Part shown: one piece after another, positions 1 to 64,000 of the stretch
Layout of the letters: each line of letters begins with the position of its first letter
Numbering within the stretch: the first letter of the stretch is position 1
DNA from: Stromatinia cepivora
Taxonomy: Eukaryota > Ascomycota > Leotiomycetes > Helotiales > Sclerotiniaceae
Assembly: GCA_014898415.1 (NCBI GenBank)
Contig: RCTD01000012.1
Location: 1,550,001-1,614,000, forward strand
Reading direction: 5' to 3'
Length of the DNA stretch: 64,000 nt
The notes under the pieces: model-generated
Databases searched by the model: none
What the model was told of the DNA's origin: nothing
The model's input: the letters and a program-made list of their open reading frames with translations, nothing else
Program-made: the position numbers and the translations under genes

Positions 1-2
1 AA

Positions 3-666
3 AGAGTGCACGATCTTTTGGAAGAGTCAAAGGACACCTTCAAGGAGGTTGGCGATGGCGTCAAGAAGATACAATCATGGGAGGATGTTAGTGTAAGTAA
101 TGAGCTGGATTAGATAATGTAGATGGAGTATTAATAGTTGATGATAGCCATCGCAAAAATATACTCAAGCAAAGCTTGCGCGAGAGTTCCAGAATAACTT
201 GACCGAATTCCAAAATGTGCAGCGCCGAGCACTTGAGAAGCAGCGATCTTCTGCCACGGCAGCACGAACGGCAATGGAAGAAGCGCAATCACCAGGAGCT
301 GAGGGCGGAAATCAATTTGGGCAGCAACAATCTCAAGAACAGCTAAGGTTGGCTTCGCAGGATGAAGTTGATTTTCAAGATTCGTTGATTGTAGAACGTG
401 AAGCCGAGATCCGGAATATCGAACAAGGTGTCACTGAATTGAACGAGTTATTCCGAGATGTGGCACATATTGTCAACGAGCAAGGCGAGACCCTCGATAC
501 AATTGCCAACAATGTGGAGAACGTACATTCGGATACAAGAGGGGCAGATCTGGAATTGAGGAGTGCCGCAAGATATCAAAAGAATGCTCGGTCGAAGGCT
601 TGTTGCCTACTATTGATTTTGGCCGTCATCCTCACTATCATCATATTGGCAGCCACGCTAGGCTAG
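3..666 (+). CDS. PEP12: Endosomal Qa-SNARE, Pep12/syntaxin-7-like, 5'-partial
   Basis: Target-membrane SNARE expected to drive fusion of Golgi-derived vesicles with endosome or vacuole membranes. The gene runs off the left edge. Exons seen are 3-92 and 148-666, with a 55-nt intron (gtaagt...tag, 93-147) that restores the frame, giving 202 visible residues. The first exon encodes VHDLLEESKDTFKEVGDGV, then SWEDVS joined to PSQKY across the intron. The SNARE helix lies about 100-40 residues before the C terminus, with the zero-layer glutamine in VNEQGETLD. A run of basic residues with two cysteines (ARSKACC) precedes a single C-terminal hydrophobic anchor of about 18 residues ending ILAATLG and a stop at 664-666. 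The N-terminal Habc domain is mostly outside the window. The syntaxin class is clear; the Pep12 rather than Vam3 assignment is from memory of family sequences. Confidence 0.87.
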
Positions 667-1241
667 ACGATTTTCTTTGGGACGGTTCAATGTGTTATAT
701 TCATGGGGGGAGTTTTGGCGTTCTTCCCATGGCATCTTGCTTCTATGTCTCTACACTTCCCTTGTCCTTTCTAACTGAGCCCGGAATGTTTTTAGAACCA
801 TTTTCATCATGGAAGTGACGGGGAGGGAGGCCATCTTCTCAAGGTCCTTTTATCGGCCTTGGAAACTAATATACGATATCTAAACTCCTCTCCGCATGGC
901 TCCTATGTAATTGATTGATAGTTTTATCGGCTCGTCTAAAGTTTTATACAACTCCATCATGGCGGTTAGTATCAGCAAGAATGAGTGACAAGAGCAAACT
1001 ATAAAATACATAAACTTCAGCCAATAGATTCTATTACTGGATATGTATAATTGATATTAGTTGTTTTGTTCTCTCATTGATAAACGAATTTTTCTGTACC
1101 TCACATCACAACCCATGATTGCCTGACATCATCACAAGGCTTCGTCTGTCACCCGAGCGTTGTTCTCCATACATTGAAAGATTCGCGTTGCCTTGTAAAG
1201 TAAGAACATCAACATCGTACTATCATACTCACGATTCCACT
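667..1241. other. Intergenic spacer between PEP12-like and RTT106
   Basis: About 575 bp of normal composition. It must hold the 3' UTR of the SNARE gene and the promoter and 5' UTR of RTT106, which are in tandem. No further gene, RNA or repeat is visible. Confidence 0.6.
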
Positions 1242-2772
1242 ATGGGTATTGAATTGGATCAAGCTAGTCTACAAAAAGCTTTTCAATCTCGTCCAGATAT
1301 ACAGAATGCCATAGCAGCAGCATCACAGGGTAAGTGCATATCTCTCAGCCTTGCAAGAAAAAGAAGTATCTAGATAAACAACATTGCGCCCACAACTTTG
1401 GAAGAAGTAATACCTCCAATTCCTTGGCTAACCATTAAATACAGCTGGCCCAGAATATATCGAGCTTTTCAATCAGATTTCCCTACACGTCTGCGAGACG
1501 ATATCCCAGCAAATCTCAGAACCAACTTCGAAGAAGCGCCGCATAGATGAGAGCCTTGCAAGTCGAAGTATCCAGAATGGCGCAAATAGCACAAACACCG
1601 CCGGAAGTGCGCCTGCCACTGGAGAAGATACAATTTTGCTTGAGATCAAGGAGATCTCTGTGGTGATACCACAGCGCAAAAAATTTACCCTTTGTTTTAC
1701 ATCAACACATCTCTACGCACGATTACCGACCTCTGAGGAGCCTGTGTCTGGCATGAGCTATGCCTGGAAGGACATTGGTATTTCTCATGCTCTTGCATCA
1801 CCAGACTTTTGCTAACTAAGTGTACCTGTAGAATATGTATTTTGTCTTCCGGTCCCAGAGAAAACGCAAAAACAATACAATTACATACTCTTTCCCAAAA
1901 ACTCTAATATATCGCCGTCCAAACCTTCAGCCTCTGCATCACCCATACCTGAACCTTTAGTCTTTACGATTACAGACGGCGCGCCAAAAGCGGGGACTAT
2001 TGGTGGAACAGATAGTTCAGCAGCTTCAGCAGTCTCCGATGATTACAAAACCCTTTTCAACTGGGCTCTTACCACCCGGTTAAAGGCTGCCGGTAATATC
2101 CTCAAGATCACAGAATCTGACCCTAAGCTATTTGCGAGCGCAGTCAAGCAAAGCCATCGACCGAGCGAGAAAGCGGTGCATGTCAGAGCATTCAGAGGAT
2201 CTAAAGATGGATATCTGTTTTTCCTGCCTACTGGAATTCTATGGGGATACAAAAAACCATTATTGTTTTTACCACATAATCGCATCGCTGCGCTATCCTT
2301 CACAAGTGTCTTACAGCGTACCTTCAATCTTTCGCTCGACATCGACATGTCAGTCCCAGGCGGCGAAGACACTACCGAGGAGATGGAATTTCAGATGATA
2401 GACCAAGAAGATTTCGCCGGCATAAATGAGTTTGTACAAAGACATGGATTACAAGATAAGAGTATGGCCGAACAGCGTAAGGCCAAGCGATTGAATGTGA
2501 ATGTGATGAAGGATGAAGATGGGAACGTAGTCGGGAACGCGGAAGCGGGAGAGTTAGAAAGGGCGGCGCAGGAAGCTGAACAAGCAGCAATGGACGAGGA
2601 AGACGAAGACGAAGAAGACTATGATCCGGGGAGTGAGGGTGAGAGTGAAGGGAGTGGCACGAGTGATAGTGAGGAGGAGGATGATGAAAATGGAGAGGGT
2701 GGGGGCGCCGGGGAGGATGATGAGGATGATGATGATGAAAATGGGAAGGATGAGGAGGAGGAAGAGTTGTAG
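1242..2772 (+). CDS. RTT106: Histone chaperone Rtt106
   Basis: Replication-coupled histone chaperone that binds H3-H4 and helps nucleosome deposition and heterochromatin silencing in the nucleus. Exons are 1242-1329, 1445-1777 and 1832-2772; both introns (115 and 54 nt) have GT-AG ends and the second contains a GCTAAC branch-like site. The spliced frame gives 453 residues, close to the yeast protein. After a short helical N-terminal part ([14 protein letters not shown]) comes a bipartite basic patch SKKRRIDES, then the double PH-like region with [29 protein letters not shown] and [19 protein letters not shown], then FDLQ-like linker [17 protein letters not shown]. The C-terminal 70 residues are almost only Asp/Glu/Gly/Ser, the acidic tail usual for this family. 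The start is the first ATG in frame with the tail and has no upstream in-frame continuation. Confidence 0.9.
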
Positions 2773-5700
2773 GAATATAAGAATTGAGCTTTGCTATGAG
2801 CCTGGACATATATGTTGCATTTCTGGTGGATGTGCGTTGTCAAAACTTGGCTTGGGCATGTAGTATCCGGGGTTGCTGGTTAGCACTTGTGTGAATAGCA
2901 TAAAAGGTCGAATTCCACAAAGCCACCTCGTCCTCTCCCATCGTGGAGACACCATCATCCATCCGAAATTCGCATACATCATCCGGAGCCCCCAAAGTCA
3001 ACATGGACTCACGGATGTTGATACATCATCTGATTAAATTGTTGCGTCATGTCTTAGCATTACATGGGTAAATTGTAATTAACACCACCAAGCCCCTCGC
3101 ATGCTTTGTGATACATATTTGTGTCTTGTACTCCCAACAAGCTCAATCTCAATCCCTCATCACTCTCGCCTTAGATTGTATGAGACATACCTGGTTATCG
3201 AGAGGTTTTTGCGAATGGTTCTCGGGCATTAACCGATAATAGATTTGACTGTTATATCGTTAGTTGTTGATTGTGCTCATTTTGAAATAGGAGCGGAATA
3301 TTTCTTCGCTGCTTGGAAGGCAACTCATTTGGGTAGATGTTTCGAGTATGGGAAACATTTGATTCGAAGACTGCTATTGTCCCAATCAGATTGTTATGTT
3401 CTAGAGATTAATCTAGAAGATACATTGTAGTATATTCCCCTAGTACTTCTCACGCCAACTACTAAAATCCATACCTTCTAGACACTACTTGAATTCTGCA
3501 ATGATATCAGGTCTTCTTGCTAGGTTCAACCATTCATGTGAAGCTCATGCTGGGATACTGATCATAAGTACTGGTGGTATGGGAAGCATGTTCGTATTTC
3601 AGCAGGACATCCATATCATGCAACTGCATGTTTCTTACTAGCATCATCGTGTTTATTCAATGTCTAAATCGTATGCAGAGAATTCAGTGCATGCACACCC
3701 TACTCCGGTGAGAATAGACTTTGCGACATCTGTATATAGATTGGAACTGAACGATTATCTGGACATTTGTCCCCAACCTACCTGTACCTTGAAAGCACCA
3801 GGACCAAATAGATAGCGGCACTCGCCTTGTTTACCTGATTCGGTGCACTCGCCTTCATGCCATTCACCAACTTTCTACTACATCATTCCAGCAGTAATCC
3901 CCCCTTCTTGTCTGCCCTTCCATGCATGTATTCAAGGGTCATCAAATATCGATGTTGACTGATCGGCCGTCGCCCTCACGATTTTCACATTCATTTAGTG
4001 GTGTCAACGATTATGTAGTACATCTCCAAATAAAGGCCTATTTGTCCATGACACATCAACTCACACCATCCCCCCACCATCCCCCACTCGTTCTTAATCC
4101 CATCAATATGAAAAATCCTTTTCCTACGCCATCATGGAAAGTCGAAATCTCGAACAACTGGGTTCGTCCTAAAGCCAAAAGAAAGAAAGAAACTCCTTTA
4201 AAGGAAAGAAAGTATGAAATTTTTTTCACTCGTTCTAGTTTTTAAAATACTCCACCACTTAGAGTGAAAAAAAAAACATCATCTTGGCGAGTGGCATAGT
4301 CAGGAATCCACCGGCCGATTCCGTCTGGGAACGGAGCCATACTGAACAGGGATTTTTGTGCATATTAATCATCAGTAGGTACTTGAGTATGTCGCTGGAT
4401 TCGGATGTGAACCGAGAGGCCTTGCTATCGGGATCTAGTACCAAGACATTATGTATGGATCTTTTTCCCAAAAAGCTTCGATACACATTGAGAACGACGT
4501 CGTTGAGAGGCAGGTTTGGGAACTGGAAGCAGTTGTTGGGATGATGGATGTTTCTTTCGGTGTCAATACTGTTTTTGTCTTTCCTTGATACTGTAGGTAT
4601 GAAATAACAATAAACATGAAAAGGCCCCCCCCCACGTTCCAGTTGCAAAACTTTGCCACATTGGCATGGTTGGGGGATCTGCTTGCCATTCCTACTCTGT
4701 ACATGCTCATTGCTCATATCTCATATATTGGTAGCACAAGCATGAACAGAAAACCTAAGAACCGGTACACAAATAGTATTAATACTAGGATTCCGTACAA
4801 CTTCAAGTCTAGACCTCTGTACCTGCATAAACTTACAGCTTTCGTGGTCCCAATTCTTGTCTTTTGCATATCAAAAGTTTGCACCTCGATTAAAAAGTAT
4901 ACTGTATCGTATGATTCTATTCAGCGGTTATACGATGCAATAGAAGAGAGATCTTCCTGGGTAAAATAAAGGAGCTGAATAGAGGTAAAGGGGGAAAAAA
5001 GCCTCAGTGTGGTATCAGTTAGTGTGTCGGATGCCTTTCCGTGCCTTTGGGCTTGGTTCGGAACATTTGAACGGGATCGTTTGTGAAGTTGAATTGAGGC
5101 AAAGCCAAGAAGTGACATGAACCTATATCTCCGAATATTCATGCTCATGCTGTAGACTATGGATTCGGACATGTGGGTGAGATGAGGGCCTTTGATCTCT
5201 TGAGAAACTTGTGCTTTGCCAATACACAGGAATTTGTATGCAATATACAGTACACCGCAGGCCCAACATTAGAAATTAAATGGTAAAAAAAAACGAATAA
5301 CAATTTATGGTCAAAAGTGTAACCTACCATGTACTGTACAATACAGTACTCGAATTCAAGTCATGCGACTTTCAAGAATTTATCTACCTATTCCTATTCG
5401 TATAGTAAATACTATCGGACGAAAGACCTCGAGAACTACCCATGCAAGAAGTCACTTGCCAATTCAATTTGATATTCAAATTTATTCCCTATCAAAAACT
5501 ATCACAGCATTTACAATACTACACTACAACGCCCACCACATGCCGTGCGTCTTCCTCAAATACTAGAAATAGGCACGGGAAATCAATTACCCTCACTCAC
5601 TGGGTTCTCAGAATGGAAAGCTGGCAAACTGCAGTATCACGTCCACCAATTCAAAGACCCCGAAACGCCATCATCGTCAAACTCGAACATAAACTCACAG

Positions 5701-7996
5701 TGTACACCACAGCAGCAAGATTAACGTCCCCGAATGCACAAGTGTATGTATGCATGTATCTTCCTACCTGCAAGCCAACGGGATCAAGTACGTAAGGTCT
5801 GTATACGCATGGTATGCAAATTTCGAATACTTCACAGTACATGAGTATACCAAATCTCGTGTGAGGGGGCCCGACGTTTCAGAACACATTCCTATATTGA
5901 TGATGGTACGAGTATGGGAGATGCACATGGAAATATGGCTATCTTGAAACATCACGACATCTCATTTCTTTCGTACAACTCATACAAGTCGTGAAATCTT
6001 ACAGCGATGACAAACGCTTCCTCATATTTGGACGATAGGAGCGTGCTCGGGCCTTTCAATCAGTCCAACCCCAGGTTTACAAGTTGCGATAAGTCATGTG
6101 GCAACTCACAATACCAGCTAAACACTGTACGCATTGGCTCATTCGCGCACTCTCACCGATGAGAATGCCGCGAGCCTTGCTCTGGGAAGGACTCTTCCCT
6201 TCTCTCTCCTACATTTCTTATCTGCAGGTAAGTTCAGGTGGCGAGATTAGAAAGGCTTTGGGGAGTATAACCAGACACACCGATTACAACGTCATAGATA
6301 CCTGGTAAGTACATACACACAGTGTGCATACGCCGCGTACATCCAGACCCAATGCAGCGTCGATCACCTCAACAGGACAGAGGTAAAGATGATCGACTTA
6401 ATTAAGTTGTGTCGAGGCTACCTAGTTGTCTAGTTGTCTACTCGGTAGAGCATACTAGCTATAATTGTATTGGCAAGTTTCGGCTTTTATGCCCAGACTG
6501 CAGGTACACTTTTTTAGCGATGGCCACGCACTCCTTGCATGTCCAGCTACCTCCATACATTATTGCATTGCCCTAAAAAGAATGCATCCATGAGAGTTGG
6601 TGAAAACCTAAAAGAGCTGCGAGCATCTCGTTGAGTGCTTGAGAATGTAGGCGGGAAAACATGTTGAATTTGCAACATATTGGTACATTGAGTCTTTCAA
6701 ATCCCGAAAGGAGCATTTCCCTGTGGAATTCAGAATCAGAATACCCGATCCAATAGATATATCGATTAAGTTACTTTGTACAATGTGAGAATCAAGAAAT
6801 TTCCTAAATATATTTCGCCTTGTATTGATTGGATTCGAGTATTGTTGATGTATATTGTACATTGAGTGCTTGTCTTTCAAATTTGATAAAAATTGTAGAA
6901 GCATTAATCAAGTATCAAAAATCAAATCGCAAATAGAATATAAATTCTCATGTTGGAAATAGAGATTAGATTGTACTGTGAGATCAAGGTTACTAGACAG
7001 TACATGTCGCATCTATTACAATCATATCACACTTAAGAAGTCGTGAATGAATGGTTTTGATAAAATGTTTTCCCTTTTTTTCAACGGTAGGGTATCTAGA
7101 ACTAATATTCAATAAATCCTCCCTCGCTGTGTTGGTTTCCACCTCGTTCATTCAAGCTGTTGACTGACTAACCATAAACGGTCCACATGAACGCTTCCTT
7201 TTCCTTTGCGCTTTTCCACATTGAAAATCTTCGTTAGTGATGATTTTAAGGATAGTCGCCATTGCGTTGCGTGCACGCGATACAGAATATTCCTCTCATT
7301 GAATTTCACTGCTTTTCCATTCCCATCGCTCCTCCCCCTCTCTTCTATAAGATCGCTCTCATGTTCACACTCCTCATCCACCAACTTTCTATCTTGACTC
7401 ATTCCTCCCTTTTGGTATATCATCCTCCATCCTCCGCTGCTACCGGTATATTACAAGGAGAAATTGCGCACAGGTGTCTATTGTCCCATTATGCGCCCAC
7501 CTAAGGGACTTTTACCCCTTTCCTTGCCTGGTCCCATCCGATCCCATAAACCAAGCTCCTATCCATCTCCCTTTCCAAGCCGAGCTAAACCCAAGCCAAT
7601 CTAGACCCGGCCCGATCCAGATCCCAGCCCCATGATATTTTCGCGCTCCAGCTCCATTGCGGCACACAAAAGCGGAAACAACAAAGTAAATACACATGAA
7701 AGGAAAGAATGCACAGTATGATTATGAATATTTTCAAATAAAATAGTGAACAATACACAAGAATGATAACAATGCTTAAAGGACAGTGCAGATCTTGAAT
7801 CTCAAGTTGGTACTCTTCAAGGATAGTTGCTTGTTAAGGAGCGTTGGGGTATAGTAAAAATTCGTTTCGTTCGTAAAGTCGTTAAAAAGATGCGGCGGGA
7901 CGGTACAACCATCAACCGACCAAAAGTAAAAACAAGAATAAAAATGGTGGCTCGCGACGGCCGGGAGCGTCTTGAGATGCTCGATTTCGATGATAT
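2773..7996. other. Long gene-free stretch of normal base composition
   Basis: About 5.2 kb between the RTT106 stop and the 3' end of the next gene on the minus strand. Open frames here are short, without spliceable extensions or recognisable domains, and many fall in both orientations at once. Palindrome-rich GTAC motifs occur (for example around 5,330-5,350), as do pyrimidine-rich stretches near 7,300-7,660. It may hold long UTRs or non-coding transcripts, but I see no gene I can support. Confidence 0.5.
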
Positions 7997-9825
7997 TCAA
8001 GGTTTCCCTAATGCTCCAGGGAATTTTTGAGCGATGAATCGGAAAAGCTTGGATTTTTTACTGGGATGTCGTCGAAGTTGCGCGGTAGCTTGAACCATTG
8101 GTCCAACGATATCTTCGTCCCCAAGCTGAGGAAATTTTCCCTCGCTGCGAGGGTCGTTTAGCGATGGGATTTTGGTCATAACGTTACTTGAAGAAGCATT
8201 GCCAAGCGTGTTGTGTTTCAATGTGGCAAAGGCGTCTGTGGAGCTCTGAGCTGTAGTAGCAATTGTGAGTTCATTGTTTTTCATCCACTTGAGATCTATT
8301 TGAGCCCATTTTTCCTCGGTCAACTTATAAGTTTTTGAAGTGACTCCATAGTGTTCACCTGTGCGAACAACATGTTTGGTATAATTACAACGCGCGAGAT
8401 CCCAATCAGCTCGCAGTTGCCGGCAAGCTTCGAGGTCGAAATTCTCGGGAACATAAGGCTCAGGGTGAATGACGAAGTTAGCATGGCCAAGCTTGTTCGC
8501 CCACTCGTCGTTTTCCTCAGCGATCAGAATGGCAGGAATCTCTGAAGAGGGAACTATGTAATTTGATCTAATTGTCGATCGATGAAAGGATGAAATAGAT
8601 GGCTTAGTACTAAGTGGCGGTGAGGGCATTCCGGGTAATTGGTGTGTAGTTATGAAATCAATGGGCGTGTTGGTGCCAGACATCGAATCACTCGTGTCAG
8701 CGACAGATGGTGACTGTAATGGCGATTGCATTTTGAACTGCTCCTTGGCCAAGATATCAGTCATGAGAGGTGGAAGTAATGGCGTGCCGGCCAATCCTTC
8801 TTCGAATTCCGATGTACCGCCTTTTGCCTTTTCGATATCGAGGAAGGATGTTGTGGAGCTATTATCGCGGCTACCAAAGACGCTTCTGGTTGGAGTAGGT
8901 GGTAAATGGAGATCCGAAATATCGTCCAGAGGTCTGCGAGCGGAGTTCGATCTCGATGATGATCTACTAGAAGGGGCCCTTGAAGTTGCATAATCTCGTT
9001 GTGTATCAGATGATATAGATGCTGCTGATGAGCCCGTGGCTTTTCGGGAACTCCATTTGCGGGCGAAGGAAGGAAACTTGGTACCGAATCGAGATGTGAG
9101 TCCATTGAGTGGCGATTCGTTTCCTCTCCTCTTCTTATATCTTAAATTGAATGAAAATTCTCCATCACTAAAGAATCCATCGGAATAATCATAATCAGAG
9201 TCTTGATTGGTAGATAAATGGACTGAGCTTTGGGCCATAGATGTATCTCTATGCAAGCAATAGAGATCGTCGCCTATATATCACGAGAGCAAGGATTAGC
9301 CTATCGCCCTTCCCCTCAGTGGATGTACGTTTCGCGATAATCATTACCTCGCGTAGTCATCCAAGAAATAAACAATAAATAAATGTATGAAGGTATGGAG
9401 GTGTTTAGGTCATTAAAGTATGAAAGTCTGGAAGCAATTTAAGACTTACACAGGCAATTATAGAGTTCATCGCAATCTGGAACATCGTCATCATCCTCTT
9501 CAAACATGAAGTCATTCTCTCGTTCGCAACGAGGTTCTTCTTGAACATCAGGCAGTGATCGCTTGCCGGATTTGTTGCTTGCGAATGTCGGCGAGGAAGG
9601 ACTTTCATAGAGATACTGTGATTCAATTGAAGAAGCTGAGCTTGGATGCCTCATATGGCCTCGTGTAGAGAAAGTTGGTGTAACTGGTGATGGTAGCTCA
9701 GATGCCGACGAGTTTTGTGTATGAACTGAGCACGAAAGATCCATATCTAATTCTGGCAAGCTCTCTCTAGCTTTTCTCTCGGCGATATGGCCAGGAAGGC
9801 GAAACTCAGCTAATCCTGTTGGCAT
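7997..9825 (-). CDS. Ser/Pro-rich conserved fungal protein, function unknown
   Basis: Two exons on the minus strand, 9825-9450 and 9273-7997, separated by a 176-nt intron (gtaagt...tatatag); the join reads NCLC then DDLYCLHRDTSMAQ and gives 550 residues. The N-terminal half is low complexity, rich in Ser, Pro, Asp and Glu, with FMFEEDDDDVPDCDELYNC before the junction and YDYSDGFFSDGEFSFNLRY after it. The C-terminal third looks folded: AILIAEENDEWANKLGHANF, ACRQLRADWDLARCNYTKH and EEKWAQIDLKWMKN, ending in a basic FRFIAQKFPGALGKP. I remember similar ascomycete proteins annotated only by their Pro/Ser content, with no known function. No membrane segment or catalytic motif is visible. The start is the first ATG in the open frame; the 5' leader may contain another intron (a donor-like gtaagt on the minus strand near 10,300). 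Confidence 0.78.
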
Positions 9826-10562
9826 TTTGGGAGACAGCGAGTAAGTAAAAGTTGAGAATTTGGAGGCTGGTCGATGTAGCGACTTGTATCGTATCGATAT
9901 TGTACTTCAATCAAAACGGGTGCGAGTTTATAGTGCAATTGACAGCATAATATGAAGGTAATTCTTCTCTTTTCTTTTCTGATAAATTGATGTAGCGATA
10001 CCGAAGTGAGGGAACTGCACAAGTAACTTGTTCACAACTTGGAATCATACGTGGACGTTTCGAAGTTATGCGTTTTCCAATGGACCACGTAGTTATGTGT
10101 ATAGCTAGGTTGAACGCGCGATGGGAGAAATGTATGGATAATGAAGACTTGGATGCGTGGTTGGGAGTTCTGGGTTGCGTTGCGAACTTTTTCTTTACAG
10201 AACCAATCAGATATATTTCTCTCTCAGCGTTTCCTCATCCAATACTCTCACGTGAAGGATGACTAGAAAAAACTTTGCAGAATTTCGGGGACTATGTAAT
10301 ACTTACAATAATTGGATAGTTCGATATTGCATTCAAATGATAGTAGTGTTTGACAAGAGGGCGGAGTGATGTATGTGACGGGATACGACGGTGAAGGCGG
10401 GTTATCGGGGGTGCTTGTTCTTGAGGTTTGAGTGGCTAAAATTAGGTCCTGCTGGTCGATAAGCTTGATGAAGTGGATTTTGGTGATTTAAGACGGAGAA
10501 AAGATCAAGTCAGAAGATTGAGAAGTTGGAGTTCGAGAAGTAAAAAATCCAAGAGTGAGTGA

Positions 10563-10580
10563 GTGTGTGTGTGTGTGTGT
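10563..10580. repeat. (GT)n microsatellite
   Basis: Nine GT units directly after a short GAGT run, in the upstream region of the Ser/Pro-rich gene. A looser GTGTTT repeat follows about 80 bp downstream. Confidence 0.85.
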
Positions 10581-11940
10581 GGACGGAGACCCGTGGAATG
10601 GGAATGAATAGATAGAGATAGGTAGTTCTAGGTAGGTACCGGTAGTCTTTCGATTTTGTGTTTGTGTTTGTGTTTTTGATGTGACCCAGTATTTTATTTA
10701 TTTATCTATTTATTTATTTTTTATATTTTTTTTTTTTTTAATTCACTTTATTCATTTTACAATGTTCCCCGGGGCAATGGATTTTGAAAAAGAGTTGTGG
10801 AGCATAGATGATAGAACTTACAAGCTACTCTAGGTAGTAGGGTACGCGAACTTAATCGTATGTACTCCTCACCTACTCTGTAGTCTAGTACTTTACAAGG
10901 GAGGGCATCCGGACTGCACACTACCTCGGAAAGCCCCACTTTTTTGTTCTTTTCTCTTGGAGTCTTGGGGCACTAAAACTTGCACCGACCGTTACGTCTT
11001 CGTAGCCATAGAGCTCACACACGGCGGGAAGGGCTTTTTACTCGCAAAAGGACTTGGAAATATCCAGGAAATTTTTAATTGGTAGAATGTTCCAAATACC
11101 TACCTACCTAGTACCTACCCACGAATGGATTTTCTCTTTCTCTTCATTGCATAATCATGATGATTTGGGCAGGTTATACCAAAAGAGGTAGCTTTCATAT
11201 TAATATTATCACATGTATCGCTTTGTGTTCATCATATAGGTATATTCTTTCTTTACTTGCTGGTCTTTTTCGTTCGCTCAAAGCATGCGCAAGACATTTG
11301 AGTACAGTACAGTACATACATACAATACAGTACTCTCTCTAACCACCTCCAGAAGCTTAGCAGCTACACGAGATCCTCCAAACTTCCAAATGACTTTTCT
11401 GACTTTTTCCGACTTTTCTCCATATGGATTAATGGAAACACCGATATGCCGTCGGAACAATCAAGGGTCCAGATTCTTTGTTTTCGACGCCTTCGCGGTA
11501 AGTTATGCTTGTTCAAAATCCCTTTACTCCATACTCATGAAGAATGTTCTATTCTGTCGATTTGTCTTTCCATAATCCTGGCTAATTCAATCGAATAAGA
11601 ACAAAGCAAGGTATATCGGACAATCTATACCGACTTGGAAATAAAGAAAATAGTACTTGTACTCAGACTACTTCATAAAGGAAGCCCAATGCCCCGGGGA
11701 ACAAGGGCAAAAAGAAAACCAGTCGGCCTTATTGCTCATTACATCTATAAGCGGTGGGTCGCATTCCGCCCGTTTCTGTCAGTGGTCGATTCTATGGAAA
11801 AAAGTCCTTTTGAAGGCTAGCGCACACCAAGCAAACTACGTAGTAAAGCTTTATTACTGTTTACATATTACTCTGCCGACCTATCGAATTTAACCTATAC
11901 CGGTCACTACTTACAAGGGGGGAAAGAAGTGGTTGTGAAG

Positions 11941-11982
11941 TCGTGAATCGTGAATCGTGAATCGTGAATCATGAATCGTGAT
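11941..11982. repeat. Heptamer tandem repeat, TCGTGAA x6
   Basis: Six head-to-tail 7-bp units; the fifth reads TCATGAA and the last TCGTGAT, the other four are exact. Sequence around it is of normal composition. Confidence 0.9.
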
Positions 11983-12496
11983 GGCTTTATTTAAAGCTTA
12001 AAATTGGCAAGCTTTATACTGGAAAAGGTTCATCACATCTTACCAATATCCTTAAAAAAATTTAAGCTTCTTTTCTTCAAATGCAATGACGAAACTTGTG
12101 CAAACAAGCAGCAATATGAACCCCCTCCTTGAAAATGGTTAGTCTACAACTAAAATGATGGGTTTTTCACGTACTCTGTCCGTATGTATTTACCGTACAG
12201 AGTACATGTGCACCGCTTAGATCCCTTGTTAAGGCTAAGCTTTGCCCTGTCAAAGTCCACAACATTTCAGACACCCATAGTGCAGGAACCCGACCGTCGA
12301 TCCAATGATCGAGAGCCATGCCGTTCTTTCTCGTTGTTTCAAGCAAATAATGTGTACCACCCCTTTCCCTAAGTCCACCTTGCGATTCATCACATCTGAT
12401 ATCTTGTTCAAGCTGTGCCAGGCAATACATTACCGCCCGCTTTGCCTTATCGTTGAGAAAGAGACGCCAGGCGCATGACTTCAAAAGGTGTGATTT

Positions 12497-12538
12497 CTTG
12501 TGACTTGTGACTTGTGACCTGTGACTTGTGACTTGTGA
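12497..12538. repeat. Heptamer tandem repeat, CTTGTGA x6
   Basis: Six head-to-tail 7-bp units, the fourth CCTGTGA. Same unit length and copy number as the TCGTGAA array about 550 bp away, but a different unit. Confidence 0.9.
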
Positions 12539-13648
12539 CTTCTATGGCAGAGGTCCGGGTATAACAAAAATCTATTCAATTGCTTGCCAAAACAAGTTAA
12601 AGTTTTTTCTTCGCTTTTCCTTCAACCTAATCCACAACAATTTGTTTGCTAAATAAGCCCTGTTAAATAGATCAATAATTCGATAATTCAATACTCCGCG
12701 CGGAAAAGGAAGCGTACAGATTCCGCGGGCTTCTAATAGGTGGCTGTGGGTACCAAACAGTACTCCGTATAACCAACCAGTGGTTTGGTGGAGCATTGGG
12801 TTATCCAGGAACATGGAAGTTGTAAAAGAACAAAAAAGTGGGAGACCCAAAAAAACTCTCATTCATCTATCATTATCGGAAGTTGAAACAAAAACAACTC
12901 TCTCTTTATAAGGTAAATTGGTAATCCTTCAATTATGTAATATCCGTTGCATGTGTTCTCGCATTTCATAAGTAGTACCCGTACACCCAACAATTATAGA
13001 CTCCAATTTGCATTCGATGGTATTGGCTTGCGCATCTAAGTCATTTTAAACTCAGAAAGCCTTTTACTTTCTATATATCTACACTTGAATAGTGATTCCA
13101 AATTTATCTTGAGAAGCTTAAGCCCTTGTACTGGCCTGATTTTCTGGTCGAGTTCTCAGGCCGCTCAAAACATGCATCATTTTCAGTGAAGCGTTGGATC
13201 GGCATGGTCGAGACACCCACCCAGCCTCTTAATTTAGCCGGTCCCCGCATGGAGTGCCCCGTCATACTTCAAACCAACGCTTAGAAAGGCTCCTTCTGCT
13301 AGCCAGCCAAGAGTAAAAGCAACGAAAGAAATCTCAATCCGTGGGCTTGGCACCAAAATAGAAAACTCATGTTAAAACATAGTCTAAATTTCGCATCATA
13401 TCGACAAGCAATGTCCAATGTTGTAAATCGGAAATCTAACTCTTGTTGAGGCGAAGGACAGATACCGGCATGCACTAATTGTAACGTTGCTGCAGCCCAT
13501 CATTGTCGCCAATCGGACGAAGCAAATTCGCAAGTCAACAAGGGACAATATTAGGATATATGTATACCTTCCTCGGATAATATCGACTGCCATGTGAAAT
13601 ATGCCACGTTCGTGCACTCGGGTCTTATCAAGATCATTGAGTGATCTT

Positions 13649-15524
13649 TCAAATCCAATGTTGAGACCAAATTTCTCGTTGGGCTTCGCTTCCCTCAAAC
13701 TTATGACCTCAGCATTCAACATATAAGGGAGGAAGTGTATGCAGTGAGACGTACCTTGAATGGTACTTCTGTAATATCCTGGAACCCTTCGGTCAGTTCT
13801 GGTTTCTGAAATCTCGATGTAAAGCTTGTAAAAGCCAATTTAGGGAGTAACTTTCTCTTTTCTGGGTTCATCTGTATCGGATTAGAATGTTATGATCCAG
13901 GAAAGACGGCATGAACCTTTCTCGCCAATAACGAAAGAAAATCCATTGGAGTAAAGAAAGACATACGGTTTGATTCAAGGCTCGCACGGCATCGTTGTGC
14001 TCGCATACTTGTACGCCTGTTAAAAAATGGACACAGCGGATCGGTACGGAATGCTTGGCAGCTAATGCTATCCATTTGCTTCGAACATCTTGATCCGCAT
14101 TTGTATTGTCTAGAAGGTATCAGTTTCGCTGTCGTCGTATGAATGCAGTGCAAGCACAACTACTCACCCACAACCACAGACTTCCCCTCATTTAAGTATT
14201 GTTCAGAAGCTTTGAAGCATTTGTCTCGCTGGTTGGATGTTAGTCTATATTCTGTAACCGCTGGCAAACGCAGCACATACTGTTTTGAGGATATCTTGGT
14301 TCACCCTAGCATAACCAAGAGGTTCCAATTGCTTCCAATAAAATGTAGATTTTCCAGCTCCAGGACTACCACAGAAAATGACTACCTCTGTCGGGTTGTC
14401 TTTTTTGTACTTTGGAGACACTAGAACAACGTCAAAAACAAATCAACCGGCAGGCAAAGCTTGATGACCCCAACCTGTAGCGTTTCTGAAGCAGTAATCT
14501 TCTGGCTCAAATGTGCGAGTAAATGATCTTGGTGTTTCTTTCAGAAAATATTCTTCGGGGGTATGGAATTTGATCCCGATGTTTTCAGCAAAATTCCTAA
14601 CAATGTGTTAACGATCAATACAACATCGAGACCCAGATGGCGTTACCGATCCGAGCAAGAAAAGTCCTTCGATTTTCCAGTACTTGCGTGACGCCCGGCA
14701 GCATCTCCAACAAAGATGGACTCTCGAAGATTAAGGTCACCTGGAAGGTGAATATCGTAGTCTTCAAGTAATTCATTCCACATGCCCGTTCGTGGCTTTC
14801 GATATATGTCATTCTCCGTCGCTGCATAAATGCTCACTGGAATATTGAGATGGTTGAAGACCGCAGAAACTTTCGTCTTGAATTCCGCAAGTCGAGCTTT
14901 GGGGGATTTGGGGTCCGTTTTGAGGGAGATACCAGCCTGGTTGCTGATCACAACGACACGAAAACTGTAAAATATTCAGCAATTCGGAAGTATATACGAG
15001 GTAATGTGTTACCAACCCATCCTCCAAGTACAGTTTTCTGAGAATACCAGGAACTGATGGGTGCCACCACTTCCAGTCCTGACCGTTACTAGAATGCTTC
15101 TTGCCAGAGGATGTTTGTATGAGAGTTGAGTCCTATTGTGAGATATTATTAGGACTTTACCCTAAAAGTTGTGAGGCCAATACTCACAAAATCAAAAGCA
15201 GCAACTTTGTTTCTTTTCAAATTGTGTGATGATACCTCTGTAACTGAGCTGGTTGGTGGTTCAAATTTGCCAACCAAAAGCGTGCTTGGTGTATCATCAT
15301 TTGGTGCGCGTTCTTGCCAGGAAAGCTTTTCAGGTGGCTTTTGTGATGTAGGCGTAAAAAATGTTGCAACAGCAGTCTCTAAAAGTAGTTTCAATTATAA
15401 TTCGTCAAGTGTTCTTGTGAAGCTTACGCGTTGTCGTAGACTGTACTTTGCGACGCAGTGGTGGGGGTGATATTGAGCGGTCTGTACTTGACTTTCTCTT
15501 CTGTGCTCTAGCAGGGCTTGCCAT
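13649..15524 (-). CDS. PNK1: Polynucleotide 3'-phosphatase / 5'-kinase (Pnk1)
   Basis: DNA end-processing enzyme that removes 3'-phosphates and adds 5'-phosphates at strand breaks, acting in the nucleus in single-strand-break repair. Ten exons on the minus strand: 15524-15428, 15378-15188, 15132-15017, 14964-14647, 14596-14475, 14420-14281, 14228-14168, 14109-13967, 13871-13755 and 13699-13649. All introns are GT-AG, about 49-95 nt, and all phases agree, giving 451 residues. A basic N terminus (RAQKRK) suggests nuclear import. The HAD phosphatase motif DFDST is at residues 95-99, followed by VVVISNQAGI, the YRKPRTGMW segment and the acidic motif FVGDAAGR. The kinase Walker A GSPGAGKST is at 299-307, then VNQDIL and DNTNAD. 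The last 51-nt exon encodes a short Trp-rich end, EIWSQHWI, typical for the family. There is no FHA domain, as in fission yeast Pnk1. Confidence 0.92.
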
Positions 15525-17174
15525 AACTTTCCAAATACATCTCAAGCCGGACACTTGAAGATATCCTGTTGATATGGTAGCCACCTTGATAATGAGTATG
15601 TTCCTGATGTTCGTGATGCTTTTGTTTTGTTGGAGTAGGTAGGTAGGTATAAATAAATATTAAATATCTTTGATCGGGCCTGCGTCAAATTGCGCGCGAG
15701 GCAATCACGAAAGTCACGTGTCTGCTACATGCAGCTACAGACAAAGGCGTAACTCAAATAAAAGCCAGAAATTACCATGTTCAACTCTTCTCTTCTGTAT
15801 ACATCCTTCAATTGATTTCATTTAGAATTCCAAATATGACTCCATATTTTTGGAAACAGAACGTCTTGCATTCAAAGGCCAGGAATCACCACACCCATCT
15901 CCCGTGGCCAAACAGCGGCAATCAATATTGAATATGACTTAACAGGCAGTATATCTACAGAAGTGGTGTGTAAGTAACGCCTCTTATTCATCGTAATGCA
16001 TACATACTAGGGGGAGGTCTCCACGCTAGTCTTATCATCTCTACCACTTGTTATTCTACAATCTCCATTACTGTTCTCTACCAACCTTTTCCCCGCCGGT
16101 GTTTCTATTTTTGGCAATCCAGCTCAGTCGAGGCTAAGTCAGGTCTCATTTCTCGGTGAGAATCTCATTATGTATCATCTTCTATACGCAAAACCAGGTC
16201 CGATATCCATTAGTTTGGTGTCCTTTCCATTCAAGCCGCCCGTCTAGTCCGTGGTTCCGCGTGCCAGCAGAATAGTTATCCTGCATCCAGCCTACATCCT
16301 GTATCTATTTCAAAGCACAATCGTTCGCCTCCCGCATGTCATACATAACCCATTAGTCGGCGCCGAAGATGGCACTCGCCGCATCCCCTTGTGTTGAATA
16401 TGACCCAACAATCAGGTGGCCATTCAGGGCCCATGAATGCCTTAGGAAAAAGACAAGTATCAGGCTCGACGAGTCGGTCTATATCAGGGCACATTGCAGT
16501 AATAGCATCCTGGGCTGATGGTGATTTACGAGAGTTAGACATCTGCGAGACACATATCTTCGAATCAGAAAGGTCCATACCAGACCAATCAGACTCGAAA
16601 TCTCATCCGCGTTTGTGAATTCTGGTGATGAGATATTCCGAAGCACTTTGCTGAGTTCTAGGGAGAAGGCCCATTCTCAATCCTTGTCACAAGATGATCT
16701 ATTTTCGACACAGTCTGTCTGTTCTAGTTGGGGCGTCTTCTATCATCTTAAAAGGAGAAGAGAGACTAGCCAGTAAGTGCAGACACTGTCTTTCACGTAA
16801 GTTCTATTGCTATTTGCGTGAATATATGTGTATCATGTATAAAGCTATATCATTCATATCAAATATTCTGCATCTTATTGTAGACTGGCTGTACAATAAC
16901 AAAAGCAAGATGTTTCCATCAGCGGAGCTATTTTCTATTGTTATGGTATGCGACAACAGCCTCCAATCTTCGAACATTCTGATATTATCACGCGACAATG
17001 TGTGAATGTGCACTCAGTATCCACACACCATGAGCTTTTCTCGGTCTTCATTTCCATTTCCATGAATCCCAGCAGGTAGATATTCACACTTGTTTCCCGA
17101 ACCACGAAAAGCTTCAGGCCCAAATTCAAAACTCTTGAAGCTTCAATTAATTATTGAAATTAATATTTTCATAT
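15525..17174. other. Intergenic stretch between PNK1 and the transposon block
   Basis: Contains the PNK1 promoter on its left. Open frames of 75-90 codons exist on both strands around 16,340-16,620, and an open stretch ends in a donor-like gtaagtgc near 16,775, but none has a convincing start, splice partner or domain. It could be the remains of a gene cut off by the insertion at 17,175. Confidence 0.4.
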
Positions 17175-17467
17175 TGTGAGAAAGTTGGGATATCAAGGCC
17201 TAATGCGTAACTAAGTTCGTAGTCATATGGTCACATGACTCTTCGTAGTTAGATATAAGAAAGGACTCTGCTCTCTTTTCCTTGATAGAAATTAATTATC
17301 TTTTTATTAGTCTTTTTGTATTTTATCTATGTATAATTTAAACCATTATTTAAATCTATTAGTTTTATTATTTAAAGCCTTTATAATGTAATTTGATCAA
17401 TTCTAATTTCCATATTCCTTTATAATGTGTTATCGGGATGTATATATTTCGATTTACCTTTTTCATA
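17175..17467 (+). repeat. Left LTR of the outer gypsy element
   Basis: 293 bp, aligns along its full length to 40504-40795 with differences that are nearly all C/T or G/A. The first ~115 bases keep normal composition (for example GGCCTAATGCGTAAC), whereas the last half is strongly T/A-converted. Confidence 0.85.
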
Positions 17468-20386
17468 ATAATGATCTATATTGAATTCGAATTGTATGGT
17501 TTATATTACATAAATATGTTTATAAGGAAATTATAATTGAAAAGAAAATAGAATTAGTAATTTGTAGATAAGGATAGGATTGATTCTGAAAGGATAATTC
17601 TTTCAAAATATGGGATTACTAAATTCTAAATAAGGAAGTTTTGATTATCGAAGTTCCTTTATTTATATTCATTCATTATATTGAAAACGAATTATTTTTT
17701 AGTAGAATTATTATTCTATTCTTTATTTTGAGAAGAATATATCGATAAAGGTTTTATTTAGAGATATAATTAGTAATACTAAAAATGTATTAGAATTCCA
17801 AATATAATAGAATCCCTATTTGTAAACGAATTATTTATCTTTGCAAGTAAGAAAACTTTAATTCCGAAGATAACTTTAATTAAATGTAATTAATTATATT
17901 AAAAAAATTTGAATGCTTTATATACTTTTAGAATTATTTAAATATTTAAATGTATATTGAAGCAATAGAAAGAATTAAATATAATACATTAAATTGATAT
18001 TTTTGATATCGATAATCAAAAATTTAAGATATATCTTAAAAAACTCTTAATTGAAGGATTTGAAACTTATATATTTTTTTAGAAAAAGGAAAACCCTAAA
18101 AAGGATTATATATACTTCTTTTTTTCTTTTAGAAAACTTATCAAAGAAAAATTATAAATATTGAAAACTATTGAGAACCAAATATTAAATCAGATTCTAA
18201 TAAATCGGATATTTTTCAATCAAATCATAATAATATAATAAATAACTTTGATTCATTTACAAAATTAAATCTTTTATAAAATATTCTTTAAAGATCAAAG
18301 AATAATATTATTGCCTTAATTATTGATCCCTTTGAATCCATTGAAGAATTCTTTATTAATGATAATAGAAATCCTATTAAAAAAGAAAAAGAAACAAAGA
18401 AAACCAAAAAAGAAAAAGAAATAAATTAATAACAATAAAATCTATTAAAGATTTTATTTGCTATTTATATTAAGAATTATATATATATATTCTTTATTAT
18501 ATTGTATGCTAAAAGTGTTGTTGCCTTTATTTTTAATGGAATCGATATATCTGATTTCTTTACAATTTGGGATACCTTGCAAATTGATTATAGTATATCT
18601 GATAAGGAAATGTGAATTTGATTTCTTTAATCTTGCGATTATGTTATTGTTGTTCAAATCAAATTTATATTGGAATATAATTTTATTAGATACAATTAGA
18701 AAAGGGGTTAAGATCAATATTACTCCGATACTTTTGTAATTATGATATTTAGTAAATAATAGGTATTCAAGATTTTTTTGATCAATTTGTTGATAATCAG
18801 TATAATAAGAATAAAAGGGATTATAATACAAATTCAATAATGATGAAGGATTATATTATTAAGTTTGTATTTTCAATTATTTAATTCATTGATAATTATA
18901 TGATTATTAAATTCGAAATTGAAAGGATGTTTCTATATAGCCTATATATTCAAATAGGAAAGAAGATTATTAAACAATTTAAAATTGATTTCAATAATTT
19001 TGTTTCTATAAATTTCAAAAGAATGATAAATAAAATTTATAAATAATACTTTTCTGAGGATTCTGTCATCCGAATTTACGAAAAACCTAAGTTTTATTAG
19101 ATTATTATTTCCCAGATTATATATAAATATATAAAAACCCTATTTGTTTTCGATACTAATATAAAGTTTTATTTTCAAGGATAAAAAATAGAGAATATTA
19201 TGAATGAAATTATTGATCTTTTGGATAAATTTAATATAAATTATCTAAAAATGAGAATCAAAAGGATAAAAGATTCGAAGTTATTCTTTTCGTTATTATA
19301 ATATCAAATTATTTATTAAAGAGATAATATAAAATATAATGATTATTTTATTTAGGATAAATAAAAAGGGATTCTTTTTGATATAAATGAAATTTATAAG
19401 AAGGATTATTTTTATTACTATTGTTTTAGAAGATTTTTTTATAATGATGATTATATTATGAAATAGAATTGCCTTAAAAAAATCGATGATATTAATATTG
19501 AATTATATTATTATAATAAATATAGAATTTTTATATTTAATCCTAAAAAACATTTCAATTCTTTTTCAATCTTTAAATAAAAGAATTCCTCAAAAAACTA
19601 TCAAATTGAAATATATATATAAATTTATAGGCTTGATTAATAAAAAAAGCGATTGAAGAAATCTAATGTTAAAGATAATTTGTTGAATCTTGAAATCTTT
19701 AATATCGAAATTGTGAGGAGTATATTTATAAATAATATTAATTATTGAGGAAAGGAAATTATCAATATTAATATAATTATTTAACCTAAAAAAGCTTCAA
19801 GATTATAAGGCCGGTTATTTAAAAAATCTAAATCGATAAAATGGAGCAGAATTGATAAATCCCAAAAATCGTTAAACACTTTTCGAAAGATATTGTTCAA
19901 AATAATAAATCAAATTAAAAGAGAAAGATTAGAAAAAGAATTCTTTAATGAAAATGAAATTATAAATATTGATGAAAGTGAAAAAAATGAAATAAAAGAA
20001 TTTTAGGGAGAAAAAGGCCTTCCTGAATTCAATAAAAATGGTATAATATATAAAAATAAAATATTCAATTTTTATATTAAATCCTTAAGAATAAAGAAGT
20101 AAATATTAGTTATTATTTATATTACAAAATCTTTAATAGAAATCTTGAAACGGATTTGTAGAATCGAAATTCTGATAATAATTGGTATTATTTTTATATA
20201 TATATTAGATCTTTTCAAATAAACTTTTAAAAAAGTATTAATTATAAATATCGAAGAACAAAAAAGTTTTTCAGAAATTCAGAAATTCCTATTGAAAAAG
20301 TTGTAATAGTTTTGATAATTATTAATTATTTAAATATTTTTTTTAATTATTAATCAAAAAAGATATATAATATATTTATTATTATT

Positions 20387-20587
20387 ATGATTCTTATAAA
20401 TAAGAATATTAAGATTAACGATATTATTGATTCAGGATCGATAATCAATATAATGAATCTAAAAGTTGCAAAAGAATCAGGATTTATAATATACAAATAT
20501 AAGATAATAATAATTATTTTTAATAGAAATATTATTATTTTGTATAGATTGATTAAAGATATAAAAATCAATTTTAAAGGAATTTAG
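20387..20587 (+). pseudogene. Retropepsin remnant of the outer gypsy element
   Basis: A 66-codon open stretch contains IIDSGSIINIMNLKVAKES, which matches the aspartic protease active-site loop (D-S/T-G) with its usual hydrophobic flanks and following helix. It lies downstream of the expected gag region and upstream of the reverse transcriptase remnant, as expected for Ty3/gypsy. The product cannot be functional, since stops bound it on both sides. Confidence 0.62.
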
Positions 20588-21366
20588 AATATTATCGATA
20601 TTTTTATTATGAATAATATTAAAGATTTATTATTATTAAAGATATTATATCTATTTGCAAAAAAAAATCGATTTTGAATATAAAAGAGATAAACAAATTG
20701 TATAGATTATTGATAATAATAATATTAATAAGATCAATTATTAAATAATAGAATCAAAATACAAAGTAGATATTATAAAGATTAATCTTGAAAAATCAGA
20801 AAAAGAATAAACAATATAAATCTTAGGGATTGTATCAATAATTTCCCAAAAATCCTAAATACTATTAAGAATAAAAGAAAATTTGAAAAATTCATCAAAA
20901 ACTATTTCCTAGAACTTCTGATTGATATCCCAAATTTTAAGATAATTTTAAATTCTATAAAACTTAATATTAATATTATTCGAATTGATTTTGACTTTAA
21001 TATCAAAGATATATTCAACAATATTAAGGATTCGGAATTAAAAGGATTTCAGAAATACTTTATTATTAATAATATTCATTTTAATTTGAAAGAACTTAAA
21101 GCAGGGAGTGGTACTTAAAAGAAATTAATCGATATTAAATCCGAAATTCTTGTTTTAATCAATAATATATATAAGAAAGGAAGGAACGGAATAAAACCCT
21201 TAAATGAAGTAGAATATATCAATAAAAAGATCCCAAAAAGTGATCTTAATTAATTGAAATTAAAATATACAAAACATTTTATATATCAATCATTCGATAT
21301 CTTTTCGAAATATTTAATATTATACTTCAATATTAGATTTAAAAGTTTCTGATTAATATAAAAACG

Positions 21367-21529
21367 TGTTAACAAGTCATATTGAGTGGGTGGAAAAGCC
21401 TTGATATTATAAGGTTATCTGATTAGAAGTTATTATACAGGTTGTGTGATTCGGTAAAATCATATGCAGGCTAATCCCATTATAGTATAGTCCTATACTT
21501 AGATATATGATATAATCCAAAATCCAATA
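21367..21529. repeat. LTR (163 bp), left copy
   Basis: Pairs with 25345-25507, same length with no indel. This copy keeps more G and C (for example GAGTGGGTGG), so it is less RIPped than its partner. Confidence 0.88.
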
Positions 21530-21974
21530 TTCTTTTAGAAATGTAACATATATAAAAGCAAAAAGAATTAAACTATAAATACCACAACTGGTTTAAACCG
21601 AACTGAACAATGTTAGCCTGAAATAAAAAGTTAATGGTGTTGAATAATCATTCCTTTACTAGATCTTTTAAGATCCAAGATTTAATAAAATTCGAATAAA
21701 ATAATCGCTCTACAATAGTATAATAATCTTTAAAGGATAATCAATATCTTTTTTTTCATAATAAAAATTAAAGAAAATCTATCTCTTCTGCTTCCAATCC
21801 TTCAATCGTATTAAACTAAAGCCTTCGGCTTTATACTGTAATACAGATGCCTTTTTCTAATAGGACAGTATATTTTATAGAGTTATATTTATAACTCTTC
21901 TCTTTATAACAAGAGTATAATTAATTATCAACCAGGATGACTGATAGGCTACTAATTAGTAGCTTTTGCTCTAA

Positions 21975-22160
21975 GGAATTATTATATCTATCGATCTTTA
22001 GTATTATATTTGTTTAGGTATTAATGATCTCTATATACTAACTAGTAAATTACTATTGGTTTCAGGAAGCTATGGTATCTGTCAATCTCTAGTATTATAC
22101 TTATTTAGGTATTAATGATCTCTATATACTAGTTGATAAACTATTACCAGCTTTAGGAAG
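21975..22160. repeat. ~91-bp tandem repeat array, interrupted
   Basis: Two units start with GGAA at 21975 and 22065, sharing CTAGTATTATA, TTAGGTATTAATGATCTC and TATATACTA blocks. A third unit begins GGAAG at 22156 and is split by the inner LTR element; it continues at 23842-23920 with the same order of blocks. Confidence 0.8.
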
Positions 22161-22310
22161 TGTTACGAGATACACGTGATCGCGTCCGATCGGGCTAGTA
22201 CAATACTAAGCTTCGAGTTGATTATATATATAGCTTCGTAACACACTTTCTTTAACTTTATAGCTTTTAATTCTAAGATTGATCTTTAAACACTTATTGG
22301 ATTCGTTATA
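22161..22310 (+). repeat. 5' LTR of the small nested element (150 bp)
   Basis: Less mutated copy at its left end, retaining CGTGATCGCGTCCGATCGGG; pairs with 23687-23836 without indels. Confidence 0.86.
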
Positions 22311-23686
22311 TTATTAAAAGTTCTTTTAGATAAGAAATAAAATAATATTTGTATATATTTATATATATTCTGTTTATTTTTATTTAAATATATATTCTTG
22401 TTTTTTTATTTATATATAGATCTTTTTGATATTATTCGAAAGTATTATCTTTTTTCTTATTCTTAATTTCTAAGTTATAAATTACAATTCGATAAACTTT
22501 ATGATTATAGAATTTCGTAATGAAATAACTTGTTAACGGAATGAAATTTTATTTTTATATTCTTTGATTCTCGAATATATTTCTATTACTTATACTTCTT
22601 CTTATCCGAAACCCTTTTTCCCTGATCCTGAAAAATTCAATAATAGCTCTCAAAAATTCGATATCTAATTTCTCTTGATTCGAATGAAATTATAAATAGA
22701 TGATATTATGATCAGTGATTCTATAATTCAATTTTACTATATTTATTTCAATTTCGAATCTTATATACAAGTTATAATATTATCTCAGCTTTCTTCTTTT
22801 GATCAAAATATTCCTTTAGATCATATAACGATTTTGAATCAATTTATATATATTTACAATAATCCAAATAAAATCCAAAAAACTGAAGACAAATTATTCA
22901 TTCTCAAATAAAGAATCGATTCTCTACATACTTATATTATAAAATTCGAAAAAAACTTTTTACAAAACCAAAGATCAAAATTGATTTGATTCGAATAAGA
23001 TTTCAATCTTTTGTAATAAACTCAATACTATTCTTAGAAATCGTTTTTTTCAATAACTTTCTTTTCTTTGTTTTTATTTCAACTTTATTCAGATCATACA
23101 ATAACTAACTATTTGCACAACAAATAGATTCCTTGCATCATCTTATTCTAGTAAATCTAGAATCTTATATATATTACAGAATCCATTCTATTTTCGGAAT
23201 TACAATCTAATAAACATTAACAACCTTAATATCATTGATACTTTTAGCCCTTTTGATACCCAATCAAACAAATCCGATTATATTTTGATTCTATTTTGTA
23301 TACAAATACCCAAATTTTCCTTTTCTAAAAGAACTCTTTTACACAAACAAAATAAATATATATAATATAGAAGTATCTCCTATTAAATACAAATCTGTCC
23401 ATTAGATCTATATCAAAAAGTTTGAGATCGATAAAAACCTATTCCGGCTATTATATTAACTACTAAGCCCGAAAACAATGATAATGAGGATCTAGGAGAA
23501 ATAATCAATGATCGATATTTTGAAAATCGTTTGGAAAAGGTATATAATATAGTAGATGCATATTCATTAGCTATAATGTAATCTACATATCAAGCATTTT
23601 TATTAAAAGAAGATTAATGATCATTTTATACTTAAATCATTCATTTAAAATAAATTCGAAACAAATTCTTCAGAAAGAGGGGATAG

Positions 23687-23836
23687 TATCACAAGATACA
23701 TATAATCACATTCGATCAAATTAATACAATACTAAGCTTCGAATCAATCATATATATAACTTCGTAGTATACTCTCTTTAACTCTATAGTTTTTAATTCT
23801 AAGATTGATCTCTAAACGCTCGTTGGATTCGTCACA
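23687..23836 (+). repeat. 3' LTR of the small nested element (150 bp)
   Basis: RIPped at its left end (the CG-rich core is replaced by A/T) but keeps the right end GGATTCGTCACA. Directly preceded by the polypurine tract. Confidence 0.86.
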
Positions 23837-24944
23837 GAAAGCTATAGTATTTATTGACCTTTAGTATTATACTTATCTAGGTACTAATAATCTTTATATA
23901 TTAGATAACAAAGTCTAATACTTTTTCTATTTGGATATATATCCTTCTACTACTAATATAATCGTTTACTCCTCCCAATATATTGCCCTGTATATCTTCC
24001 GATATACAATCTCCTCCTCTAATTCCATCTCCGACCCTTCTTATAATCACCTTCAATTTCATTTTTGATTCCTTTACTAAGGATACTCTCTTTCTCTTCT
24101 ACAATCATCAATATAATTATCATTATAAGTATTAAATATAAAAATATAATGAAATAATACTAATTTGAAAACAAAAATAAAATAGGATTAAAACAATACA
24201 CAATAAGCAATATATCGAAAAATAACAAAGTTAACAACTATAATTACAAAAAAAAGAACAAAAAGATATCGAAGATATTAATAATAATATAAAGAAATAA
24301 TAATCGAAAAAAAAATTAAATACTAATAAAGAATCCCCAAAAGGAATATAAAAAATACTTTCCCAAAACAAAAGTACTATTCCTCAAAACAAAAACAATA
24401 ATATCTCTTTAATATAATACAATAAATTCCAAAGATACTTCAAATATCGAATTCATCAATCCAAAAATTCCAACTCAAAAATCAACTTTTACAAACCCTA
24501 AATCTATATTAAAAACAAAATTTAAAATCATTTTAAATTTTATTAATAAATCTATTTTAATAAAATCAAAAAACGAAATAAATCCATAATCATCTAAAAC
24601 CGAATAAAAGGATACAATAGATCTTAAAAACAAACCCCTAAAATATCTAAAACAAAAACAAATATAAATTTCATAATTTCTTCAAAAACTATATCAGAAA
24701 TATAATCTCCAATACTTCTATTAGGTTTTCTATAAGGAATCTATCAATTATATAAAGATCGAAAGTATTCAAGGAACAAGAATATTCGAATCTTGTTCTG
24801 GAAAGATTTCGAAAAGTTTACTTTGCTTTACAAAGTACTTATTTCAAAACAAAGAAGCTTCCGAAAAAGAAAAAAGATATCAAAGGAACCAATTGATTCT
24901 CGAATTGTTGGAAAAAAGGGTATAAAAAAATGACATCTTCTGTT

Positions 24945-25240
24945 TGAGTAATTTTTAAAACAGACTCTCCTACACTAACTATATTATTGGGATTCAATTT
25001 TGCTAATATATTTAGTATAACAGACTTCCCCATTTTAATTATATTATTAAAATTCAACTCTATTAATATATTTAGTATAACAAACTTCCCTATTTATTTA
25101 TTGAATAATTTATAATCCTATTCGATCCTATTTTGCAGATATATTTAATATAACAAACTCCTTTGCTTATTTATTATACAAACTATTCTTCGTTTTGCCG
25201 ATTATATTTAATATAACAAACTTCCCCGCTCAATTATATC
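24945..25240. repeat. Degenerate tandem repeats of about 60-70 bp
   Basis: Four to five units recur, each with ATATTTAGTATAACARACT followed by TTCCCC and an AT-rich tail, ending shortly before the right 163-bp LTR. The array belongs to the body of the 4.1-kb element. Confidence 0.7.
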
Positions 25241-25344
25241 AACTTTGCTTATCTATTCTACCAAATCTATCAAGGATTTGATCTTTCACCCCAAAAAACT
25301 AACCCTAAACTATACAATAATATACAAAACCCAAACTTATAATT

Positions 25345-25507
25345 TATTAACAAATCATATTGAATAAATAGAAAAATCTTAATATTATAAAGTTATCTGA
25401 TTAGAAGCTATTATATAGATTATATAATTCAGTAAAATCATATATAAGCTAATCCCATTATAGTATAGTCCCATACTTAGATATACAGTATAATCCAAAA
25501 TCCAACA
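25345..25507. repeat. LTR (163 bp), right copy
   Basis: Partner of 21367-21529. Start converted to TATTAACA, end CCAACA preserved, followed by the AAACG duplication. Confidence 0.88.
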
Positions 25508-26136
25508 AAACGTTTAATATTATTAAACATCGAATATATATTTTAAAATATAAAAAGGAATTTCTTTTTATATTATTATAGAATCAAGAAACAGTATTAG
25601 TTTTTGATTGAATTGAAACCAATAGTATTAAACCTTCAATTGCTCTGTTATAGATTATTAAAACAATACTATATAAGATCTGATAAACTCTTGATTTCGT
25701 ATTCTTTAAAGTCCTTTTATTAATAGTTATCGAAATAATAAAAGATTATATCAAATAAAATATATTGAAGAAAGAAAAAGGATTATATTGAAACCTTTAA
25801 TATTTAATTAAAAAGAACGAAACTGGTAAGTATTGTATTGTTATTGTAATAATAAAAGTAAATACTATAATTTTACGAAATACAAATATACCTTCAAACT
25901 TAAAGGAATTTGTTGAACAAATAATTAAATATTCATTAATATCTTTAATTAATTTCTTCTCTAAATATAATCAAATACTTTTAAATAAAAAGAATAAAGA
26001 TATTATTATTATTATTATTCTTTTTAATCTAATAAAATTCATTATTCTATTATAAAGGATTATTAATTCAATCGTTCAATTTGCAAGGATTGTATCAAGG
26101 ATATTATAAAATATTATATTTAACATTGCTATATCT

Positions 26137-26530
26137 TACTTGAATGATATTGGAATTAAAGATTCCAGAATTTGATACAATAAAACTAAAGTTAAATCTG
26201 GATTAAAGAAGTTCGTTATTAAGTATCTGAAAAATTTGGATATTATAATAGAATATATTAAGTATACAGAATATATTATCGATATTAAATTCAAATAATA
26301 TTATAATAAAATCTGAATCGTAGATTATTATATCAATTCTAAAGGAAGAAGTCCCAATACTGCTAAAATCATTAAGATATTTGAATAGTTACTTTATTCG
26401 AACAATTATAAAATTAGAATATTCTTTGGAATATATATCTTCTATCGATTTTAGATAAAGAATTTCGTTATTATTATAGAATTTCTCTATATATTATTGA
26501 AAAAAGATATAGAATTTATTTAAATCATTA
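26137..26530 (+). pseudogene. Reverse transcriptase remnant of the outer gypsy element
   Basis: The plus strand reads YLNDIGIKD, corresponding to the catalytic YLDD box with Asp-to-Asn change, followed by a palm/thumb-like stretch including GRSPNTAKI and FFGIYIFYR that fits the RT connection to RNase H of gypsy elements. Several in-frame TAA/TAG codons interrupt it. The D-to-N change is a G-to-A transition, consistent with RIP. Confidence 0.68.
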
Positions 26531-27536
26531 ATTATAACATTATAATAACCTTACTGAAAAACAAATTAATTTCAGTCCTAATTCTTTTTCCATTGATTTA
26601 TTCATTTGGAATCAGAATCATTATACTCATTATCGATACTAGTTTAATAGAATAGGGAATTATTCTAAATTAAATATATAATGAAAAACTTTATATTATT
26701 ACTAAATATAAAAATAGTATATAGAATTATACTAAATAAAATTATAATACTATTAAAAAAGAATATAAAGAAATATTCAAAACTCTACAAAAATATAAAA
26801 AGATCTTTATAATATTTATTTTCTTTTAAAAACTAATACAAATATATTTATGATTCAATTAAATAAAACAATTAAAAATCTATTTAATACTTTAATTACA
26901 AAATAAATTACTTAAATCAAACTCTTCGATTTTGATATTAAATATATTCCTAAAAACAAAAACATCATTGTAAATACTTTATTATAATAATCACAAATTG
27001 TTTTAAACAATATTGATAAAGAATATAAAGAAAATATTGATAATTCGATTATTACAAATTTAAATTTGTTATAAATAAATCCAATGATAAATATAAATAA
27101 TTCCAAAATTTTAAGATCGTTTTAAATTTTGAAAAACGGAAATAAAAAAATACAAATGATTATTCAATATATTATTATATTATAAAGATCTAAAAATATA
27201 TTAAAAAAGGATTGATAAATTTTCAAAAAAGAAGTTTTTAATTTTTATATAAAGAATTATTATTTATTCAGAATCCAAAAAAACAGATTATCTTTTATTT
27301 ATATAATAATAAATAATGACTTAATCGAAAAGCAAAAATCATAGTTCGAATATATAAAGAATTAAATTATAAAGATTTAGAATTATTATATATTAAAATG
27401 CACAATTGTTATTAATAAAATGAAATATATGAGGATATAAAAAATTGAATGATTTCTTGTTCCATTTACTAATTCAAATTATCAAAACAAATAAATGAAT
27501 TAATGATTATTATTTAGATTTCAGGTATTTAGTATA

Positions 27537-27845
27537 AAGTTGATATGGATATTACGAAAATGCTTAAAGATTATAAATTCAAATGCTTTATTATTTTATG
27601 AGAAGATTTAAATAATTGAATGGAAGTTAAAACCTTGTAAAATACTATTTCAGAAATAATTATTAAATTCCTTTATGAAATTATCTATTGTTATAATCTT
27701 TTTGGAGAAATCATTATAAATAAAGGATTTGAGAATAAAGGCGCTATATTTATTTATTACGAAAAATATGGAATCGATAAAATCAAGATATCAATCTATT
27801 ATCTATAAATTAATAGAATAAAAAAAAATCATTATTCTATTACAG
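27537..27845 (+). pseudogene. Integrase core remnant of the outer gypsy element
   Basis: The frame beginning KVDMDITKM resembles the first catalytic Asp region of the integrase core, followed by FLYEIIYCYNLFG, INKGFENKGA and ISIYYL. In intact relatives the second region has Asp where this copy reads Asn in INKG, and the glutamate position is replaced by Lys in the NRIKKNH segment; both are G-to-A type losses. In-frame stops are present. Confidence 0.7.
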
Positions 27846-29576
27846 AAACATTTTCCTATTTATTATAAAGAGAATATAGACAATCTGAATAATTAGAAAT
27901 TGTATTATTCATTAATTATATTTCAATTTACAAATCGATAAACAAAACATTATTTGAATTGATCTATAGATAAAAAACTGTATTGCCTTTTGAAATTATA
28001 TATATAATTTAAAGAATCCTTGATTGAGAAAATATATAAATCTAGAAAGATTTATTGATTATTAAAATATAACAAATAAAAATATTAATTAAAGAAGCAA
28101 TTTTTTATAAACAATATTACAAAGAAAATAATAAACTTCGATATAATCTTGATCATAAAACATTAAATAAAAATATTCGAATTGGAAATATAATTCTATA
28201 TTATAATCTTTAATCAAGAATTGATATATCTTGTAATACAAAATTTGCTTTCAAATAATACAGATTTTATAAAATAATAAAAAAGTTAAAGGGCTTTTTT
28301 ATATATACCTTTAAAGAAATAAATGATATTCTATTTAATAAAATCTATACAAACATTTATCTCAAAAATATATTTTACATTTAGATCTTTTTATAAATAA
28401 CAATTCTAAAGATTTATATGAATAAATAAATCAAAAAAACCGAATTTCTAAATATTTATAATCTTCCAAACAAAAGATAATAAACAATCAAGGATTATTC
28501 TTTATTCAATTACAAAATGATATAGAATTAAAAAGAAAAAAATAAATATAATAAACCAAAAAGAAATTATTATTATAAACTTTTGATTATTAATTAAAAA
28601 GTTTAATAAAGAAAACTTTATAATCCTTAAAAAGGAAAGGATATTTGAATTCTTTTTGAAAAAAACTTATTATATTATCAATCTCGTTTTTGAACAATTT
28701 ATAAACAATTCTTGAATAATATTTAAATAATTCAATATTTTCTTTTTAAATATAATCTCTTTAATAATTTGATTTAAGGTTATCAATTCTTTGTTTATAT
28801 TCATTTTACTATTTATATAAATTTTTATTTAAGTTTTGATATAATATTTAGAAAAGGATTTAATCAGATTATAATTTCCTACTTTATTAATAACAATATT
28901 CTTTTTCTTATTTGATACAAAAATTATTTTTTCAATAATGAAATCAAAGTATTTGTATTTATTGAGATTCTTAAAATTAAGGAAAAATATAATGTTTTTG
29001 AATAATGATTCAATTATTTTATAAATATTATTAATCTCATTAAAGATTTTGTAAATAAAGTAAAAGATCGAATCGAAGATTAGAAATTCTATAAAGTAAT
29101 TGATCTTTCTAAAATCAATTGTTTTATTAAGAATAATAATATAATTCAATTTATCGAATAATATTATAATAGAATTAGAAAAGGTCTTAAAAATCTCGAA
29201 AGAATTTGAATAATTGTTTAAAGAAAAGCTCTTATTTGTTTCTAATTGAAGGATATAAATTTAAATAATGTTTTAATAAAAACGAATATAATTTATTATA
29301 CTTTTTATCTCAATCTTTAAATCCTTATAAAGTTTCTGAACAGGTATATAATCGAATGCTTTGTATGAAAAAAAGACAAGAGAATCAAAAAGTACAATCC
29401 TATAGATTTCTATATTATATATAAATTCATTATAAAAGCTGATATAAAAAACAAGAAAAATTGGATACCTTTCCTTTATAATCTTATATAGAATCCTATT
29501 CTCGATAATTTTGGGTTTCTAAAAGAATATCATAAAGGCGAAAATTCTTTCGAAATTCAACAAAGGGATAAGTTTA

Positions 29577-29885
29577 TATCACGGGATAGTATGATTACAG
29601 AGCACTTTCAGGGATCGGGGAATAGATGGTATATATGATTGGTAGAGTAAAAGAATTGAATGATTTGTTTTTGATTATATAAATCAAGAGCTGTATATAT
29701 AGAACAAATGAATAATTATTTAATCGATATATACCTTAATTAGATTAGATCTTTGTTTATTAGGATATCAAAATCATTTTATTAATTGGTAGATTGGTAA
29801 AGGTTAGTAGATTTTTCATTCTGATTGAAAAGTATATATTTTGATTTTTTATAAGATATAAAAGATTATAAAGCTTTTTATGATA
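29577..29885 (-). repeat. Copia LTR (309 bp), left copy, heavily RIPped
   Basis: Collinear with 37549-37857 and 48735-49043 with no length change. The right end reads TTATGATA where the conserved copies read CCGTGACA. Confidence 0.88.
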
Positions 29886-31958
29886 TATCTTTTAGATCGA
29901 AAAGCGATCTGAAATAAATAGAAAAATATAGAAAGTAATAATTTATATAATTCATAAATAAATATACAAAACGATTATAGATAGATATTAATAAAGGAAT
30001 AATATAATATATAAACCTGAAATGATTTTGGTATTTTTGGAATAGAGAAGAATTTGATTATATATAAATTACAAATTTCTTTTGATCTTTGATTTGTTAT
30101 TTATAATATTCTTCGAAATCAAGATTTTGAATAATAAAAAGAAAGTTTTTTGTTGGAAGAATATAAATGAATGATTGATTTTATAATATAATAATTGAGA
30201 ATATATGTAATTGTTAAATTATAGTATATTGATTATAATAGCGAAGTAAAATGAATGAATTTTTAAAGGTATATAGATTTTTTTTTTGTATTTTTGTTTT
30301 TGTTTTAATTAAGTTTTTATTGATTATTATTATATTTAAGATTTCGGGGTTTAAGAAGATTAAATAAATGAATCTTAATTGTATTAAGCAAATAATGGTT
30401 GAAAAGAAAGTTTTGAGAGAATTGAATGTAAAAGAAGATCTCAATATTTTTTTAAAGGATTAATAAATCGAATAAAAAGAATTAATAAATTTAATATAAA
30501 TAACAAATCAAGATATCGATTTTTGAAAATATAGTTTAATTAAATTTGTTTTTAGAATGATATATAATTATCTATTTTAGAAATCGTTTTTTTTTATTAA
30601 AGGAATTATTATTTGTTGTAATTAATTATTTATTATAGATTCAAATAGTAATTTGGAGATAAGTTTTGTTTTTAAATTTTATTATATAATTGAAAAGTTT
30701 TATTAATTCTATATTTGTAATTATCGAAGTAAGGATTGTTTGATAAAGGAAAGAAAAAAGGGAGTATTTTTTTATTTAATAATAATAATCTATTCGATTT
30801 TTTAATATTAAATTTTTCGGATGATAAATTAAATGAAGAAGAAAGAAAAAAAAGGTTATCGAAAGTTATTGGTTTTTTAGTTAAAATAAAAGATGAAAGG
30901 AGTTATAAAGAAAGAAATGATTATTTATATATTTGATATATAAAATCATTGATTGTTGGGAGATATAATTTTTATGGCGAATATTTTATTGATTTTTTTA
31001 AATTGAATAATTATCGATATTGGAATTATAGTATTTATTTGTATATTTTCTTATTGATTTTCCTTTATTCTTTAATAGATTATTATATTGTTATTTATTA
31101 GTAAAATTCGAAAATAAGTTTTTCGTTTATTTTTTATTTTTATAGTATATTGATCGTTGGTTATATAGTTTAAGTAGGGATATAGAATTGTAATAAAAGT
31201 GATATTAAAGATTAAGAAGAAAAAAGAAATTGTTTTTTTGTTTTTGTATTATTGTTTCTTTTTTCCTTGCTATATTATTTATTGGAATTTTCGAAAGGTC
31301 GAATAGAAGAAGTATATTATGATTTCGGAAAGTGATAGTGAGAATAAAAGAAAAAAAATGGTAAAAAAGAAAAAGAGAAAAAAGTGGATAGTATATTTAA
31401 AGAAAAGGGAAAAAAGGGATAGTCCTTTGGTTTTTATAATATTAATAATATTAATAATTTTGATTGTTTTAATTGTTTTTTGTTTTTTAATTATTGTAGA
31501 TAATCCAGAGGTTTTTTTATTTGAATTTCAAATTATTGAATTTAGAAAGAAATTTATTCTTTTTTAAAGATAAGAAAATAAAAAGTGGAGAAATGATTGA
31601 TTTTAATTGTTCTTTGTTTTTTGATGGATATAAAGTATACGAATTGAAATATATTATAGAAAAGTATAATGATCTGGAATACTAAATAGGATTTATTTTA
31701 TTTATATTAAAGAGAAGAATTACAAATTCTAGATTATTGTTATTCAAGTTCTATAATTGTCGTTATTTAAATTTTAGATTATCGTTATTTAAGTTTTATG
31801 ATTCTATTATTTACATTTTGTAGATTGAAAAGAGATCGAAAGTATTCGAATTTTTGTTTTATAAGATTTTTAATGAATTTATCAATAATTATATTGATAA
31901 TCGATAGATAGATTATATAAAAGTTCTCTTTTGAATATTCTTAATATAATTATATATT

Positions 31959-32300
31959 TTAAATATCAATATAATATAATTTTGTAATAATCCATTCATT
32001 CTCATCAATTATCAATCTAATCGCTTGTTGATTATTATAAAAGATCATTACAAACTCTTTTATTACTAAATCGATCTTTTTTAAAAAATATAGGATTACT
32101 ATAATTTCTTTTGATATATATTCGACTCCGAGAAACTTTATTTCGGTAATCGAGGTAATCATAATATCTTGTTTAAACATTTTCTATATAATTAAACTAT
32201 CGAAAAGGGATATAATATACCCTTAAAATAATCGATAAATATCTAAATCATCTATAAAAGAAATATCTAAGAAAACAAAAAATTGTAGTATTTGATTATT
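31959..32300 (-). pseudogene. Copia RNase H remnant
   Basis: On the minus strand the frame reads FIDDLDIYR, then GYIISLF, then KQDIMITSITEIKFLGVEY, then NNQQAIRLI and a final YIDI. This is the order of blocks in Ty1/copia RNase H (SDADWA, S-T-x-G-Y, S-x-x-E-A-E-Y, DNQ-A-I, K-H-I-D). Stops and E-to-K or D-to-N type changes interrupt it. An open stretch of 73 codons remains at 31,959-32,180. Confidence 0.78.
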
Positions 32301-35300
32301 ATTATATTGGATTATAAGATACCTTGTATTCCATAGATATTGTAAACAATGATCAACAACTTTTATATAATCACTTAATAGATTGATTAAATAATAATTT
32401 AATTATAAAACAACAAATAATATATTTGCTTTTATAATAATTACAATATATAATACTGAACCCACTTTCTCTTAATATATTTTTATAATATATATAGGAA
32501 TTTGACCCTGATTTTTCCGAAATACTATTATCAAAAGCAATATATTTATTATCCTATTTATTGCTTTGAATTTCTTAATAATCTTCTTAATGTATATATT
32601 ATGAATTAACCACAATTTTTTTTTGAATCGATTACAGAATATATATATACCTAGAAATCATTTAGTATTTTCTAGATCTTATAATTCATATACAGTTTTG
32701 ATTCCTTTAATGATCTTTATAACAATTGATTCATTTTTTTTATAATAAATAACCTGAATATTATTTATAAAGAAAAGAATTATAACAATATACTTTGGAT
32801 TAATATATAAATACAATTCCTTTTTGCATTATACTAATTCTAGTTTCTCGAATATCCGAATGAAATTCTTAAATCATATAATTAAGGAATCTTATAGATT
32901 ATATAAAGCTTAATCAATTATAATATTTTTATTTAGGATTTTATATTTATCAAATAAATAATATATAATTAGAATACTAAAAGAATTATATAAAATATTA
33001 ATAAAGGTATTGATTATATTATATTGCTTTGTTTCGAAATCGTATTTAATAATAATTATTATTATAATTCAAAATGATCAATTTACTAATATAATAATAT
33101 AAATAGTTTTAATAGTATTTTTAATTTAAAGATCTCTTTATATTATTAAATATAAACAATAACAAATAATTAAATCTTAATCATTATATTTATATATAAA
33201 TATCTATTAAAGGGAGATCGATTTTGTAAATTCCGATCCAGAATCGATTTTATATTAAATTTTCCTAACCTTAAAATTATTAACTTTAAGATCACAATCC
33301 TATTTGAATTAATATTCTATTTGATGATTTTCTAATAGATAATAAAAACAAAGTAACTTTGAAATTGCAAATATATAAATTCGAGGAAATAGTATTACTT
33401 ATAATCTATTGATTATAGATCAAATAGAAAGCAATAATGGTTTTGCTTCAATTTCAATGATAATTATATTATGAATTATTACAAATTGAGAATATTCCTT
33501 TATATCGTTTATTCTTTATTAATCAAATCAAAATATAAAATAAAAGTTATTTAAGCAAAATAATCCCATTGAATCTATTCTTTGAAATATAATAATTCTT
33601 ATATAAAATCCAACATTAAAATTACTTTTTTGATGGTATTACTGTATATATAATTGCCTTTATATACATACTAATTACTTTGAAATATAAAAACTAAATA
33701 ACTCCCAAAAAAGAAATAACTTCGAATAATAATCATATAATTGAAATTCAAATGGATTAATCTGAATCTTGGATATTTCAATCTTTATAATGCAAACTCT
33801 TTTAAACATCTATTCAAGATCATAAATCTACAAATCCTTTATAAATCGATCAAATGAATATATAAGATATAACAATCTTTATAATAATTGAATTTCCTTT
33901 ACAGAATATTCTAATTGATTATTCCAATATATATACTTTCTTTTAAAATATTAAAATTGATCGATTGAAATAATCTCTGAATCACTTTCGTATATACCGT
34001 AAAGAACTTTAATAATACAATTAATAAACTTATATTCTATATTCCTTATATCAATATATTCAATAAAATCGGGATCTGTATTATTGTTATAAGCATTTCC
34101 TTGAATAATACTAATATTTTTATCTATAAAATATAATTGCTTTTCAATAAAAAAATCGGTTTTTTCAATTTCTTCAATAAAAGAATCGATCGATATTTAT
34201 ATATCTTTATTATATATTTTATCCTTATTATCTGAAGAATTAGATAAATTGGATAATCCTAAATCGATTTCTTTATTTCTATTATCATTCTTTAGATTTA
34301 TATTTATCCTTAAGATTAATTCGTTTGTAAATAATAAATCTGAAATATATTTGATAAATAAATTAAAGGCTTTTTGATCTATAAAAATAGATAGATAAAT
34401 AAAATCTTTATGATTATCCTTGTTTTGAATAATCGTTCTGTCCATTTCGATATAATCTTATAGATCAAGGGCTTTAACAAATTGTTTAAGTTTTTCTATA
34501 ATATAAATATCAATTATTCAATTAATAAAATCCATATAATAAATAAATTCTTTATTGAATGTTACATTTCGAATAATAATAATTCTATTGAATTTGAATA
34601 TTCATATACAATAGATCAGTATACCTGGAATATAACCCATTAAATACCCAATATATACTCAAGGATTAATTTTATATTATTTTCTATTAATTCCAATTTC
34701 TTTATTCTTATTCAAAAAATAAACTCAGTATTTATACTTGTAAATTTCATTTCAATTGAAATAAAGATCATTAGATATTTTCTTTACAAATAAAGGATTA
34801 TCTTTACGAAAATAATTATGGAATTATATATCAAACACTTTATTAAACAATTTAAAGGATTTGGTTTTCAAAGGATTTATATTATATAGATAAGTAATAA
34901 TTTATATTACTTCTATTTACAATTTATCTGGTAAATCTATTATAATCTATATTTTTATTTATTTTATAATTATTTCTTATCCTATACATTCTAATTCTTT
35001 ATTGGATTTATATATATGAAATAGAGATAGCTCGAATTCGATACCTTCTTGTTTAATCCATTTCTCAAATAATATTATTTTTATAATTCCAATAATAAAT
35101 ATATCATTATCCTATTTGATTATTATAATCGCTAGATTATATTTATGATGAATTTAGATTACAAAACTTTAAATGATTACAAATACTTCATTATATGTTT
35201 TGTAATAGATTGGATATAAAAAGATTTTATTATAATATATTTCTTTGATTAATAGAAACTATAATACATTATTATACTCTTTATCGAAATCAAAAAGATT

Positions 35301-37548
35301 CCATTGGATTTTATAAAAAAACTGAAATAATTGATGATCATTTGAAGCGTAAGAAATGATTTGCTTTATATAAATACAAATGTAATCAATATAATTGGAA
35401 TAAATAATACCTTTTATTTTGATATTTTGTATTATAAATATTAAATATTCAAAAACTTTCTTCTTCAAATATTTAAAGTGTTTATATTATATTTCATTTG
35501 TATTTTTTTTAAAAAGAAATGGATTATAAGAATAATAGAATGTTTTGTTTATTTTTTTGTTTATTATTAGATATATTATAAAAGGATTACTTATAGAAAT
35601 AAATAAAAGAATACTTAAATAAATAGAAAATGATTTGTATTTTAAAAATATAAGATTTTCAATATAAATATATTAAACAATTATTATATTATTTGTATAA
35701 TCTTTTTTACGAAAAGTATAATTATATTCTGAGAATTATAAATTGGTTTTCTTTAATCGAGTTTTCGAAATGATATTAATATGAAAACTAAAGATGAATA
35801 TTATATTGTTTAAAATTAAATCATTATTAAAGTAATTTTCTCTCTTGATAATCCCTTTGATAATACAAATCCTATATTTTAAGATTTAGAAACTGGAAAT
35901 ATCTATTTCTATAAAATCACTAAGATCGGATAATCGATATCGATAATCATTTAATAAAGATATATCATTTATAATATATATAGTATTATAATTATTGAAC
36001 AAAATATTATTAAATAAATAATATACTCTTACTATTATAAAATATATTTCTGATTAATTATATCAAGTATTCAAAATAACAATATTAATTAAAGGTTTTA
36101 AAAGATCAATAGAACTTTTCATTCATTTCCTTTTGATCCAATTAAAATGAAACTGTTTTTATAAATATGATTTTGTTTGATCCTTAATTACTTGTAACTC
36201 GTTTTCGCTAAATACCCTTTTAAATAATAAATTGATTCTTTTAATGAATATTAACTTTATAACTTTGTAATTATAAATAATATAATTATAACCAATTCCA
36301 TTATTCTATTCAAATTCAATTCTGCAAAGATATTTCCAAATCTTTTTGATCCCCTAATTATTTTTAAAATTAATACTCTTTTTATTCTTTTTAAACTTTT
36401 TATTATTTTAAAAAAAAATAAATATAGAATATATTCCTCTTTTAATTTTTAAAGAAATAAAATCTAGAAAAATTAATCCTTCAAAAACGTTTCTGAATTG
36501 TTTGAATAAAAGATTAGATAATCCGAATTAATTGTTTATTTCGATCTGTATAATTATAATATTTGTTTAAATTGAAAGTATTCTAATATTAATAACTTAT
36601 AAAAAAATATTAATAACAATTTCATCCTATACTTCAATAATCTTATATACAAAAATTTTAATATAAATTATAATCCAATCCCTATACCATTTAATAAGAT
36701 TGATTCTATTAAACAAAGTTTACATTAAAACAAACCGATATTCTTATAATATTGCAAACTTGATAATAATTATTATAAATACAAACTTCTTTTTGAATAT
36801 ATTAATAATTGTTTTGAATAAAAGAATTATAATACTCTGATTAAGAATAAATAATTTTATAAAATATATTTGATTAATTAACGATTCGATCTATTCATAA
36901 ATATCACAAAAAGTTTTGTAATTCTATATATATTCTTATTATCGATATCGATACTTCAATTAGAAAAAGACAAATTCGAAAAAGATTTCTTAGAAAATAA
37001 TTGAAAATGAAATAATAGATCTATTAAGAATGAATCCTGATATATTACTATTAGAATCTTTCATCTTTATATCTCTATTAATATTTTCTCTGGATTGGAT
37101 TATTACAAGATATTCCGAGAATTCCTTTTAATATTGAATTTGTTTCTTTTAATCATATTTAACTTAGAAATCAATAATAGAAAATAAAACAAATAATTTG
37201 ATTGAAAATTAATCAATCTAAATACAAATAAATTTATTTATTAAATCGAAACTTAAAATAGATATCGTTAATATAGAAACAAACGAGTTGTTCTCTGGAT
37301 TGATTGAATCCTAGATTCCTTAAACTTGATACTTATTTTTCAAGTATAGATATTATTTCAATTATTGAATATAGATTATAAAAAGAAGATTGTTTTGATC
37401 CTTTATTATATTAAATAAAAATAACTAAATTGATATAAATATTAAATTATAAATAAAATAGGAATAATATTTTAAGAATAATCTTTTGAATATTTAGTAA
37501 TCATTGGATAGGAAGTTATATAGATTTAAGAGTTATCAAGCTTATAAT

Positions 37549-37857
37549 TATCACAGGATAATATGATTATAAAGCATTTTCAGGGATTAGGGAATAAATG
37601 ATATATATGATTAATAAAGTAAAAGAATTAAATGATTTGCCCTTGATTATATGAATCAAGAATTATATATATAAAACAAATGAATAGTTATTTAGCCGAT
37701 ATACACCTTAATTAGACTAGATCTTTGTTTATTAGGATATCAGGATCATCTTATCAATTGGTAGATTGGTAAGGGTTAGTAGATTCTTCATTCCGATTGG
37801 AAAGTATACGCTTTGATCCTTCATAAGATACAGGGGATCACAGGGCTTTCCGTGACA
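37549..37857 (-). repeat. Copia LTR (309 bp), right copy, lightly RIPped
   Basis: Same length as the other two copies. Start TATCACAGG, end CCGTGACA; the right half is almost identical to the solo LTR at 48,735, the left half more A/T-converted. Confidence 0.88.
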
Positions 37858-40503
37858 GTTTATCTATAAGATAATTATTATAGAAATTATTCTGATATTC
37901 TTCAATAATGATAATAATAAAAAAGAATTTAATACTGAGAAATAATTAGAAATAATTGTTACACCAAATATCCCTTATATACACCGACTTTTCCATTCCC
38001 AAATGATTATATCAATTTCAGAATTTACAATCACGAATATTGATAAATAGGAAAAAAAAGATTATCATTTTGATCTTTCGAAAAAAGCCCTTTTTCATCT
38101 ATTTATTCTGAATAGATTCATATCTTATTATTATATAGTTGATTATAATATAAAGTTTGTTTCAAACAATAACGATTCAATCTTCAACAATTTTAAAACA
38201 ATCTTAAATTCTTTATAGGAGCTGAAAAGTTATTTTTATAATTTAGATTATCAATTTGAAAAAGAATAATACTTTTTGATAAATAACAAATATATTATCA
38301 ATTAAATAGAATAAAAAGTTATTACATCATTAAAAGAACAAATCATTGTAGATACTCTATATATATACCATTTATATACCCTAACAAAACTCTTCAATTT
38401 AAAATCGAAGTATATTTCAATTAAAGAACTACAAAACAGATTAATTATTATTATCAGAAATCGAAAATATATTAACAAAATGAAATTAATAAGGATATTT
38501 TACCTTTGATTCTATTTATATTAATTCTAAATTCTAAAATAATTAAAGCAAATCTTTAGTTTTAATCGATTTAATTTAATAAAAAACTTCTATTCCCCTA
38601 ATTCTAATAAAGTCCTCAAAAATAACCTTTTTCTATTAGAATTATCAAATAAAGAATTCTTTGAAAATCAATTTATTCTATATATTCCTTTATTTTAATA
38701 TATCTTCGAATAAAAAAATGGATTCGATTTATAAAATATTTGTAAAGATGTTTTTATTATTTATAAATAACATTTCTATAGAATTTTTAAAAAAAAATCC
38801 GTTTTTGAATTACTATTTTTCGATTATTCAATTTCTTTTGAGATATAATCCTATATTATAATATACTGCTTTTTATATTTAAAAGAATAAGGAATTCTAT
38901 TTTATACTAATACCTTTATTTATATTATATTTTTTTAATTGTAATAAGAAATTTAACTTTTGTTATTCTTTCTTTAATCTTTTCTATTTAATTTTTAAAA
39001 GCAAATAAAAAGAAGTTTTAAAAAGAATGATTATTATAATCGATTTTTTTAAATTAAAGGAATCGATTAAAAGCTTTTATAAAGAACACTAAATTCTTGT
39101 TCTTTATAAACTAAATAATAATAATAATTTAATTTGGAAATTCCTAAAGAAATATTCTTTTATTTGTTAATTATAATATAATTTTAATTGAACAATAAAA
39201 AGGAAAGCTTTCCAAAAGATCGAACAAAAGAATCAATTTCGATAGAAAACCTTGATTAGATTTGAATCCTGAACAATTGTAATTCGATTAAATATTATTT
39301 TGTAATATACTGATTCTTTTAGATTCTATAGATCGATTTTGATATCGATTTTCTATTCAATTATAATCTTAAACGAAAAGAATATAAAGGATAATAATTT
39401 TTATAAAAACTTTTGGAGATTTCTTCAAAATCAAATTGTTCTTTTTGAATTAAACGAATTTAATAAAGAAAACCTTTATATTCTTCGATCTTTTTTTTTT
39501 AATATTAATTTTGTTTTATGAGACTATCTTTCTATAACTTTTTTAGAATATTTATTTTGGGATTCTAATGTTGTTAAAAAAATAACAAATAAATTATTTG
39601 AAATTAATAATAATGAATTCGAATTTTGATATAAACAATAATATAATTTTGTAATAATAGATCTAGTTATCCAATTTGAAGTATTTCAAGATAAAGAAAA
39701 GCAATAGAGAGATCGATCATTATTTATAGATTATAATATACTTTTATAATAATAAAAAGCCTTTTATAATAAGAATTTCAAAGATAATGAATTCTTTAAT
39801 AAAGAGAATATTAGTAATTAAAAGATTATGAATCTAATTGAAAGAAAATCCTTTATTAGGAAGTTTTAATTTATATCAAAAAAGTTAATTAGAAAAAGAA
39901 AAGAAATTGTAGGACAAGAATCGATTCAAAACCAATTTACAATATTATCCAAATTTGTTAAGATAGTTCAATCATCAAAATCCCCAATTAAATCTTTTGG
40001 AATACAAAATACCACTTCAATTTTTAATATAGATTATAAATCAAATAAAGAATAAATGAATCGCTCTTCAATAAAGAAACTTTTTGTAAAATCTAATAAT
40101 AAAAAAAAGAATTATTTCTTCAATATTGAACAAAAACTTATAACACCAAAAATCTCTATTCATTATTCAAATCGTATTCAAAAATCATTAAAAAATCCTA
40201 TTACAAATATAAAATCCATTACAAAATATTCAATTAAATATTTAAGAAAAATTGAAGATAGAAAAAATAACAAAGATACTTTTCAAAAACTTGAAATTTT
40301 TATCGAATTTAGTAGAAAGACAATAGAAATAGATTTGGATTAATAAGAATCTAAAATATATTGTTTTTTTTAAAATAATCTTAAAAATTATTTATTATTC
40401 TAATTAGTTTTCCTTAATCTAATTATCCTTTGATCTTTTTGGTTTTTACTTTTTGTAATTATTCTGAAATCAAATAGAATATATATTCTGAAGAAAAAAA
40501 AGA

Positions 40504-40795
40504 TATAAGAAAATTGGGATATTAAAGTTTAATATATAAATAATTTGTAATTATATAATTATATAACTCTTCGTAATTAAATATAAAAAAAGATTTTGTT
40601 CCTCTTTTTTTAATAGAAATTAATCATCTTTTCATTAATCTTTTTATATTTTATTTATATACAACCCAAACCATTATCTAAACCTACTAGTTTTATTATT
40701 TGAAGTTTCTACAATATAATCTGATCAATTCCAATTCCCATTTCCCCTCACAGCGTGCTATCGGGACGCACGTATCTCGACCTATCTCTTTCACA
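40504..40795 (+). repeat. Right LTR of the outer gypsy element
   Basis: 292 bp partner of 17175-17467. Here the left half is converted (TATAAGAAAA...) and the last ~130 bases keep normal composition, including CACAGCGTGCTATCGGGACG. Confidence 0.85.
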
Positions 40796-43156
40796 ATATT
40801 ACCCTTTATTATTCAATTATATATTTATTATATATTTAATGTAACTTTTTAATTTATTAATCTTCATATACTATTAAATATTCTTTATCAATTTAATTTT
40901 TCTTTTAAATTTAATTTTAAGTGTTTTAAATTTCTTTTTCAATTAAAAAGTCAATATATTTCAATCAATTATGTAAATCTTCTTCAAATAAAGTTTCGCA
41001 CCTAAATCAAACTTAAAACTGCAATTTCACATCAACCTCATCTTTCCACCGCCAAATGCAATTCGACAAATTCTTCATAAAGACTCTTCGACTGTATTGC
41101 CATTTCCACCGTGGTGGTTCTGCACCGAGTGGGTAAATTGTTCATTATTTCACGCGACAAGTGCTTTTCTCTAAGCTGCCACATACCGATAGCTTTCCAA
41201 CCTCAATTTTTAGATATAGTTGTCGGTCATACGGTGGTGGGTGACCTGTAGCATTCCAATCTCGAAACTCATTCAAAACATTTCTCGACGCCTTTGGGGT
41301 TAAGACAGTTGAAGTAAACGGCTCTACGCGTCCGTACTGGCGGTGCCAGATGAACTACTAATGCAGGATGGTGATCGTGCGGTTGCCTTGTTGGAAAAAG
41401 CCTTTATGCCCTCTGATGAATCATATATTTACTCAAGTGAATTTTTCATGTACGTTGCAGCTTTCCATTACCAATATTATCACAATACATACATCTATGC
41501 GTTCTCTTTCTCATTATCAGGCTCCGTCCCACAACCATACCTGGTTCTTCATGCGCCGGGACCCAACTGTCGTGGTACATCTAGCCACTTCAATTTGATA
41601 CTGGTTTCGAATTAGATGAAAAAAAAATCTAAAGTATATCCTTTTGAAAAATCATTCAGACTGAGACATGCCCATATATCGATAGATCTCGATTGATGTG
41701 TCTCTGAGAATTGGTTCTCATAGAATCTGCAGCCAAATCCCACTCCGTATATCTTGAGTATAAGTCCTTCCTCGGCAGTAGTAAGCTCTGTAAATACCGC
41801 GATTAGATGTGGCGGGCTTCTTTAGGTATCTGACGACGTTATCAGGGCATTTTTACTACAGTGATTTGTATTTAATAAGAAGACTTTGAAGGACGCCGAG
41901 TACTTTATATTCTTGTATTTAGCAAATGATTTTAAAACTAAATCCTAATTTATTAAATAAGAGGGAAATAATAGAAATAATACCCCTATCCCTTTCACAT
42001 TTTTCAAAAAGATTAATAAAGATTTATAATTCTAGTTTAAAATATTCTATATTATTATAGTTCGAAAATATTCTTATTCGATTATAACATTTTCTATTAA
42101 TAATTTTTTTCTTTTGATTAATAATACTATTATTAATTCTTTATTATTAATAAAAATATATAAAACCTAGTTTTCTTTTTGTTTATTTTTGAAATAAAAT
42201 ATACAGAGTATATTGCATATTTTTTATATTTATATTAAGATGATTTTTGATGAATTATATATATTGAGGTTTTTATTCTAAATATATTTTTAATCTATTG
42301 AAAAGTTATTTTTCTTCCGATTTAATTTTTTAGAATAATTTATATAAACTTTTTCAATTGATATTATAACTCTTGAACAAGATTTTCTTTTTCTAATCTT
42401 TCAGATCGAATTCGATTTAAATATATTTTATATTATAAATTGAAGTTGAATAAATCCATCTTTAGAATTTTTTATATTATTTGATTTGAATAATTTTAAT
42501 ATAATAAAGAGTATATTAATTATGAAGAAATTCATGATTATTATTTCCATCCCCAAAAGGAACTTTCATTTTGAGTTTGAAAAGAAAAAAATTGAAGATT
42601 TGAATAGTGAGGGAATGTTTAAAATAGAGTTTTGGGGGTAAAATGAGTTCATTAGTAAGGATCATATTGATCAACTAGATTATTAATATTTGAAGGAAAA
42701 TTCCTGTTTATTTAAATAAAATCAATATTGATTTGATCTTCAAATTTGATCAATATTAATATGAATCAATTCTTTTTATATTTCTTTCTTGGTTATTTCA
42801 AAACTTTAGAATCTAAAATCAAAATAAAGTTCAAAAGAAAGATCTCTGATCATCCTGACCAATCAGAGCCTATCATTTAAGGTATATTGCACAGATCATT
42901 ATGGCGGCCATTGTTGACATTCTAGGGGATATATCTATCTTACTTATACTTGTACGCTTTTTTGTATTCAACTTTTGAATAGTATTAACAATACAATTTT
43001 TAATATTAGACTTTTTATTGCTCACGATATTCTATCATCACCGAGGTGATACCGACAATGAAGGGGAGTAATGATATCAAAAATTTATTCAAAGCATAAA
43101 AGGCTATAGCTTCAAACACATCAAGTTACAATATATATACTTTAACCGCCCGCTCT
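40796..43156. other. Gene-poor island and AT-rich tract upstream of kinesin 3' end
   Basis: About 41.0-41.9 kb has near-normal composition and holds a possible gene remnant (separate entry). About 41.9-42.85 kb is AT-rich without recognisable element ends. About 42.85-43.15 kb is the 3' flank of the kinesin gene. Nothing else is seen. Confidence 0.5.
41056..41615 (+). pseudogene. Possible gene remnant or small spliced gene, unidentified
   Basis: An ATG at 41056 opens 26 codons (MQFDKFFIKTLRLYCHFHRG...) that run into a donor-like GGGTAAAT. A second open stretch from about 41,331 encodes VLAVPDELLMQDGDRAVALL and then SYIYSSEFFM, ending at a donor-like GTACGT (about 41,451). A possible acceptor (TTATCAG) lies at about 41,520. 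Composition is normal and the codons look protein-like, but I could not derive one consistent spliced frame and do not recognise the product. It may be a real small gene or a remnant stranded between the transposon blocks. Confidence 0.3.
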
Positions 43157-45421
43157 TCATTTACCTCGTCCCCTATCCCGAGTGTTGCCCCGAGGGTCAT
43201 GACTACCCCTAGTAGCTAGAGTACCTCGAGTAGAGGCAGCACCCCTGGCCGCCCCTCTCGTACTACCACCAGCAGCAGGTGTCGACGGCATCATTTTTGA
43301 TTCCTCCACCCCACCTCCCGTAGCCGCAAACTCCGTCACAACATTCTTCGCCGGCTTTTTCTGCGTAACCTTGCTCACCAAACCACCAAAATCCATCGTA
43401 TGAATGGATTCCTCCAGCTCACCAAGGCTAGCTGCTTGGATAAAGAGCACTTTACCACCAGTAAAACCGTCTTGAAGCAGTCTGGTGAGCTGTGTGTCTC
43501 GGAATGGGATGCGTGCTGCGTTGTTACCCATGGCAACTAGCACGCTTTTCAATGCTGAGAGCTCGGAATTGATAGCTTGCGTTTCTGTCTGCCGACCAGT
43601 GACATTTTTCAAAGATTCGGAACCCGCAAGATCAACAAATGTAATACCGGAGCGTGCCGTTGTGATGGCACCAGATGGTTCTGTCCTTGATGCTTTTACC
43701 TGGAAGGACAAGAACATGTGAGAACGTGACGAAGTGTCATTCTTCTCCGTTTGACCCGATGCACGATTCTTATTCACCTCCTTAATCATTGCTTGAATGG
43801 ATTCAAGATTGTCAAGAACAGCCGTTTGTACTTGCAGTAGTTGTTCACGTACGGGCCACATACCGCCGCACTCGGTTGAGACTTTCTGTGGTTCTCGTAC
43901 AGACTTGAAGAGATCGTATACCTTTTGTTCATATACTTCAATACAACGGCCCTTGACGCTGTAGTCTGTTCCGTAGGATTTGTCGAGTTGGGTGAAAATT
44001 TTTTCTAAAGCCATGTCGAGCATCGCACTCATGGTGTATGTTTTTCCAGAACCGGTCTGTCCATATGCAAGGACAGTGATGTCGTAGCCCTGAAGCGCAG
44101 CCTCTAAGATTTCACTTAGGTCCTGGAAAACGGAGGCATTGTTAGCTTCAGGGGCAAAGACACGATCGAAATTGAAGTCGCGAGTGTTGCCAAATCTGTC
44201 GATGACTTCTACTTTATCACCACCATGAATTGAGATGGGTTGCTTAATGAGAGTGTCCTGTGGAGGTCGAATACGTAGCCAAGACCGGAAATTCCCTTTA
44301 CTTTCAATAAGTTCGAGCTTGAGTTTCTTGACAAGTATCTCCATTTCTTCAAGTTGAATAACAGAAGACTCCTTCTCTGACTTTAGCTTAGCCTCCATGA
44401 AAATTTTTTCGATGGCCAGATCATCACGATCATCTATGAGTTTTGCTATCTCATTCCCGTGCTGTTGAGCTATCTGTATTGCTTTAAGGCTTTCTTGTTT
44501 GAGTTGAACTTTCGCTTCATGCAGCTCTTTTTCAAGTGCTGAGCTTTTCGACTTCAGATTTGTGATCTCATCTTTGTCAGCTGCGCTATCCTTGAGCCTG
44601 ATACTTTGGATCTTGGCCGCATCAAGGGATGAACTCATAGGAGGCGCTGCTGCTCTAGCGGCCTCGGATTCCCGTAGTTGACGATTGCTTTCTTTCAGCT
44701 CTTTTTGAAGCTGTTCAACCATCTCATCCCTGCTTATCAGTTCCACAGCTTTTTTATTACTGTGCGCCTGCAAGGCATCGAACTTTGCTTGATTTACTTT
44801 AAGTTCGCTCTGCAATCCGACTAGTAGTAGATTTTGGGTCATCGATCTGGCTTTAGAATCGCTGGCCTTGACGCTTGTCTCGTCGACCATCTTTGTCAGG
44901 GCTTTATTATCCGCGGCGTGTTTATCGCTTGCTTCACCTAAAGTTCTGAGAATTTCGTCTTGATTACTTAATTTGAACGACAGCGCTTCAATTGCTGCCA
45001 TAACATCTTGTGGGACTTCCACCGGCTTAGGCGGCGGCTGTCTTCTTAGCCTCTGGTACAATGGAGTAATTGGAGACCGGCCTTGTGGGACTGCCGACGG
45101 CGTGGCTCTCTTCTTGATGCTCTCCAAATCATTTGTATTGTTTTGCTGCTCTGTTTGAGCTAACATCAACGATAGCCTCATCTCTTCTCCACTTCGCTTG
45201 CTCGCAGCATCTTCTCCATCTGGCTCGACCTCGGGATCGTGCTCTCCAGCTTCAGACTTTGTTTTGGACATCACTTCTATGCCTTGCGAAATCGGTCCTG
45301 CTTCTGTCACGTCTTGCTCTTGCTCAGTAGACTTAATGGACTTGCCACTTTTGGCACTTTGGCCGGTTTCGCGGCGGCGAATGTCATCAAATCGTTGTCG
45401 AAGATTTTTCTTTTCAGACAT
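43157..45421 (-). CDS. Kinesin-14 family motor protein (C-terminal motor)
   Basis: Microtubule motor of the minus-end-directed kinesin-14 type by domain order. Single exon, 754 residues. Residues 1-140 are charged and low complexity; about 140-375 are predicted coiled coil; the neck-motor boundary ESKGNFRSWLRIRPP is at 373-387, where kinesin-14s have a GN motif. Motor motifs are intact: P-loop GQTGSGKT 454-461, switch I NDTSSRSH 561-568, switch II DLAGSE 597-602, and LTRLLQDGFTGGK after that. The motor is divergent in places (WLRIRPP for the usual CRVRP, MDFGG near the end). After the motor (to about 690) is an unusual Arg/Gly-rich tail with several RG/RGS repeats ending RDRGRGK. No introns and no RIP damage, although RIPped transposons lie within a few kb on both sides. 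It could be a mitotic or meiotic spindle motor; the nearest paralogue cannot be decided here. Confidence 0.88.
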   Translation of the reverse strand: MSEKKNLRQRFDDIRRRETGQSAKSGKSIKSTEQEQDVTEAGPISQGIEVMSKTKSEAGEHDPEVEPDGEDAASKRSGEEMRLSLMLAQTEQQNNTNDLESIKKRATPSAVPQGRSPITPLYQRLRRQPPPKPVEVPQDVMAAIEALSFKLSNQDEILRTLGEASDKHAADNKALTKMVDETSVKASDSKARSMTQNLLLVGLQSELKVNQAKFDALQAHSNKKAVELISRDEMVEQLQKELKESNRQLRESEAARAAAPPMSSSLDAAKIQSIRLKDSAADKDEITNLKSKSSALEKELHEAKVQLKQESLKAIQIAQQHGNEIAKLIDDRDDLAIEKIFMEAKLKSEKESSVIQLEEMEILVKKLKLELIESKGNFRSWLRIRPPQDTLIKQPISIHGGDKVEVIDRFGNTRDFNFDRVFAPEANNASVFQDLSEILEAALQGYDITVLAYGQTGSGKTYTMSAMLDMALEKIFTQLDKSYGTDYSVKGRCIEVYEQKVYDLFKSVREPQKVSTECGGMWPVREQLLQVQTAVLDNLESIQAMIKEVNKNRASGQTEKNDTSSRSHMFLSFQVKASRTEPSGAITTARSGITFVDLAGSESLKNVTGRQTETQAINSELSALKSVLVAMGNNAARIPFRDTQLTRLLQDGFTGGKVLFIQAASLGELEESIHTMDFGGLVSKVTQKKPAKNVVTEFAATGGGVEESKMMPSTPAAGGSTRGAARGAASTRGTLATRGSHDPRGNTRDRGRGK

Positions 45422-46426
45422 ATTGCAATTCGATGAGGTAGTAATGTGCGTCTATACTTGGATGACTCCAGGAAGTGGAGAACTTGGGATTGAAAGTCCA
45501 CATACTAATAAATGCGTCTGGCTTCTTTGTCTTTGCTTTCGAGGACTTGTTGCCATATATGGAAATATGAGTGTCTCTTTGTTTTTGAGCAATCAACAAA
45601 GGCGGACCTGGAGTCGGCGAAGCCAGTATTCCACGGTAAAATAGTTTGAGAATTCAAATTCTGGGCAGTTTTGTGCTTTGTCTTTTGTGAACACGCTCGA
45701 GAGAGAGAAGAACTCCTGAAAGAACCAAAGGGAAATGTTATGGGAACGTGATGAATGTAGTCTTTTAGAACAAACTTCTCGACTAAATATAGGGATAATT
45801 TAAATAGGAAAAAGGCAATTTTTAAGGTCGTCAACTTCAACGCGGTATTTCTATCTTTGCCAAAGCATTAGGATATATGAACCTCTCGAGACCTTCAAAA
45901 GTTTCAACGTATGATATCAAATTTCGCAACATACACAAAAGCAGACAACCCTATAATGACAAATAGAAAACGACATCGATATGGAAATTATCTGTGATGA
46001 TGATGAAGAAAACGATCCTACAGCTGAAGAAGACATCAATGTAGATGATGATGTATTTGATTTAAAATTTCAATGCAGTAGAAGATTCTCAATTTCGAAG
46101 GGATCAAGTGGATGACGAATGGTCATTTAGAAGATAATGATTGATCCCCTGGATCATCTAATTCAGATAGTACGGCTCTTGTCGATTTCTAATTAAAATA
46201 TTTAAGTCTTTATTAAGAATAAAAATTTATTTATGAAATTTCTCATTTTTAATAATATTCCTTTATTTTAAATTTGGAAATGTTGTAGATAAAATCAAAA
46301 TCAAAACTATTTGTTAAAATCAACTCGATAGTATTGAAAATATAAAGTAAGTCAACTAACTACTCTACTTTTGGACTACTTTTTCACATCGAAAATCACG
46401 ATAATCAATATTTTTAACTTTCTGAT
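45422..46426. other. Kinesin promoter region and right edge of the island
   Basis: Normal composition to about 46.15 kb, then AT-rich. The first few hundred bases must include the kinesin promoter and leader; a 61-codon minus-strand frame lies immediately upstream in the leader (45,414-45,599) and could be a fortuitous upstream ORF. Confidence 0.45.
45981..46115 (+). CDS. Small acidic ORF, unidentified
   Basis: ATG at 45981 to TGA at 46113-46115, 44 residues, beginning MEIICDDDEENDPTAEEDIN, then VDDDVFDLKF, then a short basic end. The acidic run is not random-looking, but no homologue is recognised and the stop may truncate an older longer frame at the edge of RIPped DNA. It could be a gene fragment. 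Confidence 0.25.
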   Translation: MEIICDDDEENDPTAEEDINVDDDVFDLKFQCSRRFSISKGSSG

Positions 46427-46545
46427 TGTCACGGGTTCACCACCTGTTCCTAGCTAGTATAGATACTTCAAATATTTATTATTCGTTATATAATTGAAGG
46501 TGCTTTTGTATTTTTTTCTTTTTTATATAGAATATTACATTATTA
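46427..46545. repeat. LTR-like repeat, copy 1
   Basis: Starts TGTCACGGGTTCACCACCTG and shares blocks with the sequence at 47,298 (GTTCCTAGCTAGT-like start, TATATAATTG centre, TATAGAATAT end), but the two differ in the middle. The right end is uncertain and no target duplication was found. Confidence 0.4.
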
Positions 46546-47297
46546 ATTTAGTATTTATATAATGTTATGATAATATATTCTATTTTTTAAATGATTTTAT
46601 TATTTTAAAAAATTAAATTTTTGGGGTTTTTATAATAAATTATTGATAATAAACTTTTTTTTGGATATCTTTGATTAATAATATATTGATCAATATTACG
46701 ATATATAAGATATTTTTGATTTGAATCTTTATTTTTATTTTCGATTTTGTTTTATTTGTTGATATAGGAATTGATATTTGTAATATTTTTGATATGAATT
46801 TTAAGATGTATTTTTGATTTTTAATTTTTGATTTTATATTTAATTAAATTGATTTTTAAAATGATAGATATTTTATTTATTTTTATTATATTTTTTGGAG
46901 GTCATTATTGTGAGTAATATTAGAGTTTATATTTAAAAGGTTAGGGTTATTAATTATTATTTATATATAAATTATATATATTAGAAGATATAAAATTCGG
47001 AAATTCTGTTTTTATAATTTATTTATTTGATAATAAAATTATTCAAAATTATAATGTTTTTAATTATATAGTTTATTTGTTTAATATTGTTGAGTAAATT
47101 CTGAAACTTATTTATAATAATTGTAAGATTATTTATATAATAGAAGAAAATTAAATGGTTTTTAAAGAAAATATATATAAATTTGTTTATTTAAAATATT
47201 GTATTATGTAATTAATTTTTTTGATATCTGTAATGATTTAATTTGTAGTAATTCAGATTAATTTTATTTAGTTTTAATATCAATTTTGATAAATTTT

Positions 47298-47412
47298 TAT
47301 CACGGGTTCACAACTCATTCCTACCTAGTGTCTTTGGATGCCTTAGGCATCCATCCTCTATATAATTGGTGCTCCTTTTAGCATTTTCTTTCCTTCTTTA
47401 TAGAATATCATT
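47298..47412. repeat. LTR-like repeat, copy 2, with perfect hairpin
   Basis: Starts TATCACGGGTTCACAACTC, related to copy 1 at 46,427. It contains the perfect palindrome GGATGCC-TTA-GGCATCC at 47336-47352, absent from copy 1. It keeps normal composition while its flanks are AT-converted. Confidence 0.42.
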
Positions 47413-48734
47413 ATATGATTAAAAGTTATTTTATTCTCCAAAAGATTCTGTTATTAAAGTGGGGAAATAATTCGGTTTTGTTTTAAGAAAATAATATTAA
47501 AGAAATCTAAAAACTTTGATTAATAATATATTGATAAATAATTGTTATTGTTATGAAATAATAAATAACTCTCATTAATCACTTCATAATATAAAGACCT
47601 ATATATATATAGAATATACTCATTCCGAATAATAAGAATAATATAATCAATATGATCAATTAGACTAATTAAGTCTAGTACCCCACTTTCCGGCCACCTC
47701 TAATTCCGGCCACTTCAAAAAACCACTTCATTTTCAGTAATCTATATTATTAAACCTTTAATAATTCAATAATTATTCAATTAATTGATCTGAAATTTGA
47801 ATATATTATTATTTACAAAATATTAAATCTATATATTGAAGATAATATTGTTATGGCTTTTGGTGTGATCGCAAATAGTATGTTTATATATTAGGTTAGT
47901 TCAGAATATAGTGTTTCTTGTATTATATTTCAAGATTGAATTTATAATAGGTTTTTTTATAAAAAAGAGTATTAAGATATATAAAAGATAGTTTTGATTT
48001 AAGAAAGGAAATTGGTAGATTGAATATTAATATAGGAATCATTGAATACTAATTCTATATATCGATAAATAAAGGAAATGAATGAAAATTATTTCGAAAT
48101 GAAAAAAGATGATTTATTATTTAGAAAAAGATAGATATACAATTTTTTGTTTTGGAATTCTGAAATTAAAATCAAAAGGTAATATAGGATTGATTCTGTT
48201 TGTATTTCGGATGTAATTGATGAAATTATTAATAAGTAATTTGAAAAATTATATTTGTTTGATATTAAATATATTAAATCCGAAAACAAATGGAATATAA
48301 ATGAAACAAGCATTATGAAAGGCTAAGGCCTTAATAGATTAATAATAAAGAGTTCCCAGTAATATTTTATTTAAAAAAAACAATCTGGTTTAAGAATTTG
48401 GATCTTTTTTATCGAATATATTTCAGTAATCAATAAAACCCTTTTTCCCTTTGTTATTTATAAGAATTTAAGAATATAATAACAATAATTCCTTATAGAT
48501 TTCATTTTATATAAAGATTGGAACTTTATTGTAATTGAAAATGGATAGATAATCAATAAAACAGCTTTTAAATGATTGAAAAAGGTTTTTATACTTCAAA
48601 TAGTTCTTTTTCAACTAAAGAAAGCTAGATTATTTATTTTGAATGATTATAGAAATTATAAAACCATTGAATTTATAATAGAATACTTCAAATATAATAT
48701 ATATCTTTTATTTTTATTGTTATATATATTATAT

Positions 48735-49043
48735 TATCACGGGATAGTATGATTACAGAGCACTTTCAGGGATCGGGGAATAGGTGGTACACGTGATTGG
48801 TAGAGTAAAAGAATTGAATGACTTGCCCTTGATTATATGAATCAAGAGCTGTATATATAGAACAAATGAGTGGTTATCTAGCCGATATGCACCTTAATTA
48901 GGCTAGATCTTTGTTTATTAGTATATCAGGATCACCTTATCAATTGGTAGATTGGTAAGGGCTAGAAGATCCTTCATTCCGATTGGAAAGCATACGCTTT
49001 GATCCTTCATAAGATACAGGGGATCACAGGGCTTTCCGTGACA
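48735..49043. repeat. Solo LTR (309 bp) of the copia family at 29.6-37.9 kb
   Basis: Same length and collinear with both LTRs of the copia element at 29,577-37,857. Starts TATCACGGG and ends CCGTGACA, flanked by TATAT at 48730-48734 and 49044-49048. The least RIPped of the three copies, it gives the best picture of the original LTR. It lies inside the pogo-like transposon. Confidence 0.9.
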
Positions 49044-49254
49044 TATATATATTACAATCATTGAATTTATCGATATTTTTGCTTTTCAAAAACGAATATA
49101 GATATTATCTTAATAAATTAAATTCTTTATTAGATTCTATACTAATTGAGAAGTATAATTTTCTTGAATGTTATTAAAAAGCAAAAATAAAGGATTTAAC
49201 AATTTATAATATCAAAAAAAAGGATAGAAAGCTTCAGATTTATAACTTCAAAAT

Positions 49255-49740
49255 TATATTAAACCTTTTTTCAATAGATTATTGTTCAAGAATAATAACA
49301 AAAAGATTGTTATTCAAAATTTTCTTTCAAATAATAATCTTATATTTCAATGGAATAAAAAGATATCTTTTTTTGAATGGAAAACTCTTCAAAAAACAAA
49401 TGATATTCGAAAATATATTTATATAATGATTCAAAAAAAAGAGATCGATCTTTCAATTTGTTAATTATTTTTTCGAAAGATTTCGAAAAGATATAATATT
49501 AAGGATTATATATTTATATTAACAAAATATCGAATAAAATAATTAGAATATAAAATAGAGTATATTGTATCTAAAAAAAGAAGGATGACTAAGACTAATC
49601 TGAATTCGAAGTTTGTAGGGATTAAAGTTATTCGGAAGGTACAAATTGAAATTAGGGATTGTGAAATTGATAAAAATGATTCTAATGATGATTATAAAAC
49701 AAATTCTAAAGTGATTATATTGAAGTAAAATAATTATTGA
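49255..49740 (+). pseudogene. C-terminal remnant of pogo/Fot1-like transposase
   Basis: The plus strand reads FEWKTLQKTNDIRKYI, then LFFRKISKRY, then a charged coiled stretch ending near LNSKFVGIKVIRKVQIEIRD. This fits the tail of fungal Fot1/Tan1-type DDE transposases, where a TPxxxxDLRKQ-like motif is followed by a helical charged region. Stops interrupt it. The catalytic DDD part, upstream at about 47.9-48.7 kb, is too degraded to trace. Confidence 0.55.
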
Positions 49741-50544
49741 GTTATTAAAGTTTAAAATTTATATAATGATTTTTTTTGAAGTGGCCGGAATTAGGGATGG
49801 CCGGAAAGTGGGGTACTAGACTTAGATCAATTTGATCAATTTGATCAATTCAATCTAATTAACCAAATCAATTAAATTGATCAAATTAATCTAATCAATC
49901 TATATATATATATCATATTCATTCTGAATAACAAAATCAATACAATAAACAAAATCGATTAAATTATTTTGACCAATTAAATCGATTTGGTCAATTTGAT
50001 CAATTAATCAAATTGACTAAATTAATCTAATCAATCAATTCAATTTAATCGATCAATATATGAATACGAATTCGAATTCATAAATATTCGAATAAAGAAA
50101 TCTAAATTAGTCAAATATCAGAATTATTCGAAATAAAGAACCTTTATTATATTAATCAAGATAATTAGAATGATGAATCTTTATTCAAATTGACAAATAA
50201 GAATAAAGCATTGATATATGAAAGAATTCGGAAAAGGTATATAAGAAAATTATATTTTCAATATTAAAGGTTAAGAATCTGTACCAAAAAAAATATTATA
50301 TATAATATTATTATATCATTTAACTTTTACTATTATTATTATTATAACTTGATATTTGCTTATTCCATTAATAGTCTCTGAATTATTATTTCCCAATTAT
50401 AAGATTTATCATCTTTAAATATATAATCTCTAATAGATTATAAAGCTCAGAAAGCTTTAAAACAATTATAATCACGAAAAAATTAATTATACAATCAAAA
50501 CTCCTTATTATTTAAGATTAATACAAATTATAATCATTATTATA

Positions 50545-50814
50545 TGTCACGAATCGTGAACCACAGGAGGTTAATCACATGATACCTCTTATCTCCCTTA
50601 TCAATTGGTGAGCTGATCGTTTATATATATACATTACAATTTATATAATTTAATATAATAAAATAATGATTTTAATAATATATATATATATAGCCTTATA
50701 ATTTACAAATAGATATTTAATTGTTTTTTACAAATTATAATTCTTTAATTGTAGATTCTAAGGAATATAATTGATCTTGTTTATTCAATTTTATTATAGT
50801 TTTTGTATATTATA
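50545..50814 (+). repeat. Left LTR of the second gypsy element
   Basis: Left ~90 bp has preserved composition, including the palindrome-like CACGAATCGTGA; the rest is AT-converted. Pairs with 57232-57513. Confidence 0.8.
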
Positions 50815-53672
50815 TTATCTATAATTCATTATAAATATTTGGTTATCTAATAATCTTCTAAATAATACTTTATTTTAATAATATCTTCTTGAATGCATCT
50901 TTATAAATGTTTTATTCAAAAAAGAAAATCTATTTTGATTTAATCAATAAAGATATAAATCCTTTTAGAAATATATTATTACTTTTATAATACAACGAAT
51001 TTTATTTTCTATATATTCCGAAATTTTGAAAACCTATTTAGAAAAACCTTTTTTTTTTTTTTTTTTTCAATAATCTTTCGAAGAGAATATAGATATAAAC
51101 TTTGATAATTTTATTATTAAAAGAAAGAAAATTGATAAAAAAAAGATTTCAGTATATAAAATCAATATTTTTGATAATTTAATTACTCTTTTTGATTTAT
51201 TATTATAATTATAAGATCTTTATATTATAATTATAAATTTGAAAAAAAAGAATCAATAATTGAAAATTATAATAATAACGAATTCTGCAATAATATAATC
51301 TTTTTTTGAATCCCAAATAATATTAGTATAAATATTCAAATTAATAATAATATTTGGAATTCTTTTTAATTTTTTAATTGAGGATTAAGAATCTGTATTT
51401 AAACAAATCAGAAGATCTCAAGATCAAAGGAAGAAAATTTCGATCAAATGATTTGATTATTTGAAACTCTTTAATAATTCTCTTTCTTTTTCAAAAAATA
51501 ATAATCTATATAACAATCAGAGTTCTTTTTATTTAAGAAATTAATCTAAATGATCAAAATTATATTCCTATATTAATTATAATTTGTATTAGAATATATA
51601 TATATATTAAAATCTATAAATTTTATTATTAAATTTAATAATAATATTAAATCTAAAATTAGTTTATAGTAATTATTGATTATAAAACGATTCGAATTAT
51701 ATATTATATTATTTAAGAATAAAATATAATATTATATATATATAATTAATTAAATAGAATCAAAAGTATAAATATATTATTATACTTTTTATATATGAAT
51801 ATCCCAATTTATTATATTCGAATGAATTAAATAATTTATAATGATTTATTAAAATCTAATTGAAATCAATTATATTTGTTTTTAATATAAAATATAGATT
51901 ATATTTAATATAATTCGATATAATAATTTCTTAAAATGATATAGGAAATTCAGATTATTTATTATCCAAATAAAGATCATTAATAATAAAATTCTATTCA
52001 AGAATCTCGAATAAAAGATTTCTGATTTTTTTTGGTAAATAATAATAATATCTATTAAAGATTATAAAATTATAAAAAAACTTATAAATATATTTATTAA
52101 AATAAATCAAAATGAAATTTCATTATAAAAACAAAATTAATATTATATTAAATAAAATACCTTTACAATTATTTATAAATTAATAATTATTATAAATCCT
52201 TTATAATCTTTTCGAAATTTTAACAATTTCAATTTTAGAATCTTTATATTCCCGAAACTATTTTCATTTTAAAATATCCTTTTAGAATATACAGATTCCA
52301 TTATATTTAATAATTATTCAAATTTCAAATATTCATTATCTTCTTTTTTTCCTGAAATAATATATATATTAATATTTTGTATTAATAATTTCAATAAAAT
52401 CGAAACAATAGAAAAAAAAGTAGAAGAATCCAAAGAATATCAGAATATTGAAAAGGATTTCAATTCAAAAATTATAATTAAAATTATATAAGATATTCAT
52501 TAAAAAAAAAGAAATATTTAAAATTAAATATTTAAATTTCATTTTTATTCTAAATATTATATAGAATATAAGATTTCTTAATTTAATAAAACTTATAGAA
52601 GAAAAAGTATTCATCCTTTTTTATAATCTTTAGAAGAATAATTATATTTATCAATTAAAAACATTTATTAATTTTAAAATAAATGAATTTGTTTTTATTA
52701 ATATTATATTTTTTATTTATTTATTTCTTATATTTAAATCAAGAATGATATTATTTAAAATTTCGATTGAAATCAAAGAATATAATAATATACAAAATTA
52801 TATTATTATCTATTTTATATTCTTTAATTTAACGATCAAAAATTATAAACAATCCTTTATCCTTTTCTTTATTATTGAATTAAAGAATTATAATATCATT
52901 TTAAATAAATTCTGATTATCAAAGATCCAAACAAAATTTAATTATTTCAATCGATATTTCGAATAATTTAAAAAAAACTTTATATCATCTTTTATTCGAA
53001 AAATCTCTTTATTATTTAATCATCCTTTTGGAAATGAAAAATCGATTAATTAATTCAATAAAATATTGATCAACGAAATAATTAATTCAAAGAATATTGA
53101 AATCAAAAAGATTTACAATTGAATAAATCAATTATAATCAATAATATATAACCAAAATCTTCAAATATAAATATAATATAGATTCTTACTGAAAAAAAAG
53201 AAATCATGATTTCCTTCAAATTCAATCTATTTCTTTTTCGATCAATTATATCATTATTGTAGATCTACAAATACCTCTCTAATATATTATCTGAAATTCT
53301 CGATCTATATATATTCAAATCCAATAAATTCCAATTGAAATATAAAAGAAACAAATAAACTGAATTCTTTATCTTACTTTAAAAAAACTTGATAATATAA
53401 TAGATTTTCAATGAAACAAAGAATATACAAAAAAGAGAATATTAATTGTTTTAGCTAAATTCAAGAATACAAAAGTTCGAAAGAAATTCAATCAAGTATT
53501 GATCGAAATCGATTCAGAATTTGAAATATTATTTAAATATCAATAATATTATTAACTCTTTTTCAAATATAAATCAAATATCTTATCTTTTAATTAACTT
53601 TATAATTATAAAATTATATTGGAAAATAAAAAAGAAAAAGCCTTATAATATAATCCATTTTATAAGATATTC

Positions 53673-54180
53673 TTGAAACAATTAGAAATCATTAAAGAAT
53701 ATATTATAAATAATTTCAATAAAGGTTTTATTAAATTTAATCAAGTTCTTTATATTATATTTATTTTATTTATTAAAAAATTCAATAATAATTTGGGATT
53801 TTATATAAACTTCAGATTATTGAATTCCTTAATATATAAGAATCGATATCCCTTCCCTTTAATTAACAAAATATTTTCTTGATTTTTCGATACCAAAATT
53901 TATATCAAATTCAATATTCATCAAGTTTTCTATTATATAAAAATAAATTCTATTTTGAGAAAAAATATACTATCTTTCAAATCTAATACAGATGATACAA
54001 ATACAAAATCATATTATTCAAATTAATAAATAATTTTATAATTTATTAACATTATATAAATAATATTCTATTCAATTATTTAAATATCTTTTATATAATA
54101 TATCTCGATAATATTTTGATTTATTTTGAAAACAAAAAAGAATATCAAATTTATATTAAACTAATCTCTGGATAATTAAA
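53673..54180 (+). pseudogene. Gypsy reverse transcriptase remnant
   Basis: An open stretch of 69 codons contains NFNKGFIKFNQ, then FYINFRLLNSL and KNRYPFPLINKIF, matching the start of gypsy RT (fingers, with R-x-LN and NRYPLP-like block). Further on, 54101-54112 reads YLDN, the catalytic YLDD box with its last Asp changed to Asn by a G-to-A transition. RNase H-like blocks follow to about 54.7 kb, with many stops. Confidence 0.75.
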
Positions 54181-57100
54181 AATTATTGATTTATAAATAA
54201 ATCTTAGGAAATACAAATTCAATATTATATATATCAAATATTTAAACTTTACTATTTTTATTAAAAAAGTAAAAATAGATTTTGAAAAGATTGAAATAAT
54301 TGAAAATTAAACCTTTTCAATAATAATAAAAAGAATTCAATCATTTTTTGGTTTTTATAATTTTTATTGATAATTTATTAAGGATTATAATATAATAACA
54401 AAATCTTTTAATGTATTCATTAAAACAAATATTAAATTTGTATTCAATAAAGTATATCAAAATATATTCAATATCTTAAAGAAAAAATTTATCTTTATTT
54501 CATTTCTATAATAGTATAATTATCAACTCCTTTATATATTCGAAATAGATATTTTAAATGAAATAATTGTTAATATATTATAATAATATAATGAAGATTA
54601 ATTATTCGTAATTTATTTCTCCAAAATTATAATTATTGTTGAATTAAATTATAAAGTTTATAATAAGGAAATACTATTAATTATTCGATTTCAATTATTG
54701 AAGAATAAAATTCGCTGATTCATTATATAAAATCAAGATTTATATCAATTATAAAGCTTTCGAATATTTCATAATTATCAAAATCTTTAATATTCGATAA
54801 ACCTATTAAACAAAAATATTAATCGACTATAACTTTATTATTTTATATTATTCTAAAAAAGATAATTCTTTCATTGATATTTTAATCTATCGAATCAACG
54901 AATTAGATTTTCAGAATTATATTAAGAAAAAGAATCGTTTTTAATAATTTATTAAAGATAATCAAATCAATATCGAAATTATAAAAAAAGTTTTATAAAA
55001 GTATTATTTAAATAAAACAATAATTATTAATATCGATTTGAATAAAATCATTCTTCGATTTGATCTAATTAATTATATTATCAAAATAAATAAAATTATA
55101 AAAAATTTGTTAATATTTAAAATACAAATTATTAAAGATTATAAATATATATCATTCTAAAATAACTTTTTGCTTTATAATGATTATCTAATAATATCCG
55201 ATATCAACAATTTTCGAATTTATTTGATTCGTGAAATCTATAATTCTATTTTTATTATTCATTTTAGTATAAATAAAATCTATCTTTTATTATTTCAATA
55301 ATATTATTGATTTAGAATATATAATATTATAACCAAATATATATACAATTATTATATTTATAAATATATATTTCTGTTTTATATAATTATATCTCTGATT
55401 TATATAATTATATCTCTGATTTATTATATCTACTTTCGATTTTTATTTGAATATAATAATATATTATTATAAATTATTATAATTTTAATGAAAATAAATA
55501 TAGATACAATAATATTCTAATTATTATTAATCGATTAATAAAACAAATTATCTTTATATCTTATTATAAATTAATCAATATTTAAATTCAAATATAATTA
55601 TATCTTTATTATATATATCGATATCATGATCCCCTTGAAATTATAATATCAGACCACAACCCTCAATTTATATTACAATTCTAAAAGGAATAATATTGAA
55701 TGATTAATATAATCAATTAAATTGAACAAAATTGATAAAAATAATATTATATTTCGTTTCTATTATATTCAGATTTCTTTTTTATATAATTTCTGAAATA
55801 ATAATAAATATAATTCTTTTAAATATATTGCCCTTATATTATCTTAATAATAATAATTCATTTATTATATGAAATTTAGGCTTTATATAAATATAATCAA
55901 ATTCCCTCGAATTTATATAGGTTTTCGATTCTTTAACGATTATATATATATATATCATTATAAAATTATAATATTTAATCTATTAAATTAAAGAACATTT
56001 TTCTTTTTTTTAGTTTTATAAATGAATTATTATTTATATAATTATATATATTTTTTTATTCTTATAAAGTTTTATTCAATCAAATAATCGATTAAAGGGA
56101 TTAAATAGTATTGGATTAATCAGATAAAAATCGTATAAAAGATACAAAAACATTTTAAAATCAGAAATAGAATATTAAATGAGATCGATATTATTATTAA
56201 ATTATAAAACTTTATATAATAAAGTTTTTTGTATTTTCTTTATTATTAGAATCTTTTTTATTTTTTATTTTAAATTATCAATTATATTAATAAATAAAGG
56301 TAATTCGAATATTTAATTTAAAAAAAGGATTATTATATACTTTATATAATCGATTTGAAAAAAAAACAAGATGAATTTTTATTGTAATTAAGAATTCGAA
56401 TTTGAAAAAGTTTTTAAAACAATCAATAATCTTGAATTTTCTTTAAATCGGAAAATTTAGTTTCTTGAATAGTTTTTAAATAAAGTAATTCTTTATATTG
56501 AATTATATATAATCTTTAATATCGAAATTGAGTTTATATTGATAAATATTTATAGATTTTGATATTTTAATTTAGATATATAATAAATCTTCTTTTATTT
56601 ATATAAAAATTAATTTATTATATTTTATATATATATAGATATTATATATATTTATATTGTTTATTGGTTTTCTAATATCTTTTTTTTATTTCTATATATA
56701 TTTCAATATATATTTATATAAAGTTTTATAAAATATAAATTCTTTTAAAGAGTTATATAGAAGAATAAATTATATATAATTCATTATAGATAAGAATTTT
56801 GATTAATTATTTTGATAATAATTAATAAATAATTTCAATTGTTGTTAAAGATATTAATTATAAGTCTCAATTTGATTGTCGATTTGAAGATAATAAATAA
56901 TGGATATTTTGAAATTGGTTTTTAGAATTTAATTGAATTATACTATAATTCAGATCCCCTTTTTTTTTATTGAAACTTTTTTTTTCAAAGATTCTTTAAA
57001 TCAAAGAGAATATAATCAATATTGATTCAATCAATTGATAAATAATTTAATCAATTTAATCAATTAATTAATCGATTTAATCAATTTCTGATAAATTGAT

Positions 57101-57231
57101 TAAATTAATAAAAATGATTAATTTAATGATTTAAGATTTATAGATCTTTACAAAATCTAATTTTTAATGAAATAGCAATAGAATAAAGGAATAAAATATT
57201 CGAAAATAAATTTTTTCGAAAAAAAGGATAA

Positions 57232-57513
57232 TATTATAAATTATAAATTATAAAAAGTTAATTATATAATATTTCCTATCTCTTTTATCAATTAATAAAT
57301 TGATCATTGATATATATATATTACGATTTATATAATTTAATATAATAAAATGATAATACTAATAATATATATATATAATCTTATAATTCATAAATAGGTA
57401 TTTATATATATATATCTAATCGCTCTTTATAAGCTATAATTCTTCAATTATAGATCCTAAGGAATATAATTGACCCTGTTTATTCAGCTCTACTACAGCT
57501 CTTGTACGTCACA
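57232..57513 (+). repeat. Right LTR of the second gypsy element
   Basis: Every C and G of the left-LTR start has become T or A in the first ~40 bp here, while the right ~110 bp keeps CTGTTTATTCAGCTC and CTTGTACGTCACA. Confidence 0.8.
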
Positions 57514-57559
57514 GGTTTAATATTAAATATATTTATCGATAATATAATTATTATAAATT

Positions 57560-58410
57560 CTATAAAAGATTATTTAAATATTCAAATTGAAAGAAAAATT
57601 AATTCTTTTGAATTATTATAAAAAGAATATATAAATAAATATCTAAAAGATTTAAATTTAGAAAATTATAATATAATTACTATTTTTATAAAATTCAAAA
57701 ATGATTTAAATATAAATCTAAAAAAGCAAATATAAATAATATTAAATGGATTCAAAAAACTATTGGAAAATTATTATATTTAGCTTTAAATATTAAATGA
57801 AATATTATTTTTATAATATTAAAATTAGTTAGATTTATATCTAATTCTAATAAAAATTATCTAATTCAAATAAAAAGAATATTCAGATATTTCAAAGGAT
57901 TTAAATCATTTAAAATTATTTATAAAAAAGATAATAATAATTTTATAAAAGGATATAATAATATAAATTATATAAGAGATGAAAAATCAATTAGATCAAT
58001 TAGTAATTATATATTTATATATAGAAATGAATCAATCAATTGAAGAACTAAATTGTAATTAATAATGATTCAAAATATAATTGAATCCGAATTAATTTCT
58101 ATTAATCTAATTGTTAGAGCAACTATATATTCCCAAAAAATATTGAAAGAATTAAATCAATATAATCAAAATATATTTCTATTATATATTGATAATAAAA
58201 CTATTATATTTATATTAGAAAACCCTATATATTATAATAAAAGTGAATATATTAATATTAAATATTATTTAATTAAAGATCTAATAAATAAAAACTTAAT
58301 TAAATTAATATAAATATCAATTAATGAATAATTAATAAATGATTTTACAAAACCATTAAAAAGAAATAAATTATCACGATTCATTGAAATAATTCAAAAT
58401 ATAAATTAAC
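57560..58410 (+). pseudogene. Copia RT C-terminus and RNase H remnant
   Basis: The plus strand reads IKFKNDLNINLKK (end of RT, TPI-like region), then KRIFRYFKGFKS (the Y-LKGT block), then an 82-codon open stretch at 58065-58313 with SELISINLIVRATIY, LLYIDNKTIIFILENPIYYN and INIKYYLIKDLINK. These match the E-A-E-Y, DN-x-x-A-I and K-H-I-x-I-x-Y-H-F-I-R-D blocks of Ty1/copia RNase H. NDFTKPLKRNK follows, the usual end of copia pol, about 310 bp before the right LTR. Confidence 0.83.
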
Positions 58411-58699
58411 TTTTTAAATAAGTATTAATAGTTTTCGTGAATTTAGATTATATATAAAAACAATCAAATTTCATTATTTTAATATAAGATTATCATTATT
58501 CTAAAATTGTACATACATTCAATTTAAACTTATAATAACAAATATATTAAATTATAATGAATTATTAATAATTCAAGATGATTTATTATTATTATAAATC
58601 AATAATAATTTAAAATGATATAAAAAATATAAAGATTTATTTTTATATAATCCAAAAAACAAGAATATTTATAATAATAAGATATTTATTATAAAGAAT

Positions 58700-59256
58700 T
58701 ATTATTGTTATTGAATAATAAATAACTTTTATTAATTATTTTATAATATAAAGACCTATATATATATATATATAGGGTGTGATTATTTCGAATAATAAGA
58801 ATAATATAATCAATATGATCAATTAGACCAATATGATCAATTTGGTCAATTTGATCAATTTGGTTAATTTAGTCAATTTCGTTAATTCAATCTAATTGAT
58901 CAAATCAATTAAATTAATCAAATAGATTTAATTAATCTATATATATATATATTATATTCATTCTGAATAATAAGATTAATATGATAAACAAGATAATTAG
59001 AATAATGAATCTTTATTCAAATTGACAAATAAGAATAAAGTATTAATATATAAAAGAATTCGGAAGAGATATATAAAAAGATCATACCCTCAATATTGGA
59101 GATTAAGAATCTATATAAAAAAGATATTATATACAATATCACTATACTATTCAACTTTTACTATTATAACTTGATATTTGCTTATTCTATTATAGTCTCT
59201 GAACTATTATTTCCCAATTATAAGGTTTATTATTTTCAAATACGTGACCTCCAATA
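58700..59256 (+). repeat. Right LTR of the second copia element (557 bp)
   Basis: Uninterrupted copy of the repeat at 47543-50435. It lacks about 180 bp present in the left copy around 49,940-50,150, in a part made of GATCAATTT-type short repeats. It ends CCTCCAATA and is followed by the ATAAT duplication. Confidence 0.78.
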
Positions 59257-59444
59257 ATAATAAACAAAATATTGATTTAATTTGAATCAAATTTTGATTA
59301 AGATTTTGATTCGATCCGAATCAAATTTAGATTTAGATTTAAATCTCGATTTTGTTAATTCAATTTTATTGTATAATAAAAGCTATAATTCCAAAAAATT
59401 CATGTCAATTTTTAAGATTATTTTAAGAAATCCCTTATAATATT

Positions 59445-59514
59445 TGTCACGCTAAAAGTGACGTCAACTTTTGACGAATGGTTAATTGGATTGATATAGT
59501 AATCCTTTGTGACA
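59445..59514. mobile_element. 70-bp mini-element with inverted ends and 5-bp duplication
   Basis: Begins TGTCAC and ends GTGACA, flanked on both sides by ATATT (59440-59444 and 59515-59519). It keeps normal composition in converted surroundings and contains the palindrome AAAAGTGACGTCAACTTTT with a central TGACGTCA. It may be a tiny MITE or the deleted relic of an LTR, since the terminal bases resemble those of the LTRs in this window. Confidence 0.6.
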
Positions 59515-60512
59515 ATATTGAATATTAGTTAATCAATTATTCTGATTTAATTTAAGACAATGATTATTATTCAGAATTACATTTGGGAGATCTTTGTTTG
59601 TTGATAATAAGTTGTATATGAATTCTTTTTTTATTATAGAAAATATAAAGCTTGTTAATTCAATCTCTATCTTCTAAATATTTATCAATAATATTAATCA
59701 AAACTTGAAAGTATCAATATATATAATATACTTATTCGATTTTATAGAAATTATTTTCGTTCAAATAAAAATATACTACAAAAATATCTATATTTTATAA
59801 AAAAATTATAAATAAATAATACAATCAATATACAATTATTCATTTAGAATTCAAATTATTAAGAATAATTGTTCAATATATCTACTAATTCAATCTCTTT
59901 TTCAATTATTCTATTTTCTATTAATTTCGATAAACTATAAAGAACTTTGATTCATTTAGAGGCAATAAAACAGATACTTTGATTCTACAAAATGAATATC
60001 AAGATTGAACAAAAAAATTTGTTTTACATAGTTTCCCAATAAGAGAGATAAGAGTTCTGGTCCGGACTCATTGTATACTAAGCGAAATTACACCAAAATT
60101 AACGATTTTTTTAGTTTTTCAAATCTTTGTTATTTATACAAAAACTTAAGATAATTTATTAAAATCTATATTTATATAAAAATAATTATTCGAAATTAAT
60201 TAAATATTAAATAAAATATTTTTAAATAATTTTGTTTCGAAGTTATATATATTCGGAATCAAAAAAAAAGTTTTAAAAAATCGTTTATTTTGTATAGGAA
60301 AAATGTTATATACTCGAAATTTTAAAATTTTTAAATTTCAAATTCGTGTAACTTTTGAACAAAAATTATAAAATATAAATATATATATTATATTTTATAA
60401 TTCAATAATAATTAATTATTATATTTCAAAATTTTAATTATTTTCATTTAATACTAAGGAAGTTATTCGATATTTAATTTTGCATAAGAAAATATGGTTT
60501 TTGCAGGGATTC

Positions 60513-60700
60513 TGTTACGAATTCGAATGATGTGCGGTAAGTAGATTCTAGAATTCTTATAAGAATATAAAAGGAATTATATAAGATATATCGGAATTTA
60601 TAATAGCAAATATTTTCCTGAAAAAAACTCGATAAACTTTATATATCAATCGATACTGAACAAAAAACAACAATCAAATTCAATGAATTCAAAATATATA
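60513..60700 (+). repeat. Probable LTR start, partner outside the window
   Basis: Starts TGTTACGAATTCGAATGATG and keeps G/C only for the first ~35 bp, then continues AT-converted. This is the same pattern as the left ends of the proven LTRs. No second copy was found before the window ends, so the right limit and family are unknown. Confidence 0.35.
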
Positions 60701-61206
60701 ATAAAACTTTATTCTCTTTATTTTATATATAATTAGAATATTTAAATACTTTTAACAATAAAATCTTTCGAAAGATAATTTTAATAATAAAATAAAAAAT
60801 TATAAATAAATTAAAGATATTAATAAAAAACGATTCTAATTTTTATAATTTTATCAATATTAAATATTATTTATATTTTATATTTAAATAACTTTATAGA
60901 TTTCGATATAATCAAAATTCAGAAATAAATATAAAAGAAATAAAAACATATTCAAAATCTTTATTATTTTTATAAATAATATAATTATTATATTCTCAAA
61001 TATAAAACAAAGAAATAAATTGATATTTTGAAAAATATAAATAGATATAAAAGAAATCTTTCTAATAATAATCAATAATATATTAATTATTAAATATAAT
61101 ATTAAAATCCATAATATCACCCTAATAGTTCAATTAATTATAATAATTACTAATATAATGATTATCATATATAATTTCAAATCTAATAATATTATTTTAA
61201 TAATTC

Positions 61207-61445
61207 AAAATATAAATATAAATATAAATATAAATATAAATATAAATATAAATATAAATATAAATATAAATATAAATATAAATATAAATATAAATATAAA
61301 TATAAATATAAATATAAATATAAATATAAATATAAATATAAATATAAATATAAATATAAATATAAATATAAATATAAATATAAATATAAATATAAATATA
61401 AATATAAATATAAATATAAATATAAATATAAATATAAATATAAAT
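61207..61445. repeat. (AATATA)n microsatellite, about 40 units
   Basis: About 239 bp of near-perfect hexanucleotide repeats, the longest simple repeat in the window. A 104-codon frame of alternating Asn and Ile across it is an artefact of the 6-bp period. Confidence 0.95.
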
Positions 61446-62000
61446 TTTATACTTTGTATTGAAATAATATGAATGATATAATATACCCTTTTCTCAAATT
61501 CGAAACCAAAACAAAAGAATTCGAAATATTTTGAAGTTCTTTATCTTATATCCCTAATTCATTAAGTCAATCAAAATCATTCTTAATCTTTTCAATAATT
61601 TCAATTCTTTAATTCTTCAATTCAATTTTAAATCCTTCAATTAATTATTATTCTATAATCATCAATTGCAAAATAATAAAAATTATATCATTAAAAAACC
61701 TTCAATTAATTAAACAATTTTTCTTTCTTTAATTCTATTTTATATATCATTTATAATATCTTTAATTTTTAATTCATTTCCCTTCAATTTTATATTTCTA
61801 TATAGATCTTATATACTTTCTAGATTAATAAGAATCGAGTTATAAAAGGTGTTCTAAAACATATATATTAGAATATATAATAAATGATAAAGAATCTTTA
61901 TAATTCAATTTTATAAATAATAAATAAAAATATCATAAATATTATTATTAAATACTTTGTAACATATATAACGATAAAATAATATAAAGAAAACTAATTA

Positions 62001-62816
62001 AATCAAGTATTCTAGTTTCTGATCATATTTAGTTTCTGGTTATTATTTATATCAAAAATCATCATTTTTTGCATTTTTAATTTTCTTATTTATGGATATA
62101 ATTGAATGAAGTTCTGAATATAGATTGATTAAAATTATCAATAAATCCTGAAAATTTCAGATCTTTTATAATTCTTTTCATTAAAATATTAAAGATTGAA
62201 TTTCCGATTTTCAATTTGTATATGATTTATATACAAATTTAAAAAACATAAAAATATTGAATAACTTCTCAACCGAAATAATGAAAAATAAACTATTAAT
62301 TTTTTTTTGGAACCTTTAAAATATATTATATAAAATGTATCAAATCATTATATATAATAGTTTTTAAATAATCTTTTATTTATATTTATATTTTATTCTA
62401 TATAAAATTTTATATAAGTAATTTTTCAATTAATAATAAAATATTATTTATAAATAATAAATTTTTGAAATTGGATCTATCTTGTATAATATGATTTAAA
62501 GATTTCAATAAAATTGATAATTTATTTTTAATTATTTGTGTTGAAAAGTTATTCAAGATTTTTGTGTTTTTTAAATTTGTATACAAATCATATACAAATT
62601 GAAAATCGGAAATTCAATCTTTAATATTTTAATGAAAAGAATTATAAAAAATCGGAAATTTTCGATATCTCTTTTTTTTCATGAAATGAATTTATAATTT
62701 AAATTTTATTTAATTATATTTATTAATTGTAAAGTTATTAATAAATGAAAATGATGGTTTTTGATATAAAATAATGATTGGAAAATAGGGGTGATCGGAA
62801 ATTAGAGTGCTTGATT
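62001..62816. mobile_element. Foldback (long-TIR) non-autonomous DNA element, 816 bp
   Basis: Left arm 62001-62273 and right arm 62540-62816 are inverted copies of about 275 bp, separated by a 266-bp loop. Ends read AATCAAGTATTCTAG and CTAGAGTGCTTGATT-like (with AATTAGAGTGCTTGATT on the right); TA at 61999-62000 and 62817-62818 is the probable target duplication. The arms differ mainly by C/T and G/A changes. The right arm carries TTTCCGATCACC followed by TTTTCCAATCA, resembling RIPped TTTCCGGCCACC motifs in the pogo-like ends at 47,672. No open frame is present. Confidence 0.78.
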
Positions 62817-64000
62817 TATTTTTTGTTATAAAACTTTCTAAAAATATATTTATTATTTTTGGATTATTATAAACATAATATTATAATTTATATATAAATT
62901 GAATGAATATAATTTGCTTTTTCAGCTTTTAATATTATATTATATATTATTATTTTTATAATATTTTTAATTTGATAATAATTTTATTTTTAATATATAT
63001 TTAGAATCTATTCAAAAATAATATATCTACAAAACTATTTATTAATAAAATCTTTAATATATTATTTTGATTAAAACTTTCTTTTATAATATTATAATAT
63101 AATAGAAAACACTACAATATTATTCGTTATTTATAGAAAACAAAATCGAAAATAATAAAATGGATCCTCAATTTTTTAAAATTATTTTAAAAAATTCTAT
63201 ATAATAATAATATAAATATTATAAATCGTTTTTTATAAAGAATTACAAAAATAAAGATTATAAATTAATAAAGATTTCTAAATTCAATTTATTAATCAAT
63301 AAAACCTTAATATCTAATATAAATCATTATTATATAAAAATCTATAATAATAAAATATTATTTTCAATTCAAATAATATTAAATCGATACTTTATTTATT
63401 ATAAATTTATATAAAAGATTATTAATCAATATTAGTCCCAATTAATATCAAAAAAGAAATCTTTATTATTATTATGAATCTTAATCCCGAAAAAACTAAC
63501 AAATGATATTTATTGATTTAAAATTATTAATTTTGTATTCTTTTGTTAATAAAATAAGATAAAAATTATATATTTTACATAAAAAGAATTAAATCAAATA
63601 TAAGAAATTATATAACAAGAATATTTGAACAAATGAATAATTATTTTAATCTTTCAAAAATAGAATTTCAAGAATATATTATATAGAAAAAGGAATATTG
63701 TTGAAATATTAATTAAAATATTATGAAAACTTTATAATTTCGTTTATTATTATTATTATTATTTGAAATATCTTCGAAAAATTCCTTAATAGCAAACCTT
63801 CTTTTAATAATAATAAAATGAAAGAAAAACTTTTTTTTTTAATTTCAAACTGAACTATTTATCTTTTTACTTTGATATATAAATATACTTTTATTATATT
63901 ATATAGAAAATTATAAAATGAAGTTGATATTCAAAAAAAAACTTTTATATCTCAAAAATTGTTTATTATTATTTTTAATTTTAAAAATAATATATAAATA
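62817..64000. other. AT-rich tract, no feature identified
   Basis: Extremely AT-rich DNA with poly-A/T runs; no repeat end, coding remnant or RNA gene is recognisable. Probably further RIPped transposon sequence continuing beyond the window. Confidence 0.5.

What the first reader, a model, noticed from the sequence alone, without database searches (positions are those of the whole stretch)
43157..45421. Intact intronless kinesin-14 stranded between RIPped transposon blocks
A complete 754-residue kinesin-14 with all nucleotide-binding motifs, but a divergent motor and an added Arg/Gly-rich tail after the motor, sits in a 3-kb island with RIPped DNA on both sides. Lack of introns would fit a retrocopy or a fast-evolving accessory gene. 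Kinesin-14 proteins drive neocentromere transmission in maize (Kindr), so a fungal kinesin-14 in transposon-rich, possibly accessory DNA deserves a check for selfish inheritance. That last step is speculation.
Basis: partly seen in the sequence, partly recalled or inferred. Interest (0 to 1): 0.75.

Follow-up and report, generated by a model that had tools for sequence, protein, structure and literature searches.

The report
Divergent second kinesin-14 of Sclerotinia-like fungi
The window holds an intact gene for an unusual second copy of a microtubule motor that related fungi also carry; its motor half looks preserved by selection and no sign of a selfish element was found, but its heavily altered motor surface and added tail make it worth testing.

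Summary
Window 43157-45421, MINUS strand (no strand was given), encodes an uninterrupted 754-residue protein with a kinesin motor (Pfam E 5.8e-62), in a ~3.3 kb single-copy island between AT-rich repeats. It is not a recent retrocopy. Two searches return a sharply bounded family of 16 clusters: the window, three unnamed, and 12 named fungi (two Sclerotinia, six Botrytis, Ciborinia, two Hymenoscyphus, Microthyrium). The motor is 81-98% identical within Sclerotiniaceae. The genome has a separate ordinary KlpA. The best tree puts the family inside fungal kinesin-14s on a very long stem. All 16 keep the ATP-site motifs, but 48 of 110 otherwise near-invariant kinesin positions have changed, many at expected microtubule contacts. 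A basic RG tail follows the motor in 15 of 16. The left flank's repeat is on 21 contigs and the contig carries core-type genes, so 'accessory' and 'Kindr-like driver' lack support; drive, expression and strain polymorphism were not testable. Best reading: an old, specialised, patchily recorded second kinesin-14, probably a microtubule cross-linker. A link to split-nucleus chromosome distribution in Sclerotiniaceae is speculation.

The parts
43157..45421 (-). complete 754-codon ORF of the divergent kinesin-14 (reads from 45421 down to 43157)
45002..45421 (-). N-terminal region, residues 1-140; poorly conserved; pI 6.0 here, 4.6-10.0 across the family (9.0 or more in 9 of 16)
44324..45001 (-). 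residues 141-366, presumed coiled-coil stalk (only a rough heptad proxy; no coiled-coil predictor was run)
43352..44323 (-). motor region, residues 367-690, beginning with the kinesin-14 neck-type sequence SKGNFRSWLRIRP
44039..44062 (-). P-loop GQTGSGKT (residues 454-461), identical in 16 of 16 family members
43718..43741 (-). switch I NDTSSRSH (residues 561-568); N..SSRSH in 16 of 16
43616..43633 (-). switch II DLAGSE (residues 597-602) in 16 of 16
43529..43615 (-). residues 603-631, expected loop 11/helix 4 of the microtubule interface (structural names recalled): 7 of 15 near-invariant kinesin positions changed
43454..43513 (-). residues 637-656, expected loop 12/helix 5 of the microtubule interface (names recalled): 8 of 15 near-invariant positions changed (SKLT-type K reads Q at 644; QLTRL in 16 of 16)
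43157..43351 (-). C-terminal RG-rich basic tail, residues 691-754 plus stop; RG dipeptides in 15 of 16 members (none in the last 45 residues of Microthyrium)
42900..46200 (.). single-copy island with the gene and about 0.8 kb of unique upstream DNA; one match in the whole assembly (itself)
17500..40900 (.). AT-rich block (19% GC); a 3-kb sample (30000-33000) has 39 further long copies at 81-84% identity; matches lie on 21 contigs
46400..64000 (.). AT-rich block (16% GC) running on to the contig end; a 4-kb sample (46400-50400) has 153 matches genome-wide
7997..9256 (-). neighbouring gene used as linkage marker; the cluster named for its S. trifoliorum orthologue is reported from a contig of the same length (879,621 bp) as the S. 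trifoliorum kinesin

Best explanation
An old, lineage-restricted second kinesin-14 (a paralogue of KlpA/Kar3) kept by selection in Sclerotiniaceae and a few other fungi, which in this species sits in an island between dispersed repeats. Shown: intact frame, ATP-site motifs, conserved motor, a separate KlpA in the same genome, placement inside fungal kinesin-14s. Inferred: it is a dimeric, ATP-driven motor with a kinesin-14 neck (hence probably minus-end-directed) and an altered, probably weaker motor-microtubule contact; the RG-rich tail after the motor is an added tether to microtubules or nucleic acid. Such a motor would act as a slow cross-linker or brake on spindle or nuclear-positioning microtubules, in a role beside KlpA that some relatives seem to lack.
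For: Family of 16 clusters with a sharp score drop (389 to 163 bits; 780 to 201 bits). Motor identity to the window: 98% (S. nivalis), 93% (S. trifoliorum), 81-84% (Botrytis and the Botrytis-like P0009), 83% (Ciborinia), 67-68% (Hymenoscyphus), 59% (Microthyrium); in each of the 15 rows the motor exceeds coil and tail, as expected of a working motor under purifying selection. KlpA is separate, on C27. Tree: family 100/100; p-AU 0.007 against a place with the non-14 kinesins; inside the fungal kinesin-14s (98/93). Nucleotide-motif positions kept 25 of 29 against 15 of 30 in the L11-a4 and L12-a5 stretches (Fisher p 0.005), while nine control kinesins changed 0-4 positions in either stretch. RG tail in 15 of 16. 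In KlpA an N-terminal non-motor tail binds microtubules and the motor-neck core is inherently minus-end-directed (PMC5216134, abstract and passages), a precedent for tail tethers in this class.
Against: The changes are not concentrated at the microtubule interface: the rest of the motor is as altered (15 kept and 15 changed against 22 and 29, p 0.65), so 'altered interface' may be general drift outside the ATP site. The controls are favoured, since their own close kin sit in the reference set and the family's do not. The tail argument is weak on charge alone: the last 45 residues of five ascomycete KlpAs are basic too (pI 9.9-11.1, against 11.6-12.0 in 15 of 16 here), and 9 of 16 family members keep a basic N terminus (pI 9.0 or more; KlpAs 11.0-11.9). 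The stem is very long (4.35 changes per site), so the sister group is unsure. Inside the family, Ciborinia (Sclerotiniaceae) falls outside a group that holds Hymenoscyphus (Helotiaceae) at 92/93, unstarred, so strict species order is not shown. dN/dS could not be computed (orthologue DNA not held).
Confidence: 0.55

Rival explanations
1. A no-longer-motile kinesin-14: it still binds nucleotide but has lost productive stepping, and works as a microtubule- or nucleic-acid-binding scaffold (compare the non-motor Kar3 partners Vik1 and Cik1).
For: 48 of 110 positions that are at least 80% conserved in 36 other kinesins are changed, including K/R to S/A at 619, K to Q at 644 and a two-residue loss at GGNSKT; basic RG tail.
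Against: P-loop, switch I and switch II motifs are intact in 16 of 16; a pure scaffold would be expected to lose them. Vik1 and Cik1 are called non-motor proteins in PMC8950801 (passages).
Confidence: 0.2
2. A selfish segregation driver (Kindr/Trkin-like) that gives its chromosome an advantage by pulling repeats polewards.
For: Kinesin-14 class; location in repeat-rich DNA within about 60 kb of a contig end; patchy recorded presence across species.
Against: Single copy, where Kindr is eight or nine tandem genes acting on 180-bp knob repeats (PMC8437031, passages). No tandem array in the window beyond 238 bp of AAATAT (TRF). The left-flank repeat is spread over 21 contigs. Orthologues in several genera with a strongly conserved motor.
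Confidence: 0.03
3. A relatively recent processed copy (retrocopy) of KlpA in this lineage, now drifting.
For: No introns, while own KlpA lies in at least three separate ORFs, as expected with introns.
Against: Only 37% identical to own KlpA; grouping with it alone disfavoured (p-AU 0.024); long orthologues in 12 named species. An ancient retroposition before the family arose is not excluded.
Confidence: 0.04
4. Horizontal acquisition: the family arose in one fungal lineage and moved between distant fungi, which would explain one Dothideomycete (Microthyrium) among Leotiomycetes, and Ciborinia's odd place in the tree.
For: One Dothideomycete among 12 named species; Ciborinia outside a Sclerotinia-Botrytis-Hymenoscyphus group at 92/93, unstarred.
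Against: Microthyrium is the deepest branch, as vertical descent with many losses also predicts; codon-position GC of the window gene (0.56/0.41/0.45) is like that of own KlpA (0.53/0.37/0.47).
Confidence: 0.1

Closest known systems
KlpA (Aspergillus nidulans kinesin-14) / Kar3
   Same: C-terminal kinesin-14 motor behind a presumed coiled coil; GN neck-motor junction (KGNF in 13 of 16 members); inside the fungal kinesin-14 clade.
   Different: Same genome has its own KlpA on C27 (37% identical); 48 of 110 conserved motor positions changed, own KlpA 1 of 96; adds an RG-rich tail after the motor; N terminus less basic than in the five ascomycete KlpAs compared.
Schizosaccharomyces pombe Pkl1 (second kinesin-14 beside Klp2)
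   Same: A second kinesin-14 in a fungus (PMC8950801, passages); falls in the same unstarred group as the family and yeast Kar3 (93/92).
   Different: Pkl1 keeps nearly all conserved motor positions (103 kept, 4 changed); the grouping may be long-branch attraction; no RG repeats in its last 45 residues.
Kindr / Trkin (maize Ab10 kinesin-14 drivers)
   Same: Kinesin-14 class; repeat-rich neighbourhood.
   Different: Single-copy here, shared by several genera, no tandem gene array and no long satellite in the window (Kindr from passages).
KLP-7 (Botrytis cinerea kinesin)
   Same: Another kinesin described as restricted to Pezizomycotina.
   Different: 496 aa, N-terminal motor, truncated UNC-104-like (PMC5587557, passages); not this family.

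Membership tests
kinesin-14 | kinesin motor domain placed C-terminally behind a long N-terminal region | tested here: met
   motor at residues 367-690 of 754
kinesin-14 | GN at the neck-motor junction | tested here: met
   KGNF in 13 of 16 members including the window's; KGSF or KGGF in 3; GN junction described in PMC8950801 (passages)
kinesin-14 | phylogenetic placement inside kinesin-14 | tested here: met
   42 kinesin-14 rows with the family among them against five non-14 rows at 100/98; p-AU 0.007 against placement with the non-14 rows
kinesin-14 | intact ATP-binding motifs | tested here: met
   16 of 16 for P-loop, switch I and switch II
kinesin-14 | minus-end-directed motility | not testable with these tools
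   needs purified protein
KlpA/Kar3 orthologue | the genome's canonical kinesin-14, one-to-one with KlpA | tested here: not met
   separate KlpA at C27, 54% to Lasiodiplodia KlpA; family forms its own clade
Kindr-like drive kinesin | tandem array of kinesin genes | tested here: not met
   one copy in the assembly
Kindr-like drive kinesin | linked satellite (knob-like) array | tested here: inconclusive
   none in the window beyond 238 bp of AAATAT, none of size in the last 7.1 kb of the contig; 30 kb between and everything beyond the contig end were not scanned
Kindr-like drive kinesin | biased transmission | not testable with these tools
   needs crosses
processed retrocopy | intronless | tested here: met
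   single open frame
processed retrocopy | close similarity to a parent gene | tested here: not met
   next best in genome 37%
accessory-chromosome gene | contig made of lineage-specific or dispensable DNA | tested here: not met
   same contig carries SNARE-, Rtt106-like- and PNK3P-domain genes and a gene with hits across Leotiomycetes; only this window and stretches at the contig ends were read

The most novel reading that the evidence does not exclude
The family is a dedicated motor for the unusual nuclear biology of Sclerotiniaceae: a weak-gripping, RG-tethered kinesin-14 that links nuclei or sorts chromosomes between them, contributing to the reported distribution of a haploid chromosome set over two or more nuclei in S. 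sclerotiorum and B. cinerea (commentary PMC12387345, parts 1 and 2 of 3 read, which names tethers crosslinked by motors such as kinesin as one plausible mechanism). Not excluded here, but neither species was named among the listed family hits, and Hymenoscyphus and Microthyrium carry the gene too.
Probability: 0.04. Interest if true: 0.9.

Novelty: new variant of a known kind. Interest (0 to 1): 0.45.

Why it matters
Kinesin motors are strongly conserved; a family that keeps the ATP site but changes 48 of 110 otherwise near-invariant motor positions is a natural experiment on what a kinesin motor needs. If it works on spindle or nuclear microtubules it is also a concrete candidate gene for the odd nuclear behaviour reported in Sclerotiniaceae. 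In the listings of seven literature searches (open-licence PMC papers only) I saw no description of this second kinesin-14; subscription papers, including the 2003 fungal kinesin inventory (Schoch et al., known only as cited), were not seen.

Tried and rejected
Recent retrocopy: rejected on identity and tree. Accessory-chromosome or driver reading: no support. KLP-7 identity: rejected, different architecture. Further copies of the gene in the same genome: none found by DNA or protein search. Transposon identity of the flanks: no Pfam match over cut-off in seven short ORFs; a copia/gypsy look of some (31959-32180, 53673-53882, 58065-58313) is by eye only. Centromere or telomere: no telomere arrays in the first 8 kb or last 7.1 kb of the contig; of 216 telomere-pattern matches genome-wide only the first places were shown, on C2, C4, C5, C14 and C21; a centromere is neither shown nor excluded. 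First tree was flagged for long branches; for I left out P0006-P0008, own_C1, own_C3, own_C19, own_C43 and Entamoeba, and changed the other reference rows. still holds long branches (Daldinia 2.48); Daldinia and own_C43 were left out of the position audits, which used 13 of the 16 family rows; the motif counts used all 16. Species identity not established; closest named relative Sclerotinia nivalis (89%).

Presence in S. sclerotiorum, B. cinerea and Monilinia: not settled. The neighbour-gene search (120 of 1407 hits listed) names Monilinia fructicola, M. vaccinii-corymbosi, S. borealis, B. cinerea, B. convoluta and Rutstroemia, none of which is named among the listed kinesin-family hits; but 90% clusters can hide Botrytis species behind another name, P0004, P0009 and P0013 are unnamed, and only the candidates sharing most words were scored.

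Full report
WHAT IS THERE. Window 43157-45421 holds an uninterrupted 754-codon ORF on the minus strand (the plus strand in that frame holds many stops). Pfam finds the kinesin motor (E 5.8e-62) and Microtub_bd (E 2.8e-30). The best solved relatives are Kar3 and Ncd, both kinesin-14. The motor lies at residues 367-690 behind a presumed coiled coil, starts with a kinesin-14-type neck (SKGNFRSWLRIRP), and is followed by an RG-rich basic tail (691-754, pI 11.55).

SURROUNDINGS. The window is C12:1550001-1614000 of a 55.67-Mb assembly in 48 contigs. GC falls from about 43% to roughly 9-26% per kb at ~17 kb and stays low to the contig end, about 84 kb later, except for the gene's island (42.9-46.2 kb, 43.7% GC) and a ~1-kb islet at 41-42 kb. 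No telomere array was seen at either contig end. The island is single copy. A 3-kb sample of the left block (30000-33000) gives 44 matches (40 of 406 candidates scored): itself, 39 further copies of 1.9-3.0 kb at 81-84% identity, and four short pieces, on 21 contigs. A 4-kb sample of the right block (46400-50400) gives 153 matches (40 of 1353 candidates scored). So these flanks are dispersed repeats found across the genome. Standard RIP indices (cut-offs recalled) are not met, unlike the AT-rich regions of Botrytis fabae, up to 95 kb, where transposon remnants and RIP indices were reported (PMC10971195, passages). The left 16 kb carries genes with SNARE, Rtt106-like histone-chaperone and PNK3P domains: core-type, not accessory, content.

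FAMILY. The single-sequence search (4171 hits, 120 listed, 7979 candidates scored) and the profile search (567 hits, 120 listed, 7989 candidates scored) put the same 16 clusters above a cliff (389 to 163 bits; 780 to 201 bits): the window, Sclerotinia nivalis, S. trifoliorum, six named Botrytis, Ciborinia, two Hymenoscyphus, Microthyrium (a Dothideomycete), and three unnamed. Motor identity to the window runs from 98% to 59% and in each of 15 rows exceeds that of coil and tail. The S. trifoliorum kinesin (P0003) and the cluster named for the S. trifoliorum orthologue of the neighbouring gene at 7997-9256 (P0121, 3 members) are both reported with a longest contig of 879,621 bp, which fits conserved linkage. 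For Hymenoscyphus albidus the two reported contigs differ in length (138,366 and 469,711 bp; the second cluster has 2 members), so linkage is not shown there. Full-length members from records without a named annotation (P0004, P0009, P0013) hint that the intronless state is shared, but some such records may come from RNA.

NOT THE CANONICAL KINESIN-14. The genome shows 12 Pfam kinesin rows, two of them adjacent pieces on C19, so probably 11 loci. Canonical KlpA is on C27 (54% to Lasiodiplodia KlpA) and is the nearest relative of the window gene in the genome, at 37%. In the better tree (47 rows) the family is one clade (100/100), inside kinesin-14 (100/98 against five non-14 rows) and inside the fungal clade (98/93), on a stem of 4.35 changes per site. 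AU tests: with the non-14 kinesins, p 0.007; with own KlpA alone, p 0.024; with Pezizomycotina KlpA, p 0.235 (not rejected). A test with the fungal KlpA/Kar3 rows but without Pkl1, Saitoella and Powellomyces gave p 0.049. The nearest sister is open; the unstarred grouping with yeast Kar3 and Pkl1 (93/92) may be long-branch attraction. Within the family Ciborinia (Sclerotiniaceae) falls outside a group holding Hymenoscyphus (Helotiaceae) at 92/93, unstarred, so strict species order is not shown. Two kinesin-14s are known in S. pombe (PMC8950801, passages).

ANATOMY OF THE MOTOR. Of 110 window positions that are at least 80% conserved in 36 other kinesins (9 own-genome and 27 public rows; own_C43 and Daldinia left out), the family (13 of 16 rows) keeps 62 and changes 48 (one search counts 111 with one gap column). 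Nucleotide motifs keep 25 of 29; the expected microtubule-contact stretches L11-a4 and L12-a5 keep 15 of 30 (Fisher p 0.005). Nine control kinesins, four of them not kinesin-14, changed 0-4 positions in either stretch, though the controls have kin in the reference set and the family does not. The rest of the motor is as altered as the interface (22 kept, 29 changed, p 0.65), so the honest statement is: ATP site held, the remainder loosened. In all 16 members LAGSER-type reads LAGSES, INKSL-type reads IN[SA][EDS]L, and SKLT-type reads QLT.

TAILS. In A. nidulans KlpA an N-terminal tail binds microtubules and acts as a direction switch, while the motor-neck core is inherently minus-end-directed (PMC5216134, abstract and passages). 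The first 140 residues of five filamentous-ascomycete KlpAs have pI 11.0-11.9; in the new family 4.6-10.0, 9.0 or more in 9 of 16. The last 45 residues have pI 11.6-12.0 in 15 of 16 (9.4 in Microthyrium), but those of the five KlpAs are basic too (9.9-11.1). What is distinctive is therefore the RG-repeat sequence after the motor (RG in 15 of 16), not charge as such. That it is an added tether is inference.

READING. The evidence favours an old, specialised, patchily recorded second kinesin-14 under purifying constraint, most likely an ATP-driven microtubule cross-linker with unusual track contact. A Kindr-like driver lacks the gene array (PMC8437031, passages) and no long satellite was seen in what was scanned. 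A recent retrocopy is rejected. The boldest reading not excluded ties it to the split distribution of haploid chromosomes reported in S. sclerotiorum and B. cinerea (PMC12387345, parts 1 and 2 of 3; the original Science paper was not seen). Neither species is named among the listed family hits, so that reading keeps a low probability until presence is checked.

Noticed in passing
window 41000-42000: A second unique ~1-kb islet of ~40% GC inside the AT block; single copy, longest ORF listed 90 aa, no Pfam match in its two plus-strand ORFs. Possibly a gene remnant or non-coding element.
   Followed up: partly
window 17500-64000 and L019-L022: Very AT-rich DNA (down to 9% GC in the last partial kb of L022) that does not meet the usual CpA-type RIP indices; C loss looks only weakly context-dependent, with CpC and CpG relatively enriched.
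   Followed up: partly
window 61208-61445: Perfect ~40-copy AAATAT hexamer array.
   Followed up: no
window 62150-62306 and 62507-62663: Inverted repeat with 157-nt arms, 92% complementary, 200 nt apart: could be a small foldback element.
   Followed up: no
window 11935-11981 and 12497-12541: Two short arrays of 7-bp units (GTGAATC; CTTGTGA) in the gene-containing left part.
   Followed up: no
P0251 (Daldinia caldariorum): Another very divergent kinesin in a filamentous ascomycete (end branch 2.48), placed apart from this family.
   Followed up: no
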